From Bacteroidetes bacterium HGW-Bacteroidetes-8 (GTDB lineage Bacteria > Bacteroidota > Bacteroidia > Bacteroidales > UBA932), in contig PHCZ01000007.1 in the NCBI GenBank assembly GCA_002840895.1, positions 1 to 64,000 of the forward strand: DNA of 64,000 nucleotides, read 5' to 3'. Below the pieces are notes generated by a model. The model searched no databases. It had not been told where the DNA came from and worked only from the letters and a program-made list of their open reading frames with translations. Shown piece after piece: positions 1-64,000 of the stretch. Both the position numbers and the translations under genes were made by a program. The first letter of the stretch is position 1, and each line of letters opens with the position of its first letter.

Positions 1-44
1 CCGTTATTCCATATTGAAACAACGGTGCAAATCTAAAAGAAGAG

Positions 45-79
45 GGAGGGGACCCAACGCAGTTGGGGAGGATTTTCCG
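45..79 (-). repeat. Dispersed hairpin-containing repeat, copy A
   Basis: This non-coding stretch near the left edge matches, in reverse complement, 33 of 35 bases of 47472-47506. Its core holds the small palindrome CCCAAC/GTTGGG. Unlike copy B it does not show the long flanking inverted arms, so it may be a partial or diverged copy. It lies downstream of the stop codon of the minus-strand barrel gene. It could be an intergenic repetitive extragenic element; mobility is not shown by the sequence. Confidence 0.6.
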
Positions 80-109
80 GGCTGACAGCGATTTACGTTG
101 ATAATGTGA

Positions 110-2566
110 TTAAGGTGTTTTTGATCCTGCAGCAGGATTATCGGTAGACATCTTATCATCCACAACAGATCTACGTGCCTTCTTAATAATAGGATTGAAG
201 TTCCCGAATCTCCAGAAGAGGCCTAAATTAACAGATCTCATAAAAATCTCGTTGCGGGCGCGCAGGCTATAGGTGTTGTCGAATGAGTTATATCTTATAA
301 CCTTTTTTTCATTAAAAGGCTCCTGGACACTTAGGCTTAGGGATAGTTTATCTTTAAGGAAGCGCTGACTGAATCCCATTGAAGTAAATAGCATTACCGG
401 CATCTTGGACTGCAGGGAGATATCTCCTCCATAAAGATATGCGTTCAAATTTAACATTCCCCCTTTCCAAAGTGCTGTATTACACGAAGCCCCACCGTTA
501 AAATTGAATCCGTCGTTCTCCAGGTTAAGATTCCGGGAACTAACTTTAGTATAAGCAACAGCTCCGTTAATGTTGATGTTTAGCTTCTGTCCGGAGCGGA
601 ACGAGAAGTTAATATCCATTCTTGCATTGGTGTTTTTTCCGATATTTTCATATGTGGCAATACTTATTCCCTGTTCGTTCACGCGACGAATCTGTTCGAT
701 ATTGTTGCGGGTAAAACTGTTAATCAGATTAACAGACAGGTTCCAGTTTTGGGAAGCTTTCCGGTAACCTAAAGTGATTGTGTTTCTCTTGACAGACTCA
801 AGGTCGGGATTCCCGTAAGAGATGTTCATAGGGTCTGAATCGTTTACATAGGGATTCAGGTGCCAGATTCCGGGACGGCTTAACCTTTGGGTATATGCTG
901 CAGATACCATATTCCCTTTATTTAACATATAGTTTAGGTTCAGATACGGGATCACATCAAACTGTTCGTTTGAGAATGGGATATCCTCCAGATAGCTTTT
1001 TGAGAGACCATCGTTATAGGTGTACTCAATACGAAAACCTGCCTTGGCTGTCATAGTTTTATGCTTAAAGGCGTATCCACCATAAAAACTTCCAATATGC
1101 TGGTCATAATCCAGGTCGTTTATCCTGGTTGGATCGTCCTGCCAGACTCCATTTGGATCCAGTCTCTCAATTTTTGTATCAGATGTGTTTTGTCTAAGGA
1201 TATATTTTGCTCCTGTCTCTATCTGGTGTTTTTTTGTGAGTGGATCATAATAGTCAATCTGAAATGTGTGCTCTTTCCCGAAAGCATCATTTATCGAGTG
1301 TTGATCGAATCCTATATAGTTCAGCTGTGGAACTATTGAGTTAGACACTTCTATGTTCATTGGATTATAATCCAGGGTGTAGCTTATAGTAAGGTTTTGA
1401 TCGGGCTTTTTATAAGTTTTTTGATATGAGAGAGTCCCTGTCATAGAGCCGTATCCGTGCTTCGAGAGAGAGTTGTTTGTGTATTTGCGGGTAGCTGTTC
1501 CCAATGCATTAAATGCACTAAAAAGTGAAGAGGACTCATTCTCGGTTGACCCTAAAAACCCACTACCCGAGATTGTGAAAAGGTTTAGGGAGTCTATTTC
1601 GTAGCTGGCATCTATTGACCCCTTTGTAAAGGTATTATCTGAGTTAAAAACCCCTTCGGTTACAGAGTTTCTGAACTCTTCACTCAAGAAATTCTCCGAA
1701 TCCAGTCTGGTTCTGTTTTTATTTGTGACCTGTTTCCCGGTAAAAATATTTGTACTGATTGCCAATTTACCTATTTGCGCAGAGATATACCCTCCAACGT
1801 TATACCCTCCAAGGTTATTTGCTCCCATATTTATACTACCATTATACCCCTCAATGCTTTTTCGGTTGGTTATTAAATTGATTATACCTCCAATTCCCTC
1901 TGCATCATATTTTGCGGGAGGGTTTGTAATCACCTCGATAGACTTTATGGAGCTTGCAGGCATCGCTTTAATTGCATCTTTAAAACTCCTGGAGAGCATT
2001 CCTGAAGACCTTCCGTTTACCAGAACTTTGAAATTGGTCTCTCCATTAAGGCGGACATTATCTTCGCCGTCTACACTAATCATAGGCACTTTACGAAGTA
2101 TCTCCACTATTGTACTTGTAGATGTTTGAGGGTCGGAGTCCAGGTTATATGTCAGTTTGTCCGGCTCGCTTTTGATAAGAGGCACCACTCCCACAACAGT
2201 AACCTCTGCAAGTTGTACACCCTCTGCAATAGATATTTTACCAATATCCAGCTTCTTATCCTCTGCATTTAAGTTAATTACAGATTTTGAATTTGTATAC
2301 CCTATCATTGATGCAGATAATATATATCTGCCCGGAACCGGAGCCTCAAGGGAGAATTTACCATCTGCACCGGCAGCAACGGCATTTATTGGTTTTAGGG
2401 AGTCATTAAAAATGGCTACAGTAGCATATTCGATACTTTTCCCTGTTAAAGAGTCGACAATAACTCCGGTAATAATAGTTTTATTAACTATCTTTTTTTG
2501 GGCGGAGGCAACATTGTAAAAGCTCATACACATAGTTAGTGCAAGCAGCAGATAGATTTTTTTCAT
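110..2566 (-). CDS. TonB-dependent-receptor-like outer-membrane barrel protein
   Basis: An 818-residue exported protein. A signal peptide (about 1-22, ending ASA-Q) is followed by a carboxypeptidase-regulatory-like beta-sandwich (about 30-115). Then comes a plug-like domain (about 118-235) with the motifs LVNGRSSG and IEVITNPPAKYDAEG, and a long beta-barrel region. This layout fits the outer-membrane barrel family related to TonB receptors but shorter than SusC. No partner susD follows, so the substrate is unknown. It appears monocistronic, reading away from the AraC-type gene at 2698, which shares its upstream region. The alternative is a classical siderophore or vitamin receptor, but nothing seen points to a specific ligand. 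Confidence 0.85.
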   Translation of the reverse strand: MKKIYLLLALTMCMSFYNVASAQKKIVNKTIITGVIVDSLTGKSIEYATVAIFNDSLKPINAVAAGADGKFSLEAPVPGRYILSASMIGYTNSKSVINLNAEDKKLDIGKISIAEGVQLAEVTVVGVVPLIKSEPDKLTYNLDSDPQTSTSTIVEILRKVPMISVDGEDNVRLNGETNFKVLVNGRSSGMLSRSFKDAIKAMPASSIKSIEVITNPPAKYDAEGIGGIINLITNRKSIEGYNGSINMGANNLGGYNVGGYISAQIGKLAISTNIFTGKQVTNKNRTRLDSENFLSEEFRNSVTEGVFNSDNTFTKGSIDASYEIDSLNLFTISGSGFLGSTENESSSLFSAFNALGTATRKYTNNSLSKHGYGSMTGTLSYQKTYKKPDQNLTISYTLDYNPMNIEVSNSIVPQLNYIGFDQHSINDAFGKEHTFQIDYYDPLTKKHQIETGAKYILRQNTSDTKIERLDPNGVWQDDPTRINDLDYDQHIGSFYGGYAFKHKTMTAKAGFRIEYTYNDGLSKSYLEDIPFSNEQFDVIPYLNLNYMLNKGNMVSAAYTQRLSRPGIWHLNPYVNDSDPMNISYGNPDLESVKRNTITLGYRKASQNWNLSVNLINSFTRNNIEQIRRVNEQGISIATYENIGKNTNARMDINFSFRSGQKLNININGAVAYTKVSSRNLNLENDGFNFNGGASCNTALWKGGMLNLNAYLYGGDISLQSKMPVMLFTSMGFSQRFLKDKLSLSLSVQEPFNEKKVIRYNSFDNTYSLRARNEIFMRSVNLGLFWRFGNFNPIIKKARRSVVDDKMSTDNPAAGSKTP

Positions 2567-2675
2567 TTTTGGTAGTTGTTAAGGATAGGAGCACTCTAGT
2601 GGTTAGTTATGAGCAGATTTTCTACAATAGATATGCCGCAATGAGTTTTTTTTAAATATTTTTTATAAATGTTAC

Positions 2676-2683
2676 TATTTTTG
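2676..2683 (+). promoter_or_regulatory. Candidate -7 box for the AraC-type regulator
   Basis: TATTTTTG matches the Bacteroidota -7 consensus TAnnTTTG exactly, 15 bases before the first ATG of the regulator. I do not see a good TTTG -33 element at the usual distance. Initiation near 2690 would give a very short leader, which slightly favours the second ATG at 2707. Confidence 0.4.
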
Positions 2684-2697
2684 CTCTACCAGAAAAG

Positions 2698-3651
2698 ATG
2701 TTGAAAATGAATTTTAACGAACTGAGTAAGCAGGAGTATATAGCCAGAATAAATCGAGTGATGGATTATATCGGGAGTAATCTGGATAAACCAATCGATT
2801 TATCTGCAATGGCATCAATTGCATCTTTTTCTCCCTATCACTTTCATCGAATTTTTACCTATATTGTTGGAGAGACCCCTAATAACTTTCACTCACGGCT
2901 AAAACTGGAGAAAGCAGCACAGCTTCTGCAGGATAATAAAAAAACATCAATAAGTGAGATTGCCTTAAGATGTGGCTTTGGTAATATTTCCTCTTTCAGT
3001 CGTGCATTCAGGGCCTATTTTGGAATGAGTGCCAATGAGTTTCGCCAGCAAAGCAAAGCCATTTTTATAAAAGATGGAATCAGATATAGCAAGGATTGCA
3101 AACCGATTCACAAGATTGGCAAAAACATACAGGCTGTAAATGGTCATTTTTGCAGTGTAGAATTTAAACAACTAATTATTATGAATGCAAAAATTGAAAT
3201 TAAACAGATGCCGGAGCTGAATCTTATCTATTGCCGCCATATGGGCGCTTTTAACAAAATTGGTGAAGCTTATGAAAAGCTCTTCAGATGGGCTATTCCA
3301 AGAGGCCTGGTAACTTCAGATACCAAAACTGTAACTGTTTACCACGACGATCCTTCAATAACAAGCATAGAGAAGGTGCGTCAGGATGCAAGCATTATTG
3401 TTAACGGAGATATTAAGGTCGAGGGTGAGATAGGTAAATCTATTGTGAGGGCCGGGAAATATGCTGTAGGACATTTCGAAATCAAAGAGAATGAGTTTGA
3501 GCAGGCCTGGAATACTATGTGCTCTTGGTTAACAGAAAGTGGTTTTCAACCAGGAGAGGGATCTACTTATGAACTCTACCATAACGATTACAAAGATCAT
3601 CCTGAACACCGTTTTATTGTAGATATCTGCCTTCCCGTAAAACCGCTTTAA
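2698..3651 (+). CDS. AraC-family regulator with GyrI-like effector-binding domain
   Basis: A 317-residue transcription factor. Residues about 14-115 form the two helix-turn-helix units of an AraC domain (LSAMASIASFSPYHFHRIF, then ISEIALRCGFGNISSFSRAF). Residues about 160-317 look like a GyrI-like small-molecule-binding domain (LIYCRHMGAF; the C-terminal HRFIVDICLPV is typical). Such proteins act as ligand-responsive activators, often of efflux or detoxification genes. An ATG at 2707 is an equally plausible start. The membrane protein immediately downstream may be a target, but no effector can be read from the sequence. Confidence 0.88.
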   Translation: MLKMNFNELSKQEYIARINRVMDYIGSNLDKPIDLSAMASIASFSPYHFHRIFTYIVGETPNNFHSRLKLEKAAQLLQDNKKTSISEIALRCGFGNISSFSRAFRAYFGMSANEFRQQSKAIFIKDGIRYSKDCKPIHKIGKNIQAVNGHFCSVEFKQLIIMNAKIEIKQMPELNLIYCRHMGAFNKIGEAYEKLFRWAIPRGLVTSDTKTVTVYHDDPSITSIEKVRQDASIIVNGDIKVEGEIGKSIVRAGKYAVGHFEIKENEFEQAWNTMCSWLTESGFQPGEGSTYELYHNDYKDHPEHRFIVDICLPVKPL

Positions 3652-3750
3652 TTAGATGTCGAATAGTAATTATTCCCACGAGGTTGCTGACAGTGAATAC
3701 TACAAATTATTGATTAATTGCTAAATTTGGTAGACTTTAAAATCTTATTT

Positions 3751-4476
3751 ATGACATACAATGAACTTCATTTGAAACCAGGGTCGAGTCTCTCCAAGTT
3801 TGGCTTAAGTGCGGCATTTCTGACAACTTTACTGACTATAATTACATTTGGTATAGCCGTTTCAACACCTCCACTTTCCGGTCCATTGTGCACTGTTGAT
3901 GGTTTTTCTTATCCATACCTTGATATTGCCAGCCGTTTTCCTAGAGATTATTACTGGATGTTCCCGGCAATCTTGCTGTCAATTTCTACGCTTATGCTAA
4001 TAGTCGCTGTATATCAAGTAACTCCGAGTGAGAAAAAGCATTTTAGTCTTGTAAGTGTACTTATCGCAACTATGTCCTCACTAATCCTTTTTTTAACTTA
4101 TTTTGTACAGCTCTCAGTAATCCAGCCTGCTTTACTTGTAGGAGAGAGCGATGGAATATCAATGCTTTCTCAATATAATCCACACGGATTGTTTATTGTA
4201 ATGGAGGAGGCCGGCTTTTCACTTTTAATTATCTCTCTGCTTTTTCTTACACCGGTTTTCAGTAGAACGACAAAAGTTGAGAGGGTAATTCGCTGGAGTT
4301 TTATACTGGGCTTTATCTTCTCTGTTTTATCATTTATTACAATCGCTCTCCTTTATGGTATAAATCGTGAATACAGATATGAAATTGCGGTGATAACAAT
4401 AACCTGGATAGAGCTGATATTCTCAGGAGTAGGACTGATGGTTTTTTTTCATAGATTACCAAAGTGTGTAATTTGA
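3751..4476 (+). CDS. Polytopic membrane protein of unknown function
   Basis: A 241-residue hydrophobic protein with about six predicted transmembrane segments (around residues 18-38, 68-88, 103-125, 148-170, 183-205 and 215-235 in this start register). The frame is open from a TTG at 3718, but the ATG at 3751 gives a sensible N-terminus (MTYNELHLKPG). I do not recognise the family. It lies 99 bp after the AraC/GyrI regulator on the same strand and may be co-regulated. No catalytic motif or transporter signature is visible. Confidence 0.7.
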   Translation: MTYNELHLKPGSSLSKFGLSAAFLTTLLTIITFGIAVSTPPLSGPLCTVDGFSYPYLDIASRFPRDYYWMFPAILLSISTLMLIVAVYQVTPSEKKHFSLVSVLIATMSSLILFLTYFVQLSVIQPALLVGESDGISMLSQYNPHGLFIVMEEAGFSLLIISLLFLTPVFSRTTKVERVIRWSFILGFIFSVLSFITIALLYGINREYRYEIAVITITWIELIFSGVGLMVFFHRLPKCVI

Positions 4477-4571
4477 TAATATGTGTTTAGATTTTTACTG
4501 AAATCTCTTATGTACATTAAATTTTTAAGTAAATTTGGTAAAGACTTCATCTTATATTTACTTGATAAACT

Positions 4572-5225
4572 ATGAAAAAATTAATCACATTTCTCTCTAT
4601 TTTGTTGCTTATTTTAACTATTCACTCTTGTGATCTGATAGATGCGGCAACAGGAAAACTTGGCGGTACTCCATCTGCTATGGGTGCAGTTGGAGTTACT
4701 GTTACAACATCTTCTGCCCCTATATCGGGGGTAAGCAATTTTACTGCTACTGTCACGACATCAAATGACGGAGTTTCAACTTATTCAGGATCGGCAACTG
4801 TAACAAACAGCGCTTTGTCAACACTATTTACCAATATTCCGGGGGTATCGGTCAACGGCAGTACTGTTAGTACTACTAATATGCAGTTCAAGCAGACTAC
4901 TAAAGGTCTAGAACTGCTCTCCGGGCCAACAGCAGGTATAATTGTAAATTATGATTCTAATGTTGGAGATAAGTATCCGGTTGGTAAAACCGGAGCCTAC
5001 AGAGAGGTTATGACAAAATCAACTACCGATGACTACAGTTATGGATTTTACCTTATCAAAGTATTAAAGGTAGAAGAGATAGTTGGCGGAGTAAAAAGCA
5101 CTGCCGGAATAAGCAAAATTACCTATTGGGCAAACCATAAATATGGGTTGGTTGGTGTTCAGTTCAACTTTGGCGACGGCACCTTTGCTAAGTTCCCCGT
5201 CTATACTACAGCCCAAAATGACTAA
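4572..5225 (+). CDS. Ser/Thr-rich lipoprotein of unknown function
   Basis: A 217-residue predicted lipoprotein. A short hydrophobic signal ends in IHSC, making Cys20 the lipidated residue, followed by DLID. The mature part is rich in Ser, Thr and Gly, with beta-strand-like repeats in residues 40-110 (SNFTATVTTSN, YSGSATVTNS). I recognise no family. It ends 9 bases before the radical SAM gene, so the two are probably co-transcribed, with the small membrane protein after them. The acidic residue after the Cys is compatible with outer-membrane sorting, but surface exposure is uncertain. Confidence 0.7.
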   Translation: MKKLITFLSILLLILTIHSCDLIDAATGKLGGTPSAMGAVGVTVTTSSAPISGVSNFTATVTTSNDGVSTYSGSATVTNSALSTLFTNIPGVSVNGSTVSTTNMQFKQTTKGLELLSGPTAGIIVNYDSNVGDKYPVGKTGAYREVMTKSTTDDYSYGFYLIKVLKVEEIVGGVKSTAGISKITYWANHKYGLVGVQFNFGDGTFAKFPVYTTAQND

Positions 5226-5234
5226 TGCAGTTTA

Positions 5235-6491
5235 ATGAGATACCTGAACTTCCCTGGGGGGAGAGAAAAGATCCCCCCCTATCCTCATCATAAAAATTTT
5301 GTCTATAGAAGCTCTGTTTTTTTTAAAGCGAACAATCTTTTTAACTTGTTTGCAATAAATGGTATTAGTTATGCTATAAAACGCAAATGGCTTCAGTTAA
5401 AGCACGGTTTCTCAATCCCATATATACTTCTTATTGACCCTACCAGCGCCTGCAACCTTAAATGCACTGGTTGCTGGGCTGCAGATTATAGCAAAACAGC
5501 AAGTTTAAGCTTTGAAAAGCTTGATGAGATATTAACCGATGCAAAGAGGCTAGGCGTTTATGATATTATATTCAGCGGAGGGGAGCCTCTGATGCGTAAA
5601 GATGATATTCTAAAACTGTGCAAAAAGCACAGTAACCTTTCATTTGCAATGTTTACCAACGGGACCTTGATTGATGAGCATTTTGCAAATGAGATGGCAA
5701 GGGTAGGAAATCTGAACGCCTTTATAAGCATTGAAGGATTTAGGGAGAAAACAGATTTCAGAAGGGGAGAGGGTACATTTGATAAGGTCATAAAAGTTAT
5801 GGATCTTCTAAAAACTAAAGGTGTAGGATTCGGATTTTCAATATGCTACCACTCAAGCAACTGCGAAGAGATTAGCAGCGATAATTTTCTTGATTTTCTC
5901 AGGGAGAGAGGAGCCTGGATAGGCTGGTTCTTCAATTATATGCCAATGGGAAAGGGTGCAGACCTCTCACTTATAACATCTCCTGCACAGAGGAGAGTCG
6001 TCTATGAAAGGATTATGGACTATCAAAAGAGAGAGAATTTTACCCTGATTGACTTTGCCAATATGGGCCATTTTGCATTTGGCTGTGTAGCTGCAGGGAA
6101 TGAATATGCCCATATAAATTCAAACGGAGATCTTGAACCGTGTGCATTCTTCCACTACTCCGATTCAAATCTCAATAAAATGGTGTTGAAGGAGGCTCTA
6201 TCTTCAAATTTTTATCGTCATTTCCGCAGACAGAAGCCATTCTCATCAAACCCATTTATGCCTTGTCCAATTATGGATGCACCCGAATCTTTGAAAGAGC
6301 TATCAAAGTGTGCCAACGTAAAGTCGACTCATTTACAACAGTGTGAGCCGATGGAGGAGCTATATGAAAAGACAAAACCTATTTCAGTTGAGTGGAAACC
6401 GGTTGCCGATGATCTATTCAGTTTGCTGGGTAAAAGAGAGAGGAGGAAGATTGCTCTATTCTCAAAATTTCTTATGTTTAAAGAAAAATAG
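5235..6491 (+). CDS. Radical SAM protein with C-terminal cysteine region
   Basis: A 418-residue enzyme with the radical SAM [4Fe-4S]-binding motif C-x3-C-x2-C at Cys73, Cys77 and Cys80 (CNLKCTGC), and the SAM-binding GGE motif (FSGGEPL) near residue 115. The C-terminal half has further cysteines (FGCVAAG, LEPCAFF, MPCPIMD, LSKCANV, LQQCEP), resembling SPASM-type regions that hold auxiliary clusters. The opening DPTSACNLKC is typical of radical SAM/SPASM enzymes. The substrate cannot be read. It sits between a lipoprotein and a small membrane protein in a tight cluster, suggesting envelope-linked chemistry. The stop at 6489-6491 is five bases from the next ATG. Confidence 0.85.
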   Translation: MRYLNFPGGREKIPPYPHHKNFVYRSSVFFKANNLFNLFAINGISYAIKRKWLQLKHGFSIPYILLIDPTSACNLKCTGCWAADYSKTASLSFEKLDEILTDAKRLGVYDIIFSGGEPLMRKDDILKLCKKHSNLSFAMFTNGTLIDEHFANEMARVGNLNAFISIEGFREKTDFRRGEGTFDKVIKVMDLLKTKGVGFGFSICYHSSNCEEISSDNFLDFLRERGAWIGWFFNYMPMGKGADLSLITSPAQRRVVYERIMDYQKRENFTLIDFANMGHFAFGCVAAGNEYAHINSNGDLEPCAFFHYSDSNLNKMVLKEALSSNFYRHFRRQKPFSSNPFMPCPIMDAPESLKELSKCANVKSTHLQQCEPMEELYEKTKPISVEWKPVADDLFSLLGKRERRKIALFSKFLMFKEK

Positions 6492-6495
6492 ATTT

Positions 6496-6963
6496 ATGAG
6501 AAAATATTTTTTGCCATTTCCATTTAAAGCTAAGGTAGCTGGTTGGATGTCAGTTGTTCTCGGCCTTATTTTAGGGTCAATGTTTGCTTTTTTCAATCTT
6601 GTCATAAATATGCCGGTACTGGCGGTTTTCTCCTCCTTTTTGGAGGAGAGATACTTTGCTGTATTCACCACAAATGTAACAGATGAGCTTACTCTGCTCT
6701 TAATTTTGGGGGGGATGTTTTTGATTGTCTTTTCAAAAGATCGTCTTGAGGAGGAGTCAGATGAATTATCTGAAAAATTATTTGAGCTGAGATCAAAGTC
6801 AATGTTTAAAGCGTTGTATTATAATACAATATTTCTTTTTTTCTCAATAATTTTTATTTATGGACAGGGGTTTTTCTGGGTAATGATATTTAACCTCCTT
6901 TCGGTGTTTGCTCTCTATCTTATTATTTTAGGGATAAATAAAAGAGTTGTAACGAAGATATAA
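6496..6963 (+). CDS. Small membrane protein, four predicted helices
   Basis: A 155-residue hydrophobic protein. The frame is open further upstream inside the radical SAM gene, but the ATG at 6496, four bases after that gene's stop, is the natural start (MRKYFLPFPFKAK). There are about four transmembrane segments, with a charged stretch in the middle (KDRLEEESDELSEKLFELR). It is probably translationally coupled to the radical SAM gene. I do not recognise a family. Convergent with the YceI-like gene at 6975. Confidence 0.7.
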   Translation: MRKYFLPFPFKAKVAGWMSVVLGLILGSMFAFFNLVINMPVLAVFSSFLEERYFAVFTTNVTDELTLLLILGGMFLIVFSKDRLEEESDELSEKLFELRSKSMFKALYYNTIFLFFSIIFIYGQGFFWVMIFNLLSVFALYLIILGINKRVVTKI

Positions 6964-6974
6964 CTCTACTGATA

Positions 6975-7601
6975 TTAACGGCTACTTGAAATAGACGAAT
7001 TCAGTTTGATTGAGATATCTATCCACTCGCTAATTTTTACGAGTCCCATCATTTCAACCGGAGGGGTAAGACCAAAATCTTTGATAGTTAAACGAATATC
7101 TCCCTCTCCAATTAACTCCTCTCCCTTTTTAGCCGCTTTAAACGGGATTGAGTAATTTCTAGATACACCTGTAAGAGTTATCTCTACAGATGCAATACCT
7201 TGGACATCTGCACTTGTATTAATTGAAGATACTCTAATGTTAGAATTTTTATCAATTATATTAATATCATTCAGCACAATATCTAAGAATGGAAATTCTT
7301 TTGCCTTTATTAGTTTAAGAAAACCATTAAGAGCAAGAATATTTCCGGAGTGAAACTTATTTACACTTAATGAAATTTTGTTTTGAGAGAGAGTAATTTT
7401 ATTGTTGCCAATATTTGTGTTGAATATAAATTTGGGACCGGGAAAATCTTCACCCTCAAGAGTTAATTTGAATTTCGAAATATTTGTTGATCCATTGATT
7501 ACAAGAGAACTCTCTTTATTTATAACCAAAGAGGTAGGGGTTTGAGAAAAGAGATTACCTGCAAGAGTAATCAATACCAATAATTGAAGCGATTTAAGCA
7601 T
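6975..7601 (-). CDS. YceI-like lipocalin-fold periplasmic protein (second copy)
   Basis: A 208-residue exported protein. The ATG at 7601 is preferred over an in-frame ATG at 7640, because the latter lies within a terminator hairpin and gives a poorer signal peptide. The signal peptide ends near LFSQ. The mature region shows the YceI pattern: an N-terminal beta-strand with INGSTNISKF, then FPFLDIVLNDI, LTGVSRNYSIPF, and a C-terminal LTIKDFGLTPPVEMMGLVK. YceI proteins bind polyisoprenoid lipids in a lipocalin-like barrel. It is more diverged than the copy at 8945 and lies downstream of the barrel gene in the same cluster. The ligand is unknown. Confidence 0.75.
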   Translation of the reverse strand: MLKSLQLLVLITLAGNLFSQTPTSLVINKESSLVINGSTNISKFKLTLEGEDFPGPKFIFNTNIGNNKITLSQNKISLSVNKFHSGNILALNGFLKLIKAKEFPFLDIVLNDINIIDKNSNIRVSSINTSADVQGIASVEITLTGVSRNYSIPFKAAKKGEELIGEGDIRLTIKDFGLTPPVEMMGLVKISEWIDISIKLNSSISSSR

Positions 7602-7603
7602 AA

Positions 7604-7638
7604 TAAAAAAAATAGCCGGTGAGAATATTCCCACCGGC
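7604..7638 (-). terminator. Intrinsic terminator after the barrel gene, abutting the next ATG
   Basis: On the minus strand GCCGGTG pairs with CACCGGC (7632-7638 with 7615-7621), followed directly by a run of eight T within TATTTTTTTTATT. It lies between the stop of the barrel gene and the ATG of the second YceI-like gene at 7601. It should end most transcripts before that gene, so expression of the latter would depend on read-through. Confidence 0.8.
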
Positions 7639-7654
7639 ATTAATCACTACAAAT

Positions 7655-8914
7655 TTAGAACCCGATTACTGCTTCAAGAACAAATCCGTTAAATTTTCCT
7701 CCGTTACGAAGGTCACTTGCAGGAAATCCTTTATATTGTTGAGAAACGTACTCAAGTTTTGTCATAATATTCTTTGTTAAAAACCACCCGCCGCTCACTG
7801 CAATGCGGCTGATATCTATATCATTACCTGACAGTACCGATGAGACTGAATTGTAACGACCACCAAGCCAGAAATTTTCATTTTTACCAAACCTGTAAAC
7901 AACATCTGTAGCAAATTGATTTGCCTTTCTCTCAATTGTCTCTGTTTTATTGCGACCTTTTGCCCCTTCAAGAGTAGTAAACCACTCAAACCCGCCAACT
8001 TTTAGAAATGCATTACCCATTACAGATCCAATCTTATCTGTAAATCCCGGATTGAATCTTCCGGAGGTGAAAACTGTTGTTGCCAGTGAGTTATCCATTA
8101 CTCCAAAATAGTGTGAGCCAGCTCTGTCGCCACCATAAAGAGTGTTTGATATTGAACCGGCAGTGTAGTAACCGGAGCCGGTTATACGAAGACGAACCTT
8201 TTCATTGAGCTGTTTGTCAAATCCAATTTTCCCTATAAATGCAGGACGGCTTTTACCATCGCTTCCACCGGTGTAAATTACCCCTTTTGCAATATCACCT
8301 TTGATCTTTCCGTTTGTAATACCGACTACACCAAGGAAGCTTTTATGTTCAAAGTTGAACTCTGCGCCAATCTCAGTTGTAAAGGCATCCATTATGTAGT
8401 TCTCAATAAATGGATTGTATATTGAGTTTCCATTGTCAGATCTGCGGAAGTGGGCATCACCGTAGTTAATCTCCATATGTCCCACTTTGATAGTTGTGAA
8501 CTCCATTATTCTATCTATAAGTCCACTATTTAAAAATGGGATTTTGTCAAATTGCAGATAACCACCCTTTACCCAGGTTTCATTATGGTGTCTTGAAGAT
8601 AGATAAAGTGTCATATTCAAGGTAACTCCGTCTGCAAGATATGCATCCAGATACAAATTTGCATTTGCTGTATTGAATCCAGGTACAATAGCAACAATAT
8701 TAGTAGTTGCAGTAGAAGTGTTGCTATGCTCAAGCGTTTGAAACGACTGAGTAAAACTTCCGCCAAATTTTAGTTTGAATTTTTCAAATGGTACTAAATT
8801 CTCCTTTTTTGGTTCAAATACATTGAGCCCCGATTTGTCATAAGGGCGAATCTGTGCTACTCCCATTGTCGTGAATAGGATAAGAGCAAGAAGAGAGGTT
8901 AACGTTTTTTTCAT
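7655..8914 (-). CDS. Porin-like outer-membrane beta-barrel protein
   Basis: A 419-residue exported protein. A signal peptide (ending GVAQ, about residue 20) is followed by alternating aromatic/polar strands throughout, and the C-terminus ends in a hydrophobic strand with terminal Phe (FVLEAVIGF), as expected for a beta-barrel. Motifs such as MEINYGDAHFRRSDNGN and YNPFIENYIMDAF resemble phosphate-selective-porin-like barrels, but I cannot assign a solute. It starts 30 bases after the first YceI gene and is followed by a terminator, then by a second YceI-like gene. The cluster as a whole is headed by an Rrf2 regulator. Confidence 0.72.
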   Translation of the reverse strand: MKKTLTSLLALILFTTMGVAQIRPYDKSGLNVFEPKKENLVPFEKFKLKFGGSFTQSFQTLEHSNTSTATTNIVAIVPGFNTANANLYLDAYLADGVTLNMTLYLSSRHHNETWVKGGYLQFDKIPFLNSGLIDRIMEFTTIKVGHMEINYGDAHFRRSDNGNSIYNPFIENYIMDAFTTEIGAEFNFEHKSFLGVVGITNGKIKGDIAKGVIYTGGSDGKSRPAFIGKIGFDKQLNEKVRLRITGSGYYTAGSISNTLYGGDRAGSHYFGVMDNSLATTVFTSGRFNPGFTDKIGSVMGNAFLKVGGFEWFTTLEGAKGRNKTETIERKANQFATDVVYRFGKNENFWLGGRYNSVSSVLSGNDIDISRIAVSGGWFLTKNIMTKLEYVSQQYKGFPASDLRNGGKFNGFVLEAVIGF

Positions 8915-8944
8915 TTAATGATGATTTTTAATGTTTTTTCTAAA

Positions 8945-9553
8945 TTAAAAGTTTGCCAAAAGGCTCTGTTGTGGAATGGTAACATCAAACTTGACCGTGA
9001 TTAAATCACCGGTTTTAATTAAACCAAGCATTGCTACCGGAGGTTTTATTTTGTAGTCGCTCATTTTAATCGGAACGCTTCCTGTAAAACGGAAAGCATC
9101 CGACGAACTCTTTTTACCGGAAGATTTTATTGTAACTTTTTTAGTAACTCCTGCAATTGTTAGATTTCCTGTAAGAGTTACTTCTGCATCAGATCCGCTA
9201 AAAACGGGGGTTGCAGGTTCTGTAAGTTGAAAAGTAATAGTGGGATTTTTATCTGAATTTAGCGCCTCGTAAGTCTTCTTATCCATCAACTTCTCCTCAT
9301 CCTTACTCTTAATTGAGAGAACCGGAATATTTATGGTAAGTGATTTGATGCTCTTTTGGTCAATAAGATACTCCCCGGTTGATTGCTCAACTTTACTCTC
9401 CCAATCGTGTAGTGTAGAGGTTCCTAAAATTGAGATTACCGGTTTAATAGGGCTAGGTTTTAAACTTTGGGCATAGCTATGGTTGTAGTTACTTATTAAT
9501 ACAAAAGCTAAAAGCCCGAAAATACTATTAAGTAGGTAGTTTTTTTGTTTCAT
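8945..9553 (-). CDS. YceI-family periplasmic protein
   Basis: A 202-residue protein with a signal peptide ending in SYAQ (about 29 residues). The mature part fits YceI well: GTSTLHDWESKV near the start, MDKKTYEALNSDKNPTITFQ in the middle, and LTGNLTIAGVTKKVTI and VAMLGLIKTGDLITVKFDV towards the end. The family forms a lipocalin-like barrel that binds polyisoprenoid or quinone-like lipids. It is the first gene after the Rrf2 regulator (7 bases apart) and 30 bases before the porin-like gene, so the three are very likely one transcript. Confidence 0.85.
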   Translation of the reverse strand: MKQKNYLLNSIFGLLAFVLISNYNHSYAQSLKPSPIKPVISILGTSTLHDWESKVEQSTGEYLIDQKSIKSLTINIPVLSIKSKDEEKLMDKKTYEALNSDKNPTITFQLTEPATPVFSGSDAEVTLTGNLTIAGVTKKVTIKSSGKKSSSDAFRFTGSVPIKMSDYKIKPPVAMLGLIKTGDLITVKFDVTIPQQSLLANF

Positions 9554-9560
9554 TATATCT

Positions 9561-9974
9561 TTAATTAGTGTGGTTATTATTAAAAATTATTTGAGATAAA
9601 CTCTTTTTTGAGAGCAATTCAATAAGCTCTTGTTTGAACTCAATCCAGTAGTCTCTGGATTTGCAATCGCAAGATCTGCTGCAAAATTTTTTATTTTCAA
9701 TACAGTCAACAATTATTGTCGGCTCGAATGCGGTATAGATATCCCATACAGTTATCTCATCTGGATTTCTGGTAAGCTTATAACCGCTTCCTTTTCCTTT
9801 TGAATTGGCAATCAGCCCTTTAAGCTTAAGGGCGGCAATTATGCTATCAAGATACTTAAGAGATATATCCTGATGTATTGCTATATCTTTTTGAAGAACA
9901 CCCTCCGGATTCTGAGAACTGGCAATATCTATCATTGCCCTCATCCCGTAACGAATTTTTGTATTTATCTTCAT
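9561..9974 (-). CDS. Rrf2-family transcriptional regulator with four cysteines
   Basis: A 137-residue winged-helix regulator of the Rrf2 family: YGMRAMIDIA at the N-terminus, a recognition helix near ISLKYLDSIIAALK, then the wing GKGSGYKLTRN. Four cysteines follow (Cys91, Cys98, Cys102, Cys104), spaced C-x6-C-x3-C-x-C. These could ligate an Fe-S cluster as in IscR and NsrR, or sense redox. It heads the YceI-porin-YceI cluster and probably regulates it. A good -7 box lies at 9996-10003. Confidence 0.88.
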   Translation of the reverse strand: MKINTKIRYGMRAMIDIASSQNPEGVLQKDIAIHQDISLKYLDSIIAALKLKGLIANSKGKGSGYKLTRNPDEITVWDIYTAFEPTIIVDCIENKKFCSRSCDCKSRDYWIEFKQELIELLSKKSLSQIIFNNNHTN

Positions 9975-9995
9975 TGGACTTTATTAAATTTAGTG

Positions 9996-10003
9996 CAAAT
10001 ATA
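9996..10003 (-). promoter_or_regulatory. Candidate -7 box for the Rrf2-YceI-porin operon
   Basis: On the minus strand this reads TATATTTG, an exact TAnnTTTG match, 22 bases before the Rrf2 start codon. I do not see a clear TTTG at the -33 position. Its place suggests the Rrf2 protein could bind here and autoregulate, though no operator palindrome is obvious. Confidence 0.5.
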
Positions 10004-10073
10004 GATAAAAAATATAAATCCTATAACATTGGTAGGATAATTTAAGAAAAAAAAAGAGTTTCTGTATCTGGAT

Positions 10074-10796
10074 TTAACTAAACCTGCTTCTTAAAACGGA
10101 AGAATAGGTTTTACTCATCATAACAGGCACATCAAAACCTGTTATGTAGACGCGGAAAGAGTAGTTAAACCACTTTTCCAACTTCTCTACATAATCTATA
10201 TTCACGATGCTTGTACGGTGTATTCTGCAAAATTTATTAGATGGAAGCCTGCTCTCCCAATCTTTTAAAGCCCTGTAGAGAAGATGTTTTTCACCGTTAT
10301 TGATAAAAATTTTAGAGTAGTTGCCTGTGGATTGAATAAGAATAATCTCTTTTAAATTAACAAATTTCATAAACTTATTATCGCTGATAAAAATTTTATC
10401 TTCATAATTGAACTTTTGACAGGATATGTTTGAACCCTCATCTTTTGACAACCTATCCAACATCTTCTCAATTCTATCTTCACTTACCGGTTTTACCAAA
10501 TAGTCAAACGCATTAACATCAAAAGCTCTAAGGGCAAAATTGTCATAGGCGGATACAAAAACAACCCGACCCTCATAATTTATTTGCTCCAGTAGGTCAA
10601 ACCCACTCTGTTTGGGCATCTGAATATCCAGAAAAACAATATCGGGTGAGAGGCTCTCTATAATTCTCTTAGCAGAAGTTACATCATATGCCTCACCCAC
10701 TATCTCTACGTTATCAAACTTGTTAAGCAGTCGGATAAGTCTTTGTCGTGCCAACCGTTCGTCATCTACAACTACAGCGCTATATTTTTCCTGCAT
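10074..10796 (-). CDS. LytTR-type response regulator
   Basis: A 240-residue two-component regulator. The receiver domain (about 5-120) has the acidic pair Asp11-Asp12, the phosphoacceptor Asp57 (IVFLDIQMP) and the conserved Lys (FDYLVKPVSE). The LytTR DNA-binding domain follows (about 138-240; LIQSTGNYSKIFINNGEKHL, CRIHRTSIVNIDYVEKLEKW). It is the natural partner of the histidine kinase that ends 54 bases upstream. LytTR regulators bind short direct repeats, but the targets cannot be read here. Confidence 0.92.
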   Translation of the reverse strand: MQEKYSAVVVDDERLARQRLIRLLNKFDNVEIVGEAYDVTSAKRIIESLSPDIVFLDIQMPKQSGFDLLEQINYEGRVVFVSAYDNFALRAFDVNAFDYLVKPVSEDRIEKMLDRLSKDEGSNISCQKFNYEDKIFISDNKFMKFVNLKEIILIQSTGNYSKIFINNGEKHLLYRALKDWESRLPSNKFCRIHRTSIVNIDYVEKLEKWFNYSFRVYITGFDVPVMMSKTYSSVLRSRFS

Positions 10797-10850
10797 CTGA
10801 ATATTTTACTTTAAAATGTTGGTACAGATAATAATCTGGTTGAATATATA

Positions 10851-11927
10851 TTACTTAAAAAACACAAGATTGATGTCTACAAATTCATCGGTAGAGATTA
10901 TCTCAAATGAGCATTTATTGTCATATTCGCAGTTTAACCTCTCCTTAACATTAGTAATTCCTGTGTTTGTCCCAGAACTGTTTTCAGGTATGGAGTCAAC
11001 CCATTTGCCGCTGTTTTTTACACTTATTGTGATTCTATCTTTATCATAAAAGGAGGTTATATAGACCTTTAGGGGCAATTCACTTGTCTCCATTCCGTGT
11101 TTAACTGCATTTTCAACAATTGGGTAGAGAATTGCAGGAGGAACCATCAAGGTTTCTGTTCTCGGATCTATATTTATAAAGAACTCAAGATTGTGTTCAA
11201 AACGTATTGATTGGATATATATATAGTGCTTAATGAATGAAATCTCCTTCTTGAGCTCAATGCGGGAGCTCTCTTTATAAGTAAGGGTATATCTAAGGAA
11301 ACTTGCAAGTTCATATATTATCAACTGGGCTCTGGAGGGGTCTTCATCCACCATTGCAGATATTGAGTTGAGGGAGTTGAACAAAAAATGGGGGTTAATC
11401 TGATTTTTGAGTGCCTCCATTTTAGCTTTGAGAGCATTATAGAGAGCTCTCTCCTTATCTTCCCTCTCAATCTTCCAGCGATAGAAAAGATTTATAATAA
11501 AATACGAAGCACACCAAAGAGCAAGAAGGATGAAAATTCCTGTAACCCTTTTTGCAAATGAGTTAATCGTTATCTGCGATATGGCAGATATGGGGTAGTC
11601 GTAGTATAGAAGGGTGAAGAGAGTGTCAGACAGATACCATAAAACAGACGAAACTAAAGCAGCAGTTGTAATTATTGTGATAGAAAACGCAAGAGAAAAT
11701 CTGTTTAAGGAGACCTGTTTAAAAAGATACCTCAGCAGGGATGTAATTGCCAATGGAATTATAAAATTTGAGATGAAGACCTTAAGAACATCACTTGCAA
11801 AAAAGTCGGCAGGAGAGTAGAGAATTGCCCAGACAACGCCAAATAGAAACCACCCGGAGATGTTCAACTTCCAAAAGCTAATCTTCTTAGAGTAGATGTT
11901 ATTGAAGATGTTATAGTTGCTATTCAC
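10851..11927 (-). CDS. LytS/YehU-type sensor histidine kinase
   Basis: A 358-residue kinase. About four transmembrane segments occupy residues 22-150 without a large extracytoplasmic loop. The His-kinase domain contains the phosphoacceptor His180 in QINPHFLFNSLNS. The ATPase region has ILYPIVENAVKHG (N box) and SGTNTGITNVKERL (G box). The lack of a large sensor loop suggests it senses a membrane or intramembrane signal, or works with a partner protein. The exported beta-sandwich protein immediately upstream (24 bases) is a candidate partner. Confidence 0.92.
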   Translation of the reverse strand: MNSNYNIFNNIYSKKISFWKLNISGWFLFGVVWAILYSPADFFASDVLKVFISNFIIPLAITSLLRYLFKQVSLNRFSLAFSITIITTAALVSSVLWYLSDTLFTLLYYDYPISAISQITINSFAKRVTGIFILLALWCASYFIINLFYRWKIEREDKERALYNALKAKMEALKNQINPHFLFNSLNSISAMVDEDPSRAQLIIYELASFLRYTLTYKESSRIELKKEISFIKHYIYIQSIRFEHNLEFFINIDPRTETLMVPPAILYPIVENAVKHGMETSELPLKVYITSFYDKDRITISVKNSGKWVDSIPENSSGTNTGITNVKERLNCEYDNKCSFEIISTDEFVDINLVFFK

Positions 11928-11951
11928 GACTTTACACTACGAAGCTGGAGG

Positions 11952-12359
11952 TTAGTTGAAAATCCATTTAATATCACAGGTAGTGCTATCTTTTTTATCT
12001 CGGGGGGGGCCATAATGGAAGCAGAAAAAATAGTCTATACTTGTAGTTTGCTCAAGATATCTTGTGTCTCTCTCCAAAATTACAGCAATAGAAGAGTTAG
12101 AAGAGACATTGACCAATTTAGATTTGTATCTCCTGCACGAGAAGAGAAGGACGGAATTTGGGTTGATATCCTTAATGGTGTATCGTCCCTTTGAGTCTGT
12201 AACAACTACATCATCGCTACCCGGGAACATAATCTTTACCCCTTTTACAGGCGTGTGTTTAAGGGCATCTATAACAGTCCCGCTTACGGTGAAGTTTTGA
12301 GCAGAACAAATATGGATACTTGCTATAAGAACAAAAACAATAAAATATAGCTTATTCAT
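11952..12359 (-). CDS. Exported carboxypeptidase-regulatory-like domain protein
   Basis: A 135-residue protein with a signal peptide ending SAQN (about residue 21). One carboxypeptidase-regulatory-like beta-sandwich follows (residues about 22-95; FTVSGTVIDALKHTPVKGV, VVTDSKGRYTIKDI). The C-terminal 40 residues are unrelated and carry two cysteines (FFCFHYG, TTCDIKW). This domain is usually the N-terminal part of SusC-like receptors, so a free-standing copy is unusual. It is 24 bases upstream of the LytS-type kinase and may be a periplasmic accessory of it. That role is inference from position only. Confidence 0.7.
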   Translation of the reverse strand: MNKLYFIVFVLIASIHICSAQNFTVSGTVIDALKHTPVKGVKIMFPGSDDVVVTDSKGRYTIKDINPNSVLLFSCRRYKSKLVNVSSNSSIAVILERDTRYLEQTTSIDYFFCFHYGPPRDKKDSTTCDIKWIFN

Positions 12360-12450
12360 ATGTAATAAAAGTTATTCTTTCAATTGACAGGTTTTTGTAT
12401 CTATTAGACGAAAGATCTTTAAGGAATGTTGCACTAGTTTTGCACTAATT

Positions 12451-13560
12451 TCAGAAGCTATCTCCATTTTTTTTAGACAAGTCTAAAATCCTTATATCAA
12501 TCCCCCATAGTTTTGCTTTATATTCGATAAATTTCTTTAACCCATAATAACTCCAGTTTCTTAAAAGAAATGGGTCATTTTTTGCTCTCTGCTCTTTATC
12601 TGTTTGGTTTATAAGATTTATGTGCTTACACCTGTTTGCGACTGCATAGTCGACAAGCATTTTGGAATATGTGTGCAGTCGGGTTTTAATGTAATCTCTC
12701 TCTTTGTTGTGAAAATTTGAGATAGCCTGAAATTTTCTTTTGCGACCCTTACCTCCTGCAGAAAATTTAGAATTAACCTGAGCTCTTCTCATCGCAGCCT
12801 GTATCTGCAACCTGCGATGCATAAACTCCTCCCTGTTCCCGATATGCTTAACATCACCTTCAAAGTTGGCAATTATTGGAATCTCGGCCGAAAGTGATGC
12901 ATCCACAGATTTTGCATCATTCAAGAGAATCGTGTTAGCACCACATTTATAACTAAGCAACAAAAATAGCTTTCTCTTTGTATCGTCAATAAGAATTGAA
13001 GATTCACAAAGTTCGAATGTTTTACTAATACAACCTTCGAGCACCTTTTTATTATTGCTTCTGTCTCTCCCCAGAGTTATTCCAAAACGTATACCAAAGA
13101 GAGTAAATTCATAATGGTTCAGCTCCTGGTTCCACCTGAGACTCTTCATAGAGATTGAACTGAACGGGATAGGAGTATTGTTTTTATAGGTAAATAATGA
13201 ACAAGTTCCTTTGAAAAGTGCGGGTTTGAAGCAGCTGTACTTTTTTATGACGGTTTTCTGTAGGCAGTTTAATATATCTGTTGGCACCCTCCCCTTCATT
13301 CTTTCGGATAAAAGCACATAACCTGCAGAACCCTCTTTTACAGGCTCTCCTCTAGCACCTGTAATTCCAAGATCAATTTTTGACTTCTCTGTGATAAATT
13401 TGTAATACTTAAGTCTGTCAATACTATACAAATAGGATAACATCTCATTTGCACCGTTTACAATCAAATATCTCCAATTATATAGTTGACAGTATAACTC
13501 TCTCTTTACATTTTTATCATCTTCACAAATGTAAATCTCTAATCTTCTTGTCAAGGTCAT
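12451..13560 (-). CDS. Nuclease-dead Cas12f/TnpB homologue lacking the zinc finger
   Basis: A 369-residue protein with Cas12f/TnpB architecture. Residues about 130-205 resemble the family wedge region (PIPFSSISMKSLRW, FGITLGRDRSNN, CESSILIDD). Residues 238-300 match the RuvC helical part (IGNREEFMHRRLQIQAAMRR, then GKGRKRKF and NKERDYIKT), and 330-352 match FLLRNWSYYGLKKFIEYKAK. The active site is ruined. The RuvC-II Glu position (INLED in active relatives) reads INLIN with Ile317. The RuvC-I signature DLG is missing (VDASLSAEIP, 219-228). The protein ends at 369, before the CxxC zinc finger and the RuvC-III Asp. The other frames after the stop contain no zinc-finger remnant, so this is domain loss and not a single frameshift. 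No transposase or IS ends are near. Probably an RNA-guided DNA-binding regulator, with its guide RNA encoded just upstream. Confidence 0.85.
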   Translation of the reverse strand: MTLTRRLEIYICEDDKNVKRELYCQLYNWRYLIVNGANEMLSYLYSIDRLKYYKFITEKSKIDLGITGARGEPVKEGSAGYVLLSERMKGRVPTDILNCLQKTVIKKYSCFKPALFKGTCSLFTYKNNTPIPFSSISMKSLRWNQELNHYEFTLFGIRFGITLGRDRSNNKKVLEGCISKTFELCESSILIDDTKRKLFLLLSYKCGANTILLNDAKSVDASLSAEIPIIANFEGDVKHIGNREEFMHRRLQIQAAMRRAQVNSKFSAGGKGRKRKFQAISNFHNKERDYIKTRLHTYSKMLVDYAVANRCKHINLINQTDKEQRAKNDPFLLRNWSYYGLKKFIEYKAKLWGIDIRILDLSKKNGDSF

Positions 13561-13609
13561 ATTCGGTAGAACAAAACATCTATTTGGTTGAAAAAATATT
13601 TTTTGTATA

Positions 13610-13629
13610 TTAGTACTTAATTACTAACC
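13610..13629 (-). ncRNA. Inferred guide segment of the Cas12f-like guide RNA
   Basis: This is the stretch directly 3' of the scaffold end ATGCAGC, read on the minus strand and beginning GGTTAGTAATTAAG. In Cas12f and TnpB RNAs the guide follows the scaffold 3' end. The first 11 bases recur with a 5' TTTT flank in the second susC leader (54127-54137). Weaker matches lie in the leader of the adjacent susC: 8 bases at 18644-18651 with a TTTT flank, and 15 of 20 at 18608-18627 with a TTT flank. Guide length is a guess. The region is AT-rich, so the matches need a background test. Confidence 0.5.
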
Positions 13630-13735
13630 GCTGCATCTGCTCTGTAGGGTAATCTATTTTTGGGAATTGAAGGCCCGGTTTAAAGCAGTTTATGAGTGCA
13701 AATGCCCCACATTAAGGGCTCACAGCAGCCCCGGT
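13630..13735 (-). ncRNA. Candidate natural single-guide RNA scaffold (tracrRNA-crRNA-like)
   Basis: Read on the minus strand, the scaffold opens with hairpin GGGCT-GCTGTG-AGCCC (13731-13716) followed by TTAATGT. An 8-bp helix then joins GCATTTGC (13705-13698) to GCAGATGC (13640-13633), extended past one mismatch by CT/AG. The 3' end, ATGCAGC, can pair CAGC with the GCTG in the first hairpin loop, forming a pseudoknot. From memory, Un1Cas12f tracrRNA has GGGCTGCT...AGCC..TAATGT, and its repeat ends ATGCAAC and pairs with the hairpin loop in the same way. The match in sequence and topology is striking. Here the two parts are continuous, like a natural single guide. It lies between susD and the dead nuclease gene, on the same strand as both. 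Confidence 0.65.
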
Positions 13736-13738
13736 TTT

Positions 13739-13746
13739 AAAATTTA
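13739..13746 (-). promoter_or_regulatory. Weak -7-like box upstream of the guide RNA scaffold
   Basis: The minus strand reads TAAATTTT, one mismatch from TAnnTTTG. Initiation 6-7 bases downstream would start the RNA almost exactly at the GGGG hairpin. No -33 TTTG is seen. The alternative is that the guide RNA is processed from susC-susD read-through. Confidence 0.25.
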
Positions 13747-13798
13747 AATCACTCCACATAAGAGAGTTATTGTACCTCTTATGTGGATTGATTTTAAA
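13746..13798 (-). terminator. Strong hairpin after susD, without a T-run
   Basis: CCACATAAGAG (13754-13764) and CTCTTATGTGG (13776-13786) form a perfect 11-bp stem, extended by AAATCA/TGATTT past one mismatch. On the minus strand it is followed by AGTGATTTAAATTTT rather than a U-run, so it may be a weak terminator, an RNA-stabilising 3' end, or a 5' stem of the guide RNA. Other terminators in this window carry clear T-runs. Confidence 0.55.
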
Positions 13799-13805
13799 AA
13801 AGATG

Positions 13806-15329
13806 TTAGTCAATCAAAGGATTGTAGTCAGTTTCACGAATTGGTATCAGCCAGGTCCAGTTGTTGCCAAAGCTTGGATCTCTGGTAACTGCAAGAACAC
13901 TCACAAAATTACCTCCATCTGTAGGACTCTTTCTGTTTATGCTATCTCCCCAACGTTTGAGATCAAACCAGTCAAAACCCTCTCCCCAAAGTTCAAGAGC
14001 GCGATAAGTTTTTATCTCATCCAGTAGAGCAGTACCTGTTTTTGTACAGTTGTAGGTTAGATCTCTACCACTACTGTTGTTTAGTGCATTCATTGCGCTC
14101 TGTGAACCCGGGATATCATTTAGCCTATATTTTGCTTCGGCCTCAATAAGATACATCTCGGATGAGCGGAAGTGGTTAAGGTTGCCGACACCCGGATAGT
14201 CGATTGCCTTGAATTTAAATTGCATATATGCGTATGGAGAAGCTGTACTATATAGATCCGGATAAAGCTGAAAAGCTCTTGCCTTTAATGCAGTACCGGC
14301 AACACCTGTTGCAGTGGTGTAAGTGTAACCAGCAGGGTCTAAAAAGAGACCTTTTCTAATATCTGTAGCAGGAATCTTATCGAAAAGCTCTTTACTTATG
14401 CATTTAGGGTAGAGCCTTACATTACTTGAGTTTGAGTTATACCCGATATAGGCGTGGAATGAGTAGTAATAAAGATTCTCATCTACAGAACCAAAACTGC
14501 CCCATATCCATTCGCTATTAGGTGTATTAAACCCTGCCCTGTAATCATTTACAGACATTAACGGATACCCGTTTCTGGCATTGACAGCCATAGTAGAGGC
14601 TTTGGTGTAATCTTCCTTAGTTATCGCCGCTCTTGCATAAACTGCATAAGCAACATTTTTGTCGGGGTCGTAGTTATATTGCCTGCTCTTTCCGGAACTT
14701 GTGTAAAGAGTAATCGCATCATCCAAATCTTTATAGATTTGAGTGTATACCTCTGCAAGTGTAGAAAGAGGCATCTCGCCAGTAGACTCGTCAAGTCTTA
14801 AAACCAAACCGGGGGCAGCTCCGTTATTGGAATCTTTCCAACGGTTACAGTAAAGCTGAGATAACATAAAATAGGAGTATGCCCTGTAAGTAAGAGCCTG
14901 AGCTTTAACAAAATCTTTGTCTGCCTGAGCTCCAGTGGCTTTTTCTACATTCACAATAATAGCATTGGCATTACCGATGATTCTGTAGTAATAGTACCAG
15001 GGGTAGTATAGATAGATACTAGTTGTCACCTCCCTGTACTCTCCATTAATGATAGATGACCATCCGGTCAGGTTTACAAAGAAGTGATTCCCGGGATAGT
15101 TCCCATACCACATCTTTATAGTTCCCTCTCCGTTGAACCCCTGTGACTCCAGGTACTGCATAGTCATAAGTTTGTTTATGCCATTGATAGCCAGGGCAAT
15201 ATTCTCAACAGACTCAAATACGGTAGTTGTAGTGGTTGATGCTGTCGGTTTGGTGTCGAGGTAATCTTTGGAACACGAGCAAAGAGTCACAACACTCAGA
15301 ATAGTTAATATTTTGATTATTTTATTCAT
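13806..15329 (-). CDS. susD: SusD/RagB-family nutrient-binding outer-membrane lipoprotein (operon 1)
   Basis: A 507-residue SusD homologue. The lipoprotein signal ends LCSC with Cys19 as the lipidation site, followed by SKDYLDTKPTAS, a typical surface-export sequence. The helical TPR-rich scaffold appears in ALTYRAYSYFMLSQLYCNRW. The family C-terminal region has FRSSEMYLIEAEAKYRLND and LDEIKTYRALELWGEGFDWFDLKRWGDS. SusD acts as a lid over its SusC partner, capturing oligosaccharide or peptide. It begins 12 bases after susC. No glycoside hydrolase or peptidase follows in this operon, so the ligand is unknown. Confidence 0.95.
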   Translation of the reverse strand: MNKIIKILTILSVVTLCSCSKDYLDTKPTASTTTTTVFESVENIALAINGINKLMTMQYLESQGFNGEGTIKMWYGNYPGNHFFVNLTGWSSIINGEYREVTTSIYLYYPWYYYYRIIGNANAIIVNVEKATGAQADKDFVKAQALTYRAYSYFMLSQLYCNRWKDSNNGAAPGLVLRLDESTGEMPLSTLAEVYTQIYKDLDDAITLYTSSGKSRQYNYDPDKNVAYAVYARAAITKEDYTKASTMAVNARNGYPLMSVNDYRAGFNTPNSEWIWGSFGSVDENLYYYSFHAYIGYNSNSSNVRLYPKCISKELFDKIPATDIRKGLFLDPAGYTYTTATGVAGTALKARAFQLYPDLYSTASPYAYMQFKFKAIDYPGVGNLNHFRSSEMYLIEAEAKYRLNDIPGSQSAMNALNNSSGRDLTYNCTKTGTALLDEIKTYRALELWGEGFDWFDLKRWGDSINRKSPTDGGNFVSVLAVTRDPSFGNNWTWLIPIRETDYNPLID

Positions 15330-15341
15330 AATTTTAAATTT

Positions 15342-18300
15342 TTAAAGGTTTACATTAATCCCTACAGAGAGTATTCTTGCAGTAACAAATCCGTTGTCAC
15401 TAACTCCGGTAAATGATTGCTGAGGGTCCATACCTCTAAGTTTTGTAAATGTGGCCAGGTTTTCAATTGACATATTTACCGATACATTGTTGAGATCCAG
15501 CTTATCTGTTAACCTTTTTGGAAGTGTATATCCCAATGAGATGTTTTTAATTACAAAATAGGAAGCATCCATAAGGAATCTTGAACTAATTGCATCGTTA
15601 TAGGTGCTCAACTGATAATTTGCCACAGGAATCCCTTTAGGATCTATCCTGTTTGCAGAACTCTCTGTTACTCCCGAAGGAACTCCATCCCAGGCTTTAA
15701 GCAGATCTTTATGAAGAGAGTGTATGTTAGTTGTTACCTTCATATAATCTGTATAGGGGTAGTCCAGAGTTTTGCCTCCCAGTGAGTATGTGCACAATAC
15801 AGAGAGATCTAAATTTTTATAAGATAAAGATGTTGTTAAACTACCGAAAAGATCCGGAATAGCACTACCGCTCCAATCTTTCTTCGAGTAACTGGAGTTG
15901 GTTGAATAATTTTTATCATTTATGGTAACCAGCCACTGAGCAGGGAAAACTGTTTTACCCTCAACTGCTTCACCGATATAATACCGGTCTAAATCCGGCA
16001 GATAGAGTGAGTTCCCTGTCATTTGGTCTACCCCTGCAAATTGATACATCCAGAACTTATATCTGTCGTGACCCTCCATATATTTCTTTGTTCCGGAGAC
16101 AATACCGTTCAATCTGTTTTGTTCCGGCAGGCTCAGAATCTTGTTTTTCATATGAGTTGCCATTATGCCTACATTCCATCTGAAATCCTTTTTCTGAATA
16201 AGATCCATATCAAATGTGAGCTCAACTCCTCTGTTTGATACCGAGCCGAGATTCTTTTTAACTGTTGATTCTGCTCTCATTGTAGATGTAGCACCTGCAG
16301 ATAGTGGCAGATAGACATCAAAGAGAAGGTCTTTTGACTTCTTGTCAAAATACTCTACTGCAAGATTTGCTCTGTCGAAAAACCTACCCTCAAGGGCAAT
16401 ACCGAAAGAGCCGGCAGCCTCCCAGACCAGATCAAGAGCCTCGTTCTGAGACTTGTAGATAGCACCTCTGTTGCCGTTTTGATTCATAAAATACAGTGGC
16501 ATAAATGCGTGGAAATCTATTGCAGCGTTATCTGTTCCTCCATCATTCCCCACCTCTCCGTATGAGGCTCTTAACTTAAGAGTATTTATCTCATCTTTTA
16601 AAGACGCCATAAAATTCTCTCTGGTAATTACCCAGCTACCACCTACAGACCAAAAGTTACCCCATCTGTTTCCGGCAAAAAATTTTGATGAGCCATCCCT
16701 TCTTATTGATGCATCAAAAAAGTATTTATTGTCGTAGTTGTACCTGATTCTTGAAAGATAGCTCTCTGTTCTATAGTCTCTTTGATACCCATCAAGATCG
16801 GTGATGACGGTAAAATTAGTAAACTCCTTGTTATCGCCTTTGAATGTGATATTGGTTTTAAAACCAAACTGATAGACATAGTTATAGCTGAAGTTCTCGT
16901 GAGCAGCCAAAAAATCTATACTATGCTGGTTGAACTCTCTGCTCCAGGTGAGCATCTGTTGTAGAGTGTAGTTTTTATATCTTTCATTTGTCTTCATTGC
17001 TCTTCCGGTACCCATACCGTCTCCAATGATAGGATTTTGATAGCGCTGTCTTTCGGAGTTTCTCAGTGAAACATCGCCTCTTAGGGTAAAGGTAAATCCG
17101 TTCAGGAATTTTATATCTGCAAAGGCCTGGCTTGCAAGAGTATTACGAAATGTCTTGTCCATATCCAGATCATACTCCCAGATAACGTGTCTTCCTGCAA
17201 ATTGTGGTCTTGTGTGCATATCTCCACCGTCATACTGTCTGTTTCCGTTTTCATCCAAAATATACTCCCCAGTCTCCATATTATGCAGATAGACCGGATA
17301 AATAGGTGCAATGCTTCTGGCATACATAAATGGATTTGCAAATGAAGCTGCGTTATCTACAGGGCTTCCACTTGAAGAGTTTGATACCTGGTGAGATCCG
17401 GCAACTGTTATCCCGGTTTTGAACCAACTCTTAGGAGTTATTGAGATATTTGCTCTTGCTGTAAGTCTGTTAAAGTCAGAAGATTTTATATAGCCTTTCT
17501 CATCCAGATAGCCCACAGAGAAGAAGTAGTTGTGTTTATCGGAAGCTCCATCGCCAGATAGGACATAATCTTGTCTGTAACCCATTCTCTCGATAGCTTT
17601 AAACCAGTCCAGGTCGTCATACCCGGGACGTATTTTTGCGTTGGCAACCAACTTCCCGTTTGAATCAAACAGAGCATTTGCAGGTTGGTCATAAAGATTG
17701 TATTTCAGGTATGTAGGTATCAGAGTTGCAGTTGCCTGTGCGTTGGCAAGTGCCTGTGTAGGATATTGCGCAGGTTGATTTGTCATAAGACTGTTTCTGT
17801 AACCCTTCCACATAAGCTCCATAAAGTCGTCTGTACCAACTCTGTCATACTCTTTAAGACCTCTTGTAAAGACACCCTGATTAACACTTACCCTTACAGA
17901 TGTCTTCTCATTTGTCCCCCTTTTAGTAGTAATCATCACCACTCCGTTAGATGCCCTGTTGCCGAAAAGGGCACTTGAAGCTGCATCTTTAAGAATCGAG
18001 ACATTTGAGATATCTGCAGGGTTAAGGTCGGAGATATTTCCTCCGAATGGGACTCCGTCTATAACATATAACGGTGAATTTGATCCGTTTATGGAGGTGA
18101 ATCCACGAATTCTTATATTCGGGTCCGACCCAGGTTCTCCGTAAGTATTATTTACCTGAACACCTGCAGCCTGCCCCTCAATAACTGAGGCAACACTTGA
18201 TACTGCCCTTCTCTCGATAGCCTTGGTGTTTACGGTTGTAATTGACCCGGTAACCGACTCTTTTTTTGCGGTCCCGTAAGCAATCATCACAACCTCATCC

Positions 18301-18605
18301 AGGTTTAGGGCATCTGTTTCCAGTTGTGCATTTACGATAAGCCTGTTTCCGATTGGAATTTCTATGGTTTTATAACCAATGAAACTAAAGATTAAAGTGC
18401 CGTTTGCAGGCGCATTGATTACATATGTACCATTTTCAAGAGTTGAGGTCCCTATAGTGGTCCCCTTTAACTGAACAGATACATACGGCAGTGCAGCATT
18501 TGAACCCAACTCGGTTACGGCTCCCGTAACTCTGGTGTTCTGTGCTAACAGTATACTATTTGATATCAATAGTAGTACCGTAATTAGTAAAATGGTTCTT
18601 TTCAT
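15342..18605 (-). CDS. susC: SusC/RagA-family TonB-dependent transporter (operon 1)
   Basis: A 1087-residue transporter. A signal peptide (about 1-21, ending LLAQ) is followed by a carboxypeptidase-regulatory-like domain (about 24-105) and the SusC linker LDEVVMIAYGTAKKESVTGS. The plug (about 118-235) includes IRIRGFTSINGSNSPLYVID and ASSALFGNRASNGVVMITTK. A 22-strand barrel fills the rest. With SusD it takes up a bulky nutrient using TonB energy. No ECF sigma, anti-sigma or hybrid two-component regulator lies nearby; the adjacent regulatory candidate is the dead Cas12f-like gene. Its 5' leader holds two TTT-flanked partial matches to the inferred guide. Confidence 0.95.
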   Translation of the reverse strand: MKRTILLITVLLLISNSILLAQNTRVTGAVTELGSNAALPYVSVQLKGTTIGTSTLENGTYVINAPANGTLIFSFIGYKTIEIPIGNRLIVNAQLETDALNLDEVVMIAYGTAKKESVTGSITTVNTKAIERRAVSSVASVIEGQAAGVQVNNTYGEPGSDPNIRIRGFTSINGSNSPLYVIDGVPFGGNISDLNPADISNVSILKDAASSALFGNRASNGVVMITTKRGTNEKTSVRVSVNQGVFTRGLKEYDRVGTDDFMELMWKGYRNSLMTNQPAQYPTQALANAQATATLIPTYLKYNLYDQPANALFDSNGKLVANAKIRPGYDDLDWFKAIERMGYRQDYVLSGDGASDKHNYFFSVGYLDEKGYIKSSDFNRLTARANISITPKSWFKTGITVAGSHQVSNSSSGSPVDNAASFANPFMYARSIAPIYPVYLHNMETGEYILDENGNRQYDGGDMHTRPQFAGRHVIWEYDLDMDKTFRNTLASQAFADIKFLNGFTFTLRGDVSLRNSERQRYQNPIIGDGMGTGRAMKTNERYKNYTLQQMLTWSREFNQHSIDFLAAHENFSYNYVYQFGFKTNITFKGDNKEFTNFTVITDLDGYQRDYRTESYLSRIRYNYDNKYFFDASIRRDGSSKFFAGNRWGNFWSVGGSWVITRENFMASLKDEINTLKLRASYGEVGNDGGTDNAAIDFHAFMPLYFMNQNGNRGAIYKSQNEALDLVWEAAGSFGIALEGRFFDRANLAVEYFDKKSKDLLFDVYLPLSAGATSTMRAESTVKKNLGSVSNRGVELTFDMDLIQKKDFRWNVGIMATHMKNKILSLPEQNRLNGIVSGTKKYMEGHDRYKFWMYQFAGVDQMTGNSLYLPDLDRYYIGEAVEGKTVFPAQWLVTINDKNYSTNSSYSKKDWSGSAIPDLFGSLTTSLSYKNLDLSVLCTYSLGGKTLDYPYTDYMKVTTNIHSLHKDLLKAWDGVPSGVTESSANRIDPKGIPVANYQLSTYNDAISSRFLMDASYFVIKNISLGYTLPKRLTDKLDLNNVSVNMSIENLATFTKLRGMDPQQSFTGVSDNGFVTARILSVGINVNL

Positions 18606-18607
18606 TT

Positions 18608-18651
18608 GGAAAGTAATTAGTTATTAAGTTAGTGGGTTATTTATACTAACC
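18608..18651. promoter_or_regulatory. susC-1 leader with partial guide-RNA matches
   Basis: Two candidate sites lie within 50 bases of the susC start codon. On the plus strand, 18608-18627 matches 15 of the first 20 guide bases, mismatching at positions 3, 4, 13, 14 and 17; TTT precedes it, overlapping the start-codon edge. On the minus strand, 18651-18644 matches guide bases 1-8 (GGTTAGTA) and is preceded by TTTT. Neither is perfect and they lie in opposite orientations, so at most one is likely real. I found no clean TTTG/TAnnTTTG promoter in this 214-bp divergent region. Confidence 0.3.
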
Positions 18652-18819
18652 AAAATTCTCTCTATTGCCTCTTAAAAAAAACAGAAATATGACCAAAGCC
18701 ATCAATTATTATTTAAAACGCTCAAAAACCTATTTGAAAAACACAAGAGTGTTTCTACCCAACAGTCGTAGGAAATAGCTAAGTTTGCGGTCTTATTAAA
18801 ATAAAATTTACTACTGAAT

Positions 18820-21219
18820 ATGAAATCACCCCTTTTACCTTATTTGAAGCCAATCATTAGAACTATTGCAGCCCTCACTATGATATTCCTGTTTTCATTC
18901 ACAGCAACTGCACAAACATCAATTGCAGGAAGAGTTACACAGGGGGCAAGTACAACACCTGCAGAGTTTGCATCTGTAGTAATAAAGGAGCTTGATAACA
19001 GAGTAGTGGCTGGCGCAATGACAGATAACAAGGGAAGATTTACAATTGCCAATATAAAAAGCGGGGAGTATCTTCTCCAGGTGAGCTTTATAGGCTACCG
19101 CACCTATAACAGGCAAATGGTACTGAATGAGGGAAAAAATGTTATGCAAGAGCCTGTTAACCTTCAAGAGTCCGAAGATATACTGGGAGAAGCGGTTGTT
19201 ACAGCCTCATATTCACAGAAACAGTCAGATATTGAGCGTACCAAAATAAATACGGCAGGGTCTATTGCAGCATCAAGAGGCTCAATTACAGATCTGTTAA
19301 AATCTGCCTCATCTGTTACAATTGACAATGATAATAAAATATCAATAAGAGGAAATTCAAACATTCTTCTCCTAATAGACGGGATTCCAACAACAGTTGG
19401 ATCTTTGGACGGGATTCCCGCATCTGCAACAGAGAGTATAGAGATTATTACAAATCCGGATGCAAAATATGATTCAGAAGGTACAGGTGGGATTATAAAT
19501 GTCATAACCAAGAAAGAGAAGAGAGATGGTATTTCGCTGATCTCAACCTTAAACTATGGCCTTTACACCAGGGTAAACGGAGACATTATGACTGCGTATA
19601 ATAAAAATGGGTGGAGTTTGGCTCTTAACTACTCGGGAAAATACCATCAGGAGAGAATTCAAAGTGATCTCTTCAGGAATTTTTATTCAACATCTGCATC
19701 AATAGAGCAGAACATAACTTCGAGTCAAAAACAGAATACCAATATCGTCGGGTTTAATGCCATTAAAAGATTTGAATCTGGAGATCTCCTTACACTTAAC
19801 CTTAAATATATGCACCCGGAGATACTCAACAGCCAGGATATTACTAATATAAACACCTCAATTGGGGGAGGAAATTTTATAAACAGAGTGAATGAGTTTC
19901 ACCACATAAGAACAACTGGGGAGGCAATTGGAGAGTATAAAATGGTGCTTAAAAAGGATAAAAGTGATATAACTTTTAGGGGCTCATTTTCAAGGACAAA
20001 GGGGGAGAGGCCGGGTGAGTATTACGAAGACGGAGTTTTCGTTCAAAAATCTGACGGAGGTGGTCATCCTACAAATTTTTCATTCCAGAGTGACTATGCT
20101 CATAAGATACAGGGTTTCGGACTTGCCGAGGGAGGTTTGAAATTTTTCTCCAGGGGAAATACTTTTAAAACAGAAACTTACCTATTTGATCAAACTTCAC
20201 AAAGTTGGATTTACAATACTTTCTTGAGTAGCGATCTAACTCACGATGAAGATATTCTCTCTGGATATCTCAATTTTTCATCAGCTTCAAACAAGAGTTT
20301 TACATATAAAATAGGAGTAAGGGCAGAGTATAGCACATCGTTTTTTAGAATTATTGAAAACCCCGAAGAGATATACACAACCAAGCTTTTTATATCACCT
20401 ACTCTCTTATTCAAACAAAATCTCTCCAATAAATCCTCTTTAGCTTTCAGTTTTACAAGAAGAATTACCCGCCCCACTTATCCTCAAATAAATCCATATG
20501 TAAATATGATTGACAAGACTGTTTTTGAAACAGGAAATAAAAATCTGAAACCCGAAGAGGTGAGTAAATTTGAGATTGCATATAATTTAGGCAATAACGG
20601 ACACTCTTTAATGGCGTCACTATATCTAAGCTCCGCGACAGATTTTATAACTCAGATATCCTCATTGTATGACCAAAACTCCCTTATGCTCACATATGTC
20701 AATGGAGAAAAGAGCATAAAATCCGGGATTGAGATAAATGGCAGGTATAAATTCTCCTCCCTTTTCGCGATGGGCATAAACAGTAATCTCTATTACGGTA
20801 AAACTGACGGGGAGACAAATAACTTTGATCTTACCAGCAGCAGCGTAATGTTCTCTGGCAATTTCATAATCAATATTACGCCATCAAAAAAAGGAGATAT
20901 TTCCCTTCAATATTTTTACACATCTCCTCAGACCTTTCCTCAGTTCAAAACCAAATTTGTTCACTATATGGATATTGGATACAAGAGAGGTTTAATAAAA
21001 GATAAATTGAGCGCAACAATATCTGTTTCTGATATTTTTAATACTAAAAGGTGGGATATTGAGTCAGACAACAGAATTTATTCACTCAAAAACAACAGTA
21101 AGAACCAAAGTCGTGTGGTGTGGATTGGTCTGACATTTAATATAAACAAGATGCAGCTCTCCAAGCCTGCCAAAAAAGATGAAGAGGCAGACGGAGCTCT
21201 CATAAAACTTGGTTTGTAG
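18820..21219 (+). CDS. TonB-dependent-receptor-like outer-membrane barrel protein
   Basis: A 799-residue protein of the same general family as the gene at 110-2566. It has a signal peptide (ending ATAQ, about residue 32), a carboxypeptidase-regulatory-like domain (about 34-115), and a plug (ITDLLKSASSVTIDNDNKIS, LLLIDGIPTT, IEIITNPDAKYDSEGTGG). The barrel includes the conserved SFTRRITRPTYPQINPYVN and TGNKNLKPEEVSKFE. It is divergently transcribed from susC-1 across 214 bases. No SusD partner is present. The substrate is unknown. Confidence 0.85.
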   Translation: MKSPLLPYLKPIIRTIAALTMIFLFSFTATAQTSIAGRVTQGASTTPAEFASVVIKELDNRVVAGAMTDNKGRFTIANIKSGEYLLQVSFIGYRTYNRQMVLNEGKNVMQEPVNLQESEDILGEAVVTASYSQKQSDIERTKINTAGSIAASRGSITDLLKSASSVTIDNDNKISIRGNSNILLLIDGIPTTVGSLDGIPASATESIEIITNPDAKYDSEGTGGIINVITKKEKRDGISLISTLNYGLYTRVNGDIMTAYNKNGWSLALNYSGKYHQERIQSDLFRNFYSTSASIEQNITSSQKQNTNIVGFNAIKRFESGDLLTLNLKYMHPEILNSQDITNINTSIGGGNFINRVNEFHHIRTTGEAIGEYKMVLKKDKSDITFRGSFSRTKGERPGEYYEDGVFVQKSDGGGHPTNFSFQSDYAHKIQGFGLAEGGLKFFSRGNTFKTETYLFDQTSQSWIYNTFLSSDLTHDEDILSGYLNFSSASNKSFTYKIGVRAEYSTSFFRIIENPEEIYTTKLFISPTLLFKQNLSNKSSLAFSFTRRITRPTYPQINPYVNMIDKTVFETGNKNLKPEEVSKFEIAYNLGNNGHSLMASLYLSSATDFITQISSLYDQNSLMLTYVNGEKSIKSGIEINGRYKFSSLFAMGINSNLYYGKTDGETNNFDLTSSSVMFSGNFIINITPSKKGDISLQYFYTSPQTFPQFKTKFVHYMDIGYKRGLIKDKLSATISVSDIFNTKRWDIESDNRIYSLKNNSKNQSRVVWIGLTFNINKMQLSKPAKKDEEADGALIKLGL

Positions 21220-21291
21220 TAATTTAATAAATTGCCAGAACTTTTAATTGTGTAGATTGTTTATGTTTATATATTTAATAATACTATAATT

Positions 21292-21849
21292 ATGAGCTTA
21301 GTTAAAAGCATTTTTGCAGTGTTTTCACTGTTTTTCACTGCATCACTTACTGCGCAAACCCCTGTAAACCCAATTGTAGATTTTTACTCTCTGTCATTCA
21401 ATACAATCACAGGAGAGACTTTTAAATTCGATAAGCTTAAAGGCAAGAAAGTACTCATTGTAAATACTGCATCAAAGTGTGGATATACTCCTCAGTTTAA
21501 AGGTCTTGAAGAGCTTAGCAAACAGTATAGCGAGAGTCTGGTTGTAATCGGGTTCCCTTCGAACGATTTTGGAGCACAGGATCCCGGGAGCAATTCTGAT
21601 ATTAAAACTTTTTGCGAAGAGAATTACGGAGTCACTTTTATGATGATGGAGAAGTCATCTGTTAAAGGTCCAGGTAAAAACATTGTTCATCAATGGCTTA
21701 CAGATAAAAGCAAGAATGGATGGAACACAAATGAACCATCCTGGAATTTTGGAAAGTATCTTATAGATGAAAAAGGTAAACTAGTTGCATTCTACCCATC
21801 AAAGGTTAAGCCTATGGATCCGGAGATTATTCTTAATCTCAAAAAATAG
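21292..21849 (+). CDS. Glutathione-peroxidase-family protein with signal peptide
   Basis: A 185-residue thiol peroxidase of the glutathione peroxidase family. Active-site Cys63 lies in NTASKCGYTPQ, with the family motifs IGFPSNDFGAQDPGS and WNFGKYLID. Residues 1-21 form a signal peptide ending LTAQ, so it is probably periplasmic or lipid-exposed, unlike the usual cytosolic enzyme. It probably reduces peroxides using thioredoxin-like donors, as non-mammalian members do. The 72-base gap after the barrel gene could allow co-transcription. Its terminator overlaps the end of the convergent gene. Confidence 0.9.
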   Translation: MSLVKSIFAVFSLFFTASLTAQTPVNPIVDFYSLSFNTITGETFKFDKLKGKKVLIVNTASKCGYTPQFKGLEELSKQYSESLVVIGFPSNDFGAQDPGSNSDIKTFCEENYGVTFMMMEKSSVKGPGKNIVHQWLTDKSKNGWNTNEPSWNFGKYLIDEKGKLVAFYPSKVKPMDPEIILNLKK

Positions 21850-21873
21850 TAAGAGTTATACCAAAAAATTTAG

Positions 21874-22719
21874 TCAGTTACGGATTTTGAATGAGTGGGC
21901 GAGAAATATCTCGCTCACCTTTTTTTGGTAGCTTTTTGAGACAGGGATATCAATAACGCCTTCTGTATCAAGTTCAATAAAGAGCCCCTCTTTATCTCTG
22001 CGTATCACCTTGGCCCTCTCCAGATTTACCAGATAGGATCTGTGACAACGAATTATTCTGCTTCTCTCAAGTGCCCCCTCAATGTTTTTAAGAGTGTTCC
22101 TTAAAAGATATCTTTTAACCTTTCCTTTGTTCGAATAGTTTATAACTACATAGTTTTCAGACGACTCGATATAGAGAAGATCGTTACATAAAACCGATAA
22201 ACGAAGAACTCCCTTTTCGTCATTAAAGGTAATATTCCCGGGGATGTCAACCTCCTCCTGCTCTTCGCTCTCAATCTTCTCCAGCCTCTTTGTGCTCTCT
22301 CTCCATCCGAAATAGAACCAAAGTACTATATAGGGGAGCAGCAATACCAGTGCAGTATTTATAAAAGAAGACTCAAAACTATCCATTACATCCCTCTCTC
22401 TGTTAAGGATAATTGTATACATAGTATAGAAGAGAGACATAAAAAGAATTTCAAGAAAAACCCAAATTGCATATTTTCCGTATGAAATTTGGTGCCTCCT
22501 GCTGTATAAATACATTACGATACGGCTGATTAATACAACCAATAGCCCGGTAAGTATAACAAGAGAGGAGTAGACGAAAAACATAAACTCAGAGATATTA
22601 TACCAAAGCGAAGAGCTGAAAGGTTTATAAATATTTATAAAAACCAGCGCAAACAGAGCTGTAAACCCTATAAGACGCACAATATTACGCTTGTTATTTA
22701 TATGATCCGGTATATTCAT
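21874..22719 (-). CDS. Membrane-anchored LytTR DNA-binding regulator
   Basis: A 281-residue protein with about four transmembrane helices (roughly 13-30, 38-62, 80-105, 122-140), a short acidic linker (KRLEKIESEEQEEVDI), and a C-terminal LytTR domain (about 172-275). The last includes LLYIESSENYVVINYSNKG, IRCHRSYLVNLERAKVI and IPVSKSYQKKVSEIF. It has no receiver or kinase domain, so it is likely a one-component membrane-bound transcription factor. The signal and targets are unknown. It is divergent from the hydrolase-like gene at 22858. Confidence 0.85.
   Translation of the reverse strand: MNIPDHINNKRNIVRLIGFTALFALVFINIYKPFSSSLWYNISEFMFFVYSSLVILTGLLVVLISRIVMYLYSRRHQISYGKYAIWVFLEILFMSLFYTMYTIILNRERDVMDSFESSFINTALVLLLPYIVLWFYFGWRESTKRLEKIESEEQEEVDIPGNITFNDEKGVLRLSVLCNDLLYIESSENYVVINYSNKGKVKRYLLRNTLKNIEGALERSRIIRCHRSYLVNLERAKVIRRDKEGLFIELDTEGVIDIPVSKSYQKKVSEIFLAHSFKIRN
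21895..21926 (+). terminator. Terminator of the peroxidase gene inside the convergent coding end
   Basis: GTGGGCGAGA (21895-21904) pairs with TCTCGCTCAC (21909-21918), with one G-U pair, followed by CTTTTTTT. It terminates plus-strand transcripts from the peroxidase gene. The sequence also encodes the last residues of the LytTR protein on the other strand. Confidence 0.75.
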
Positions 22720-22857
22720 CCCAGTACAAATTTAATTATTTAACCCATATATCTCAATTTTATCCCAAATAACTAATTCTCGTCCCATAATACTCTATCC
22801 CAAACCATTTTTTTTCTAACAATAGCAAAGCTCTCTTTATTTGCAAAAAAATGAGAG

Positions 22858-23958
22858 ATGAAAGAGTATTCAATGCATTTTGAAGAGAGGCTTGGTAAAA
22901 GGGAGATATACAACTCCCGTAAAGGGATAAAGATGCCTGAGCTTCTGGTAACAGAAGATAATGAGATTGATGAAAATAGAAGTTTTGATTATATAGTTGT
23001 TCTTCCGGACAAACTTAACCAACAAAAAAAGCATAACTCAGCAATTCTGCTTTTTCACGGACTGAACGAGAGGAGTTGGGATAAGTATCGACCTTGGGCA
23101 GATTACCTTTCGGAACACACCTCAACCCCTGTTATCCTCTTCCCGATAGCACTCCATATTAACCGCTCTCCAAAGCTGTGGAGCAACCCCAGAGAGATGC
23201 AGAGGCTTATCTCAATAGAGAACCAAAAGGTTGAGGAGGGGATAGGCAAGAATGAGAATCTTTCATTTGCAAACTATGCGCTCAGCTCCAGAATAAAGGC
23301 AGATCCCTTCAGGTTCTATCTCTCCGGCAGGGAGACCATAATGAATGTATGTCAGCTGATGGACGAAATACGAGAGGGTTCTAACAAGATGTTTTCAAAA
23401 GAGTGCAAAGTGGATATTTTTGCCTACTCGATAGGGGCACTGCTCTCACAGGTTTTGCTTATGGCAAACCCCAAATCACATTTCTCCCACAGCAGGCTAT
23501 TTATGTTTTGCGGAGGATCCTTCTTTGTAGATATGAATGGTAACTCGAAACTGATAATGGATAAAAACTCTTTTGATCTTCTTCACAGCTACTACAGAGG
23601 GGTTTTTATCACAGAGGGAGCAGAGACGAGAAGGGTGGGAGATTACCTTGAGAGGGCATTTGTTTCACATATAGACCCCAGTTTCTACAAGAAGGAGAGA
23701 AAGAATTTCTACCTGCAGGCAAAAGAGAGAATAAGAGCAATATCACTTAAAAAAGATAAGGTTATCCCCACTTTCAGTATAAAAAAAGCTTTAGGGAGCA
23801 TCTGGAAAGAGAGCCTCAAGGAGTTTGATTTCCCCTTTGAATATTCACACGAAATTCCTTTTCCTGCGGTATGCGGGCATAAAATTAACCTGGAAGAGAG
23901 GGATTTCTGGTTTAAGAAAGTTTTTCTGGAGGCTTCACAATTTTTAAAAAAGCAGTGA
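22858..23958 (+). CDS. Alpha/beta-hydrolase-like protein of unknown function
   Basis: A 366-residue cytosolic protein without a signal peptide. Hydrolase-fold features include the strand and oxyanion region [20 protein letters not shown] (about 61-80) and a nucleophile elbow-like [10 protein letters not shown] (about 190-199; G/A-x-S-x-G with A-Y-S-I-G). A late His is present in AVCGHKIN. Substrate and pathway are not evident. It stands alone, divergent from the LytTR regulator, and its 3' end overlaps nagB by 15 bases tail to tail. Confidence 0.6.
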
Positions 23959-24756
23959 TCTAGGGTCCAGGTTATCTCTCTCAATATCTTTGAAATAGTT
24001 AACGGTTCCCACCTTAAGTTCTACGGTTGAGGCGTCGTCGCATATTATGATACCTTTTCTGTGCATCTGTAAAACACTTATTGTCCACATATGATTAACA
24101 CTGCCCTCAATAGCGTGGTGAAGAGCTCTTGCCTTATGATGTCCGTTAACAAGGATCATAACCTCCTGGGAGTCCATTATTGTTCCTATACCAACAGTGA
24201 GAGCTGTCTTTGGTACCTGGGAGATATCATTGTTAAAGAAGCGTGAATTTGCAATTATTGTATCTGTTGTAAGACTCTTAACACGTGTGCGGGATGAGAG
24301 TGAAGAGCCCGGTTCATTAAATGCGATATGTCCATCAGGACCAATACCACCTATAAAGAGGTTAACTCCACCGTAAGCCTTCATCTTTTTCTCGTAATTC
24401 TCACACTCAAGCTCTAAATCGTGAGCGTTACCATTCGGGATATTCGCATTCTCCCGCTCAATATCTATATATTGAAAAAAGTTATCCCACATAAAGGTGA
24501 AATATGACTGAGGATGCTCTTTGGGTATCCCTATATACTCATCCATATTGAATGTTACAACATTCTTAAATGAAACCTCACCATCACGATAGTATCGGAT
24601 TAGCTCCTTATAGGTACCGTAAGGTGTTGAGCCGGTTGGCAGCCCAAGTACGAAAGGTCTCTCTGCAGTAGGTGCAAACTCCTTTATCCTTTTTACTATA
24701 TAGGCAGCTGCCCACTGCGATATCTGTTCGTATGAATTTTGTATAATAAGTCTCAT
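23944..24756 (-). CDS. nagB: Glucosamine-6-phosphate deaminase
   Basis: A 270-residue enzyme converting glucosamine 6-phosphate to fructose 6-phosphate and ammonia. The family motifs are [15 protein letters not shown] (phosphate binding), FNMDEYIGI with catalytic Asp72, and [16 protein letters not shown] with the catalytic Asp-His-Glu group. The length is the usual one for single-domain NagB. It allows use of amino sugars from mucin, chitin or the organism's own wall. It starts 45 bases after recN ends and may be the last gene of that minus-strand run. Confidence 0.96.
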
Positions 24757-24801
24757 ATTTGAAGTAATTTAGTAAGTTTATATAGTTGTATTAAGTCTCT
24801 T

Positions 24802-26463
24802 TTATGTCGAGAGAAAGACCCTGGCATTGGCCACTGCTGCACCGGTAAGCTCTGTACCGCTTAACATTCGGGCAATCTCCATTACCCTCTCCTCCCTCTC
24901 TATCTTCTTAATTTTGGTTACGGTGCCGCCAACCTGCAGAACCTCTTTGAATACCAGAAGATGGCACCCCCCCTTGGAGGCAATTTGTGGCAGATGTGTT
25001 ATTGCAAACACCTGCATTTTTTGTGAAAGGCCATCTATAAGCGACCCCATTTTATCTGCTATACTACCGGAGACACCGCTGTCAATCTCATCAAATATGA
25101 GAGTTGGCATACCTTGACCTCCTGCCATTATTGCCTTAAGACATAGCATTATTCTGGAGAGTTCGCCTCCGGATGCTACACGAGAGAGCTCCTTGACCGG
25201 GACGTTCTTATTTGCAGAGAAATAGAGGGTAATACTATCTTTTCCGTAGAAATTATAATCTTCATATTGCTCGTGTCTAACTTCAAACTCTGCGTGAGGC
25301 ATCTCAAGCTCCCTTATCTTTGAGATCATCTCTGTAGAGAAGCCCGACGAGGACTCTGCTCTTGATTTTGATAATTCCTGAGAGCTCTCTCTCATCTCCT
25401 GCCGGCTCTTTTCTATACTAAGGGTTAGCTCATCAAGCCTCTCCCTGATACTATCTCTCATAAAAAGCTTACCGGAGAGTTCATCTCTTATTGCTATCAG
25501 CTCTTCTATATCTGAAACTTTATGTCTTTTAAGCAGGTCGTAAAGTGTTGTTAATCTATCTTCAAGAGCAGAAGCTCTCTCTGGATTCACAGTTACAGCT
25601 TCAGCCATAGTGGCAAGCTCTCTCTCGATCTCCTTAAGCTCAATTCGACAACTCTCAACCCTTTCCGATACCTGCCCTGCCTTAGGGAGTGCCGCAGATA
25701 TTTTTGATGCAATGGAGGAGATCTCTTTTAAGTTCTGAACAACAGATACGCCATTAATATTGAGAAGTTCTGTCATCTGATAAAGAGAGCTCTTAACCTC
25801 CTCTGCATTGCTAAGCAAATTAAATTCCGACTCTATCTCTTCAAGCTCACCAACGGAAAGCTTAGCACTATCCAAAAGATTATACTGAAATTTATTGTAC
25901 TCCAACTCCAGCTCCTCCTTTGCCAGCTTGTCGTTAAGTTTCACATACTCTCTCTCCAAATCTTTTACTCGTGTGTAGTGGGCGCGGTATCTCTCCAAAA
26001 GGTGGGAGTTGTTTGCATAGGAGTCTAGAACCGACAGTTGAAATTTACTGTCTCCAATAAGAAGATGCTCGTGTTGTGCGTGGATATCAATTATTTTTTC
26101 TGAGATATCTTTAAGAAATTGTAAGCTTACAGGCTCGTCATTTACAAAAGATCTGGTTCTGCCGTTAGGTGAAACCACCCTTCTTATTACAATCTCCTGT
26201 GAGGGTTCCAGGGAGTTTTCCAGAAAAAGAGAGTCTGTTTCCGGACTCTGCTCAATTGAAAATGCTGCCTCAACAACACAGTTTCTGCTGCTATCCTTAA
26301 GGATATCTTTATCTGCTTTGCTACCAAGCAAAAGAGAGATGGCACCCAGCAATATAGATTTACCGGCACCTGTTTCACCGGTGATAATTATAAGACCATC
26401 CGGAAATGAGATCTCCAGACTCTCAATAAGAGCATAGTTTGATATTGAAAGCGACTTTAGCAT
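24802..26463 (-). CDS. recN: DNA repair protein RecN
   Basis: A 553-residue SMC-like ATPase of double-strand-break repair. The N-terminal Walker A is GETGAGKSILLG (about 32-43). The central coiled coil (about 150-370) is rich in Glu, Lys and Leu. The C-terminal signature is VASGGELSRIMLCLK and the Walker B is LIFDEIDSGVSG. The length is normal. Its start overlaps coaBC by 7 bases, implying translational coupling within the trxB-bamD-rpoZ-coaBC-recN run. Confidence 0.96.
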   Translation of the reverse strand: MLKSLSISNYALIESLEISFPDGLIIITGETGAGKSILLGAISLLLGSKADKDILKDSSRNCVVEAAFSIEQSPETDSLFLENSLEPSQEIVIRRVVSPNGRTRSFVNDEPVSLQFLKDISEKIIDIHAQHEHLLIGDSKFQLSVLDSYANNSHLLERYRAHYTRVKDLEREYVKLNDKLAKEELELEYNKFQYNLLDSAKLSVGELEEIESEFNLLSNAEEVKSSLYQMTELLNINGVSVVQNLKEISSIASKISAALPKAGQVSERVESCRIELKEIERELATMAEAVTVNPERASALEDRLTTLYDLLKRHKVSDIEELIAIRDELSGKLFMRDSIRERLDELTLSIEKSRQEMRESSQELSKSRAESSSGFSTEMISKIRELEMPHAEFEVRHEQYEDYNFYGKDSITLYFSANKNVPVKELSRVASGGELSRIMLCLKAIMAGGQGMPTLIFDEIDSGVSGSIADKMGSLIDGLSQKMQVFAITHLPQIASKGGCHLLVFKEVLQVGGTVTKIKKIEREERVMEIARMLSGTELTGAAVANARVFLST

Positions 26464-27698
26464 ACGAGCATATTTTCCACATAGTCAACTATATCTGAAG
26501 CAACCTCTTTTTTATCTTTTAGTGGGTATTGCAGACTTTCGCCATTAGAGGAGATTATCGTGATTTTATTTGTCTCTTTCCCAAACCCGGCCCCCTTGTC
26601 GTTCAAAGAGTTTAGAACAATGGCATCCAGATTTTTTCGCTGAAGTTTGGATAGAGCATTTTCGAATTCATTATCTGTTTCAAGTGCGAATCCAATGTGA
26701 ATAGCTCCCTCTTTTTTAACCTCTCCGAGCGAAGCAGCTATATCCCTGGTGGGCTTAAGTTTGAGCGTGATTTCGTCGCCCAATCTTTTGATTTTTGCCC
26801 TCTCAATAAGTGAAGGGGTAAAGTCAGAAACGGCAGCGGCTAGTATTACAATGTCTGCACCTGCCCTATATGCGGCAACTGTTTGGGTGTACATCTCCTC
26901 TGCTGAGTTTACATTATTAAGCCTGATTTTTGAGCTGCTAAGCCTCTCGTTAACAGGACCGCTGATTAAGGTTACTATCGCACCTCTTTTAGCAAACTCC
27001 TCTGCAATTGAGTACCCCATTTTACCTGTTGAGTTGTTTGAGATAAATCTTACAGGGTCAATCTGCTCAACTGTCGGTCCAGCAGTTAACAGAACCTTTT
27101 TCCCTTTAATGGCACTCATAAGCTCACCTGCAACCATATGGTTAGCCGGGCTCTCCCTCTCAAGCAGATTTTTAACAAATTCAACAATTGCCTCCGGCTC
27201 CTCCATTCTGCCTTTTCCCTCAAGGCCGCTGGCAAGCTCCCCTGAGCCAGGTTCAATAATGTAGACGCCTCTGTCACGAATAATCTGAATATTTTTTTGA
27301 GTAGCTGTATGAAGAAACATATCGACATCCATTGCCGGTGCAACAACCACAGGAGATCGGGCACTGAGGTATGTGGTGAGCAGCAGGTTATCTGCAACAC
27401 CTGTGGACATTTTCGCGATTGTATTTGCAGATGCAGGAGCAATAAGATAGAGGTCTGCCCATAACCCTAAAGAGATATGGCTGTTCCAGTCTCCGTTTTC
27501 GGGATTATAGAACTCCACCAGAATCGGATTTTTAGACAGTGTGGCCATTGTCAGGGGGGTGATGAACTGTTTGGCCATTTCGCTCATAATAACCTTAACC
27601 TCTGCCCCCTCTTTTACCAATGCCCGAACTAGTATCGCAGCCTTGTAAGCCGCGATGCTACCTGTAACTCCCAGTAATATGTGCTTACCTTTAAGCAT
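26457..27698 (-). CDS. coaBC: Bifunctional phosphopantothenoylcysteine decarboxylase/synthase
   Basis: A 413-residue coenzyme A biosynthesis enzyme. The N-terminal CoaC flavoprotein has LLGVTGSIAAYKAA, LIAPASANTIAKMSTGVADN and PAMDVDMF. The C-terminal CoaB ligase half (from about residue 200) has VLLTAGPTVEQIDPVRFISN and STGKMGYSIAEEF. It converts phosphopantothenate and cysteine to phosphopantetheine in two steps. It is 17 bases from the rpoZ-like gene and overlaps recN. Confidence 0.96.
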   Translation of the reverse strand: MLKGKHILLGVTGSIAAYKAAILVRALVKEGAEVKVIMSEMAKQFITPLTMATLSKNPILVEFYNPENGDWNSHISLGLWADLYLIAPASANTIAKMSTGVADNLLLTTYLSARSPVVVAPAMDVDMFLHTATQKNIQIIRDRGVYIIEPGSGELASGLEGKGRMEEPEAIVEFVKNLLERESPANHMVAGELMSAIKGKKVLLTAGPTVEQIDPVRFISNNSTGKMGYSIAEEFAKRGAIVTLISGPVNERLSSSKIRLNNVNSAEEMYTQTVAAYRAGADIVILAAAVSDFTPSLIERAKIKRLGDEITLKLKPTRDIAASLGEVKKEGAIHIGFALETDNEFENALSKLQRKNLDAIVLNSLNDKGAGFGKETNKITIISSNGESLQYPLKDKKEVASDIVDYVENMLVC

Positions 27699-27715
27699 TG
27701 GTAATTAAATAGATG

Positions 27716-28030
27716 TTACCCCTCAATCTTTCTTACCTGAATCTTATCCTCTTCAAATTCATATATAGCAAGCAGAGTTGCTTTAGGCAATCTCTCATAG
27801 TAGCGAGAGATCTCAATCTGCTCCCTGTTTTCGAAAGTCTCTTCAAGAGTATCTGCAAATGTTGAGAACTCTTCAAGTTTCTGTTTGAGCTCCTGCTTTA
27901 GCTCCGCTGCTATCTGATTAGATCTTTTGGCTATAATCATCGTAGATTCATAGATGTTTCCGGTTGGCTTTGCCAGCTTGGAAAGATCTCTGGTCACCGT
28001 GTTTGTTGGTACGTTTTTGTTAATATCCAT
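27716..28030 (-). CDS. rpoZ: RNA polymerase omega/Rpb6-like subunit
   Basis: A 104-residue protein with the Bacteroidota omega-like sequence: GNIYESTMIIAKRSNQIAAE matches the Rpb6/omega core, and an acidic tail region follows. Omega stabilises the RNA polymerase beta-prime subunit. It lies between bamD and coaBC, a common Bacteroidales order. The family is diverged from the proteobacterial omega, so identity rests on the core motif and context. Confidence 0.82.
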   Translation of the reverse strand: MDINKNVPTNTVTRDLSKLAKPTGNIYESTMIIAKRSNQIAAELKQELKQKLEEFSTFADTLEETFENREQIEISRYYERLPKATLLAIYEFEEDKIQVRKIEG

Positions 28031-28038
28031 ATCTGATT

Positions 28039-28836
28039 TTATTGTTTTAAATATGACTGCGATTTCTGAAACATATCATCCATCTCACCCCTGTATTTTG
28101 ACTCAGGAAATTCACTGATAAAATTATAGTACTCATCTACCATAGACAGAAACCTCTCTTTCTGTCTCTCCTTTACACTGTTGGTTGCATATTGGTAGTT
28201 TGCGCATACAATATAGTACATCACCTCTTCCCGGTAATTATTGTCTGCATTCTCTTTGAGCACATTCTTAAGTGCATATGCGGCTGCTTTGTAATCCATT
28301 ATTGTGTAGTAGAGTTTTGCAGATTCAAAGCTCTTTTTGTCAATTCTATCCTGTAAATCTACGAGCATATCTCTCATTCTCTCAAGATGTTTACTCTGAG
28401 GATACTCGTAAATAAATACATCTATTGCAGACATTGCCTTATATGAGGGTAGCTGATCCAGTTCATATCTGTATGTAGATCCGTACAGACACTCAATCCG
28501 GTAATATTTTGCCTCTTCTGTAAAGGGGCTTCTTGGGAATACGCTTATAAACTGATCAAAATTAGCCTCAGCAATTGTATAGTCTCCAAATTTATAGTTA
28601 CTCATCCCAAGATAAAACTGAACAGTATCATCTTTGCTGGTTCCTCTTGTTGCCAGTAGAAGCTGGTCAAAAAGATCTGCAGCTCTGGTATATTTCCCGG
28701 CATTAAAATAGTTGAATGCACCATCATATTTCTCCTGAACATCGTTTGAATTGAGCAGTGCCTCAAATTGGGATTTACAAGAGGCAGTTGCAAAAATCAA
28801 AGAAAACAGGATTGCAATTTTTAAATACTTCATCAC
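28039..28836 (-). CDS. bamD: Outer-membrane assembly lipoprotein BamD
   Basis: A 265-residue lipoprotein with the lipobox ending ATASC at Cys20. TPR repeats follow: YDGAFNYFNAGKYTRAADLF, QFYLGMSNYKFGDYTIAEANFD, and FPRSPFTEEAKYYRIEC. This is the BamD pattern. It works with BamA to insert outer-membrane barrels from the inner face of the outer membrane. A start one codon later (MKYLKI) is possible. It is 3 bases after trxB and 8 bases before the rpoZ-like gene. Confidence 0.93.
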   Translation of the reverse strand: MMKYLKIAILFSLIFATASCKSQFEALLNSNDVQEKYDGAFNYFNAGKYTRAADLFDQLLLATRGTSKDDTVQFYLGMSNYKFGDYTIAEANFDQFISVFPRSPFTEEAKYYRIECLYGSTYRYELDQLPSYKAMSAIDVFIYEYPQSKHLERMRDMLVDLQDRIDKKSFESAKLYYTIMDYKAAAYALKNVLKENADNNYREEVMYYIVCANYQYATNSVKERQKERFLSMVDEYYNFISEFPESKYRGEMDDMFQKSQSYLKQ

Positions 28837-28839
28837 TTT

Positions 28840-29775
28840 TTATTTATTATCTGAAAGAAATCTCTCTGCATCAATTGCGGCCATACAACCGGAACCCGCA
28901 GCTGTAACAGCCTGCCTGTAGTGAGGGTCCTGAACATCTCCTGCGGCAAAAACCCCCGGTACATTTGTCCTTGAGGTTTTACCCTCGGTTAGTATGTAGC
29001 CCTCTTCGTTTGTATTTAACCACTCACGGAAAAGTTCCGAATTGGGATGGTGCCCTATTGCCAGGAAGAACCCGTGAACATCAATCCTCTTTTCGCTACC
29101 ATCCTTATGAACAAGAATCGCACCATTAACACCTCCAATAGGAGTTCCCACAATCTCTTTTGTGTTATAATTCCAAAGAATCTCTATATTAGGAGTATTC
29201 ATTACCCTGTCCTGCATTGCTTTAGATGCCCTTAGAACATCCCTTCTCACAATCATATAAACTTTATTACATAACCCTGCAAGGTATGAGGCCTCTTCAC
29301 AGGCGGTATCTCCTCCACCCACAACTGCTACATCTTTACCTCTGTAGAAAAATCCGTCACAGGTGGCGCACGCAGAAACCCCCTGGCCCCTGAAAGTCTC
29401 TTCGCTCTCCATACCAAGATACTTGGCAGTTGCTCCGGTAGAGATTATTAGTGTCTCGGCAAAAATCTCCTTCTCATCGTCTATCATAACTTTAAAAGGC
29501 CTTTTTGATAGGTCTGCTTTTGTAATGATTCCAAAACGAACATCAGTGCCAAACCTTTGGGCCTGCTCTTTGAGTTGCTCCATCATCTCAGGACCGGTGA
29601 CCCCTTTAGGATAACCGGGGAAGTTATCTATTTCCGTTGTGGTTGTAAGCTGACCTCCCGGCTGGATCCCTTCATAAAGCACAGGATTAAGATTTGCACG
29701 TGACGCATATATTGCAGCAGTATAGCCGGCAGGGCCGCTGCCGATGATAAGACACTTGATTACTTCGGGATTCAT
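28840..29775 (-). CDS. trxB: Thioredoxin reductase
   Basis: A 311-residue flavoprotein reducing thioredoxin with NADPH. The FAD-binding motif is IIGSGPAGYTAAIYASRA (about 11-28), the redox-active pair is in ACATCDG (about 135-141), the NADPH motif is VVGGGDTACEEA, and the C-terminal FAD motif is GVFAAGDVQDPHYRQ. It heads a tight run with bamD, rpoZ, coaBC and recN, although that grouping has no obvious functional logic. Confidence 0.96.
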   Translation of the reverse strand: MNPEVIKCLIIGSGPAGYTAAIYASRANLNPVLYEGIQPGGQLTTTTEIDNFPGYPKGVTGPEMMEQLKEQAQRFGTDVRFGIITKADLSKRPFKVMIDDEKEIFAETLIISTGATAKYLGMESEETFRGQGVSACATCDGFFYRGKDVAVVGGGDTACEEASYLAGLCNKVYMIVRRDVLRASKAMQDRVMNTPNIEILWNYNTKEIVGTPIGGVNGAILVHKDGSEKRIDVHGFFLAIGHHPNSELFREWLNTNEEGYILTEGKTSRTNVPGVFAAGDVQDPHYRQAVTAAGSGCMAAIDAERFLSDNK

Positions 29776-29814
29776 ATTTTTAAGAGTTAAATATTTAATG
29801 TTTATTCTTTCAAC

Positions 29815-30753
29815 CTACAAAGGTAAAAATTTTTTCCTTAATGCCATCTCAAGGCGCAACTCCCATACCAGCAGAAAGGCAAATACCCATCTGGCAGCTA
29901 AAAGCCACCAAATTACTGCACCCACCGACCCCAATAGTAGCACATCTTCTAAATTGCTGTGAGATATAGATATGTGATGGTTAAGCAGATCTACATCTCT
30001 CTTTGTTATCTTCCCGCTTTCGGTTTCATCTATCATTACAGCAGCACCATAGGCAAGGCCAAGAGTATTTGCTACAATCCATAAAAACGAGGTTTTTGCA
30101 GGAAGTCCAAAAACTGCAAGTATGGGTCTCATAAAATTTGAGAGCCATTTTATAACTCCAAATTCAGAAAGCAACCTCTGGAGGATGGAGAGCGAGAAAA
30201 TCAGAACAGACATAAGAGCAATAAGCTTTATAGTCTTTATTGCCCAGGCTCCCATCATCTCCCAAAAAGTGAGAATTGGTACAGTTTGCTCAATATTTAC
30301 GCTTTCACTAGCGTGTGGCATTATAAGGTTGAGAATAAATCCAAGGACAAAAGCGCTTAATGTGCGGATTATTACTATTCTCAAGGCAGAAGATCCGGTC
30401 CTTTTCTGAACAGCTGTCTCTGCGATCATATTATGAGAGCAGAGTATCATTACAGAGAGAATGGTGATAGTTCTTACATCCAGGTTAAGAGTGGATAGAA
30501 CCGCAATTGCAGAGTAGACATTCACAAAATATCCAGTAACATAGGCTAATGCCGCCTCTCCCGGAAGTCCAAGAAGATTGAAAACTGGGCTGAGCAACTC
30601 AGAAATCCACGGGAGGATATTCAGATAATCCAAAAACTGAACGCCCAGAGTTATAAGTACCGTAATACGAATAAGCCAAAGACAGGTTTTAAGTGTCTTT
30701 GGCAGTATCTCTTTAATTGAGTTGAAAGCCCTCTTTAGTGCAGATTTTTCCAT
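29815..30753 (-). CDS. Nucleoside-recognition (Gate) domain membrane protein
   Basis: A 312-residue polytopic membrane protein. The ATG at 30753 (MEKSALKRAF) is chosen over an earlier in-frame ATG. Two related halves each carry the Gate-domain pattern: LGLPGEAALAYVTGYFVNVYSAIAVL and FGLPAKTSFLWIVANTLGLAYG, with 7-8 helices in all. Proteins of this family resemble spore-maturation SpmA/B and nucleoside transporters, but their transport role is not settled. It is monocistronic between trxB and rubrerythrin. Confidence 0.8.
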   Translation of the reverse strand: MEKSALKRAFNSIKEILPKTLKTCLWLIRITVLITLGVQFLDYLNILPWISELLSPVFNLLGLPGEAALAYVTGYFVNVYSAIAVLSTLNLDVRTITILSVMILCSHNMIAETAVQKRTGSSALRIVIIRTLSAFVLGFILNLIMPHASESVNIEQTVPILTFWEMMGAWAIKTIKLIALMSVLIFSLSILQRLLSEFGVIKWLSNFMRPILAVFGLPAKTSFLWIVANTLGLAYGAAVMIDETESGKITKRDVDLLNHHISISHSNLEDVLLLGSVGAVIWWLLAARWVFAFLLVWELRLEMALRKKFLPL

Positions 30754-30792
30754 ATTAGAAATAATCTGCAAAGATAGACTTAATTTGCAGTG

Positions 30793-31371
30793 TCAATAAT
30801 TATTTTTCTTAGGCTCGAAATAATCTTTGGGATGTTGGCAGGCCGGGCAGTTCTCCAAAGCTTTTTTACCCTTGTGAACATATCCGCAATTACGACACTG
30901 CCACTCAATATCCTCCTCTCTCTCAAAAACTTTACCTGCCTCAACCCTTGCAAGAAGAGTTCTGTAGCGCGCTTCGTGCTCTGCTTCTACCTTTGCAATC
31001 ATCTTGAATGCAGTAGCAACTTTAGGGAAACCCTCCTCCATTGCAATCTCTGCAAATTCAGGATACAACTCTGTCCACTCCTCATTTTCTCCCGCAGCAG
31101 CTGCAGAAAGGTTCTGTGCAGTTGTACCAATTATACCGGCCGGATAGGATGCTGTTATCTCAACCATTCCACCCTCTAGAAAACTGAAGAATCTTTTTGC
31201 GTGCTCCTTCTCCTGCTCTGCTGTCTCCTCAAAAACAGCAGCAATCTGCTGATATCCCTCTTTCTTTGCAACAGAAGCAAAATATACATAACGACCTCTT
31301 GCCTGCGACTCACCTGCAAAGGCCTTAAGAAGATTTTGCTCTGTTCTTGTTCCTTTGATGCTCTTTTCCAT
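30793..31371 (-). CDS. rbr: Rubrerythrin
   Basis: A 192-residue peroxide-reducing non-haem iron protein. The N-terminal four-helix ferritin-like domain (about 10-145) has the diiron ligands in AGESQARGRY, EETAEQEKEHAKRF and AKVEAEHEARY. The C-terminal rubredoxin-like domain has CRNCGYVHKG and CPACQHP, with two C-x2-C knuckles. It protects anaerobes from hydrogen peroxide. A strong promoter lies at 31398-31428. Confidence 0.96.
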   Translation of the reverse strand: MEKSIKGTRTEQNLLKAFAGESQARGRYVYFASVAKKEGYQQIAAVFEETAEQEKEHAKRFFSFLEGGMVEITASYPAGIIGTTAQNLSAAAAGENEEWTELYPEFAEIAMEEGFPKVATAFKMIAKVEAEHEARYRTLLARVEAGKVFEREEDIEWQCRNCGYVHKGKKALENCPACQHPKDYFEPKKNNY

Positions 31372-31397
31372 AAATCAAAATTTTTGGTTAGTTTTTA

Positions 31398-31428
31398 CAA
31401 ATTTAGTTATAAAAGAAAATTAATCAAG
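31398..31428 (-). promoter_or_regulatory. Rubrerythrin promoter
   Basis: On the minus strand TAAATTTG (31405-31398) is an exact TAnnTTTG -7 box. CTTG (31428-31425), a 3 of 4 match to the TTTG -33 box, lies 19 bases upstream, the usual spacing. A divergent TATATTTG box on the plus strand at 31437-31444 may serve the aminopeptidase gene. Confidence 0.6.
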
Positions 31429-31462
31429 CATCTTATTATATTTGTAAAAGATAATATTTGAT

Positions 31463-33259
31463 ATGAAAAAGATAACGGAGAGATTGGCAGGCCTCAGGGG
31501 CTCTCTAAAGAGAGATTCAATCGCAGCATTTATAATTCCATCAACAGATCACCATTTCGGGGAGTATATTCAGAGACACTTTTCCTGCAGAGAGTGGCTC
31601 TCTGGATTTACAGGATCTGCAGGAACTCTTGTGGTAACAGAGCACAAAGCAGCGCTCTGGACAGATTCTAGGTATTTTGTACAGGCTCGGCAGGAGCTCC
31701 TTGGAAGCGGGATAGAGCTTATGAAGATGAGACTAGCCGGAACACCCACCATTGCGGAGTGGATTAAAAAGGAAGTTGACAATGGCTCCTCGGTTGGAGT
31801 AGATCCGATGCTGTTTTCAAAGGGGGAGTTTGAATCACTCTCGGCAGAGCTCTACCCATTAAAAATAACGCTTAAAGATGATCCATTTAATGAGATATGG
31901 AGTGACAGACCACCTGTAACTTTTAACAAAGCAACTCTACAGGAGATCTCACTGGGAGGGTCTGACTCCAAAAGTAAACTTAAATTTGTTATTCAAAAAT
32001 TAAACATCGAAAAAGATCTTATATATATTCTCAGCAGCTGTGATGACATTGCCTGGCTTTGTAATATAAGAGGGACAGACATCCCTTTCAATCCTCTTCT
32101 AATCTCCTATGCTGCATTTACAAAGGAAAGAATATACCTCTTTGCTTCAGGTGAGGCCTTCTCTAATGTTGAGGAATCTATGCTCAGAGACTCGGGAGTA
32201 GAACTTTATAATTATTATGAATTTCAAGAGTTTATAAAAGGGTTCAACAGGGATTATATAAGAGTTGCCCCTATTGATAAGATCTCCGTTAAGATTTTTA
32301 ACAACTCAGTTTCGGCTGGGGCAACCTTTGTTCCAGACCCAATTAGAGGCGGTGTTATTGCGTCATTAAAGGCTGTAAAAAATAGTGTCGAGATAGATGG
32401 TTTTAGAAAGGCTATGCTATATGATGGTGTTGCGTGGGTAAAATTTTGGATATATTTGGAGGAGGAGCTTGAGAGGGGCTCTCAAAATCTTACAGAGGAG
32501 ATAGTTGCAAATAAGATTGGGGAGATAAGGGGCGAGTTTAGTGAATACAAAGGAGAGAGCTTCTCTCCGATTGTGGCATTTGGAGAAAACGGAGCCTTAC
32601 CCCACTACTCTCCGTATGGCAATGGTCCTGTAAAAATTGGAGGTGACAGTTTTTTGCTGGTAGACACAGGAGCACACTACCCATTTGGAACGACAGACAC
32701 TACTAGAACTTTTGCTATTGGGACTCTTACACAGGAGCAGAGAAGAGACTACACCTTGGTATTAAAGGGAATGATTAACCTGAGTATGGCAAGGTTTATA
32801 AAAGGTACACGAGGTGCCTCTCTGGACTTTCTTGCCAGAGGAGCTGTAAGCTCTGCCGCAAAAATTTATACTCACGGTACCGGACACGGAATAGGTCATA
32901 ATTTGTGTGTTCACGAGGGACCTCAAAGTATAAGAATGGAGGAGAATCCGGTACCTCTTGAGTCCGGAATGGTAATATCAAACGAGCCGGCAATTTATGA
33001 GGAGGGTAGTTATGGTATTCGTATTGAAAACACCATATTATGTAAAAAATGGGTTGAGAACAAGTATGGAGAGTTCTATGAATTTGAGACATTAACATTG
33101 GTCCCAATAGATTTAACTCCGGTCGATAGACAACTTTTATCTCCTGAGGCAATTCAATGGCTCAACAATTATCACTCATATATATATATAAAGCTCTCTG
33201 ATATGCTAAACGAGAAAGAGAGGGAGTGGTTATCGGTTAAGACCCTTAACATCAATTGA
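31463..33259 (+). CDS. pepP: Xaa-Pro aminopeptidase (M24B, aminopeptidase P type)
   Basis: A 598-residue three-domain metallopeptidase. Two creatinase-like N-terminal domains occupy about 1-300. The catalytic pita-bread domain has metal ligands in LLVDTGAHYPFGTTDTTRTF (two Asp), HGTGHGIGHNLCVHEG (His), SNEPAIYEEGSYGIRIEN (Glu, Glu). The length fits the long eukaryote-like aminopeptidase P found in Bacteroidota. It removes N-terminal residues preceding proline. No signal peptide is seen. Its last 30 bases overlap the convergent LysM gene. Confidence 0.93.
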   Translation: MKKITERLAGLRGSLKRDSIAAFIIPSTDHHFGEYIQRHFSCREWLSGFTGSAGTLVVTEHKAALWTDSRYFVQARQELLGSGIELMKMRLAGTPTIAEWIKKEVDNGSSVGVDPMLFSKGEFESLSAELYPLKITLKDDPFNEIWSDRPPVTFNKATLQEISLGGSDSKSKLKFVIQKLNIEKDLIYILSSCDDIAWLCNIRGTDIPFNPLLISYAAFTKERIYLFASGEAFSNVEESMLRDSGVELYNYYEFQEFIKGFNRDYIRVAPIDKISVKIFNNSVSAGATFVPDPIRGGVIASLKAVKNSVEIDGFRKAMLYDGVAWVKFWIYLEEELERGSQNLTEEIVANKIGEIRGEFSEYKGESFSPIVAFGENGALPHYSPYGNGPVKIGGDSFLLVDTGAHYPFGTTDTTRTFAIGTLTQEQRRDYTLVLKGMINLSMARFIKGTRGASLDFLARGAVSSAAKIYTHGTGHGIGHNLCVHEGPQSIRMEENPVPLESGMVISNEPAIYEEGSYGIRIENTILCKKWVENKYGEFYEFETLTLVPIDLTPVDRQLLSPEAIQWLNNYHSYIYIKLSDMLNEKEREWLSVKTLNIN

Positions 33260-34900
33260 GTAGTCAGGTTTATATGTTACCTGTCTTAAAGCGCTGTTTG
33301 TGTACCCTTTCTCTCCATCCCGGAGGATAAAATTAAAGTCACTCTGGAGAAGCTCCTTTTTATGATCGGCAAGGTCATATTTAAAATCCTCTCCGTAGCG
33401 AATCAGCGCACTCAGGAAATAGTATGCAATGTCGTATGCCTGAAATGCATACTGAGATGGCTCGCTATTATATAGCGCCCTAAACCTTGAAATAAACCTG
33501 CGAACACTCTCTTTAGAATAATCTACATAGTATTGCATAGAGACAGTCAGGCTCATACCGTGGTAGTAGTTGATATCTACATTTTCAAAACTTCTCCAGC
33601 GGGGAGTTCCATAAACAGATATGTTATAGCCGTTCATTGTTTGGATCAGATTAAGATTTCTTAACACATCTGAGACGAAAGCCTCAGAGTTGGAGGCAAC
33701 AATAACGTGATTTAGCTTGTCAGATTTTAGCATCTCTGTCATCTGGGGTAAAATGGAACGACCTCTGAGTATATCATATGAGAGCTGTCTGTAATTGACA
33801 TATCGCTCTTTAAGCAAATTTCTGGTTATGGATACAAGATTAGTATCAGCACCACCATCCTCAAAAATTACTGCCACTTCCGAAAAGCGAGTAATCTTAG
33901 AGAAGATACCATTCTGAATGAATACCAGCGGGGTTGTTACCTGAAAAAAGTTGGAGTTATCCAAGGTAAGGTGCTCACTTGCAGGATTGGGAGATACAAC
34001 AGAGATCTCTCTATCTGCTGCATATTTTAAAACAGGCTCAAGCTGGTTATTGAACATCGGTCCTATAATTATATTGCTCCCCTGAAGTACCCCATCAGAT
34101 ATCATCTCTTCACTGCTTGAGTAACTATCTATATCAAAAACTCTTATTTCAAGATTACTCCCCGGAAGATCTCTTTTAATATCATCAAGAGCCACTAAAA
34201 AACCCTGGTAAAACTCCATAAAACTCTCTGCAGTTTCGTTTTTGACAGTAGAACTGCCGTTTAGAGGCAGTACAAGAGATGCAACATATTTTCTCTCTGT
34301 CCCGGAGAAGATATCTCTGCCTCTTCTCGCCCTCTGTTGTTCTACGGGAGCATCTGCAATCTTCTCCTCACTCTTTGCCAAAGTATCGCTCTCCATCTTA
34401 CCGGCAACCTCTATTGAGCCCCCAGCCACAGGAATCTTTAAAACCATACGGGTCTCTACTCTTCTGTTTGAAAGAGAGTTGGCTTTTACAATCTCATCTT
34501 CTGTGACACCATATTTTTTTGCAATTGAATAGAGACTTTCGTACCATCTTACAATATGTTCTGTCTGACTTGATGGTTCCGGGGTAATAACCGTATGTAT
34601 GGGTTCTGGTGTGGATTTTTGTTCATTTGTTTTTGCTGCGCGGATATAGATTCTGTCACCCTCTTTAAGCCCGGAGGCAAGTGCGGGATTATCTTTAATA
34701 ATTGTTCCAATCTCTGCTCCGTATTTTTTTGCAATGGAGTATAAAGTCTGCTGTTTTTCAACGCTATGCAGATAAAAAATCTCACCCTTTATCGTAACCT
34801 TCTCTTTTGATATCTCAATCTTTACAGGAGTTTGCTGAGAGTAAACAAAACCTGCAAAAAAGAGAAGCAGCAGAACAACTATCGGTAATCGGTATTTCAT
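33230..34900 (-). CDS. LysM protein with periplasmic-binding-protein-like domain
   Basis: A 556-residue exported protein with a signal peptide ending VYSQ (about 21). Two LysM domains at about 40-88 ([20 protein letters not shown]) and 108-155 ([20 protein letters not shown]) should bind peptidoglycan. Residues about 195-540 resemble a type 1 periplasmic-binding/amino-acid-receptor fold ([52 protein letters not shown]). No permease is nearby, so it is unlikely to serve a classical ABC importer. It overlaps purC by 4 bases. Confidence 0.8.
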
Positions 34901-35850
34901 AATCTGGCAAGCATATTTCTTACGTTGGCGTCAATTCTTTCGTAAATATCATCTCCGTAAGGTGCTTTAACAAACGGAAATCCGGTTATTTTTTCGTATA
35001 GCTCAATGTACCTTTCAGAGATAGAAATTACTATATCATCTGTCATCTCAGGTACTCTCTCTCCCTCTCTCCCCTGAAAACCGTTATCCATAAGCCACTC
35101 TCTTACAAACTCCTTTGAAAGCTGCCTTTGAGGAAGCCCTTTATCAAAAAGCTCCTTGTAGGAGTCATTGTAGAAGAATCTTGATGAATCCGGTGTGTGA
35201 ATCTCGTCTATCAGATAGATAGTATCTCCCTTTTTCCCAAACTCATATTTGGTGTCAACCAAAATAAGACCCCTCTCTGCTGCAATCTGAGACCCTCTTT
35301 CAAATAGTGCCAGTGAGTAATCCTCAATTTTCTTATAATCATCTTCACTTATCAGTCCGCTGGAGATAATCTCCTCTCTTGAGATATCTTCATCGTGTGC
35401 TCCGTGCTCAGCTTTTGTAGTAGGTGTGAGAATTGGCTTTTCAAATTTCTGATGCTCTTTCATTCCGTCCGGAATTGCAACTCCGCAGATAGACCTGGCC
35501 CCGGACTTGTATGTTCTCCAAGAGCTACCTGTCAAATATGCTCTAACTATCATCTCAACAGGAAGAGAGGAGCATTTATGACCAACTGTAACCATAGGAT
35601 CCGGTGAGGCAATTTTCCAGTTTGGAACTATGTCAGATGTGCTGTCAAGAAAGCGGGAGGCAATCTGGTTAAGAACCTGCCCTTTATATGGGATCCCTTT
35701 AGGAAGTACCACATCAAATGCAGATATCCTGTCGGTGGCAATCATTACAAGATAATCATTGCCAATTGAGTAAACATCTCTTACTTTACCTGTGTATTTT
35801 CCGCTCTGTCCCGGAAAGTCAAATTCTGTTCTTGTGATTGCTGCCTGCAT
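34897..35850 (-). CDS. purC: SAICAR synthase
   Basis: A 317-residue phosphoribosylaminoimidazole-succinocarboxamide synthase of purine biosynthesis. Motifs include [60 protein letters not shown], and [15 protein letters not shown]. It is the longer form of the enzyme, common in Bacteroidota and eukaryotes. Its frame overlaps the LysM gene by 4 bases, and the glycosyltransferase stop lies 26 bases upstream. Confidence 0.96.
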
Positions 35851-35876
35851 AAATATTTATGTTTATTGTAATCTTG

Positions 35877-36998
35877 TTATATTAATGAATGATAATAGTC
35901 TGTGACCTTTTTGGCAAAACTCTCCCAGGAGAGAGCCTCTTTTGATTGTTCTATGTTTTTTATATAAATATCCCTGTTACCCTCTTCAAAAAAAGATACT
36001 ATTCCCTTTGCTACTGCGCCACATTCGGGAGTATCAACAACAATTCCCGTGCCTCTCTCCTCTATTGCCTCTTTTAATCCACCCACATCTGTAGTAACCA
36101 TAGGAACTCCAAAGTGTTGAGAGATTGCACTTATGCCGCTTTGAGTTGCACTTCTGTATGGAAGTACTACAACATCTGCTGCAGAGAAAAAAAGAGGAAC
36201 CTCATTGTCATTTATATACCTTGTAAAGAGCTTTACCCTATCGTTTAAGCCATTTGTATCTATCTGCTTTTGGTAACCCTCAAAACTACCATATGGCTCT
36301 CCCGCAATAACTAGTTGATAGCTGTTATCCAGTTTTGAAAATGCATCAATGAGAATATCCAGCCCCTTATACTCTCTTATCAAACCAAAAAAGAGGATGG
36401 TTTTTTTATCCGGCAAAATGGCGAGTCTCTTTTGCGCAAACTCCTTCTCAACCTTTTCACCGAAATGGTTATATATCGGATGAGGTATAGTTGTGAATTT
36501 TGCACCTGGCTTTAATCGAAGAAGATCTTCACCCACCGATGATGAGAGAACTACAAAACCATTACAGGACGATAAAAAATATTTGGTAAGCGGTGTGTCA
36601 AAAAATCGTCTCTCGTGAGGGACTACATTATCAAGAATAGAGATTACCCTTGTTTTCTTAAGCTGATGCCTGGCAACATATCCCAGAGATGGAGCAAAAA
36701 ATGAGATCCAGTACCTCATTAAAAGCAGATCCGGCTCCCACTGCCGGATTGCTCTTGCCGTTCTTATGTATGAAAAAGGATTAATAGAGTCCAGAAGTGC
36801 TGTACTCTCTATTTCTATTGCATTGTCTTCTTTTGTAACATATTGAGTATTACCCGGAAATAAAATATCCGGATACTGCCTTTTAAAGTTAAATGCCCTT
36901 ACTTCGTGAACTTTGCCCAGCTCTTTGAAAATATTCGCATTGAACTGGGCAATTCCTCCACGGTATGGGTAAAAACAAGATAGAATGGCAATTTTCAC
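35877..36998 (-). CDS. Family-4-type glycosyltransferase
   Basis: A 373-residue GT-B glycosyltransferase. The N-terminal acceptor domain opens with LSCFYPYRGGIAQFNANIF. The C-terminal donor domain has ILFFGLIREYKGLDILIDAF, LVIAGEPYGS, and the nucleotide-sugar segment VVVLPYRSATQSGISAISQHFGVP (given here in two overlapping parts: VVVLPYRSATQSG and ISAISQHFGVP). It probably adds a sugar to an envelope glycan or lipid at the cytoplasmic face. Donor and acceptor are not readable. It sits between purC and a Skp-like gene in a mixed housekeeping run. Confidence 0.88.
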   Translation of the reverse strand: MKIAILSCFYPYRGGIAQFNANIFKELGKVHEVRAFNFKRQYPDILFPGNTQYVTKEDNAIEIESTALLDSINPFSYIRTARAIRQWEPDLLLMRYWISFFAPSLGYVARHQLKKTRVISILDNVVPHERRFFDTPLTKYFLSSCNGFVVLSSSVGEDLLRLKPGAKFTTIPHPIYNHFGEKVEKEFAQKRLAILPDKKTILFFGLIREYKGLDILIDAFSKLDNSYQLVIAGEPYGSFEGYQKQIDTNGLNDRVKLFTRYINDNEVPLFFSAADVVVLPYRSATQSGISAISQHFGVPMVTTDVGGLKEAIEERGTGIVVDTPECGAVAKGIVSFFEEGNRDIYIKNIEQSKEALSWESFAKKVTDYYHSLI

Positions 36999-37016
36999 CC
37001 AATGTTCTGTTATTTA

Positions 37017-37634
37017 CTATTTAGACTTTGTTTTGATATACTCCTGATTCATTCCGTCAACCACCATCTTTGTGATATTGAGAGAAGGGTCTCCATCAAG
37101 AATTGTGTTAGTTGCACCTGTAGTGCTGATAATAAGAGAGTACCTCTTCTGCTCGTTTAGAATTTTCAGGTATGAGCTAAGTGCGTCAAAAACCTTTCTG
37201 TATAGTACAGCCTCCTCTTCGGACATCTCAGACTGTTTCTGCTGGGCATAACCCTGAAGTTCCTGCTCTCTCTGAGCAAGTGTCTGCTGTTGAGCCTCTG
37301 CCTGAGAACGGGTTATAAGACCCTTTTGTACCTTCTGTTGAAAATCCTTTACGTCATTTTCAAAGGTCCGGCTTCTTTTATTCAAGTCGCTCTGTATCGT
37401 TTGTGCTTTACTTTCAAACTCCGAACGCAGATCATTAAACATATCGTACTGATTTATAAGAGAATCTATCTGTATAAATACAATATCTCCGGCTGCTGCA
37501 AACTCGCTCTGACTTGCCTCTGAGGTACCGTTAGTACCCGGCTTAGATGTAAAGTGTAAGATAAACAGTACAATAACTGCTACTGAAAGAATAATGTTTG
37601 TGATTGTTGATGCGTTTTTCATCTGATTTTTCAA
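37017..37634 (-). CDS. Skp/OmpH-like periplasmic chaperone, membrane-anchored
   Basis: A 205-residue protein with one N-terminal transmembrane segment (about 10-28) that is probably an uncleaved anchor. A long coiled coil follows, rich in Gln, Glu and Lys (about 75-155; FESKAQTIQSDLNKRSRTFE, QAEAQQQTLAQREQELQGYA). The C-terminal strand IISTTGATNTILDGDPSLNI matches the OmpH family pattern. Skp-type proteins hold unfolded outer-membrane proteins. Two more relatives follow bamA at 42636 and 43171. Confidence 0.83.
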   Translation of the reverse strand: MKNQMKNASTITNIILSVAVIVLFILHFTSKPGTNGTSEASQSEFAAAGDIVFIQIDSLINQYDMFNDLRSEFESKAQTIQSDLNKRSRTFENDVKDFQQKVQKGLITRSQAEAQQQTLAQREQELQGYAQQKQSEMSEEEAVLYRKVFDALSSYLKILNEQKRYSLIISTTGATNTILDGDPSLNITKMVVDGMNQEYIKTKSK

Positions 37635-37652
37635 TTTAAACTACAAATATAA

Positions 37653-38375
37653 CTAATAATTTTTTAACTGCCTAAGATAGCCCTGAATCGTATTCTCCAG
37701 ACCAATATATATAGCATCACATACCAGTGCGTGGCCTATAGATACCTCCATTAACTGTGGTATGTTCTTATGAAAAAATTGTAGATTCTCAAGGCTTAGA
37801 TCGTGGCCGGCATTTAATCCCAGACCTGCTTTAATTGCTGTTTCTGCAGCAATTACAAATGGCTTGACTGCAGAATCTCTCATCCCAAGCGCATAATTCC
37901 TGGCGTATGCTTCGGTGTAGAGTTCCACCCTGTGGCAGCCGGTATCTGCTGCGTACTTTATCATTTCCGGGTCGGGATCTACAAAAATAGATGTTCTAAT
38001 TCCTGTGTCAGAAAAGAGTTTGCAGACTCTTCTCAGATACTCTAAATTCTTTTTTGTATCCCAACCGCAATTAGATGTGATTGCATCGTGTGCATCAGGA
38101 ACCAGAGTAACCTGAGCCGGTTTTATCTCCAGAACGAGTTCAATAAAAGAGTCTACAGGATTTCCCTCTATATTGAATTCGGTTTCAAGAATGGGCTTAA
38201 GATCTCTGACATCGCTATATCTTATGTGCCTCTCATCCGGTCTAGGGTGTACAGTAATACCCTCTGCTCCAAATCTTTCGCAATCTTTAGCTGCTTTAAG
38301 TATATCCGGCAGATTGCCACCTCTTGCATTCCTTAGTGTGGCAAATTTGTTTATATTTACGCTCAGTTTTGTCAT
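37653..38375 (-). CDS. pdxJ: Pyridoxine 5'-phosphate synthase
   Basis: A 240-residue TIM-barrel enzyme of vitamin B6 synthesis. The ATG at 38375 is chosen because [20 protein letters not shown] is the family N-terminus; an in-frame ATG ten codons earlier would overlap the promoter. Motifs include [32 protein letters not shown] and [12 protein letters not shown]. It heads the pdxJ-Skp-like-glycosyltransferase-purC-LysM run and is divergent from nadK. Confidence 0.96.
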
Positions 38376-38383
38376 AATGGATG

Positions 38384-38401
38384 CAAATTTATCTATTTTT
38401 G
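38384..38401. promoter_or_regulatory. Back-to-back -7 boxes between pdxJ and nadK
   Basis: On the minus strand, TAAATTTG (38391-38384) lies 9 bases before the pdxJ ATG. On the plus strand, TATTTTTG (38394-38401) lies before nadK, with a TTTG at 38368-38371 (22-base spacer). Both -7 boxes match TAnnTTTG exactly and are only two bases apart. Polymerases at the two promoters should exclude each other. Confidence 0.45.
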
Positions 38402-38426
38402 ACAATTATTACACTTTACTTATTCA

Positions 38427-39308
38427 ATGAAGATAGCAATTTTTGCAAGAGATATAAACGAGAAGTGGAGGAAGAGACTCTCGGGAATCCTTAATGCACT
38501 TGATAAAAGGGGTATTCTACTCACCTACTATCGCCCCTTCTATCTTAAAATGTGCGACTATGACTATATGAAAATTCCTCAGGGTGCTCTTTTTACAAGC
38601 GAGAGTGATCTGCCTTCGGATACAGATATTTTTCTCTGTTTCGGCGGAGACGGTACTTTTCTGGAGTCTTTAACAATTATTAAAGATAAGGATATTCCGG
38701 TGGCAGGTGTGAACTTTGGTCGTCTGGGGTTTCTTACCAGTGTAGATTCTAAACTTGGAGATGAGTGGATTGACAAAATTCTTACAGGAGACTATCTTGT
38801 AGAAAAGAGGGGGTTGTTATCAATTGAGACAGCAGCACTGCCGAAGGGCTTTTGCAACTACGCTCTTAATGAGGTCTCTTTTCAAAGGAAAGACCCCTCA
38901 ATGCTCTCAATACACGTTAAGATAAACGGAATGGAGCTCCCTCCATATTGGTCCGACGGACTTGTACTTGCTAGCCCAACCGGATCTACGGCATACTCTT
39001 TGAGTGTAGGTGGTCCAATAGCACTTCCGGGTGTAAGAGCGCTTATTTTGGCACCTATTGCTCCTCATAACCTCAATGTAAGGCCCCTTGTAGTCTCCGA
39101 TGATTCAATCATAGAGATTTACGTGGAGAGCAGGTGGGGCGAGGCGATACTGAGTATGGATAATCGCTCCTTTACAATTCCGGTTGGGGTAAAGGTAACT
39201 ATATCCAAAGCGAAATTTGATTTAAAATATATCTCACTTACTAAAGGGGGCTTTATTAATGCTCTCAGAGAAAAACTGATGTGGGGAGAGGATAAAAGAA
39301 ATATTTGA
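38427..39308 (+). CDS. nadK: NAD kinase
   Basis: A 293-residue enzyme phosphorylating NAD to NADP. The hallmark GGDGTFLES (about 74-82) is followed by VAGVNFGRLGFLT, ALNEVSFQR, and DGLVLASPTGSTAYSLSVGG. The length is usual. It is the first gene of a plus-strand run with uppS, bamA and two Skp-like genes (17 bases to uppS). A promoter overlapping that of pdxJ is likely. Confidence 0.96.
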   Translation: MKIAIFARDINEKWRKRLSGILNALDKRGILLTYYRPFYLKMCDYDYMKIPQGALFTSESDLPSDTDIFLCFGGDGTFLESLTIIKDKDIPVAGVNFGRLGFLTSVDSKLGDEWIDKILTGDYLVEKRGLLSIETAALPKGFCNYALNEVSFQRKDPSMLSIHVKINGMELPPYWSDGLVLASPTGSTAYSLSVGGPIALPGVRALILAPIAPHNLNVRPLVVSDDSIIEIYVESRWGEAILSMDNRSFTIPVGVKVTISKAKFDLKYISLTKGGFINALREKLMWGEDKRNI

Positions 39309-39325
39309 AAAGCGAATAGAAACAG

Positions 39326-40054
39326 ATGAGTAAAATTCCTAAACACGTCTCCATAATAATGGATGGAAACGGGAGATGGGCAAGAGGCCGGGGACTGGAG
39401 CGATTGGCAGGCCACAAGGCTGGAGTGGAGTCGGTAAGAGCTGCGACCGAGTTTGCTGCGGAGAACGGCATAGGTTATCTTAGCCTTTTTGCATTTTCCG
39501 AAGAGAACTGGAACAGACCGCAGAGTGAGATATCCGGGCTTATGGAGCTGATGATTGATGCAATAATAAATGAACGCTCTACATTGATGGATAACAATGT
39601 ACGCTTCAGGGCCGTCGGGGATATGAGCAGACTCTCCAAAACGCTGGTAGATAAGATAGCAGACATTGAGGAGTCTACATCTGTCAACGATGGTCTGGTA
39701 CTTATAATTTTTCTCAGTTACAGCGGAAGATGGGATATAATCAACGCCGTCAATAAATATTTAGAGAAGTTACGAGGTTCTGTTGCTTCAATGGATCAAC
39801 CTGTTACTGCAGATTGCCTGGAGAACCTTCTCAGTACTGCCGGTATACCCGATCCCGACCTTCTTATAAGGACAAGCGGGGAGCAGAGGGTAAGCAACTA
39901 TATGTTATGGCAATGTGCCTACACCGAATTTTACTTTACAGATGTTCTTTGGCCCGATTTTCGCAAAAATGACTTCAAACGAGCTCTGGACACATACGCC
40001 GACAGGGAAAGAAGGTATGGTAAGACAGGAGATCAGATTAACAAAATCAATTAA
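39326..40054 (+). CDS. uppS: Isoprenyl transferase (undecaprenyl diphosphate synthase)
   Basis: A 242-residue cis-prenyltransferase making the C55 carrier lipid for peptidoglycan and other envelope glycans. Motifs are HVSIIMDGNGRWARGRGL with the catalytic Asp, LSLFAFSEENWNRP, and the C-terminal DLLIRTSGEQRVSNYMLWQC and YTEFYFTDVLWPDF. It lies 58 bases before the bamA start used here, in the classic uppS-bamA-skp order of Bacteroidota. Confidence 0.96.
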   Translation: MSKIPKHVSIIMDGNGRWARGRGLERLAGHKAGVESVRAATEFAAENGIGYLSLFAFSEENWNRPQSEISGLMELMIDAIINERSTLMDNNVRFRAVGDMSRLSKTLVDKIADIEESTSVNDGLVLIIFLSYSGRWDIINAVNKYLEKLRGSVASMDQPVTADCLENLLSTAGIPDPDLLIRTSGEQRVSNYMLWQCAYTEFYFTDVLWPDFRKNDFKRALDTYADRERRYGKTGDQINKIN

Positions 40055-40112
40055 ACAGACCTTGGATACAAATAAAAATCTATCTTTGCAGCTTTACAGT
40101 CGAAAAGTGCAG

Positions 40113-42617
40113 ATGAAGTCATTACCACTTATCCTTTTATTGTTATTTCTATCTCCCCTCAACAGGGCAGATGCACAGGACAGCACATTGACCAGGGGAG
40201 CTGTCGTGGATTATAACAAACCTCAGGATTACATTATTGGAGGAGTAAAAGTCTCCGGAGTTAAATTTCTTGGCGAAGAGCAGATAATATCACTTACAGG
40301 TTTGTCTGTCGGGGATAAAATAACCATACCGGGTGATGAGCTCTCATCAATCGTTAAAAGGATATGGATGCAGAGGTTTTTCTCTGATGTTGGAATTTAT
40401 ATTGACTCCACATATAAGGATACAGTATTTCTAAAGATCAATCTTCAGGAGAGACCACGTGTGTCAAGATGGGAGTTTGAAGGTGTGAAAAGCGGTGAGA
40501 AGACCGACCTGAATGAGAGGCTCAAACTAAGAAGGGGAAGCGAGCTGTCAGATTATATCCTTAGCTCATCTTCTGAAATTATTCGTAAATTCTATGTCGA
40601 GAAGGGTTTTCTTCAAACAGAGGTTACCGTTAAGCAGGAGGAGGATACTTTAATTGTAAATGCTGCCAAGGTAACTTTTGTGATAAATAAAAAGAGCCGC
40701 GTAAGAATCAAACAGATTATTTTTGAAGGCAACAATAATATAAAGGGGTCAAAACTTGCATCTGCAATGAAAAAAACAAAGGATATGCGTATCCTCAATT
40801 TCTTTAGCAGCAAAAAGTTTGACGAGAAGGAGTACGATAATGACAAGAAACTGCTATTGCAAAAATATAGCGAAGCTGGTTATCGTGACGCCAGAATTCT
40901 GAAAGACTCGATCTACTATTTAGAAGATGGTCGTCTGGCAATAAAATTCGTTATAGATGAGGGGAATAAATACTATTTTCGTGACATTACCTGGACCGGA
41001 AACTCTATCTACGACGCTCAGGGTCTAAACAGCATTTTAAGAATTGCCAAAGGGGATGTATATGATGTAGTCTCAATGGAGAAGCGTCTGTTTGAGGCAG
41101 AGGACGGAAACATCTCCAAGTTGTACAGAGACCGCGGTTATCTCTTTTTTAGGGTTGTTCCCGTGGAGAAGTCGATTGTCGGAGACTCTGTGGATATAGA
41201 GATGAGGATGTTTGAGGGAAAGCCGGCAAACTTCAATAGGATAATCATAAACGGTAACAATGTTACAAATGAGAAGGTTGCTCGCAGGGAGCTATTTACT
41301 CGCCCAGGATATCTGTTTAACCAGACCTATCTTGAGAGGTCACTACGTGGTCTTGCCGCAATGGGCCATTTTGACCCGGAGAAGCTGATGTCTGCTACCG
41401 GCTACAGTGTTGTTCCCAATGAAAATGCAAATACAGTAGATATCACATATAACCTTGAGGAGAAGTCTAACAGTCAGTTCGAAATAGCCGGCGGATGGGG
41501 TGGAAACACCTTTGTAGGTACACTGGGTATAAGTTTCAATAACTTCTCTCTGAGTAAAGTGTTTGATAAAAAAGCGTGGAGACCGGTTCCCCTTGGAGAC
41601 GGACAGCAACTCTCGATAAAATTCCAGACCAACGGATCATACTACACTGCATTCTCTGCAAGCTTTACAGAGCCGTGGCTTTTCGGAAACAAACCTACAT
41701 CACTCAGTATATCTACATACTACACAAAACAGACTAACTCAACATACTTCTACCAGAATTCGGGTCAGAGTATGGAGGTATACGGAATGTCTGCCGGGAT
41801 CGGAACCAGGCTTAAATGGCCGGATAATGAGTTCATTCTCTACAATGAGCTAAGCGTACAGTCGTATAAACTAACAGACTGGCAGTATTACTTTATATTT
41901 AAAGATGGAATATCCAACAACATAAGCTGGAAGGTTCGTCTCCAGAGAAACTCTACCGATCAGCCGATCTATCCGAGGTCGGGGTCAGATTTCCAGTTAG
42001 GATTGCAAATCACCCCTCCATATTCGCTCTTCCGTCCTGCAGATACCGATTATAAGGGTATGACAGACGCTCAGAGATACAAATGGATTGAGTACCATAA
42101 ATGGACATTCAAGGGATCTACTTTTAACAAACTGGTAGGAGATCTGGTATTGATGACACGGGTTAACTTCGGTTACCTTGGTTACTATTCGCGCAGTCTG
42201 GGATACTCTCCATTTGAAGGATTTATTCTGGGAGGTGACGGAATGTCCGGGTATAACACATATGGCTCTGAGGTGATAGGGCTGAGAGGTTACCCGAATA
42301 ACTCACTTACCCCAAGGGTAAACGATAGCTACTCAGGTAATGTATATGATAAATTTACACTTGAATTAAGATATCCGATTGTACTGCAACCTCAATCCAC
42401 TATTTATGCTCTGGTATTTCTTGAAGGGGGTAATAGCTGGTCTGATATCAGAGATTTTAACCCATTTTCAATCAAACGCTCTGCAGGTTTTGGGGTAAGG
42501 GTTTTACTGCCGATAGTAGGTATGCTTGGAATTGATTGGGGATATGGGTTTGACCCTGTAGAGAGTAAAGCAAAAAGCGGAAGTAACTTCCACTTTGTGA
42601 TAGGACAACAGTTTTAA
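40113..42617 (+). CDS. bamA: Outer-membrane assembly protein BamA
   Basis: An 834-residue Omp85 protein that inserts beta-barrels into the outer membrane. The frame is open from 39915 within uppS, but the ATG at 40113 begins a signal peptide (MKSLPLILLLLFLS ending ADAQ). Five POTRA-like domains cover about 30-430 (for example IIGGVKVSGVKFLGEEQIIS, RVRIKQIIFEGNNNI, KYYFRDITWTGNSIY, FNRIIINGNNVTNEKV). The barrel contains GGDGMSGYNTYGSEVIGLRG, the conserved RG loop, and ends SNFHFVIGQQF with terminal Phe. Confidence 0.95.
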   Translation: MKSLPLILLLLFLSPLNRADAQDSTLTRGAVVDYNKPQDYIIGGVKVSGVKFLGEEQIISLTGLSVGDKITIPGDELSSIVKRIWMQRFFSDVGIYIDSTYKDTVFLKINLQERPRVSRWEFEGVKSGEKTDLNERLKLRRGSELSDYILSSSSEIIRKFYVEKGFLQTEVTVKQEEDTLIVNAAKVTFVINKKSRVRIKQIIFEGNNNIKGSKLASAMKKTKDMRILNFFSSKKFDEKEYDNDKKLLLQKYSEAGYRDARILKDSIYYLEDGRLAIKFVIDEGNKYYFRDITWTGNSIYDAQGLNSILRIAKGDVYDVVSMEKRLFEAEDGNISKLYRDRGYLFFRVVPVEKSIVGDSVDIEMRMFEGKPANFNRIIINGNNVTNEKVARRELFTRPGYLFNQTYLERSLRGLAAMGHFDPEKLMSATGYSVVPNENANTVDITYNLEEKSNSQFEIAGGWGGNTFVGTLGISFNNFSLSKVFDKKAWRPVPLGDGQQLSIKFQTNGSYYTAFSASFTEPWLFGNKPTSLSISTYYTKQTNSTYFYQNSGQSMEVYGMSAGIGTRLKWPDNEFILYNELSVQSYKLTDWQYYFIFKDGISNNISWKVRLQRNSTDQPIYPRSGSDFQLGLQITPPYSLFRPADTDYKGMTDAQRYKWIEYHKWTFKGSTFNKLVGDLVLMTRVNFGYLGYYSRSLGYSPFEGFILGGDGMSGYNTYGSEVIGLRGYPNNSLTPRVNDSYSGNVYDKFTLELRYPIVLQPQSTIYALVFLEGGNSWSDIRDFNPFSIKRSAGFGVRVLLPIVGMLGIDWGYGFDPVESKAKSGSNFHFVIGQQF

Positions 42618-42635
42618 TTAAATAAATTTCCGGTT

Positions 42636-43160
42636 ATGAAAAAGTTATTTATAATTTTGGGAGTGATGTCGGTGATGAGCACAACAGCTTTTGCACAGGC
42701 AACAGGATACGTTGATACTGAGGTGATTTTATCAAAAATTCCGGAGTATGTACAGGCCCAGCAGCAGCTGGAACGGTTAAAGAGCCAATATGAGGTGCAG
42801 ATAGAGAAGGAGATAAAGCTGATTGAGAACCTTTTCAGTCAGTATCAGGCAGAGAAGATAAACCTTAACGAACTTCAGAGACAGTCCAGAGAGAGTGCTA
42901 TAATTTCAAAGGAGAGGGCTGTTAAGGAGAGACAACAAGAGATTTTTGGTCAGGACGGAGTAATGGCGGCAAACTCAAAAGAGCTTCTGGACCCAATCCG
43001 GGATGTTGTACAGAGTGCCATAAACTCGGTAGCTAAAGAGTCAGGTACAATTCTTGTATTTGACATACAGTCGACCCAGGGGATAATATTCAGCGACCCT
43101 AAGGGAGATCTTACTCCAAGAGTTTTGAAAAAGCTGGGAATTAATACAGAAACCAAATAA
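42636..43160 (+). CDS. Skp/OmpH-family periplasmic chaperone (first after bamA)
   Basis: A 174-residue protein with a signal peptide ending AFAQ. The OmpH pattern is clear: TGYVDTEVILSKIPEYVQAQ, then a coiled coil (about 40-110), and VAKESGTILVFDIQSTQGII near the end. It is 18 bases after bamA and 10 bases before a second homologue, so all three are one unit. It probably chaperones unfolded outer-membrane proteins to the BamA complex. Confidence 0.9.
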   Translation: MKKLFIILGVMSVMSTTAFAQATGYVDTEVILSKIPEYVQAQQQLERLKSQYEVQIEKEIKLIENLFSQYQAEKINLNELQRQSRESAIISKERAVKERQQEIFGQDGVMAANSKELLDPIRDVVQSAINSVAKESGTILVFDIQSTQGIIFSDPKGDLTPRVLKKLGINTETK

Positions 43161-43170
43161 TTGCAATAAT

Positions 43171-43737
43171 ATGAAACATTTATCTAAAATTCTTTTACTC
43201 CTTTTTGTTTTGGCATCCTCTTCCGGTTTTGCGCAAAATCTTAAATTCGGGCATATTAACTCTCAGGAGCTGATAGCTGTTATGCCGGAGCGAGACAGCG
43301 CAGTTGTAAAACTTGAAAAATTTGCGGCAGAACTTGATGGCGAACTGAAGGCAATGCAGGCGGAATTCCAAACAAAAGTAAACACATATCAGCAAAAACA
43401 GGCCACCTGGACAGCAGTAGTTCTGGAGTCAAAAACCAAAGAGCTTCAGGAGTTGGATGGTAGAATTCAAAAGTATCAGCAGGACGCTTCAGATACTTAC
43501 CAGCAGATGCAGCAGGTTCTATACGCACCTGTTTTCCAAAAAGCAAATGAAACTATTCAGAAAATAGGCAAGGAGAGAGGTCTAATCTACATTTTTGATA
43601 CTGCCTCAGGATCAATTCCTTATATTAACGCCACAATCAGCGAAGATATTCTTCCTATAGCCAAGGCAGAACTGAAAATACCTGCAGATAAAAAGCCTAT
43701 GCAAACAGCTCCGGCAGCAACTTCAGCTGTAAATTAA
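43171..43737 (+). CDS. Skp/OmpH-family periplasmic chaperone (second after bamA)
   Basis: A 188-residue protein with a signal peptide ending GFAQ. It has the family opening KFGHINSQELIAVMPERDSA, a coiled coil rich in Gln (about 45-115), IGKERGLIYIFDTASGSIPY, and a Pro/Ala-rich tail (QTAPAATSAVN). It is a tandem paralogue of the preceding gene. The extended tail and conserved tandem arrangement suggest the two may form a mixed trimer, but that is inference. Confidence 0.9.
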   Translation: MKHLSKILLLLFVLASSSGFAQNLKFGHINSQELIAVMPERDSAVVKLEKFAAELDGELKAMQAEFQTKVNTYQQKQATWTAVVLESKTKELQELDGRIQKYQQDASDTYQQMQQVLYAPVFQKANETIQKIGKERGLIYIFDTASGSIPYINATISEDILPIAKAELKIPADKKPMQTAPAATSAVN

Positions 43738-43812
43738 TGTTTTCTATAGAATAATCTGACAGATTTTTTTTAACTTTACTGTCGCTTCATCTTGAGGCGA
43801 CTTTTTTATTAT

Positions 43813-44625
43813 ATGCACATCACAAAATTTAACAAAAAACTAATCGGAATATTTGACTCAGGAGTAGGGGGGCTCTCAGTATGGAGAGAGTTGATTAAGT
43901 TGATGCCCGGGCAGGAGTTTATCTATATTGCAGATAATGCCTATTGTCCTTATGGACCAAGGCCAAAAGAGGAGATAATCGAAAGATCTTCAAGGATTAC
44001 CGAATCACTTATTGAGAGAGGTGCAGCAATTGTGGTTGTGGCCTGTAATACAGCTACATCAGCAGCAATCTCGACTCTCAGGAGTCGATTTTGCATTCCA
44101 TTCGTTGGGATGGAACCTGCTGTTAAACCGGCTGCCAATTTTTCAAAAAGCGGAGTTATTGGTGTTCTTGCAACCAAGGGAACTCTCTCCGGAGATCTCT
44201 ACAATAATACTCTGGAGAGGTATGCATCCAATGTGGAGGTTATAGAGATGGCAGGAGTAGGCCTGGTTCAGCTCGTAGAGGAGGGTAAGTTGGATGCCCC
44301 AGATACGGAGATTCTTCTTAATAAATACATTAAACCAATGGTTGAAGCAGGTGCAGACCATATTGTTTTGGGATGTACTCACTACCCTTTTCTAAGTAAA
44401 TTGATTCATAAAATAGCAGGAGAGGGGGTAACCATAGTTGATCCGGCCCCCGCAGTTGCAAGACACACACTCTCTCTTGCGAACGATCTCGGTATTTTCT
44501 ACACGGGAGAGTCCGGAATAAATACAACATTTTACTCAACGGGAAGCATTGAGGTTTTAAAATCTCTTGCAAAGAGTATCTCTTCTGATATCCCGGATCA
44601 CTCTTTCAGGAACCTGAACATTTAA
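43813..44625 (+). CDS. murI: Glutamate racemase
   Basis: A 270-residue enzyme converting L- to D-glutamate for peptidoglycan. The catalytic cysteines lie in VVACNTATSAAI and LGCTHYPFL. The N-terminus has IGIFDSGVGGLSVW and IYIADNAYCPYGPR. The ATG at 43813 is preferred to a TTG at 43792. It is 75 bases after the Skp-like pair and may be co-transcribed with them. Confidence 0.95.
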   Translation: MHITKFNKKLIGIFDSGVGGLSVWRELIKLMPGQEFIYIADNAYCPYGPRPKEEIIERSSRITESLIERGAAIVVVACNTATSAAISTLRSRFCIPFVGMEPAVKPAANFSKSGVIGVLATKGTLSGDLYNNTLERYASNVEVIEMAGVGLVQLVEEGKLDAPDTEILLNKYIKPMVEAGADHIVLGCTHYPFLSKLIHKIAGEGVTIVDPAPAVARHTLSLANDLGIFYTGESGINTTFYSTGSIEVLKSLAKSISSDIPDHSFRNLNI

Positions 44626-44652
44626 ATTGAATTTATTAATAAACTTACTTTT

Positions 44653-46863
44653 ATGAAAACTGAAATCTTATTCTATCTTGTGCCTTTGGCCTCACTGGCT
44701 GCACTTGGTTTTGCCTGGTATTTCTTTAAGCAGATGATGCGGGAGAGCGAGGGAACCGATCTAATGAAAGAGATTGCCCAGCACGTTCGAAGTGGTGCTA
44801 TGGCATATTTGAAACAACAATACAAAGTTGTGGTTATAGTCTTTGTTGTCTTGGCTATCTTCTTTGCAATACTGGCATATGGTTTTGGGGTGCAGAACCC
44901 CTGGGTCCCTTTTGCGTTCCTTACAGGAGGATTCTTCTCCGGACTGGCAGGTTTTATTGGAATGAAAACTGCAACCTATGCATCTGCAAGAACAGCAAAT
45001 GCATCTATAAGGTCACTTAATAGTGGATTGCGACTGGCATTCAGGTCCGGTGCAGTAATGGGATTGGTAGTTGTGGGTCTTGGATTACTTGATATCTCCC
45101 TTTGGTACATAGTACTTGACCATTTCGTAGAGGATATATCCCAGTCTCAAAAGATGGTTATAATTACCACCACAATGTTAACATTTGGTATGGGTGCATC
45201 TACTCAGGCTCTATTTGCCAGAGTGGGTGGGGGTATCTATACAAAAGCAGCAGATGTAGGTGCAGACCTTGTAGGAAAAGTAGAGGCCGGGATTCCGGAG
45301 GATGACCCCAGGAACCCTGCAACTATCGCAGATAACGTAGGAGATAATGTAGGTGACGTGGCAGGTATGGGAGCAGACCTATATGAGTCATACTGTGGCT
45401 CTATTCTGGCAACAGCAGCATTGGGGGCGTCTGCTTTTTATATAAATCCGGATATGCAGATCCGGGCAATCTTTGCACCTATGCTGATAGCTGCAGTTGG
45501 AATAGTACTCTCCATAATTGGAATTTTTTTGGTAAAAACCAAGGAGGGTGCCGGGATGAAGGAGCTTTTACGCTCACTAGGTGTGGGAGTTAATGTAAGC
45601 TCTCTTCTTATAGCACTCTCAACATTCGCAATACTCTATATACTAGGATTGGAAAATTGGGTGGGAATCTCTTTCTCTGTGGTTACCGGACTTATAGCCG
45701 GGATCATTATCGGACAATCTACAGAGTACTATACTTCTCACTCCTATAAACCTACCCAGAGAATTTCTGAGAGCGGAAAAACCGGCCCGGCCACTGTAAT
45801 TATTTCTGGTATAGGATTGGGGATGGTCTCTACGGCTATTCCGGTTATTACTATTGCCGCAGCAATTATTCTGTCGTTTCTTTTTGCAATAAATTTTGAT
45901 GTTAACAATATGTTAGCTGCAAAGAACATTAGTTATGGACTTTACGGAATAGGAATTGCCGCAGTGGGGATGCTCTCAACTTTAGGAATAACACTTGCAA
46001 CTGATGCTTACGGACCAATTGCCGACAACGCCGGCGGAAACGCACAGATGAGTAAACTGGACCCTGAGGTGAGAAAAAGAACAGATACGCTCGACGCTCT
46101 GGGCAATACAACTGCAGCTACAGGCAAAGGATTTGCAATAGGATCTGCAGCACTTACCGCACTTGCTCTTATGGCCTCATATCTTGAAGAGGTGAAAATA
46201 GGGCTAGTCCACATTGGTCAGCACACGATTGATGTTGCAGGCAGAATAGTTAATGTTGCAGAGGCAACTATTCCGGATTTTATGGAGTATTATCAGGTTA
46301 CCCTTATGAACCCCAAGGTTCTGGTTGGTGTATTTCTCGGGTCGGTTATGGCATTTCTATTCTGCGGCCTTACAATGAATGCTGTTGGAAGGGCTGCTCA
46401 AAAGATGGTTGAAGAGGTGAGGCGTCAGTTTCGCGAAATTGCCGGGATTCTGGAGGGAACCGGCAAACCGGACTATGCAAGATGTGTCGAGATATCCACA
46501 AAGGGGGCTCAGAAAGAGATGCTCTTCCCTTCAATACTGGCAATTGTAGCACCTATTGCAACAGGACTAATCTTTGGAGTCTCCGGTGTTATGGGTCTAT
46601 TGGTAGGAGGTCTTGGGACAGGCTTTGTCCTTGCGGTATTCCTTGCCAACGCAGGTGGTGCGTGGGATAATGCAAAGAAATATGTAGAGGAGGGTAATTT
46701 CGGAGGAAAAGGGTCTGAATGCCATAAAGCTACAGTAGTCGGTGACACTGTGGGAGATCCATTTAAAGATACTTCGGGACCATCTCTTAACATCCTTATA
46801 AAACTTATGAGTATGGTTTCAATTGTTATGGCAGGCTTAACTGTTGCTTTCAGTATTCTCTAA
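44653..46863 (+). CDS. hppA: Membrane-bound ion-pumping pyrophosphatase
   Basis: A 736-residue integral membrane enzyme with about 16 helices that couples pyrophosphate hydrolysis to ion export. Pyrophosphate/Mg-binding motifs are EAGIPEDDPRNPATIADNVG, DNVGDVAGMGADLYESYCGS, TDAYGPIADNAGGNAQMSKL and GDTVGDPFKDTSGPSLNILI. The motif GNTTAATGKG has Ala where K+-independent enzymes carry Lys, so it should be K+-dependent. Such bacterial forms often pump Na+, but ion specificity cannot be settled by eye. Confidence 0.95.
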   Translation: MKTEILFYLVPLASLAALGFAWYFFKQMMRESEGTDLMKEIAQHVRSGAMAYLKQQYKVVVIVFVVLAIFFAILAYGFGVQNPWVPFAFLTGGFFSGLAGFIGMKTATYASARTANASIRSLNSGLRLAFRSGAVMGLVVVGLGLLDISLWYIVLDHFVEDISQSQKMVIITTTMLTFGMGASTQALFARVGGGIYTKAADVGADLVGKVEAGIPEDDPRNPATIADNVGDNVGDVAGMGADLYESYCGSILATAALGASAFYINPDMQIRAIFAPMLIAAVGIVLSIIGIFLVKTKEGAGMKELLRSLGVGVNVSSLLIALSTFAILYILGLENWVGISFSVVTGLIAGIIIGQSTEYYTSHSYKPTQRISESGKTGPATVIISGIGLGMVSTAIPVITIAAAIILSFLFAINFDVNNMLAAKNISYGLYGIGIAAVGMLSTLGITLATDAYGPIADNAGGNAQMSKLDPEVRKRTDTLDALGNTTAATGKGFAIGSAALTALALMASYLEEVKIGLVHIGQHTIDVAGRIVNVAEATIPDFMEYYQVTLMNPKVLVGVFLGSVMAFLFCGLTMNAVGRAAQKMVEEVRRQFREIAGILEGTGKPDYARCVEISTKGAQKEMLFPSILAIVAPIATGLIFGVSGVMGLLVGGLGTGFVLAVFLANAGGAWDNAKKYVEEGNFGGKGSECHKATVVGDTVGDPFKDTSGPSLNILIKLMSMVSIVMAGLTVAFSIL

Positions 46864-46881
46864 AATAAGGCATTACGACAG

Positions 46882-47433
46882 ATGAAGAGATTTTTTCTAT
46901 CATTATTCTTAATAGTATTTGTCTTTACGAATGTAAAAGCACAAAGTGAAATGTTTTTACAGGAGACGTCACCAAGTGGAGGACGTGCTATTTTTTTTGA
47001 ATTAGGAGGGCACTCTATCTTTTTTGGCTTTAACTACGATGCCAGGTTCAACAAAAAACCGGATGGTTTAGGAGGAAGGGTTGGAGTCGGTTATATGGCA
47101 GTTTCCGAGGCGAGGTTTTTTTCACTTCCTGTTGCTCTTAACTATCTAATGGGAAAAGATGGCAAGTACTTCGAAATGGGAGCAGGAGCAACGCTCCTTT
47201 CACTGGGTGAAAGGGATGACAATTATTCATATACTGAGTTAGGATATTCATCCCCTACCACAACAAACAGAACAAAACTTCTTGGAAATATCTCATTTGG
47301 TTTCAGGAGACAACCTGTAAATGGTGGCTTTATGTTTCGGGCTGGTGTAGCTCCCGTATTTGGATTAGAAGATGATAAATCATTCTTTTTCTTCCCATTT
47401 CTGCCATATATAAGTTTTGGCTATGCTTTCTGA
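46882..47433 (+). CDS. Small outer-membrane beta-barrel-like protein
   Basis: A 183-residue exported protein with a signal peptide ending VKAQ. The mature part has alternating hydrophobic strands (GGRVGVGYMAVSEARFFSLP, KYFEMGAGATLLSL) and ends PYISFGYAF with terminal Phe, as in small eight-strand barrels. I do not recognise a specific family. It is 18 bases after hppA and shares no evident function with it. It precedes the palindromic repeat and a bidirectional terminator. Confidence 0.7.
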   Translation: MKRFFLSLFLIVFVFTNVKAQSEMFLQETSPSGGRAIFFELGGHSIFFGFNYDARFNKKPDGLGGRVGVGYMAVSEARFFSLPVALNYLMGKDGKYFEMGAGATLLSLGERDDNYSYTELGYSSPTTTNRTKLLGNISFGFRRQPVNGGFMFRAGVAPVFGLEDDKSFFFFPFLPYISFGYAF

Positions 47434-47450
47434 TTTTAAGCGGTCAATAA

Positions 47451-47545
47451 CGTCGGCTCACGGAGTAAGCTCGGAAAACCCTCCCCAACTTCGTTGGGTC
47501 CCCTCCATCTTCTGGAGCCAATGTTTTCCTTAGCTGACTCCGACG
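47451..47545. repeat. Palindromic intergenic repeat element, copy B
   Basis: A 95-bp imperfect palindrome. The left arm CGTCGG...GGAGTAAGCTCGGAAAAC (47451-47479) pairs with the right arm GTTTTCCTTAGCTGACTCC...CCGACG (47523-47545). Two small hairpins lie inside, CCCAAC-TTC-GTTGGG (47484-47498) and CTCCA/TGGAG (47503-47517). Its centre matches 45-79 in 33 of 35 bases. It has the look of a non-autonomous or structured intergenic repeat. No coding capacity is seen. Confidence 0.7.
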
Positions 47546-47561
47546 TCGCCTTTGACCTTAA

Positions 47562-47601
47562 AAAGAAAAAGGGTGACCAATTTTGGCCACCCTTTTTCTT
47601 T
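47562..47601. terminator. Bidirectional terminator between convergent genes
   Basis: A perfect 14-bp inverted repeat, AAAGAAAAAGGGTG (47562-47575) and CACCCTTTTTCTTT (47588-47601). The A-tract on one side becomes a T-tract in either direction. It can end transcripts of the plus-strand barrel gene and the minus-strand TlpA-like gene. Confidence 0.85.
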
Positions 47602-47615
47602 ATATTAATGTGTGT

Positions 47616-48725
47616 TTATTTGGCAAGAAACTCTGCAAGAAACGCATCAATTTCATCCTTACCTACTTTACGTTTCACGATTTTACCCTCTTGGTCTACA
47701 AATATGTTTTGAGGAATATATCTAACATAGTAAAGTTTAGCAGCGGCACTGTTCCAGTACTGAAGATCTGAAACCTGAACCCAGGTAAGTTTGTCATCTG
47801 CAATAGCTTTGTTCCATACACTTGCATCATTGTCAAGTGAAACACCAATAATACCGAAACCGGCTTTGTTATATTTTTTGTAAATCTCAACCAGTGTTGG
47901 ATTGAATGCACGGCAAGGGCCGCACCATCCTGCCCAGAAGTCAATCATAGTGATCTTATTTTGAGTATAGACACTTGATAGAGATACAGGGTTACCCTGA
48001 GGGTCGTTAAGTGTGAACTCAGGAGCCGGCATACCAGCCTCTAACCCTTTAAGAGTGTTTACAGCACTCTCCATATCTGCAACAAAGCGGTTTCCTGCAA
48101 ACTCAGGAAGTGCTTTGTAAGAAGCTATTTTAGCTTCCATCTCGGCAACAGGATACTCTTCTACCTTTTTAAGCATCTCATTAACAGTGTAGAATGAGTT
48201 AGGATTATTTGCAAAGAACGTTGAATCTATAATCAAAATCTCTTTTTGAGCTACTTCGTAAATAGCTATAATAGAGTCTTTTCTCCCTTTGGTAGTTGTC
48301 TCTTTGTAAAACTCGGTAAGTAGAGAGTCAAGGTTGTATTTTGTGTTTACAACTTGTTTCTCTGCATTAAGAGCTTTTAGAAGTTCATTTGTAACACCAC
48401 CTGTTATCTCCGGTTTGTTGAAAGCTCCTACTGCGGCATTAACTGTAAGAGTAGAGTTATCTACGAAAAGCACAACTCTTCCATCAATACCGTCAAATGT
48501 GATTGCATAGTTCTCCGGAGTTGTTACTTTACCTTTGAAAGAGAATTTACCTGCAATAAAGTCTGCAGTATCTTTGATAGGCTCAACCCTTGAAAGGTTT
48601 GTTAAATAAGCTTTTCCGTCGGTGATATTATCGCCTGTTACAGTACCTTCGATAATAAAGCCGTCGTGTTTTGGTGTGCAGGCAAACATTGCAGCTGCCA
48701 CAACCAGTAATAAGATTTTTTTCAT
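47616..48725 (-). CDS. TlpA-like thioredoxin-fold lipoprotein with DUF4369-type domain
   Basis: A 369-residue lipoprotein (lipobox ending FAC, Cys16). The N-terminal domain (about 22-110) is the DUF4369-type beta-sandwich seen in Bacteroidota thiol-disulfide proteins (GFIIEGTVTGDNITDGKAYL). A helical linker follows, then a TlpA-like thioredoxin domain (about 232-369) with redox motif WCGPC at Cys268 and Cys271. It probably reduces or exchanges disulfides at the periplasmic face of an envelope membrane. It is monocistronic. Compare the Ser-substituted relative at 59886. Confidence 0.9.
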   Translation of the reverse strand: MKKILLLVVAAAMFACTPKHDGFIIEGTVTGDNITDGKAYLTNLSRVEPIKDTADFIAGKFSFKGKVTTPENYAITFDGIDGRVVLFVDNSTLTVNAAVGAFNKPEITGGVTNELLKALNAEKQVVNTKYNLDSLLTEFYKETTTKGRKDSIIAIYEVAQKEILIIDSTFFANNPNSFYTVNEMLKKVEEYPVAEMEAKIASYKALPEFAGNRFVADMESAVNTLKGLEAGMPAPEFTLNDPQGNPVSLSSVYTQNKITMIDFWAGWCGPCRAFNPTLVEIYKKYNKAGFGIIGVSLDNDASVWNKAIADDKLTWVQVSDLQYWNSAAAKLYYVRYIPQNIFVDQEGKIVKRKVGKDEIDAFLAEFLAK

Positions 48726-48821
48726 TTATTGCATTTGTTTTAGAGTAATTATTGACTTAAGTATAAATTTTTAAATTTGCTATATTTTAATTGCGGAATT
48801 TTGTTGCTAGTGAGGATTAAT

Positions 48822-49346
48822 CTACTCTTTTTCAGGAGTATTTAGATACCAATCTTTATACATCATATACCCCTGAGCATTTCTATGAGCCGACTCACCT
48901 ATCTGAGCAGAGCCATCTTTTACCTTTTTTGCAGGAACACCGGCATAAACCCCTGGTTCAAGGATAGAGTTACTTAAGACCACGGCTCCGGCGGCGATAA
49001 TTGTGTTGTCCGGGATTTCGGCATTGTCCATAAGTATAGCCCCCATTCCCACTAAAACGTTGCAGCCAACTTTTGCACCGTGAACAATTGCGTTATGGCC
49101 CACAGATACATCATCTCCAATTTCAACAACTGACCGCTTATGAAGGGTGTGCAAAACAGCACCATCCTGAATATTCACTCTGTTGCCTACTCTTATAGGA
49201 TTAACGTCTCCTCTTAGAACAGATCCATACCAAATACTGCAATCATCTCCAATGATAACATCTCCGATTATAGCTGCGTTTTCCGCTATAAAGCAGTTTT
49301 TTCCTATTTTTGGTTCAACCCCGTTTAACTTCCGGATTATGGCCAT
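48822..49346 (-). CDS. Gamma-carbonic-anhydrase-family left-handed beta-helix protein
   Basis: A 174-residue hexapeptide-repeat protein. Repeats run through most of its length (IIGDVIIGDDCSIWYGSVLR, VNIQDGAVLH, VGHNAIVHGAKVGCNVLVGM). Metal-ligand-type histidines appear in VLHTLHKRSVV and VSVGHNAIVHG, as in gamma-class carbonic anhydrases. Many relatives (YrdA/PaaY types) have weak or unknown activity. A TATATTTG -7 box on the minus strand at 49366-49373 lies 19 bases before the ATG. Confidence 0.88.
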   Translation of the reverse strand: MAIIRKLNGVEPKIGKNCFIAENAAIIGDVIIGDDCSIWYGSVLRGDVNPIRVGNRVNIQDGAVLHTLHKRSVVEIGDDVSVGHNAIVHGAKVGCNVLVGMGAILMDNAEIPDNTIIAAGAVVLSNSILEPGVYAGVPAKKVKDGSAQIGESAHRNAQGYMMYKDWYLNTPEKE

Positions 49347-49655
49347 CTGTCTAATTAATATTATACAAATATATAAATTAATACTTCTTTATAGAAAATA
49401 ATAACAATAGTGCTCTTTTTTTGTTCAATCCATTGCTGTTTCAACGAAATACCTTATTTTTAGCAAAATCTTGTCATATCAGATAATCTATAAGGGTGGG
49501 TTACGCTATTTCTTATTATATTGTATAAAATAACTATTGTTTAATAATAATTTAAAATTTCATCTGATTTTCTTTTTCGGATTGGAATATTAACTACATT
49601 TGTAGATTGTTTTACTTTTACACGATAGAGTACCAGCTTATTTAAACTATTTTAT
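49347..49655. other. 309-bp AT-rich divergent intergenic region
   Basis: This stretch separates the gamma-carbonic-anhydrase-like gene from korA. It holds an exact minus-strand -7 box (TATATTTG, 49366-49373) and an exact plus-strand -7 box (TACATTTG, 49595-49602). Between them I see only AT-rich sequence with no convincing small gene, hairpin or RNA. The length leaves room for operator sites, but none stands out. Confidence 0.6.
49595..49602 (+). promoter_or_regulatory. Candidate -7 box of the korA-korB operon
   Basis: TACATTTG is an exact TAnnTTTG match, 53 bases before the korA ATG. No clear TTTG lies at the -33 distance. Initiation near 49609 would give a leader of about 47 bases. Confidence 0.5.
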
Positions 49656-51491
49656 ATGCAACACAAGGTTATTGATACTAAAGAAGTTGTTATCAGATTT
49701 ACAGGTGATTCAGGTGATGGAATGCAGCTTACCGGAACTCTCTTTGCAGATGCATCGGCGCTTTATGGCAACGACATTTCTACATTCCCGGATTTTCCGG
49801 CTGAGATTCGTGCTCCACAGGGAACCGTTGCCGGGGTTTCAGGATTTCAGGTAAACATCGGTAGTGGAGAGATTCTCACACCGGGTGATTTTTGCGACGT
49901 TTTAGTTGCAATGAATCCTGCGGCACTGCGTTCAAATGCACAGTGGGCAAAGCCAACAGCCTCAATTATTCTCGATTCGGACACATTTGACGAAAAGGGA
50001 ATTAAAAGAGCTGGTTTTAAAACAGATGACCCCATAACTGAACTCAATATTCAAGATAGGCATATTATTTTTGCACCTATCACAACTCTCACCAAAGAGA
50101 GTCTAAAAGATAGCGGGCTGGATCCAAAATCTATTGTCCGCTCAAAAAATATCTTTACTTTGGGAATCTGTTACTATATGTTTAACAGACCGATGGATTC
50201 AACAGAAGATTATCTGGATAAGAAATTCCGTAAAAAACCGGAAGTAGCCGAGGCAAATAAAAAGGCTCTCAGAGATGGATTTAACTATGCAGGGAATATC
50301 CACGCAATCCCAAATACATACAGAGTAGAGCCGGCCAAACTTGAAAGGGGGACCTATAGATATATAAATGGAAATCAGGCTACGGCCTGGGGGCTACTTG
50401 CTGCCTCAGAGAAGTCAGGAATTCCCCTCTTCTGCGGCTCTTACCCAATCACTCCTGCAACCAGCATCCTCGAGGAGCTTGCTTTAAGAAAAGATCTGAA
50501 TGTAAAAACACTTCAATGTGAAGATGAAATAGCAGGTATCTGCACATCTATAGGTGCTGCCTATGCCGGTAACCTGGCTGTTACAACAACTTCAGGTCCG
50601 GGTCTTTCACTAAAATCAGAAGCTTTAGGGCTTGCAATGATAACAGAGCTCCCTTTAGTTATTGTGGATGTTCAAAGAGGAGGTCCCTCTACCGGAATCC
50701 CTACCAAGACCGAGCAGACAGACCTGAACCAGGCTCTTTACGGGAGGAACGGAGAGTGTCCGATAGCGATTATAGCTGCACACTCCCCTTCACACTGTTT
50801 TGAGGCTGCATTCTATTCGGCAAAATATGCAATGGAGCATATGATGCCGGTCTTATTACTGACAGAGGGTTTTCTCGGAAATGGTTCAGAGCCTTGGAGA
50901 ATACCGGCAATGAAAGACTACCCCTCAATCACTCCTCCTATAATAAAAGAGCCGCTGGAGACACCTTTCTGGCCATACAAACGCGATGCAGAGAGGATGG
51001 CGAGACAGTGGGCTCTCCCGGGTACAAAAGGGCTTGAGCATAGAGTTGGTGGTCTGGAGAAAAATAACAACGGAAATGTCTCTTCAGATCCACTGGTACA
51101 CGAGAGAATGGTAAAAGAGAGGGCAGAGAAGGTAGCCAGACTTGCAAATTATATTCCGGATCAGAGTGTGATGGGTGCCCAGAGCGGAGATGTGTTGGTT
51201 GTAGGATGGGGAGGAACCTATGGTCACCTGTACACAGCTGTCAAAGAGCTTCAAGCAGAGGGCAAGAGTGTAAGCCTGACCCATTTTGATTACATCTTCC
51301 CATTGCCAAAAAACGCAGCAGATATCTTTTCAAAATTCAAAAAGATTATTGTATGTGAGCTCAACAGCGGGCAGTTTGCCAACTATCTAAGGACACAGCA
51401 CCAGCAATTTATCTATCATCAATATAATAAAGTACAGGGTCAGCCTTTTATTGTAAAGGAGATTTATGACGCCGTTAATGCAATTCTATAA
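49656..51491 (+). CDS. korA: 2-oxoglutarate:ferredoxin oxidoreductase, fused gamma/alpha subunit
   Basis: A 611-residue subunit. The N-terminal gamma domain (about 1-190; EVVIRFTGDSGDGMQLTGTL, SGFQVNIGSGEILTPGD) is fused to an alpha domain (from about 215). The latter has GSYPITPATSILEELA and LQCEDEIAGICTSIGAAYAG, with the family motif TSGPGLSLKSEALGLA. With KorB it interconverts 2-oxoglutarate and succinyl-CoA using ferredoxin, typical of anaerobic Bacteroidota. The gap to korB is 26 bases. Confidence 0.94.
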   Translation: MQHKVIDTKEVVIRFTGDSGDGMQLTGTLFADASALYGNDISTFPDFPAEIRAPQGTVAGVSGFQVNIGSGEILTPGDFCDVLVAMNPAALRSNAQWAKPTASIILDSDTFDEKGIKRAGFKTDDPITELNIQDRHIIFAPITTLTKESLKDSGLDPKSIVRSKNIFTLGICYYMFNRPMDSTEDYLDKKFRKKPEVAEANKKALRDGFNYAGNIHAIPNTYRVEPAKLERGTYRYINGNQATAWGLLAASEKSGIPLFCGSYPITPATSILEELALRKDLNVKTLQCEDEIAGICTSIGAAYAGNLAVTTTSGPGLSLKSEALGLAMITELPLVIVDVQRGGPSTGIPTKTEQTDLNQALYGRNGECPIAIIAAHSPSHCFEAAFYSAKYAMEHMMPVLLLTEGFLGNGSEPWRIPAMKDYPSITPPIIKEPLETPFWPYKRDAERMARQWALPGTKGLEHRVGGLEKNNNGNVSSDPLVHERMVKERAEKVARLANYIPDQSVMGAQSGDVLVVGWGGTYGHLYTAVKELQAEGKSVSLTHFDYIFPLPKNAADIFSKFKKIIVCELNSGQFANYLRTQHQQFIYHQYNKVQGQPFIVKEIYDAVNAIL

Positions 51492-51517
51492 AAATCAAAC
51501 TCGAAATTATTTTGGAT

Positions 51518-52534
51518 ATGAAATACACTCCACAGGATTTTAAAAGCAACCAAGAGGTAAAGTGGTGTCCGGGTTGTGGCGACCACGCTATTCTGGCCAG
51601 CATTCAGAGGGCTATGCCCGATGTTTGCGAAGCCCTCAACTACACAAAGGAGAGGTTTGTTTTTGTTTCGGGAATAGGATGCTCGTCACGATTCCCCTAC
51701 TATATGGACACTTATGGTTTCCACGGAATTCACGGCCGCGCAGCTGCTATTGCTACCGGTATAAAAGTTGCAAATCCCACCCTTACTGTGTGGGAAATTA
51801 CCGGAGACGGAGATGCTTTGGCGATAGGCGGGAATCACTTTATTCACGCAATAAGGAGGAATATTGACATCAATATAATTCTCTTCAACAATCAGATATA
51901 TGGTCTCACAAAAGGGCAGTACTCTCCAACTTCAAAGCTTGGAATGGTAACCAAGACCTCGCCTTATGGTACCGTTGAACACCCGTTTAATCCGGGGGCT
52001 CTTGTATTGGGTTCAAGAGGCACTTTTTTTGCCAGAAGCATTGATGTAGAGCTTAAACTTACACAGGACATTATGCTGCAAAGTGCAAAGCACGATGGAA
52101 CAGCTGTAACTGAAATTCTTGTTAATTGTGTGATATTTAATGATAAAACACATTCAGAGATTGCAGATAAAGAGTTCCGGGCAGAGAGAACAATAACTCT
52201 CAAACACGGAGAGCCTATGATATACGGCAAGAACAGAGACAAAGGTCTTGTTATGGTCGGGAATAAGATTATACCTGTTGTTTTGGGAGAGAACGGAATT
52301 ACTGAGAAAGATCTTCTGGTTCACGATGCCACGACTGTGAATCCGGGGGTCCACTCAATGCTGATAGATATGGAATACCCGGATCTTCCGGTTGCCCTGG
52401 GAGTAATTAGAGCTGTCAATGACAAAACATACGACGATAATGTGAGGGATCAGGTAATAGACGCCATTGAGCACGCGCAAATTCACAATATGGATGAGCT
52501 GCTTCACAGCGGTGCAACTTGGGAAGTCAAATAG
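51518..52534 (+). CDS. korB: 2-oxoglutarate:ferredoxin oxidoreductase, beta subunit
   Basis: A 338-residue thiamine-diphosphate and Fe-S subunit. The ATG at 51518 is preferred to a TTG two codons earlier. The [4Fe-4S] ligands begin with WCPGCGDH (Cys17, Cys20) and include GIGCSSRF. The TPP/Mg motif is ITGDGDALAIGGNHF through FNNQIYGLTKGQ. It is co-transcribed with korA. The gdhA start is only 41 bases further on, placing 2-oxoglutarate oxidation and amination together. Confidence 0.94.
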   Translation: MKYTPQDFKSNQEVKWCPGCGDHAILASIQRAMPDVCEALNYTKERFVFVSGIGCSSRFPYYMDTYGFHGIHGRAAAIATGIKVANPTLTVWEITGDGDALAIGGNHFIHAIRRNIDINIILFNNQIYGLTKGQYSPTSKLGMVTKTSPYGTVEHPFNPGALVLGSRGTFFARSIDVELKLTQDIMLQSAKHDGTAVTEILVNCVIFNDKTHSEIADKEFRAERTITLKHGEPMIYGKNRDKGLVMVGNKIIPVVLGENGITEKDLLVHDATTVNPGVHSMLIDMEYPDLPVALGVIRAVNDKTYDDNVRDQVIDAIEHAQIHNMDELLHSGATWEVK

Positions 52535-52575
52535 TGTCCCGAAATTTTTTACCAAACAATATAAATCAACTTATT

Positions 52576-53913
52576 ATGAAAGTAGCAGAGATAATGGCCT
52601 CTCTCGAAAGAAAACACGGCCACGAAAAAGAGTTTTTACAAGCAGTCCACGAAGTTCTCGAGTCAATCGAGGTGATTTACAATCAACATCCGGAGTTTCA
52701 AAAAGCAAAAATCATTGAAAGACTTATTGAGCCGGATCGTATCTTCACTTTTAGAGTGACCTGGCAGGACGACAAGGGCGAAGTTCACACAAACCTTGGT
52801 TACAGAGTACAGTTTAGCAACGCTATCGGACCGTATAAAGGAGGCTTCCGTTTCCACCCATCTGTTAATCCGTCAATTCTAAAGTTCCTGGGTTTTGAAC
52901 AGATGTTCAAGAATGCCCTGACAACTCTCCCTATGGGTGGAGGTAAAGGTGGTTCAGATTTTGATCCAAAAGGGAAATCCGATGCAGAGATTATGCGTTT
53001 CTGTCAGGCTTTTATTACTGAGCTTTGGCGTCATCTTGGCCCGGATACAGATGTCCCTGCAGGTGATATAGGTGTTGGTGCTCGTGAGATAGGATTTATG
53101 TTCGGATGGTACAAAAAACTGGCACGTGAATTTACAGGCGTTCTTACAGGAAAAGGGGCTACCTGGGGTGGTTCACTTATTCGTCCGGAGGCGACAGGTT
53201 ACGGCGGAGTCTATTTTGTAACTCATATGCTTGCAACCAAAGGTTTGAATATCAAGGGAAAAACAGTATCGGTTTCCGGGTTCGGAAACGTAGCCTGGGG
53301 TGCAGCACTTAAAGCAACCGAGCTTGGAGCTAAAGTGATAGCTCTTTCCGGTCCTGACGGAATGATTCACGATGAGGCTGGAATGACAAGCGAAAAGATT
53401 GCATATATGCTGGAACTTCGTGCATCTAACAACGATGTGGTTGCCCCTTATGCTGAGAAGTTCCCTGAGTCAAAATTCTATCCAGGTAAGAAAGTGTGGG
53501 CAGTTAAGGTGGATATCGCGCTCCCTTGTGCTTTCCAAAACGAGCTCAACGGAGATGATGCAAGAGAGCTCATCAAAAACGGAGTTATCTGTGTTGGTGA
53601 GTTATCCAATATGGGTTGCACACCGGAGGCGATTGCAGAACTTCAAAAAGCAAAAGTACTATATGCTCCCGGTAAAGCAGCTAACGCAGGCGGTGTTGCC
53701 GTTTCGGGGCTGGAGATGACTCAAAACGCAATGCACATCAGCTGGACTGCAGAAGAGGTTGATGCCAAACTTAAGCAGATAATGGAGAGTATACACGAGC
53801 AGTGCGTTAAGTACGGAAAGCAGAGCGACGGTTTTATTAACTATGTAAATGGTGCCAATATTGCCGGATTTATGAAAGTTGCCAAAGCTACTCTGGAGCA
53901 GGGTCTTTGCTAA
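52576..53913 (+). CDS. gdhA: Glutamate dehydrogenase, hexameric type
   Basis: A 445-residue enzyme interconverting 2-oxoglutarate plus ammonia and glutamate. The ATG at 52576 (MKVAEIMASLERKHGHEKEF) is the family start; an earlier in-frame ATG overlaps korB. Motifs are NAIGPYKGGFRFHPSVN, LPMGGGKGGSDFDPKGKSD with the catalytic Lys, VPAGDIGVGAREIG, and the nucleotide-binding VSVSGFGNVAWGAA. Cofactor preference cannot be read. A strong terminator follows at 53967. Confidence 0.95.
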   Translation: MKVAEIMASLERKHGHEKEFLQAVHEVLESIEVIYNQHPEFQKAKIIERLIEPDRIFTFRVTWQDDKGEVHTNLGYRVQFSNAIGPYKGGFRFHPSVNPSILKFLGFEQMFKNALTTLPMGGGKGGSDFDPKGKSDAEIMRFCQAFITELWRHLGPDTDVPAGDIGVGAREIGFMFGWYKKLAREFTGVLTGKGATWGGSLIRPEATGYGGVYFVTHMLATKGLNIKGKTVSVSGFGNVAWGAALKATELGAKVIALSGPDGMIHDEAGMTSEKIAYMLELRASNNDVVAPYAEKFPESKFYPGKKVWAVKVDIALPCAFQNELNGDDARELIKNGVICVGELSNMGCTPEAIAELQKAKVLYAPGKAANAGGVAVSGLEMTQNAMHISWTAEEVDAKLKQIMESIHEQCVKYGKQSDGFINYVNGANIAGFMKVAKATLEQGLC

Positions 53914-53966
53914 AACAACTGAGTAATTACCCTAATTTGCTTAATTAGAGTAAAATATTGAAAATT

Positions 53967-53998
53967 AGAGCTGCAGAAATTGCGGCTCTTTTTTTTTA
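53967..53998 (+). terminator. Intrinsic terminator of gdhA
   Basis: AGAGCTGC (53967-53974) pairs with GCGGCTCT (53982-53989) with one G-U pair, followed by a run of about nine T. It ends the korA-korB-gdhA transcripts and insulates the susC-2 promoter. Confidence 0.85.
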
Positions 53999-54050
53999 AT
54001 AGGCTTATAAATAGTCAATAATATTCAATTTTCCAAGTATATTGGTAGTA

Positions 54051-54080
54051 TTTGTTATTGATTTATTTTTATTAACTTTG
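54051..54080 (+). promoter_or_regulatory. Promoter of the second susC operon
   Basis: TTTG (54051-54054) and TAACTTTG (54073-54080) are exact matches to the Bacteroidota -33 and -7 boxes, with an 18-base spacer, one short of the usual range. Initiation near 54087 gives a 64-base leader that contains the guide-RNA match at 54127-54137. No ECF sigma-type promoter or adjacent sigma gene is seen. Confidence 0.6.
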
Positions 54081-54126
54081 CTATGCTCAATAATATTTGA
54101 GAAAACTACATAACCAAAAATACTTA

Positions 54127-54137
54127 AATTACTAACC
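54127..54137 (-). promoter_or_regulatory. Candidate target site of the Cas12f-like guide RNA in the susC-2 leader
   Basis: On the minus strand this reads GGTTAGTAATT, identical to the first 11 bases of the inferred guide (13629-13619). Directly 5' is TTTT, resembling the T-rich PAM of Cas12f and TnpB relatives. After one extra T the target continues AAGTA, as the guide does, so pairing beyond 11 would need a bulge. The site is inside the transcribed leader, 13-23 bases before the ATG. A bound complex would block elongation from the upstream promoter. Confidence 0.4.
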
Positions 54138-54150
54138 AAAATTTAACTAA

Positions 54151-57100
54151 ATGAAAAAAATTAAACTACTCTTTACAGGGCTGTTGCTTGTTGTGGCTGT
54201 TGGCTTCGCCGGCGCTCAGAACATACAGGTAACAGGTACTGTTACTGATGCAAAAACAGGGGAACCTGTTGTTTATGCATCTGTTCAGCTGAAAGGTACT
54301 GTCACAGGTGCAGCAACTGATTTAATGGGAAAATACACCATCAGTGCTCCATCTACAGGTACTCTAGTATTCAGTTTTATCGGGTACACAATTGTTGAGG
54401 TTCCTATCAACGGACGCACAGTTGTTAATGTTGCCCTCTCACAGGATGCAGTTCAATTGGAAGATGTTCTGGTAGTAGCCTATGGCACAACCAGGAAAGA
54501 GTCTTTCACAGGATCTGCAGAGGTTATTAAATCAGAAAAAATCGAGAGAAGAACTGTTTCCAATGTAACTAAAGCAGTTGAGGGTCTTGCAACAGGAGTA
54601 CTTGTTACTTCCGGTTCCGGCCAGCCGGGCTCTGCTTCTAGTATTATTATCAGGGGTTACGGTTCTATTAACGCATCTACAAATCCTCTTTATGTAGTGG
54701 ATGGAGTTCCTTACGATGGTAGCATCTCTGCAATCAACCCTGCGGATATAGAGTCTATGACCATTCTTAAGGATGCTTCTGCCGGTGCCCTTTACGGGTC
54801 ACGCGGAGCTAATGGTGTTGTTATGATCACTACCAAGAAAGGGGCAAGAGATGGTGAGAGAATCAAAGTTAACTTCAGGAGTGTTTGGGGTGTAACTTCA
54901 AGAGCTTTCCCTTCATATGAGCTTCTAGATGAGAAGGGATGGATGGAGTATCAGTTCCAGTCATTCAAAAATGAGGAGATTATCTTTAAAGGGGCAAACC
55001 CTGCAACTGCAGGAGTTACTGCTATCCAGCAGATGCTTACAGGACCAAGCAAAATATTTGGTCTTAATGAGCAGTATAACCCATATAACTATCCTTTGGC
55101 TCAGTTGTTTGATACATCAACAGGCAAAATCAGGGACGATGCAACTCTACGTTACAACGAAGATTGGATGGAGACTGTTTCGGCTAGTAACCCTGTAAGA
55201 CAAGACCATATACTTACCGTTACCGGAGGGTCGGATAAGGCAAAATATATGGCATCTGTTGGTTACCTAAATGAGAATGGTATCCTTCAAACAACAGCGT
55301 TTAAACGTTACTCGGGAAGAGCTAATGTAGATGCTCAACCAAACGAGTGGCTTAAATTCGGGCTTAATACCAACTTTGCTCAGACAACCAGCAACTTCCT
55401 TAATGCAACAGGATCTGCCACCTCTAACGTGTGGTACTCTTGTATGCTAATGGCTCCGATATATCCTGTATATATTCTGGATGCTGCAGGCGTGCCTGTG
55501 CTTGATGCAAACGGTAAGAAGCAATTTGACTATGGTAACAATCGTGCTTCAGGTGCTCAGCAAAACTACAATAGTGTTGCAACACTCTATGACGACAAAT
55601 TCAAATCTGTAAACTCAAGTGTGAGCGGAAGAACTTATGTTGAGTTGCTGGACTTTAAGACAGGACCTATCCGTGGTCTTAAATTATCTGCAAATCTTGG
55701 ATTTGACTTTATTAACCAAATGCAGCATAATTACGAGAACCCTTATTTCGGAAATGCAGCAGGTTCTGCAGGTAGAGCATATAAGTATAGTATGAACACT
55801 TTAAGTAAAACCTTTAACCAACTTATATCGTTCAAACGTACTTTCGCAGATAAACACAACTTGGACGTTCTTGCCGGTCACGAAAGTTATTCATACCTGT
55901 ATAACTATATGATGGGTGCAAAATCGGGCTTTCCATTCGGTGGCCTTTATGAGTTGTCTGCAGCTGCAACAGTTATTACTGCTAACTCATACGAAGATAA
56001 CTACACAATTGAGTCGTATCTCTCTCGTTTGAATTACAACTATGCAGATCGTTACTACATTTCCGGTTCATTCAGAAGAGACGGATCATCTCGTTTCTAC
56101 AGTGAGAACAGATGGGGAGATTTCTGGTCAGTAGGAGGTAACTGGCGTATCAGTCAGGAGTCATTTATGCAGGGAGTTTCCTGGATTAACAATATGAATG
56201 TAAAGGCCAGTTTCGGAGTACAGGGTAACGACGCAGTCGGTGGATTGTACCCTTGGCAGGCACTTTACGACCTTGGTTTCCCTAACGCAGGAAGAAACGG
56301 AGCTGTTGTTGCATCTATTGAGAATACAAACCTTAAGTGGGAGAAAAACGAAAACCTTAATATAGGTATTGATGCCAGAATGTTCAACAGAGTATCTATA
56401 TCTGCTGAGTGGTACAAAAGGGTTACCAAAGATATGCTTATGGCCTATCCTTTGGCAATGTCAACCGGCTTCATAAGCTACAACAAGAACATTGGAAGTA
56501 TGCAGAATACCGGTTTTGAGGTATCTATCTCAGGTGACATCGTTACTAACAAAGATCTTAGATGGACAATGACTGTAATGGGTTCAACCGTTCAGAATAA
56601 AGTTCTCAATCTTGCAGACAAACCTGAAATTACAAGCGGTAACTATATCACAAAAGAGGGTGAAGTTCTCAACTCATTCTATCTCCCAAGATCTGCCGGT
56701 GTAGATCCTGCAACAGGTTATCAGTTATACTGGGTATGGGATACAGTAGATGGAGTACGTTCGGAGGAGTATATAACAGCAGATAAAGCAAAAGCAGCTG
56801 CTTCAAGAGTAATCGTGGGTAACCGTATGCCTAAACTGTACGGCTCTATCAACAATGATTTCAGACTTTTCGGCGTTGTTGACCTTAGCGTTCTTTGTAC
56901 CTACTCACTTGGAGGCAAAATTCTTGACGGTCTCTACGGAAACCTTTTAGATCCTCTATATCAAGGTAACTCACTATCTGCACACCTCTTAAGGGCTTGG
57001 CAAAAACCTGGTGATATCACCGATATTCCAATTCCTCAGCTTGGTGCCAATACCCAAACATCAGACCGTAATCTTACAAATGCATCCTTCTTCTCAATTA

Positions 57101-57306
57101 AGAATGTAACTCTTGGTTACTCTTTGCCTAAGAAATGGATGACCAAAATTGGTGTTGAGAGCGTTAGAATATCTGCAATTGCAGACAACATCCTTTTGTT
57201 CTCGTATCTGCAGGGTATGAACCCTCAGTATAACTTCTCAGGAGGAACCGACTATGCATACACTCCTACTCGTTCAATATCATTAGGATTGGATATCACT
57301 TTTTAA
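54151..57306 (+). CDS. susC: SusC/RagA-family TonB-dependent transporter (operon 2)
   Basis: A 1051-residue transporter. A signal peptide ending GAQN, a carboxypeptidase-regulatory-like domain (about 24-105), and the linker LEDVLVVAYGTTRKESFTGS are followed by the plug (about 118-230; IIIRGYGSINASTNPLYVVD, ASAGALYGSRGANGVVMITT). The barrel continues to the C-terminus. With its SusD partner it imports a bulky nutrient. Downstream genes include an M64-type peptidase lipoprotein, suggesting a protein or glycoprotein substrate. Confidence 0.95.
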   Translation: MKKIKLLFTGLLLVVAVGFAGAQNIQVTGTVTDAKTGEPVVYASVQLKGTVTGAATDLMGKYTISAPSTGTLVFSFIGYTIVEVPINGRTVVNVALSQDAVQLEDVLVVAYGTTRKESFTGSAEVIKSEKIERRTVSNVTKAVEGLATGVLVTSGSGQPGSASSIIIRGYGSINASTNPLYVVDGVPYDGSISAINPADIESMTILKDASAGALYGSRGANGVVMITTKKGARDGERIKVNFRSVWGVTSRAFPSYELLDEKGWMEYQFQSFKNEEIIFKGANPATAGVTAIQQMLTGPSKIFGLNEQYNPYNYPLAQLFDTSTGKIRDDATLRYNEDWMETVSASNPVRQDHILTVTGGSDKAKYMASVGYLNENGILQTTAFKRYSGRANVDAQPNEWLKFGLNTNFAQTTSNFLNATGSATSNVWYSCMLMAPIYPVYILDAAGVPVLDANGKKQFDYGNNRASGAQQNYNSVATLYDDKFKSVNSSVSGRTYVELLDFKTGPIRGLKLSANLGFDFINQMQHNYENPYFGNAAGSAGRAYKYSMNTLSKTFNQLISFKRTFADKHNLDVLAGHESYSYLYNYMMGAKSGFPFGGLYELSAAATVITANSYEDNYTIESYLSRLNYNYADRYYISGSFRRDGSSRFYSENRWGDFWSVGGNWRISQESFMQGVSWINNMNVKASFGVQGNDAVGGLYPWQALYDLGFPNAGRNGAVVASIENTNLKWEKNENLNIGIDARMFNRVSISAEWYKRVTKDMLMAYPLAMSTGFISYNKNIGSMQNTGFEVSISGDIVTNKDLRWTMTVMGSTVQNKVLNLADKPEITSGNYITKEGEVLNSFYLPRSAGVDPATGYQLYWVWDTVDGVRSEEYITADKAKAAASRVIVGNRMPKLYGSINNDFRLFGVVDLSVLCTYSLGGKILDGLYGNLLDPLYQGNSLSAHLLRAWQKPGDITDIPIPQLGANTQTSDRNLTNASFFSIKNVTLGYSLPKKWMTKIGVESVRISAIADNILLFSYLQGMNPQYNFSGGTDYAYTPTRSISLGLDITF

Positions 57307-57334
57307 TGAGAAATAATAATAAGAAAAGACTTAT

Positions 57335-58912
57335 ATGAAAAAGATAATAACATTATTTGCAGTAGCAGCGCTTCTTGTATTAAGCTCTTGTGAAAAGGAG
57401 TATCTTGATACAGTTCCTACTGATTCGGTTTCGGGTAAATTGATCTTCAACAATACCGAAAGTGCAATGGTTGCCCTTAACGGTATTTACAGAGCTCTAT
57501 ATTTGCCCAACAGCACTTGGTTTGGCACAACGGGTAACGTTCAGCAAAACTTTGGTATTGTTTCGCACAATATGGTTGCAGACCTTATGGGTGAAGACTA
57601 TGTACAGGCAGAGCAGGGTAACGGATGGTTCTATTTTGACTACAGATATGATGTACGTTCAAGATATGCCAGCGCATCCTGGAGATGCTATGGCCTTTGG
57701 AATTTCTACTATAAGATTATTACAAATGCAAACTACGTTTTAGCCTCAAGAGAGACTATAGGTGGAGATCCTAATAAGATTAAAAGCGTTGTAGGACAGG
57801 CTCTTGCATTAAGAGCATACGCCTATTACTACCTTACTCTCTTTTTCCAGCACACATACAAAGGAAATGAGAGTGCTCCGGGTGTTCCACTCTATACAGA
57901 ACCAACACTTATAGGTGCTCCAAGAGGAACACTTAAAGATGTATATGACCAGATAACTGCAGACCTTACAGAGGCTACAACTTTGCTTAAAGCTGCCAAG
58001 GATGCCGGTGTTGCCAGAGCACATAAATCTCAGATTGACTACAATGTAGCAAAAGCAATTCAGGCGAAAGTATTCCTTACAATGGAGAACTGGAGCGGAG
58101 CTGCAACTGCTGCCGCCGAGGCACGTCAGGGATATGCTCTTCTGTCTGATGCAGCTTTATACTCAGGATTCAATGACATTAAACTCTCATCAGTTCTTTG
58201 GGGTGGTGAAGTTATTGCTACTGAGGCTATTTCAGGTGGTTGGGGGACATTCTTCTGCCACGTAGACCCGGGTAGCACACCTGCAGTTCAAACTGCAAAC
58301 GGATATGGTGTAACCTCAAGGAAGTGTCTTGACTCTTGGTTATACAACCAGATTCCGTCATCTGACAAAAGACTTCAGTGGTGGAATGTTGCTGTTGCAT
58401 CTCCTTCAAGCTCAGGCCCTAATAAGAGTCACGCACAGTTTAAGTACAAATATAAAAACATCAGTGACTACACAGGTGACTATATCTATTTAAGAGCAGA
58501 AGAGATGTTGCTTATTGAGGCAGAGGCAAGAGTGCGTTTAGCTCAATATCCTGCTGCAAGAACGCTTCTTCTTGAGCTTGGCGCTGTTCGTGACCCGAAT
58601 ATGGCTACAAGGCTCTCTAACCGTACAGATGCTGCTACATATAACAGCGATACTCATGGAGCTTTTGTTACCATTATGGATGAGATTCTATTCCAGCGTC
58701 GTATTGAGCTTTGGGGTGAGGCAGGTCGTCTGTTTGATATAAAGAGACTTGGTCTTGGATTTACCAGAGACTATGCGGGTACAAACCACTCTCAGCTTAT
58801 TAAGACTATCTCTACTGCTCCAAAATCTAAGGAGTTTGTTCTCCCTATTCCACAACAAGAGTTTGACGGAAATGAGAATATGGACATTGAGACAGACCAG
58901 AACCCTCTATAA
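57335..58912 (+). CDS. susD: SusD/RagB-family nutrient-binding lipoprotein (operon 2)
   Basis: A 525-residue surface lipoprotein. The lipobox ends LSSC at Cys19, followed by EKEYLDTVPTD, a strong surface-export sequence. Family features are VVGQALALRAYAYYYLTLFF, YLRAEEMLLIEAEARVRLAQ, and the C-terminal DEILFQRRIELWGEAGRLFD IKRLG region. It starts 28 bases after susC-2. It caps the SusC barrel and binds the incoming ligand, whose nature is unknown. Confidence 0.95.
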   Translation: MKKIITLFAVAALLVLSSCEKEYLDTVPTDSVSGKLIFNNTESAMVALNGIYRALYLPNSTWFGTTGNVQQNFGIVSHNMVADLMGEDYVQAEQGNGWFYFDYRYDVRSRYASASWRCYGLWNFYYKIITNANYVLASRETIGGDPNKIKSVVGQALALRAYAYYYLTLFFQHTYKGNESAPGVPLYTEPTLIGAPRGTLKDVYDQITADLTEATTLLKAAKDAGVARAHKSQIDYNVAKAIQAKVFLTMENWSGAATAAAEARQGYALLSDAALYSGFNDIKLSSVLWGGEVIATEAISGGWGTFFCHVDPGSTPAVQTANGYGVTSRKCLDSWLYNQIPSSDKRLQWWNVAVASPSSSGPNKSHAQFKYKYKNISDYTGDYIYLRAEEMLLIEAEARVRLAQYPAARTLLLELGAVRDPNMATRLSNRTDAATYNSDTHGAFVTIMDEILFQRRIELWGEAGRLFDIKRLGLGFTRDYAGTNHSQLIKTISTAPKSKEFVLPIPQQEFDGNENMDIETDQNPL

Positions 58913-58931
58913 TATTTAATACCTTTAGTAA

Positions 58932-59714
58932 ATGAAAAATTTAAGATATATAACAACACTGGTATTACTATTTGTACTAGTTGTTTCGTGTAACAAAGAT
59001 GAAATCAAACCTTATATCGATAGCAGCGATATAGGTAGCGTGGATGCTGCGTTCCGTTCTACCCTTTTAGTATATGGGCTTAGCCAGGCAGATAACGGTA
59101 AAATTAACGTTCTAATCAACAGAGGTAATACCAAAGATGCTGCTTCGGTTCCAATTACTATCTCCGGAACAGGAACTACAAAGCTAAGTCTGGCGAGTGG
59201 CACTGTTCAGTTTGCTGCAGGTGAAGGGTCGGCATATGTAGTTTTGAATTACAGCATATCAAGCGTTGCTCCCGCAACTAAGTATACTGTAAAACTAACA
59301 ATTGCAGATGATACAATGGTATCTAGATCTAAAGTAAAAGAGATCACTGTAGAAGCTATGTTGCCACTGATATATGCTGCTTTTGGCAATGGAACCTACA
59401 CTTCTGAATTCTATGAAGGAAGCTGGAGCCAGCCTGTAATGAAAGCCCCTATTTCTGCTACGCTTAACTTTTACAGACTAACCAACTGCTACGAGCCGGG
59501 ATACAATATCGAGTTCAAAGTTGACGCAGGTGTTCTAACCTGTGCACAACAGAATATCGGATGGCTCTATAGTGCTGCATATGGTTATGTATATGTTAGT
59601 CCTCAGACTACAGAGATCAGCGGTAAAGATCACATTTGGTATAGTCGTTTTGTGCTGCCAACTTCCGGATTAGCTTTTGGAGGTACATTTGCTGAGAAAT
59701 TTACAATGCCATAG
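58932..59714 (+). CDS. Surface lipoprotein with DUF1735/BT_3987-like region
   Basis: A 260-residue lipoprotein with the lipobox ending VVSC at Cys20, followed by NKDE, a likely surface signal. The mature part has immunoglobulin-like strands (LASGTVQFAAGEGSAYVVLN, TKYTVKLTIADD) resembling the DUF1735-type N-terminal domains of SusE/F-like binding proteins. No Cys or catalytic motif is evident in the remainder. It is 19 bases after susD-2 and just before a terminator, so it belongs to the core operon. It probably binds substrate on the cell surface. Confidence 0.7.
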   Translation: MKNLRYITTLVLLFVLVVSCNKDEIKPYIDSSDIGSVDAAFRSTLLVYGLSQADNGKINVLINRGNTKDAASVPITISGTGTTKLSLASGTVQFAAGEGSAYVVLNYSISSVAPATKYTVKLTIADDTMVSRSKVKEITVEAMLPLIYAAFGNGTYTSEFYEGSWSQPVMKAPISATLNFYRLTNCYEPGYNIEFKVDAGVLTCAQQNIGWLYSAAYGYVYVSPQTTEISGKDHIWYSRFVLPTSGLAFGGTFAEKFTMP

Positions 59715-59734
59715 TAGGTATCTTTTAAAATCAA

Positions 59735-59770
59735 GAGGGGCTGTCAAAAAAGTTGGCAGCCTCTCTTTTT
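59735..59770 (+). terminator. Intrinsic terminator after the susC-susD-lipoprotein operon
   Basis: GAGGGGCTGTC (59735-59745) pairs with GGCAGCCTCTC (59755-59765) through 11 pairs, two of them G-U, followed by TTTTT. It separates the core uptake genes from the downstream TlpA-like and peptidase genes, which may have their own promoter or rely on read-through. Confidence 0.8.
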
Positions 59771-59885
59771 GTTGTTTATCGCAAAACTAAGCATAAATGA
59801 AAATTTTGGATTTGATAAAATCACCTATAAAATAAACTTATTATCATTAAATTTGTATAAATAATAGATCTTGATTATGCAGATT

Positions 59886-60998
59886 ATGAAAAAAGCTTTG
59901 TTGTTTGTGATCTTTATATTAATTACCCTTAGCTGTGATACAAACAATGAGGGTTATTTAATAAAGGGGGTAATTAAAGGAGAAGAGATTGCTATTAAAG
60001 ATGGGATCATATATATTCAAAAAGCAAACACAAAGAGTATTTTTGATTCAACTCAGATAAAAAAGGGGAGGTTTACTTTCAAAGGTAATCTTCAAATGCC
60101 GGATAAGTATATGATCTTTATGAAAGAGCTTAATTATAACATTCCCATTTATCTGGAGAATACCACGTTTCGGGTTGAGGCACTTTCCCATAATCTTAGA
60201 GAGGCAACAGTCACAGGAGGCATTACACAACAGCTTATTAACAACACGGCCACAAAAAGTCGTGACATAATGATAAAATACAATCTTAACCATATCCTGG
60301 GAGAGTTGATGAAACCAGATTTAAGTGAGGTGCTACGATCTCAATATTCATCCGTTGTTAATAGTGCAAATAGCGAGATGAAGAATTTTGTAGATTCAAT
60401 TGTTGTTGCAAATCCAACATCCTTTTACTCTCTCCTCAATTTGAATGAGGTGGTTAACGTTGAGAAAATTGAGGAGCTTGAAAAAAGAGTAGAGAGCTTT
60501 GAGAGATCCGGGCAATTCCAGGGGAATAGTTATATTATAAAAATCAAAGAGATTATTGAGAAGAGGAGAGTGTTGGAACCCGGGAATACAGCTCCGGATT
60601 TTTCACTACTCTCATCTGAAGGAGGTATGGTTACACTCTCCAGTATTTATAAAGAGAATAGATTCACTCTCTTAATTTTCTGGTCCTCCTGGAGTAGTGA
60701 AAGTATGCAATTTTGCAAAAAAATTGGGGAATATTACAGTTTTTATCGTAACAGGGGAGTTGAGATAGTTGCTTTAACTGTAGGAGATATTGAGAGAACC
60801 TGGAGAGAAAAGATCAAAAGCGAAAACTTCTCCTGGATTCATTTAAAAGATAGTCAGCAGGCAACCGTTACATCTATGTATAATGTTCAGATGATACCGC
60901 ACGCTATATTGATAGATTCAGAGGGGAAGATAATTATTAATAACAGGCCGGCACAACAGATCATAGATTTTTTGGCAGGAAATTTGGTTAATTATTGA
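59886..60998 (+). CDS. TlpA/DUF4369-type lipoprotein lacking the redox cysteines
   Basis: A 370-residue lipoprotein (lipobox ending LSC, Cys17; the ATG at 59886 is chosen over ATG 59877 and TTG 59871). It has the same two-domain plan as the protein at 47616: an N-terminal DUF4369-type region and a C-terminal thioredoxin fold (about 233-370). The active-site segment reads FWSSWSSES where the relative has FWAGWCGPC, so both redox cysteines are Ser (Ser270, Ser273). A lone Cys277 follows. It cannot act as a normal thiol oxidoreductase and may be a binding or structural protein of this uptake system. Confidence 0.82.
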   Translation: MKKALLFVIFILITLSCDTNNEGYLIKGVIKGEEIAIKDGIIYIQKANTKSIFDSTQIKKGRFTFKGNLQMPDKYMIFMKELNYNIPIYLENTTFRVEALSHNLREATVTGGITQQLINNTATKSRDIMIKYNLNHILGELMKPDLSEVLRSQYSSVVNSANSEMKNFVDSIVVANPTSFYSLLNLNEVVNVEKIEELEKRVESFERSGQFQGNSYIIKIKEIIEKRRVLEPGNTAPDFSLLSSEGGMVTLSSIYKENRFTLLIFWSSWSSESMQFCKKIGEYYSFYRNRGVEIVALTVGDIERTWREKIKSENFSWIHLKDSQQATVTSMYNVQMIPHAILIDSEGKIIINNRPAQQIIDFLAGNLVNY

Positions 60999-61083
60999 TT
61001 TGAGGATTTTTCTTTATCTCTTTTTTATATATATTTGATGTTTATAGTGAAGATTGAAATTTAAACAATTAGAAGATTATTTT

Positions 61084-62964
61084 ATGTTAAGGATACTCAG
61101 AATTTCAGCCATATTAGTAATAAGTATTTTATCTGTCTCGTGTGAGAAAGAGCCACCGGAAGCACTGGAGCTCTCTCTTACCCAAGTTATGATTGGAAAT
61201 ATTGACGGAGAGGAGAAGATAGCAGTAACATCAAACGGAAAATGGACAGCAACCATATCCTCTACCTGGTGTACCATCTCTCCCTCAAGCGGAGATGGAA
61301 ACGGCGAGATCACAATTAAGGCAACAAATAACTTCAGTACTCAGGAGAGGAAAGTGACTCTATTTGTGAACAGCAAAAGTTTAAAAAAATCAGCAGAGAT
61401 TGTTCAGAGCTTCTCAAATTTGGAAACAGACAAGTCAGATATTCAGTTCAATAAAGATGCTACAACAAAATCTGTTACCGTAAGTTCAAACACTAAATGG
61501 CAGGTAGAAATTCCTGCAGAGGCAACCTGGATAACAGCTTCTCCGTTGAGCGGTGAGGGAAACAGGCAAGTAACCCTTACCTTTACTGCAAATGGAGGTT
61601 TGGAGAGGAGTGCATACATTAATTTTAAGTATGCAGATACCTATAAAAGCGTCAGAATTGTACAGGAGAGGGGTATTAATAGCTCACCACAAGCGCCTCT
61701 CTTAAAATCACCGGTAAATAACCTGACAGATGCCAACCGTCTTCCCACCTTCAGGTGGAGTGGATCTAAAGACCCGGATAATGATGAAGTAACCTATAGA
61801 ATTGAGTATTCAGAGAATCAGACCACCTGGACCTACTATGCAACATTAAAGGATACTGTATACAACCTTCCGGCATATCTGGATGAGAATAAACAATATT
61901 ACTGGCGGGTACTTGCAACAGATGCATTTGGAGGAAAAGGGACCTCTGCAGTGAATACCTTAACAACAGGCGTTAAAAAGAGCTATTTTGATGGAGATTA
62001 TAAGGTTGCTCAGGAGAATACTCTAGGTGCTACCCCTAACGAGATTCTATTTCTGGGGGATGGTTATATATCTGAAGATTTTGAAGAGGGAGGTCTATTT
62101 GATACGGATATGAATCTGGGAATTGAGCACTTCTTTAGTGTTGAGCCATACAAGAGCTACAGAGGATATTTCAAAGTTTATAAACAAGCAGGATACTCAC
62201 GTGATAGAGGTGTTAAACAGACAGATAAATCTATTAATAAAGATACCAAGTTTAACACCGATTTTCTTGGAGGCTCCTCAATGTCTACAAATACTGATCT
62301 TGCATTTGAGTATGCAAAAAAAATTCCTGGAGTAGACGATAACAAACTCAAAAAATTGCTTATAATAATGGTTGTTAACCAGAACAGATATGCAGGTACC
62401 TGCTGGACCTGGTCAGATGGCAAAGCGGTTGCAATTGTCCCGGTAAATAAATCTACAACGCCAGGTTCCAATTATAGCAATCTGCTTCTACACGAAGCGG
62501 GTGGACACGGGTTTGGCAGACTAGCAGACGAGTACATATCATCTGCCAATGCCGGGAAAACACTTCCTGCTGCAGACTCAACAAAATTTATGTCTTGGTC
62601 AAAAGCCGGCTTCTATCCAAACGTAGATCTAACGGCGAACATTACAACCATAAAGTGGAAACACTTTATAGATAGAGCAGGATATACCAGAGTTTCTGCT
62701 TTCCAGGGGGCATATTACTACACATTTGGAGCCTGGAGGCCCGAAACTTCCAGCTGTATGATTCAGAATGAGCCATACTATAATGCTCCTTCAAGGGAGT
62801 TTATGGTAAAAAGAATACTGAGTACAGCTGGTGTAGAATTCAATTTAGATGACTTTATTGCCAAGGATATCCAGAAAGCACCATCAACATCTGTTTTAAT
62901 GCAGACAAAGAGCTTCAATCCGCTTACATTTGTACCACTTGCTCCGCCTGTAATGGTTGAGTAA
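61084..62964 (+). CDS. M64-type metallopeptidase lipoprotein with BACON domains
   Basis: A 626-residue lipoprotein (lipobox ending SVSC, Cys20, then EKEPP; the ATG at 61084 replaces a TTG at 61054). Two BACON-like domains (about 28-110 and 115-197; SNGKWTATIS, STWCTISPSSGDGNGEITIK) are followed by a fibronectin type III-like domain (about 205-297). Then comes an M64-like peptidase domain with FLGDGY near 325 and the zinc motif HEAGGHGFGRLADEY (470-484). M64 includes IgA peptidases. It is probably surface-exposed and generates peptides for the adjacent SusC/SusD pair. Confidence 0.87.
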   Translation: MLRILRISAILVISILSVSCEKEPPEALELSLTQVMIGNIDGEEKIAVTSNGKWTATISSTWCTISPSSGDGNGEITIKATNNFSTQERKVTLFVNSKSLKKSAEIVQSFSNLETDKSDIQFNKDATTKSVTVSSNTKWQVEIPAEATWITASPLSGEGNRQVTLTFTANGGLERSAYINFKYADTYKSVRIVQERGINSSPQAPLLKSPVNNLTDANRLPTFRWSGSKDPDNDEVTYRIEYSENQTTWTYYATLKDTVYNLPAYLDENKQYYWRVLATDAFGGKGTSAVNTLTTGVKKSYFDGDYKVAQENTLGATPNEILFLGDGYISEDFEEGGLFDTDMNLGIEHFFSVEPYKSYRGYFKVYKQAGYSRDRGVKQTDKSINKDTKFNTDFLGGSSMSTNTDLAFEYAKKIPGVDDNKLKKLLIIMVVNQNRYAGTCWTWSDGKAVAIVPVNKSTTPGSNYSNLLLHEAGGHGFGRLADEYISSANAGKTLPAADSTKFMSWSKAGFYPNVDLTANITTIKWKHFIDRAGYTRVSAFQGAYYYTFGAWRPETSSCMIQNEPYYNAPSREFMVKRILSTAGVEFNLDDFIAKDIQKAPSTSVLMQTKSFNPLTFVPLAPPVMVE

Positions 62965-62983
62965 TCTAATATTAAATATTAAA

Positions 62984-63018
62984 AAAAGAGGGTGTCTAAA
63001 TTTTAGTCACCCTCTTTT
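62984..63018. terminator. Bidirectional terminator between the peptidase gene and rpoC
   Basis: AAAAGAGGGTG (62984-62994) and CACCCTCTTTT (63008-63018) form an 11-bp stem with A- and T-rich flanks on both sides. It can terminate the plus-strand peptidase gene and the minus-strand rpoC operon. Confidence 0.85.
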
Positions 63019-63036
63019 CTAATAAATTATTATAGA

Positions 63037-64000
63037 TTAATCCTCTTTCTTACTCTTGAAGACCCTCTGATAGTCATCCTTAGAGGTAACGATAATCTTT
63101 TCGAACTCTCTTGTACCTGTTCCGGCAGGGATAAGGTGCCCGCAGATAACGTTCTCTTTGAGACCCTCAAGAGTGTCTGTCTTACCAAATGTTGCAGCCT
63201 CCGAAAGGACTTTAGTTGTCTCCTGGAATGAAGCAGCAGACATAAAGCTATTTGTGCGAAGCGCAGCTCGGGTGATACCCTGTAGAACCTGGTTGGAGGT
63301 TGCAGGAATTGCATCCCTCGCCTCTACAAGTTTCAGGTCTCTTCTCTTAAGAGTTGAGTTCTCTTCACGAAGACGTCTAACGGTAATTATCATTCCGGCC
63401 TTAAGTTCGGTTGAGTCTCCGGCATCAAGAATAACTTTCTTGTCGTAGATGTCATCATTCTCTCCCATAAACTCCCATTTATCTACCAGCTGCTCAGGAA
63501 GAAATCTCGTATCGCCCGGATCTACAATCTCAAGTTTACGCATCATCTGCCTTACAATAACTTCAAAGTGTTTGTCATTAATCTTTACACCCTGCATTCT
63601 GTAAACCTCCTGAACTTCATTCACAATATACTCCTGAACCTTTGTAGGCCCTTGAATTGCAAGAATGTCAGTAGGGGAGATGGCGCCCTCGGAAAGTGGC
63701 ATACCGGCTCTTATGTAGTCGTTTTCCTGAACAAGAATCTGTTTTGAGAGCGGAACAAGATAACGCATCTCTTCGCCGGAGCGGGATTTAATGATAATCT
63801 CCCTGTTACCGCGCTTGATTTTGCCCATTTGCACCTCGCCGTTAATCGCAGATACAACTGCCGGATTAGAGGGGTTACGTGCCTCAAAAAGCTCTGTTAC
63901 CCTTGGAAGACCGCCGGTGATATCACCAGATTTACCGATAGCTCTTGGAATCTTAACCAGAATATCGCCCGATTTTACCTTCTTGCCGTTTTCCACCATA
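63037..64000 (-). CDS. rpoC: RNA polymerase beta-prime subunit, C-terminal part (runs off the window)
   Basis: The last 320 or so residues of RpoC. Recognisable segments are [96 protein letters not shown] and [19 protein letters not shown]. These are the trigger-helix and C-terminal clamp regions of the catalytic polymerase subunit. The reading frame is open to the right edge, so the start lies outside. It ends in an acidic/lysine tail (FKSKKED). Confidence 0.97.

Follow-up and report, generated by a model that had tools for sequence, protein, structure and literature searches.

A sigma-less nuclease-dead Cas12f whose guide matches susC leaders: a candidate RNA-guided repressor in Bacteroidota

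The window analysed here, a 64,000-nucleotide stretch of a Bacteroidetes bacterium contig, carries a gene for a nuclease-dead Cas12f (dCas12f) together with its own guide RNA (gRNA) beside a susC-susD pair. We propose, with a probability of roughly 60%, that it belongs to a branch of dead Cas12f that lacks a recognisable sigma partner and represses a susC regulon under RNA guidance. Some susC genes carry in their 5′ leaders a motif to which the guide is antisense; judged from sequence, this geometry fits repression better than sigma recruitment, and the importers whose leaders match the guide would probably be switched off rather than on. The features of the locus and its predicted targets are collected in Table 1.

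Table 1. Features of the dCas12f locus and its predicted target sites in the window
Feature	Position	Strand	Basis or remark
Nuclease-dead Cas12f (dCas12f), 369 aa	12451..13560	-	PADLOC, phmmer, homologue alignment, dN/dS
Guide GGTTAGTAATTAAGTAC, immediately 3′ of scaffold end GATGCAGC	13613..13629	-	sequence comparison
Guide-RNA scaffold: stem 1, stem 2, variable stem 3, pseudoknot GCUGU with GCAGC at 3′ end	13630..13731	-	covariance model
Strong hairpin between susD1 and guide RNA (terminator or processing stem)	13746..13794	-	ViennaRNA
susD1, adjacent	13806..15329	-	Pfam
susC1, adjacent	15342..18605	-	Pfam
Weaker antisense match (12/16) in susC1 leader	18615..18630	+	low confidence
Seed site TTTT|GGTTAGTA upstream of susC1	18644..18655	-	sense orientation, 46 bp before ATG
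Predicted target in susC2 leader, TTTT|GGTTAGTAATTTAAGT, antisense	54122..54137	-	13 nt before ATG
Putative TAM TTTT of susC2 site	54138..54141	-	putative function
susC2, predicted regulated gene	54151..57306	+	susD2 next at 57335-58912

PADLOC assigns the protein to Cas12f (E=1.1e-52), and its best PDB match by phmmer is 9n9c, a "Nuclease-deactivated Cas12f" solved with RpoE (E=2.2e-57); the Cas12f structures 9nzo and 9nzr match at E=3e-40. The PDB bit scores are 198 for dCas12f and 142 for Cas12f, with 97 for a chain named Transposase and 70 for the best chain named TnpB. In the alignment to 9nzo, with columns assigned by eye, the RuvC-I Asp (GVDLG) is replaced by Ser (DASLS) and the RuvC-II Glu (QMERL) by Ile (NLINQ); these two residues, which we take to be the catalytic ones in the aligned columns, are both missing in all 20 aligned homologues. 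The protein stops at 369 aa, as 9n9c does at 365 aa, where Cas12f chains extend to about 506 aa, and the Pfam family Cas12f1-like_TNB has no match in the whole genome. Nearly full-length homology to 9n9c and the loss of the RuvC Asp and Glu together place the protein in the nuclease-dead Cas12f family. The initial annotation, which had read the ORF as a 369-residue Cas12f/TnpB-like protein with a degraded RuvC-I, Ile at RuvC-II and no zinc finger or RuvC-III, and had suggested aligning its RuvC motifs with homologues, is thereby borne out. Other routes to a name gave less: Pfam offered only BAR_4, below cut-off, NCBIfam guided_TnpB scored below the family cut-off, and a structure predicted from a two-row alignment reached a mean pLDDT of 35.

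The gRNA element (13613-13731, minus strand) lies between susD1 and the dCas12f gene, upstream of the latter, where a guide-RNA-like element had been proposed. The window copy scores 97.2 bits on a covariance model of which it is itself one of the nine building sequences; over these nine, 97.5% of the pair cells hold standard pairs, and 42 of 500 shuffles reach the scaffold's number of pairs with two-sided changes. The scaffold is single-copy in the genome and occurs in 8/8 dCas12f-positive genomes of the genus and in 0/15 dCas12f-negative ones (15 of the 17 listed were searched for the scaffold and for TTTTGGTTAGTA). The boundary between scaffold and guide was set where the sequence changes relative to L061/L062 and the sigma-linked gRNAs, and the first 16 nt of the guide are identical in eight of nine genus copies. 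By these comparisons the guide RNA of the window locus is real; an Rfam search of the window returned no match. The hairpin between susD1 and the gRNA folds at -27.6 kcal/mol (for a 95-nt stretch), and a search of the 160 nt preceding the scaffold revealed no TANNTTTG promoter. As initially annotated, susC and susD lie beside the dCas12f gene on the same strand, no CRISPR-like repeat family occurs within 11900-19000, and no transposase appears near dCas12f in the ORF lists as read, six of these ORFs having been run through Pfam. The locus thus differs from type V-F CRISPR-Cas12f in its RuvC, which is not intact, and in the absence of an array within 11900-19000.

The leader survey covered four genomes (G000, G133, G064 and G214, the last without dCas12f), with 30 of 33 genes in G000, 10 of 13 in G133, 16 of 18 in G214 and 40 of 47 in G064, where one of the other seven lacks an N-terminus; start codons were set with profile-fixed frames. 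Ten of the 96 leaders match the guide at 13/16 or better. The distance to the chosen start is 12-15 nt at all ten sites, and nine follow TTTT or TTTA, T-rich bases that may merely reflect A-rich leaders. The ten represent about five or six gene groups by their N-termini, partly orthologous and hence not independent, and the L194 match hinges on a doubtful start codon. Two of the ten belong to G214, at 16/16 and 14/16; since the motif also occurs in dCas12f-negative genomes, it has another function, and a match alone is no proof of regulation. All eight TTTTGGTTAGTA sites in G000, G111, G186 and G180 are upstream of susC1 or susC2, and five of nine in the 15 dCas12f-negative genomes are at susC leaders; away from susC lie one of the two sites in G122, one of the two in G152 and both in G064. 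The leaders of G064, whose guide has diverged, hint at co-variation of the match with the guide change.

The best matches in the window genome are one at 15/16 and the susC2 site, which agrees at 12/16 ungapped or with 16 pairs and one bulge. Across the genome, the 14-mer GGTTAGTAATTAAG matches perfectly only at the guide itself and with a single mismatch at one further site, in a susC leader on contig C11. The five exact 11-mer sites comprise the guide, the susC2 leader, C8 and C11:62728, which lie in or before unrelated genes, and C14:90293 inside an ORF. With one mismatch allowed, the 11-mer matches 66 times genome-wide versus 91 for the reversed control; because it is not enriched, the argument draws on where the sites lie, on their strand and on the leader context, not on raw counts. 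The susC1 seed site is perfect over only 8 nt. It is kept in 4/4 window-type loci and lies inside a stretch of 15 bp that does not vary among four orthologous loci. The suggested link to the adjacent susCD holds as a link to uptake genes, but the best matches are in trans, at susC2 and in the C11 susC leader.

In the proposed mechanism, dCas12f would bind the single-copy gRNA encoded just upstream; scaffold and linkage are observed, and binding is expected from the family. With its 16-17-nt guide, approximately the reverse complement of the leader motif at a nearly fixed start-codon distance with a T-rich, TAM-like neighbour, the complex would open an R-loop between promoter and start codon of the matching susC genes and block RNA polymerase, and transporter expression would fall. 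In window-type loci the gRNA stands 3′ of susD1 and no separate promoter is recognisable for it, so gRNA abundance may rise and fall with susCD1 transcription, and one importer system could in this way damp others. If so, dead Cas12f serves two opposite regulatory uses, sigma recruitment in one lineage and, in another, blocking as a regulon factor, and a natural CRISPR-derived guide governs several genes through one shared motif rather than one cognate target. Bacteroidota, which choose among dozens of nutrient importers, would possess an RNA-guided layer atop ECF/anti-sigma and sRNA control, and the compact 369-aa effector with its mapped scaffold and guide boundary offers a ready starting point.

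The same geometry could serve at the RNA level, with the guide pairing to the translation initiation region of susC mRNA and blocking ribosomes while dCas12f protects or presents the RNA. The antisense orientation and start-codon distance of the ten best sites agree with this, as do the predicted duplex energies at two leaders of the genome (-20.5 kcal/mol at L195 and -17.9 at susC2; 0/300 shuffles reach the best) and the persistence of the motif where dCas12f is absent, which a general leader element would show. Against it, scaffold and protein are kin to the Cas12f family of 9n9c, which binds DNA; T-rich, TAM-like bases precede nine of the ten best sites; and the sense-oriented susC1 site would not pair with mRNA. 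A precedent is that of the FopS sRNAs of Bacteroides, which base-pair close to the start codons of SusC-like transporter mRNAs and so repress their translation (PMC11697453). The window guide shares with the FopS/GibS sRNAs of Bacteroides thetaiotaomicron its antisense complementarity around the start codons of several susC genes, but FopS comprises 14 paralogues of ~65-70 nt without a Cas protein, whereas here a single-copy guide is part of a Cas12f gRNA tied to dCas12f. We consider purely RNA-level action unlikely, if the most serious of the alternatives. Repression by dCas12f may itself act at both levels: on even odds, in our estimate, a sigma-free dCas12f lineage uses one domesticated CRISPR guide to address a susC set through a pre-existing start-proximal leader motif, possibly on both DNA and mRNA, as the RNA-guided counterpart, or the successor, of FopS-type control, opposite in sign to the sigma-linked activators.

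Those activators provide the next comparison. The dCas12f-RpoE system (PDB 9n9c, 9n9m, 9n9o, 9n9q) is reported in a 2025 preprint to drive RNA-guided transcription through sigma-linked dCas12f, and is said to be linked to susCD. A literature search, with incomplete coverage of subscription journals and bioRxiv, found nothing on sigma-linked or sigma-less dCas12f, and we do not claim that the lineage is unpublished. The two systems share a homologous, nearly full-length dead Cas12f, a related gRNA scaffold, their occurrence in Bacteroidota and the susCD link. In the neighbourhood survey that the initial annotation had suggested, 20 homologous loci divide on the tree into a side with an adjacent sigma gene in 7/7 and the window's side with 0/13; the bipartition has support of 100/99, in agreement with the separate lineage and the missing adjacent sigma factor foreseen there, and the window's contig carries no match to sigma-70 region 2. 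One sigma profile behind this survey was built from 15 of 30 sigma loci (plus-strand ORFs), of 37 matches in the genome. The gRNA is upstream of dCas12f in 9/9 genus loci, not downstream as in the sigma-linked loci, where the model places it in five of seven (L064, L066-L069; L064 at only E=0.15) and inspection by eye in L065 and L070.

An activator using an unlinked ECF sigma factor, in the manner of dCas12f-RpoE, would nonetheless accord with the RpoE-bound state of the closest solved relative, the 37 Sigma70_r2 matches in the genome and the sense orientation of the susC1 site. However, no unlinked sigma of the dCas12f-linked type was found in any of the 8 dCas12f-positive genus genomes. The best scores were 71 bits in the window's genome, 74 among the eight positives and 70 in 11 of the 17 dCas12f-negative genomes, compared with 348 and 391 bits for two linked sigmas included in the profile and 97-296 bits for those held out. 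The window lineage thus appears to be without a recognisable sigma partner; one may have diverged. The targets differ as well: those recognised in two of nine loci lie 209 bp (L067) and 169 bp (L068) upstream of the sigma gene, in sense direction and preceded by G, whereas the window's leader sites are start-codon-proximal, antisense and mostly T-preceded, and only the 8-nt susC1 site reads in the sense direction. The locus departs from the sigma system in having neither an adjacent rpoE-like gene, nor a recognisable cognate sigma elsewhere, nor a gRNA directly downstream. The susC2 site also lies downstream of a predicted promoter (TTTG-N18-TAACTTTG, by a consensus that we presume to apply), and the leader sites are directed away from susC, which disfavours the earlier suggestion that the protein recruits polymerase another way. 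An unlinked-sigma activator is accordingly improbable.

The guide-leader match could also be a by-product of AT-rich susC leaders (73% AT) with a common TAACC element, the post-scaffold sequence being conserved for another reason, such as a dCas12f 5′ UTR. The occurrence of the leader element without dCas12f agrees with this, and among 999 dinucleotide-preserving guide shuffles in G000, which rest on earlier start calls, several of them mis-called, 65 reach the mean (weakening it), 20 the count at 12/16 or better and 3 the best. By contrast, of 3000 plainly shuffled guides in G000 (30 of 33 TIGR04056 genes), none reach the best, 6 the mean and 21 the count at 13/16 or better, and 0/2000 shuffled-leader sets reach mean or best; the mean match is 10.10 in susC leaders versus 9.27 in 45 non-susC window genes. 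Of the ten G133 leaders covered (out of 13), four score at least 14/16; not one of 3000 shuffles yields four at 13/16 or better, and one reaches the best. In G064 the best is only 13/16, reached by 247/3000. The offset is narrow, and sense-strand best matches are only 10-11/16 (in G000, 11/16 against 15/16 antisense). We therefore hold a by-product to be quite improbable.

Repression by dCas12f also has parallels among other dead effectors. With TldR, the nuclease-dead TnpB repressors, the window system shares a dead RNA-guided protein, a short guide, a target in trans and, as predicted here, repression via DNA binding; PMC13418256 describes TldR repression with guides down to 6 nt. Unlike TldR, the window protein is nearer Cas12f than TnpB, its best matches by pairwise and profile scores being Cas12f, and one guide fits several genes. 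Cas12m (type V-M) belongs to another Cas12 lineage and, unlike the window protein, is a CRISPR immune effector. It binds DNA without cutting and is described as a roadblock in PMC11013384; both are predicted for the window protein as well.

A functionless, decaying Cas12f remnant, such as the pseudogene without dead relatives envisaged in the initial annotation, would suit the loss of catalytic residues and C-terminus and the patchy presence (9/299 family genomes), but is hardly credible, because dN/dS of 0.06-0.08 in six close pairs points to purifying selection, the gRNA is kept in every dCas12f-positive genus genome and the 20 homologues are dead alike. Viral contigs yielded no relatives of dCas12f. 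Distant relatives occur in 13 records of a plasmid collection and two of a phage collection, some of them annotated as TnpB or transposase, with identities of ~32% or less among the matches listed (10 plasmid, 2 phage).

The window protein is called as Cas12f by PADLOC (E=1.1e-52), and its top solved relative is 9n9c, named 'Nuclease-deactivated Cas12f' (E=2.2e-57), the next PDB matches being the Cas12f chains 9nzo/9nzr (E=3e-40). As the initial annotation had claimed of its RuvC domain, Ile occupies the RuvC-II Glu position and RuvC-I is degraded, with Ser in place of the Asp (columns of the 9nzo alignment assigned by eye). Both residues are absent in 20/20 aligned homologues, and the C-terminus lies at about the same point as the 9n9c end. 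Across six close dCas12f pairs, dN/dS is 0.06-0.08, which indicates that the gene is not decaying at random and that its dead relatives are conserved. The dCas12f of L067, a locus with an adjoining sigma gene, matches 9n9c at E=1.2e-194, and the adjoining sigma hits chain C of 9n9q (named RpoE) at E=7e-114; the known solved system is therefore the sigma-linked relative of the window system.

Matches to dCas12f were found in 9/299 family, 3/393 order and 8/395 phylum genomes, each count including the own genome (G000); since G133 and G602 carry two loci each, 20 loci were compared, that of the window plus 19 retrieved ones. In 7/7 loci of one group (L064-L070), dCas12f has a sigma ORF directly upstream, as against 0/12 of the other retrieved loci, within the flanks obtained, one of which is short for each of L054-L057. 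The window's contig likewise gave no match to sigma-70 region 2, in agreement with the proposed absence of an adjacent sigma factor. The separate lineage suggested earlier is also borne out, as one branch of the unrooted tree (support 100/99) separates the seven sigma-linked from the 13 other loci. With a profile built from the seven linked sigmas, the top score was 74 bits among the eight dCas12f-positive genus genomes and 70 bits among 11 negative ones. Two sigma-linked genomes, whose own sigmas are part of the profile, gave 348 and 391 bits; held-out linked sigmas scored 97-296 bits versus 61-72 for the best of 15 own-genome sigmas compared.

Features of the dCas12f locus and of the susC2 leader
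Feature	Position	Strand	Remarks
dCas12f	12451-13560	(-)	369-aa protein; contig C10 of the 2.9-Mb genome
Small secreted-looking protein	11952-12359	(-)	almost wholly CarboxypepD_reg-like domain; directly downstream of dCas12f
Putative guide target, TTTT preceding GGTTAGTAATTTAAGT, in susC2 leader	54122-54141	(-)	11 nt exact; 16 nt with one bulge
Predicted susC2 promoter, TTTG-N18-TAACTTTG	-100 to -71		from sequence consensus

The stretch separating susD from dCas12f contains a block that is conserved across nine genus loci and can be drawn as a pair of stems, a third stem that varies, and a pseudoknot (GCUGU with GCAGC or ACAGU). This structure, drawn from the very sequences used to score it and hence favoured, is kept in 97.5% of cells; 0/500 shuffles attain that value or the covariation score, 42/500 attain the four pairs with two-sided changes, and shifting the pairing partner by 1-3 columns leaves only 24-54% pairing. 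The scaffold presumably resembles the Un1Cas12f1 sgRNA. A covariance model trained on the nine sequences detects a single copy in the own genome and the element in 8/8 dCas12f-positive versus 0/15 dCas12f-negative genus genomes, which substantiates the guide-RNA-like element noted upstream of dCas12f, its position throughout the window genus. Outside the training set, the gRNA lies just downstream of dCas12f in L061, L062 and 5/7 sigma-linked loci (L064 only at E=0.15); those of L063, L065 and L070 were recognised by eye. The scaffold ends in AUGCAGC, mostly AUACAAC in sigma-linked loci, and the divergence between lineages past this point fixes the guide start there. The window guide is GGTTAGTAATTAAGTAC, and its first 16 nt are identical in 8/9 genus copies, L059 being altered (GGTTAGTAATTTAGGT).

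Read against the Bacteroidota promoter consensus, a complete TTTG-spacer-TANNTTTG occurs in L057 and L059, and the TANNTTTG element lies 48-61 nt ahead of the scaffold in L055-L059; none was found in the 160 nt upstream of the scaffold in the four window-type loci (window, L052, L053 and L054). A strong hairpin follows susD in the window, with the same inverted repeat visible in the other three, which also carry the CarboxypepD_reg-like gene in the same place. L057 (G133:C5:1-15000) holds the second dCas12f and gRNA of its genome, with an identical 16-nt guide, followed by a MarR-family regulator in place of susCD.

As a method check, guides of nine loci were searched against their own surroundings: those of L067 and L068 match sense-oriented sites that precede their own sigma gene by 209 and 169 bp (G before the site, 1-2 mismatches in 14), and the other 7/9 gave no intergenic guide site within 20 kb. 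For the window guide 14-mer GGTTAGTAATTAAG, the only perfect site in its genome is the guide itself, and the only single-mismatch site is in a susC leader on contig C11 (L195). Using TIGR04056, we gathered 96 susC leaders (G000 30/33, G133 10/13, G064 40/47, G214 16/18) and scored them against the guide over 16 nt. In G000, the best antisense match is 15/16 (L195, TTTA preceding AGTTAGTAATTAAGTA) and the best sense match 11/16; shuffled guides attained the best score in 0/3000 cases, the mean in 6/3000 and as many leaders at 13/16 in 21/3000. Four G133 leaders score 14-15/16, with 0/3000 shuffles giving four at 13/16 and 1/3000 attaining the best. For G064 with its own guide, 1 of 3000 shuffles attained the mean, 24 the number at 13/16 and 247 the maximum (13/16). 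G214, which is without dCas12f, has leaders at 16/16 and 14/16, its best, mean and number being attained by 0, 21 and 8 of 3000. Dinucleotide-preserving shuffles are a sterner test of the guide-leader claim; on the earlier start calls only, they attained the best in 3/999 and the mean in 65/999 for G000, and in 7/999 and 0/999 for G133.

All ten leaders scoring at least 13 (10/96) have the site 12-15 nt ahead of the chosen ATG, preceded by TTTT or TTTA in 9/10. Eight come from dCas12f-positive genomes and two from G214, representing about five or six gene groups by N-termini; the start codon of one, L194, is doubtful. When the G000 leaders themselves are shuffled, 0/2000 sets attain their actual mean or maximum; the average of 10.10 for these susC leaders compares with 9.27 (best 12) for 45 window genes other than susC. 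The RNA duplex with the guide comes to -20.5 kcal/mol at L195 and -17.9 kcal/mol at susC2.

Ungapped, the susC2 site scores 12/16 and so falls outside the top ten; the predicted promoter would place it within the transcribed leader. A like site occurs at the same-locus susC of G111, G186, G180, G133 and G122 (at least 82% identity) and at a more distant susC (42%) in G152. In G064, dCas12f comes after an operon of the susC2 type (55% identity); the leader of this operon, GATTAATAATTTAGAT, has three mismatches to the G064 guide, each G to A, where an RNA G can wobble. At susC1, TTTT preceding GGTTAGTA lies in sense 46 bp ahead of the ATG, inside the 15-bp block GAATTTTGGTTAGTA; this block, invariant in the four window-type loci, is longer than any other invariant run ahead of susC1, the shorter runs occurring close to the presumed promoter and within the leader. 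G000, G111, G186 and G180 each contain exactly two copies of the pattern TTTTGGTTAGTA, 8/8 upstream of susC1 or susC2; in the four remaining dCas12f-positive genomes 3/7 sites belong to the susC2 locus, and in the 15 negative genus genomes 5/9 fall at susC leaders. L135 (G122) and L141 (G152) share an intergenic TTTTGGTTAGTATTTAAGTG site 3' of a 914-920-aa gene, with no susC adjoining.

The window system combines a dead Cas12f, a conserved gRNA with a defined guide boundary, leader matches of fixed strand and offset, and no recognised sigma partner. An R-loop may form at the susC leader site and would then block transcription of susC; a site that is antisense and close to the start codon fits a roadblock or antisense block and is ill-suited to a guide starting transcription into the gene. 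TldR is described as repressing with guides down to 6 nt (PMC13418256). The main rival to such an R-loop block is action at the RNA level, on susC mRNA, for which the FopS sRNAs are reported as a precedent: in Bacteroides, several susC mRNAs are natural antisense targets around their start codons (PMC11697453). The dCas12f protein kind, and RNA-guided regulation by it as an idea, are already known; to our knowledge, a sigma-free lineage whose gRNA lies upstream of dCas12f and whose guide fits the leaders of several susC genes is a new form of this kind, and because our literature search found nothing on dCas12f-sigma systems we do not claim that the sigma-free lineage is unpublished.

By eye, TAACC(A/T)AAA stands some 13-17 nt ahead of the start codon in many susC leaders of G000, G133, G064 and also G214, which has no dCas12f. 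The occurrence of the guide-matching leader motif in the absence of dCas12f suggests that this motif preceded the guide, which later adopted it.

Two other dead Cas12f homologues accompany arrays. In L063 (G361:C4:122500-142400, 8600-14330), a 3-repeat CRISPR array (36-nt repeats, 66-nt spacing) adjoins an AAA/TniB-like gene that overlaps an rve + Mu-transpos_C transposase-like gene, an arrangement recalling CRISPR-associated transposons. In L060 (G110:C157:1-20000, 10245-11901), the homologue is followed by a 3-copy CRISPR-like array and by a pair of near-identical tracr-like blocks at a spacing of 296 nt, with DNA methylase genes adjoining.
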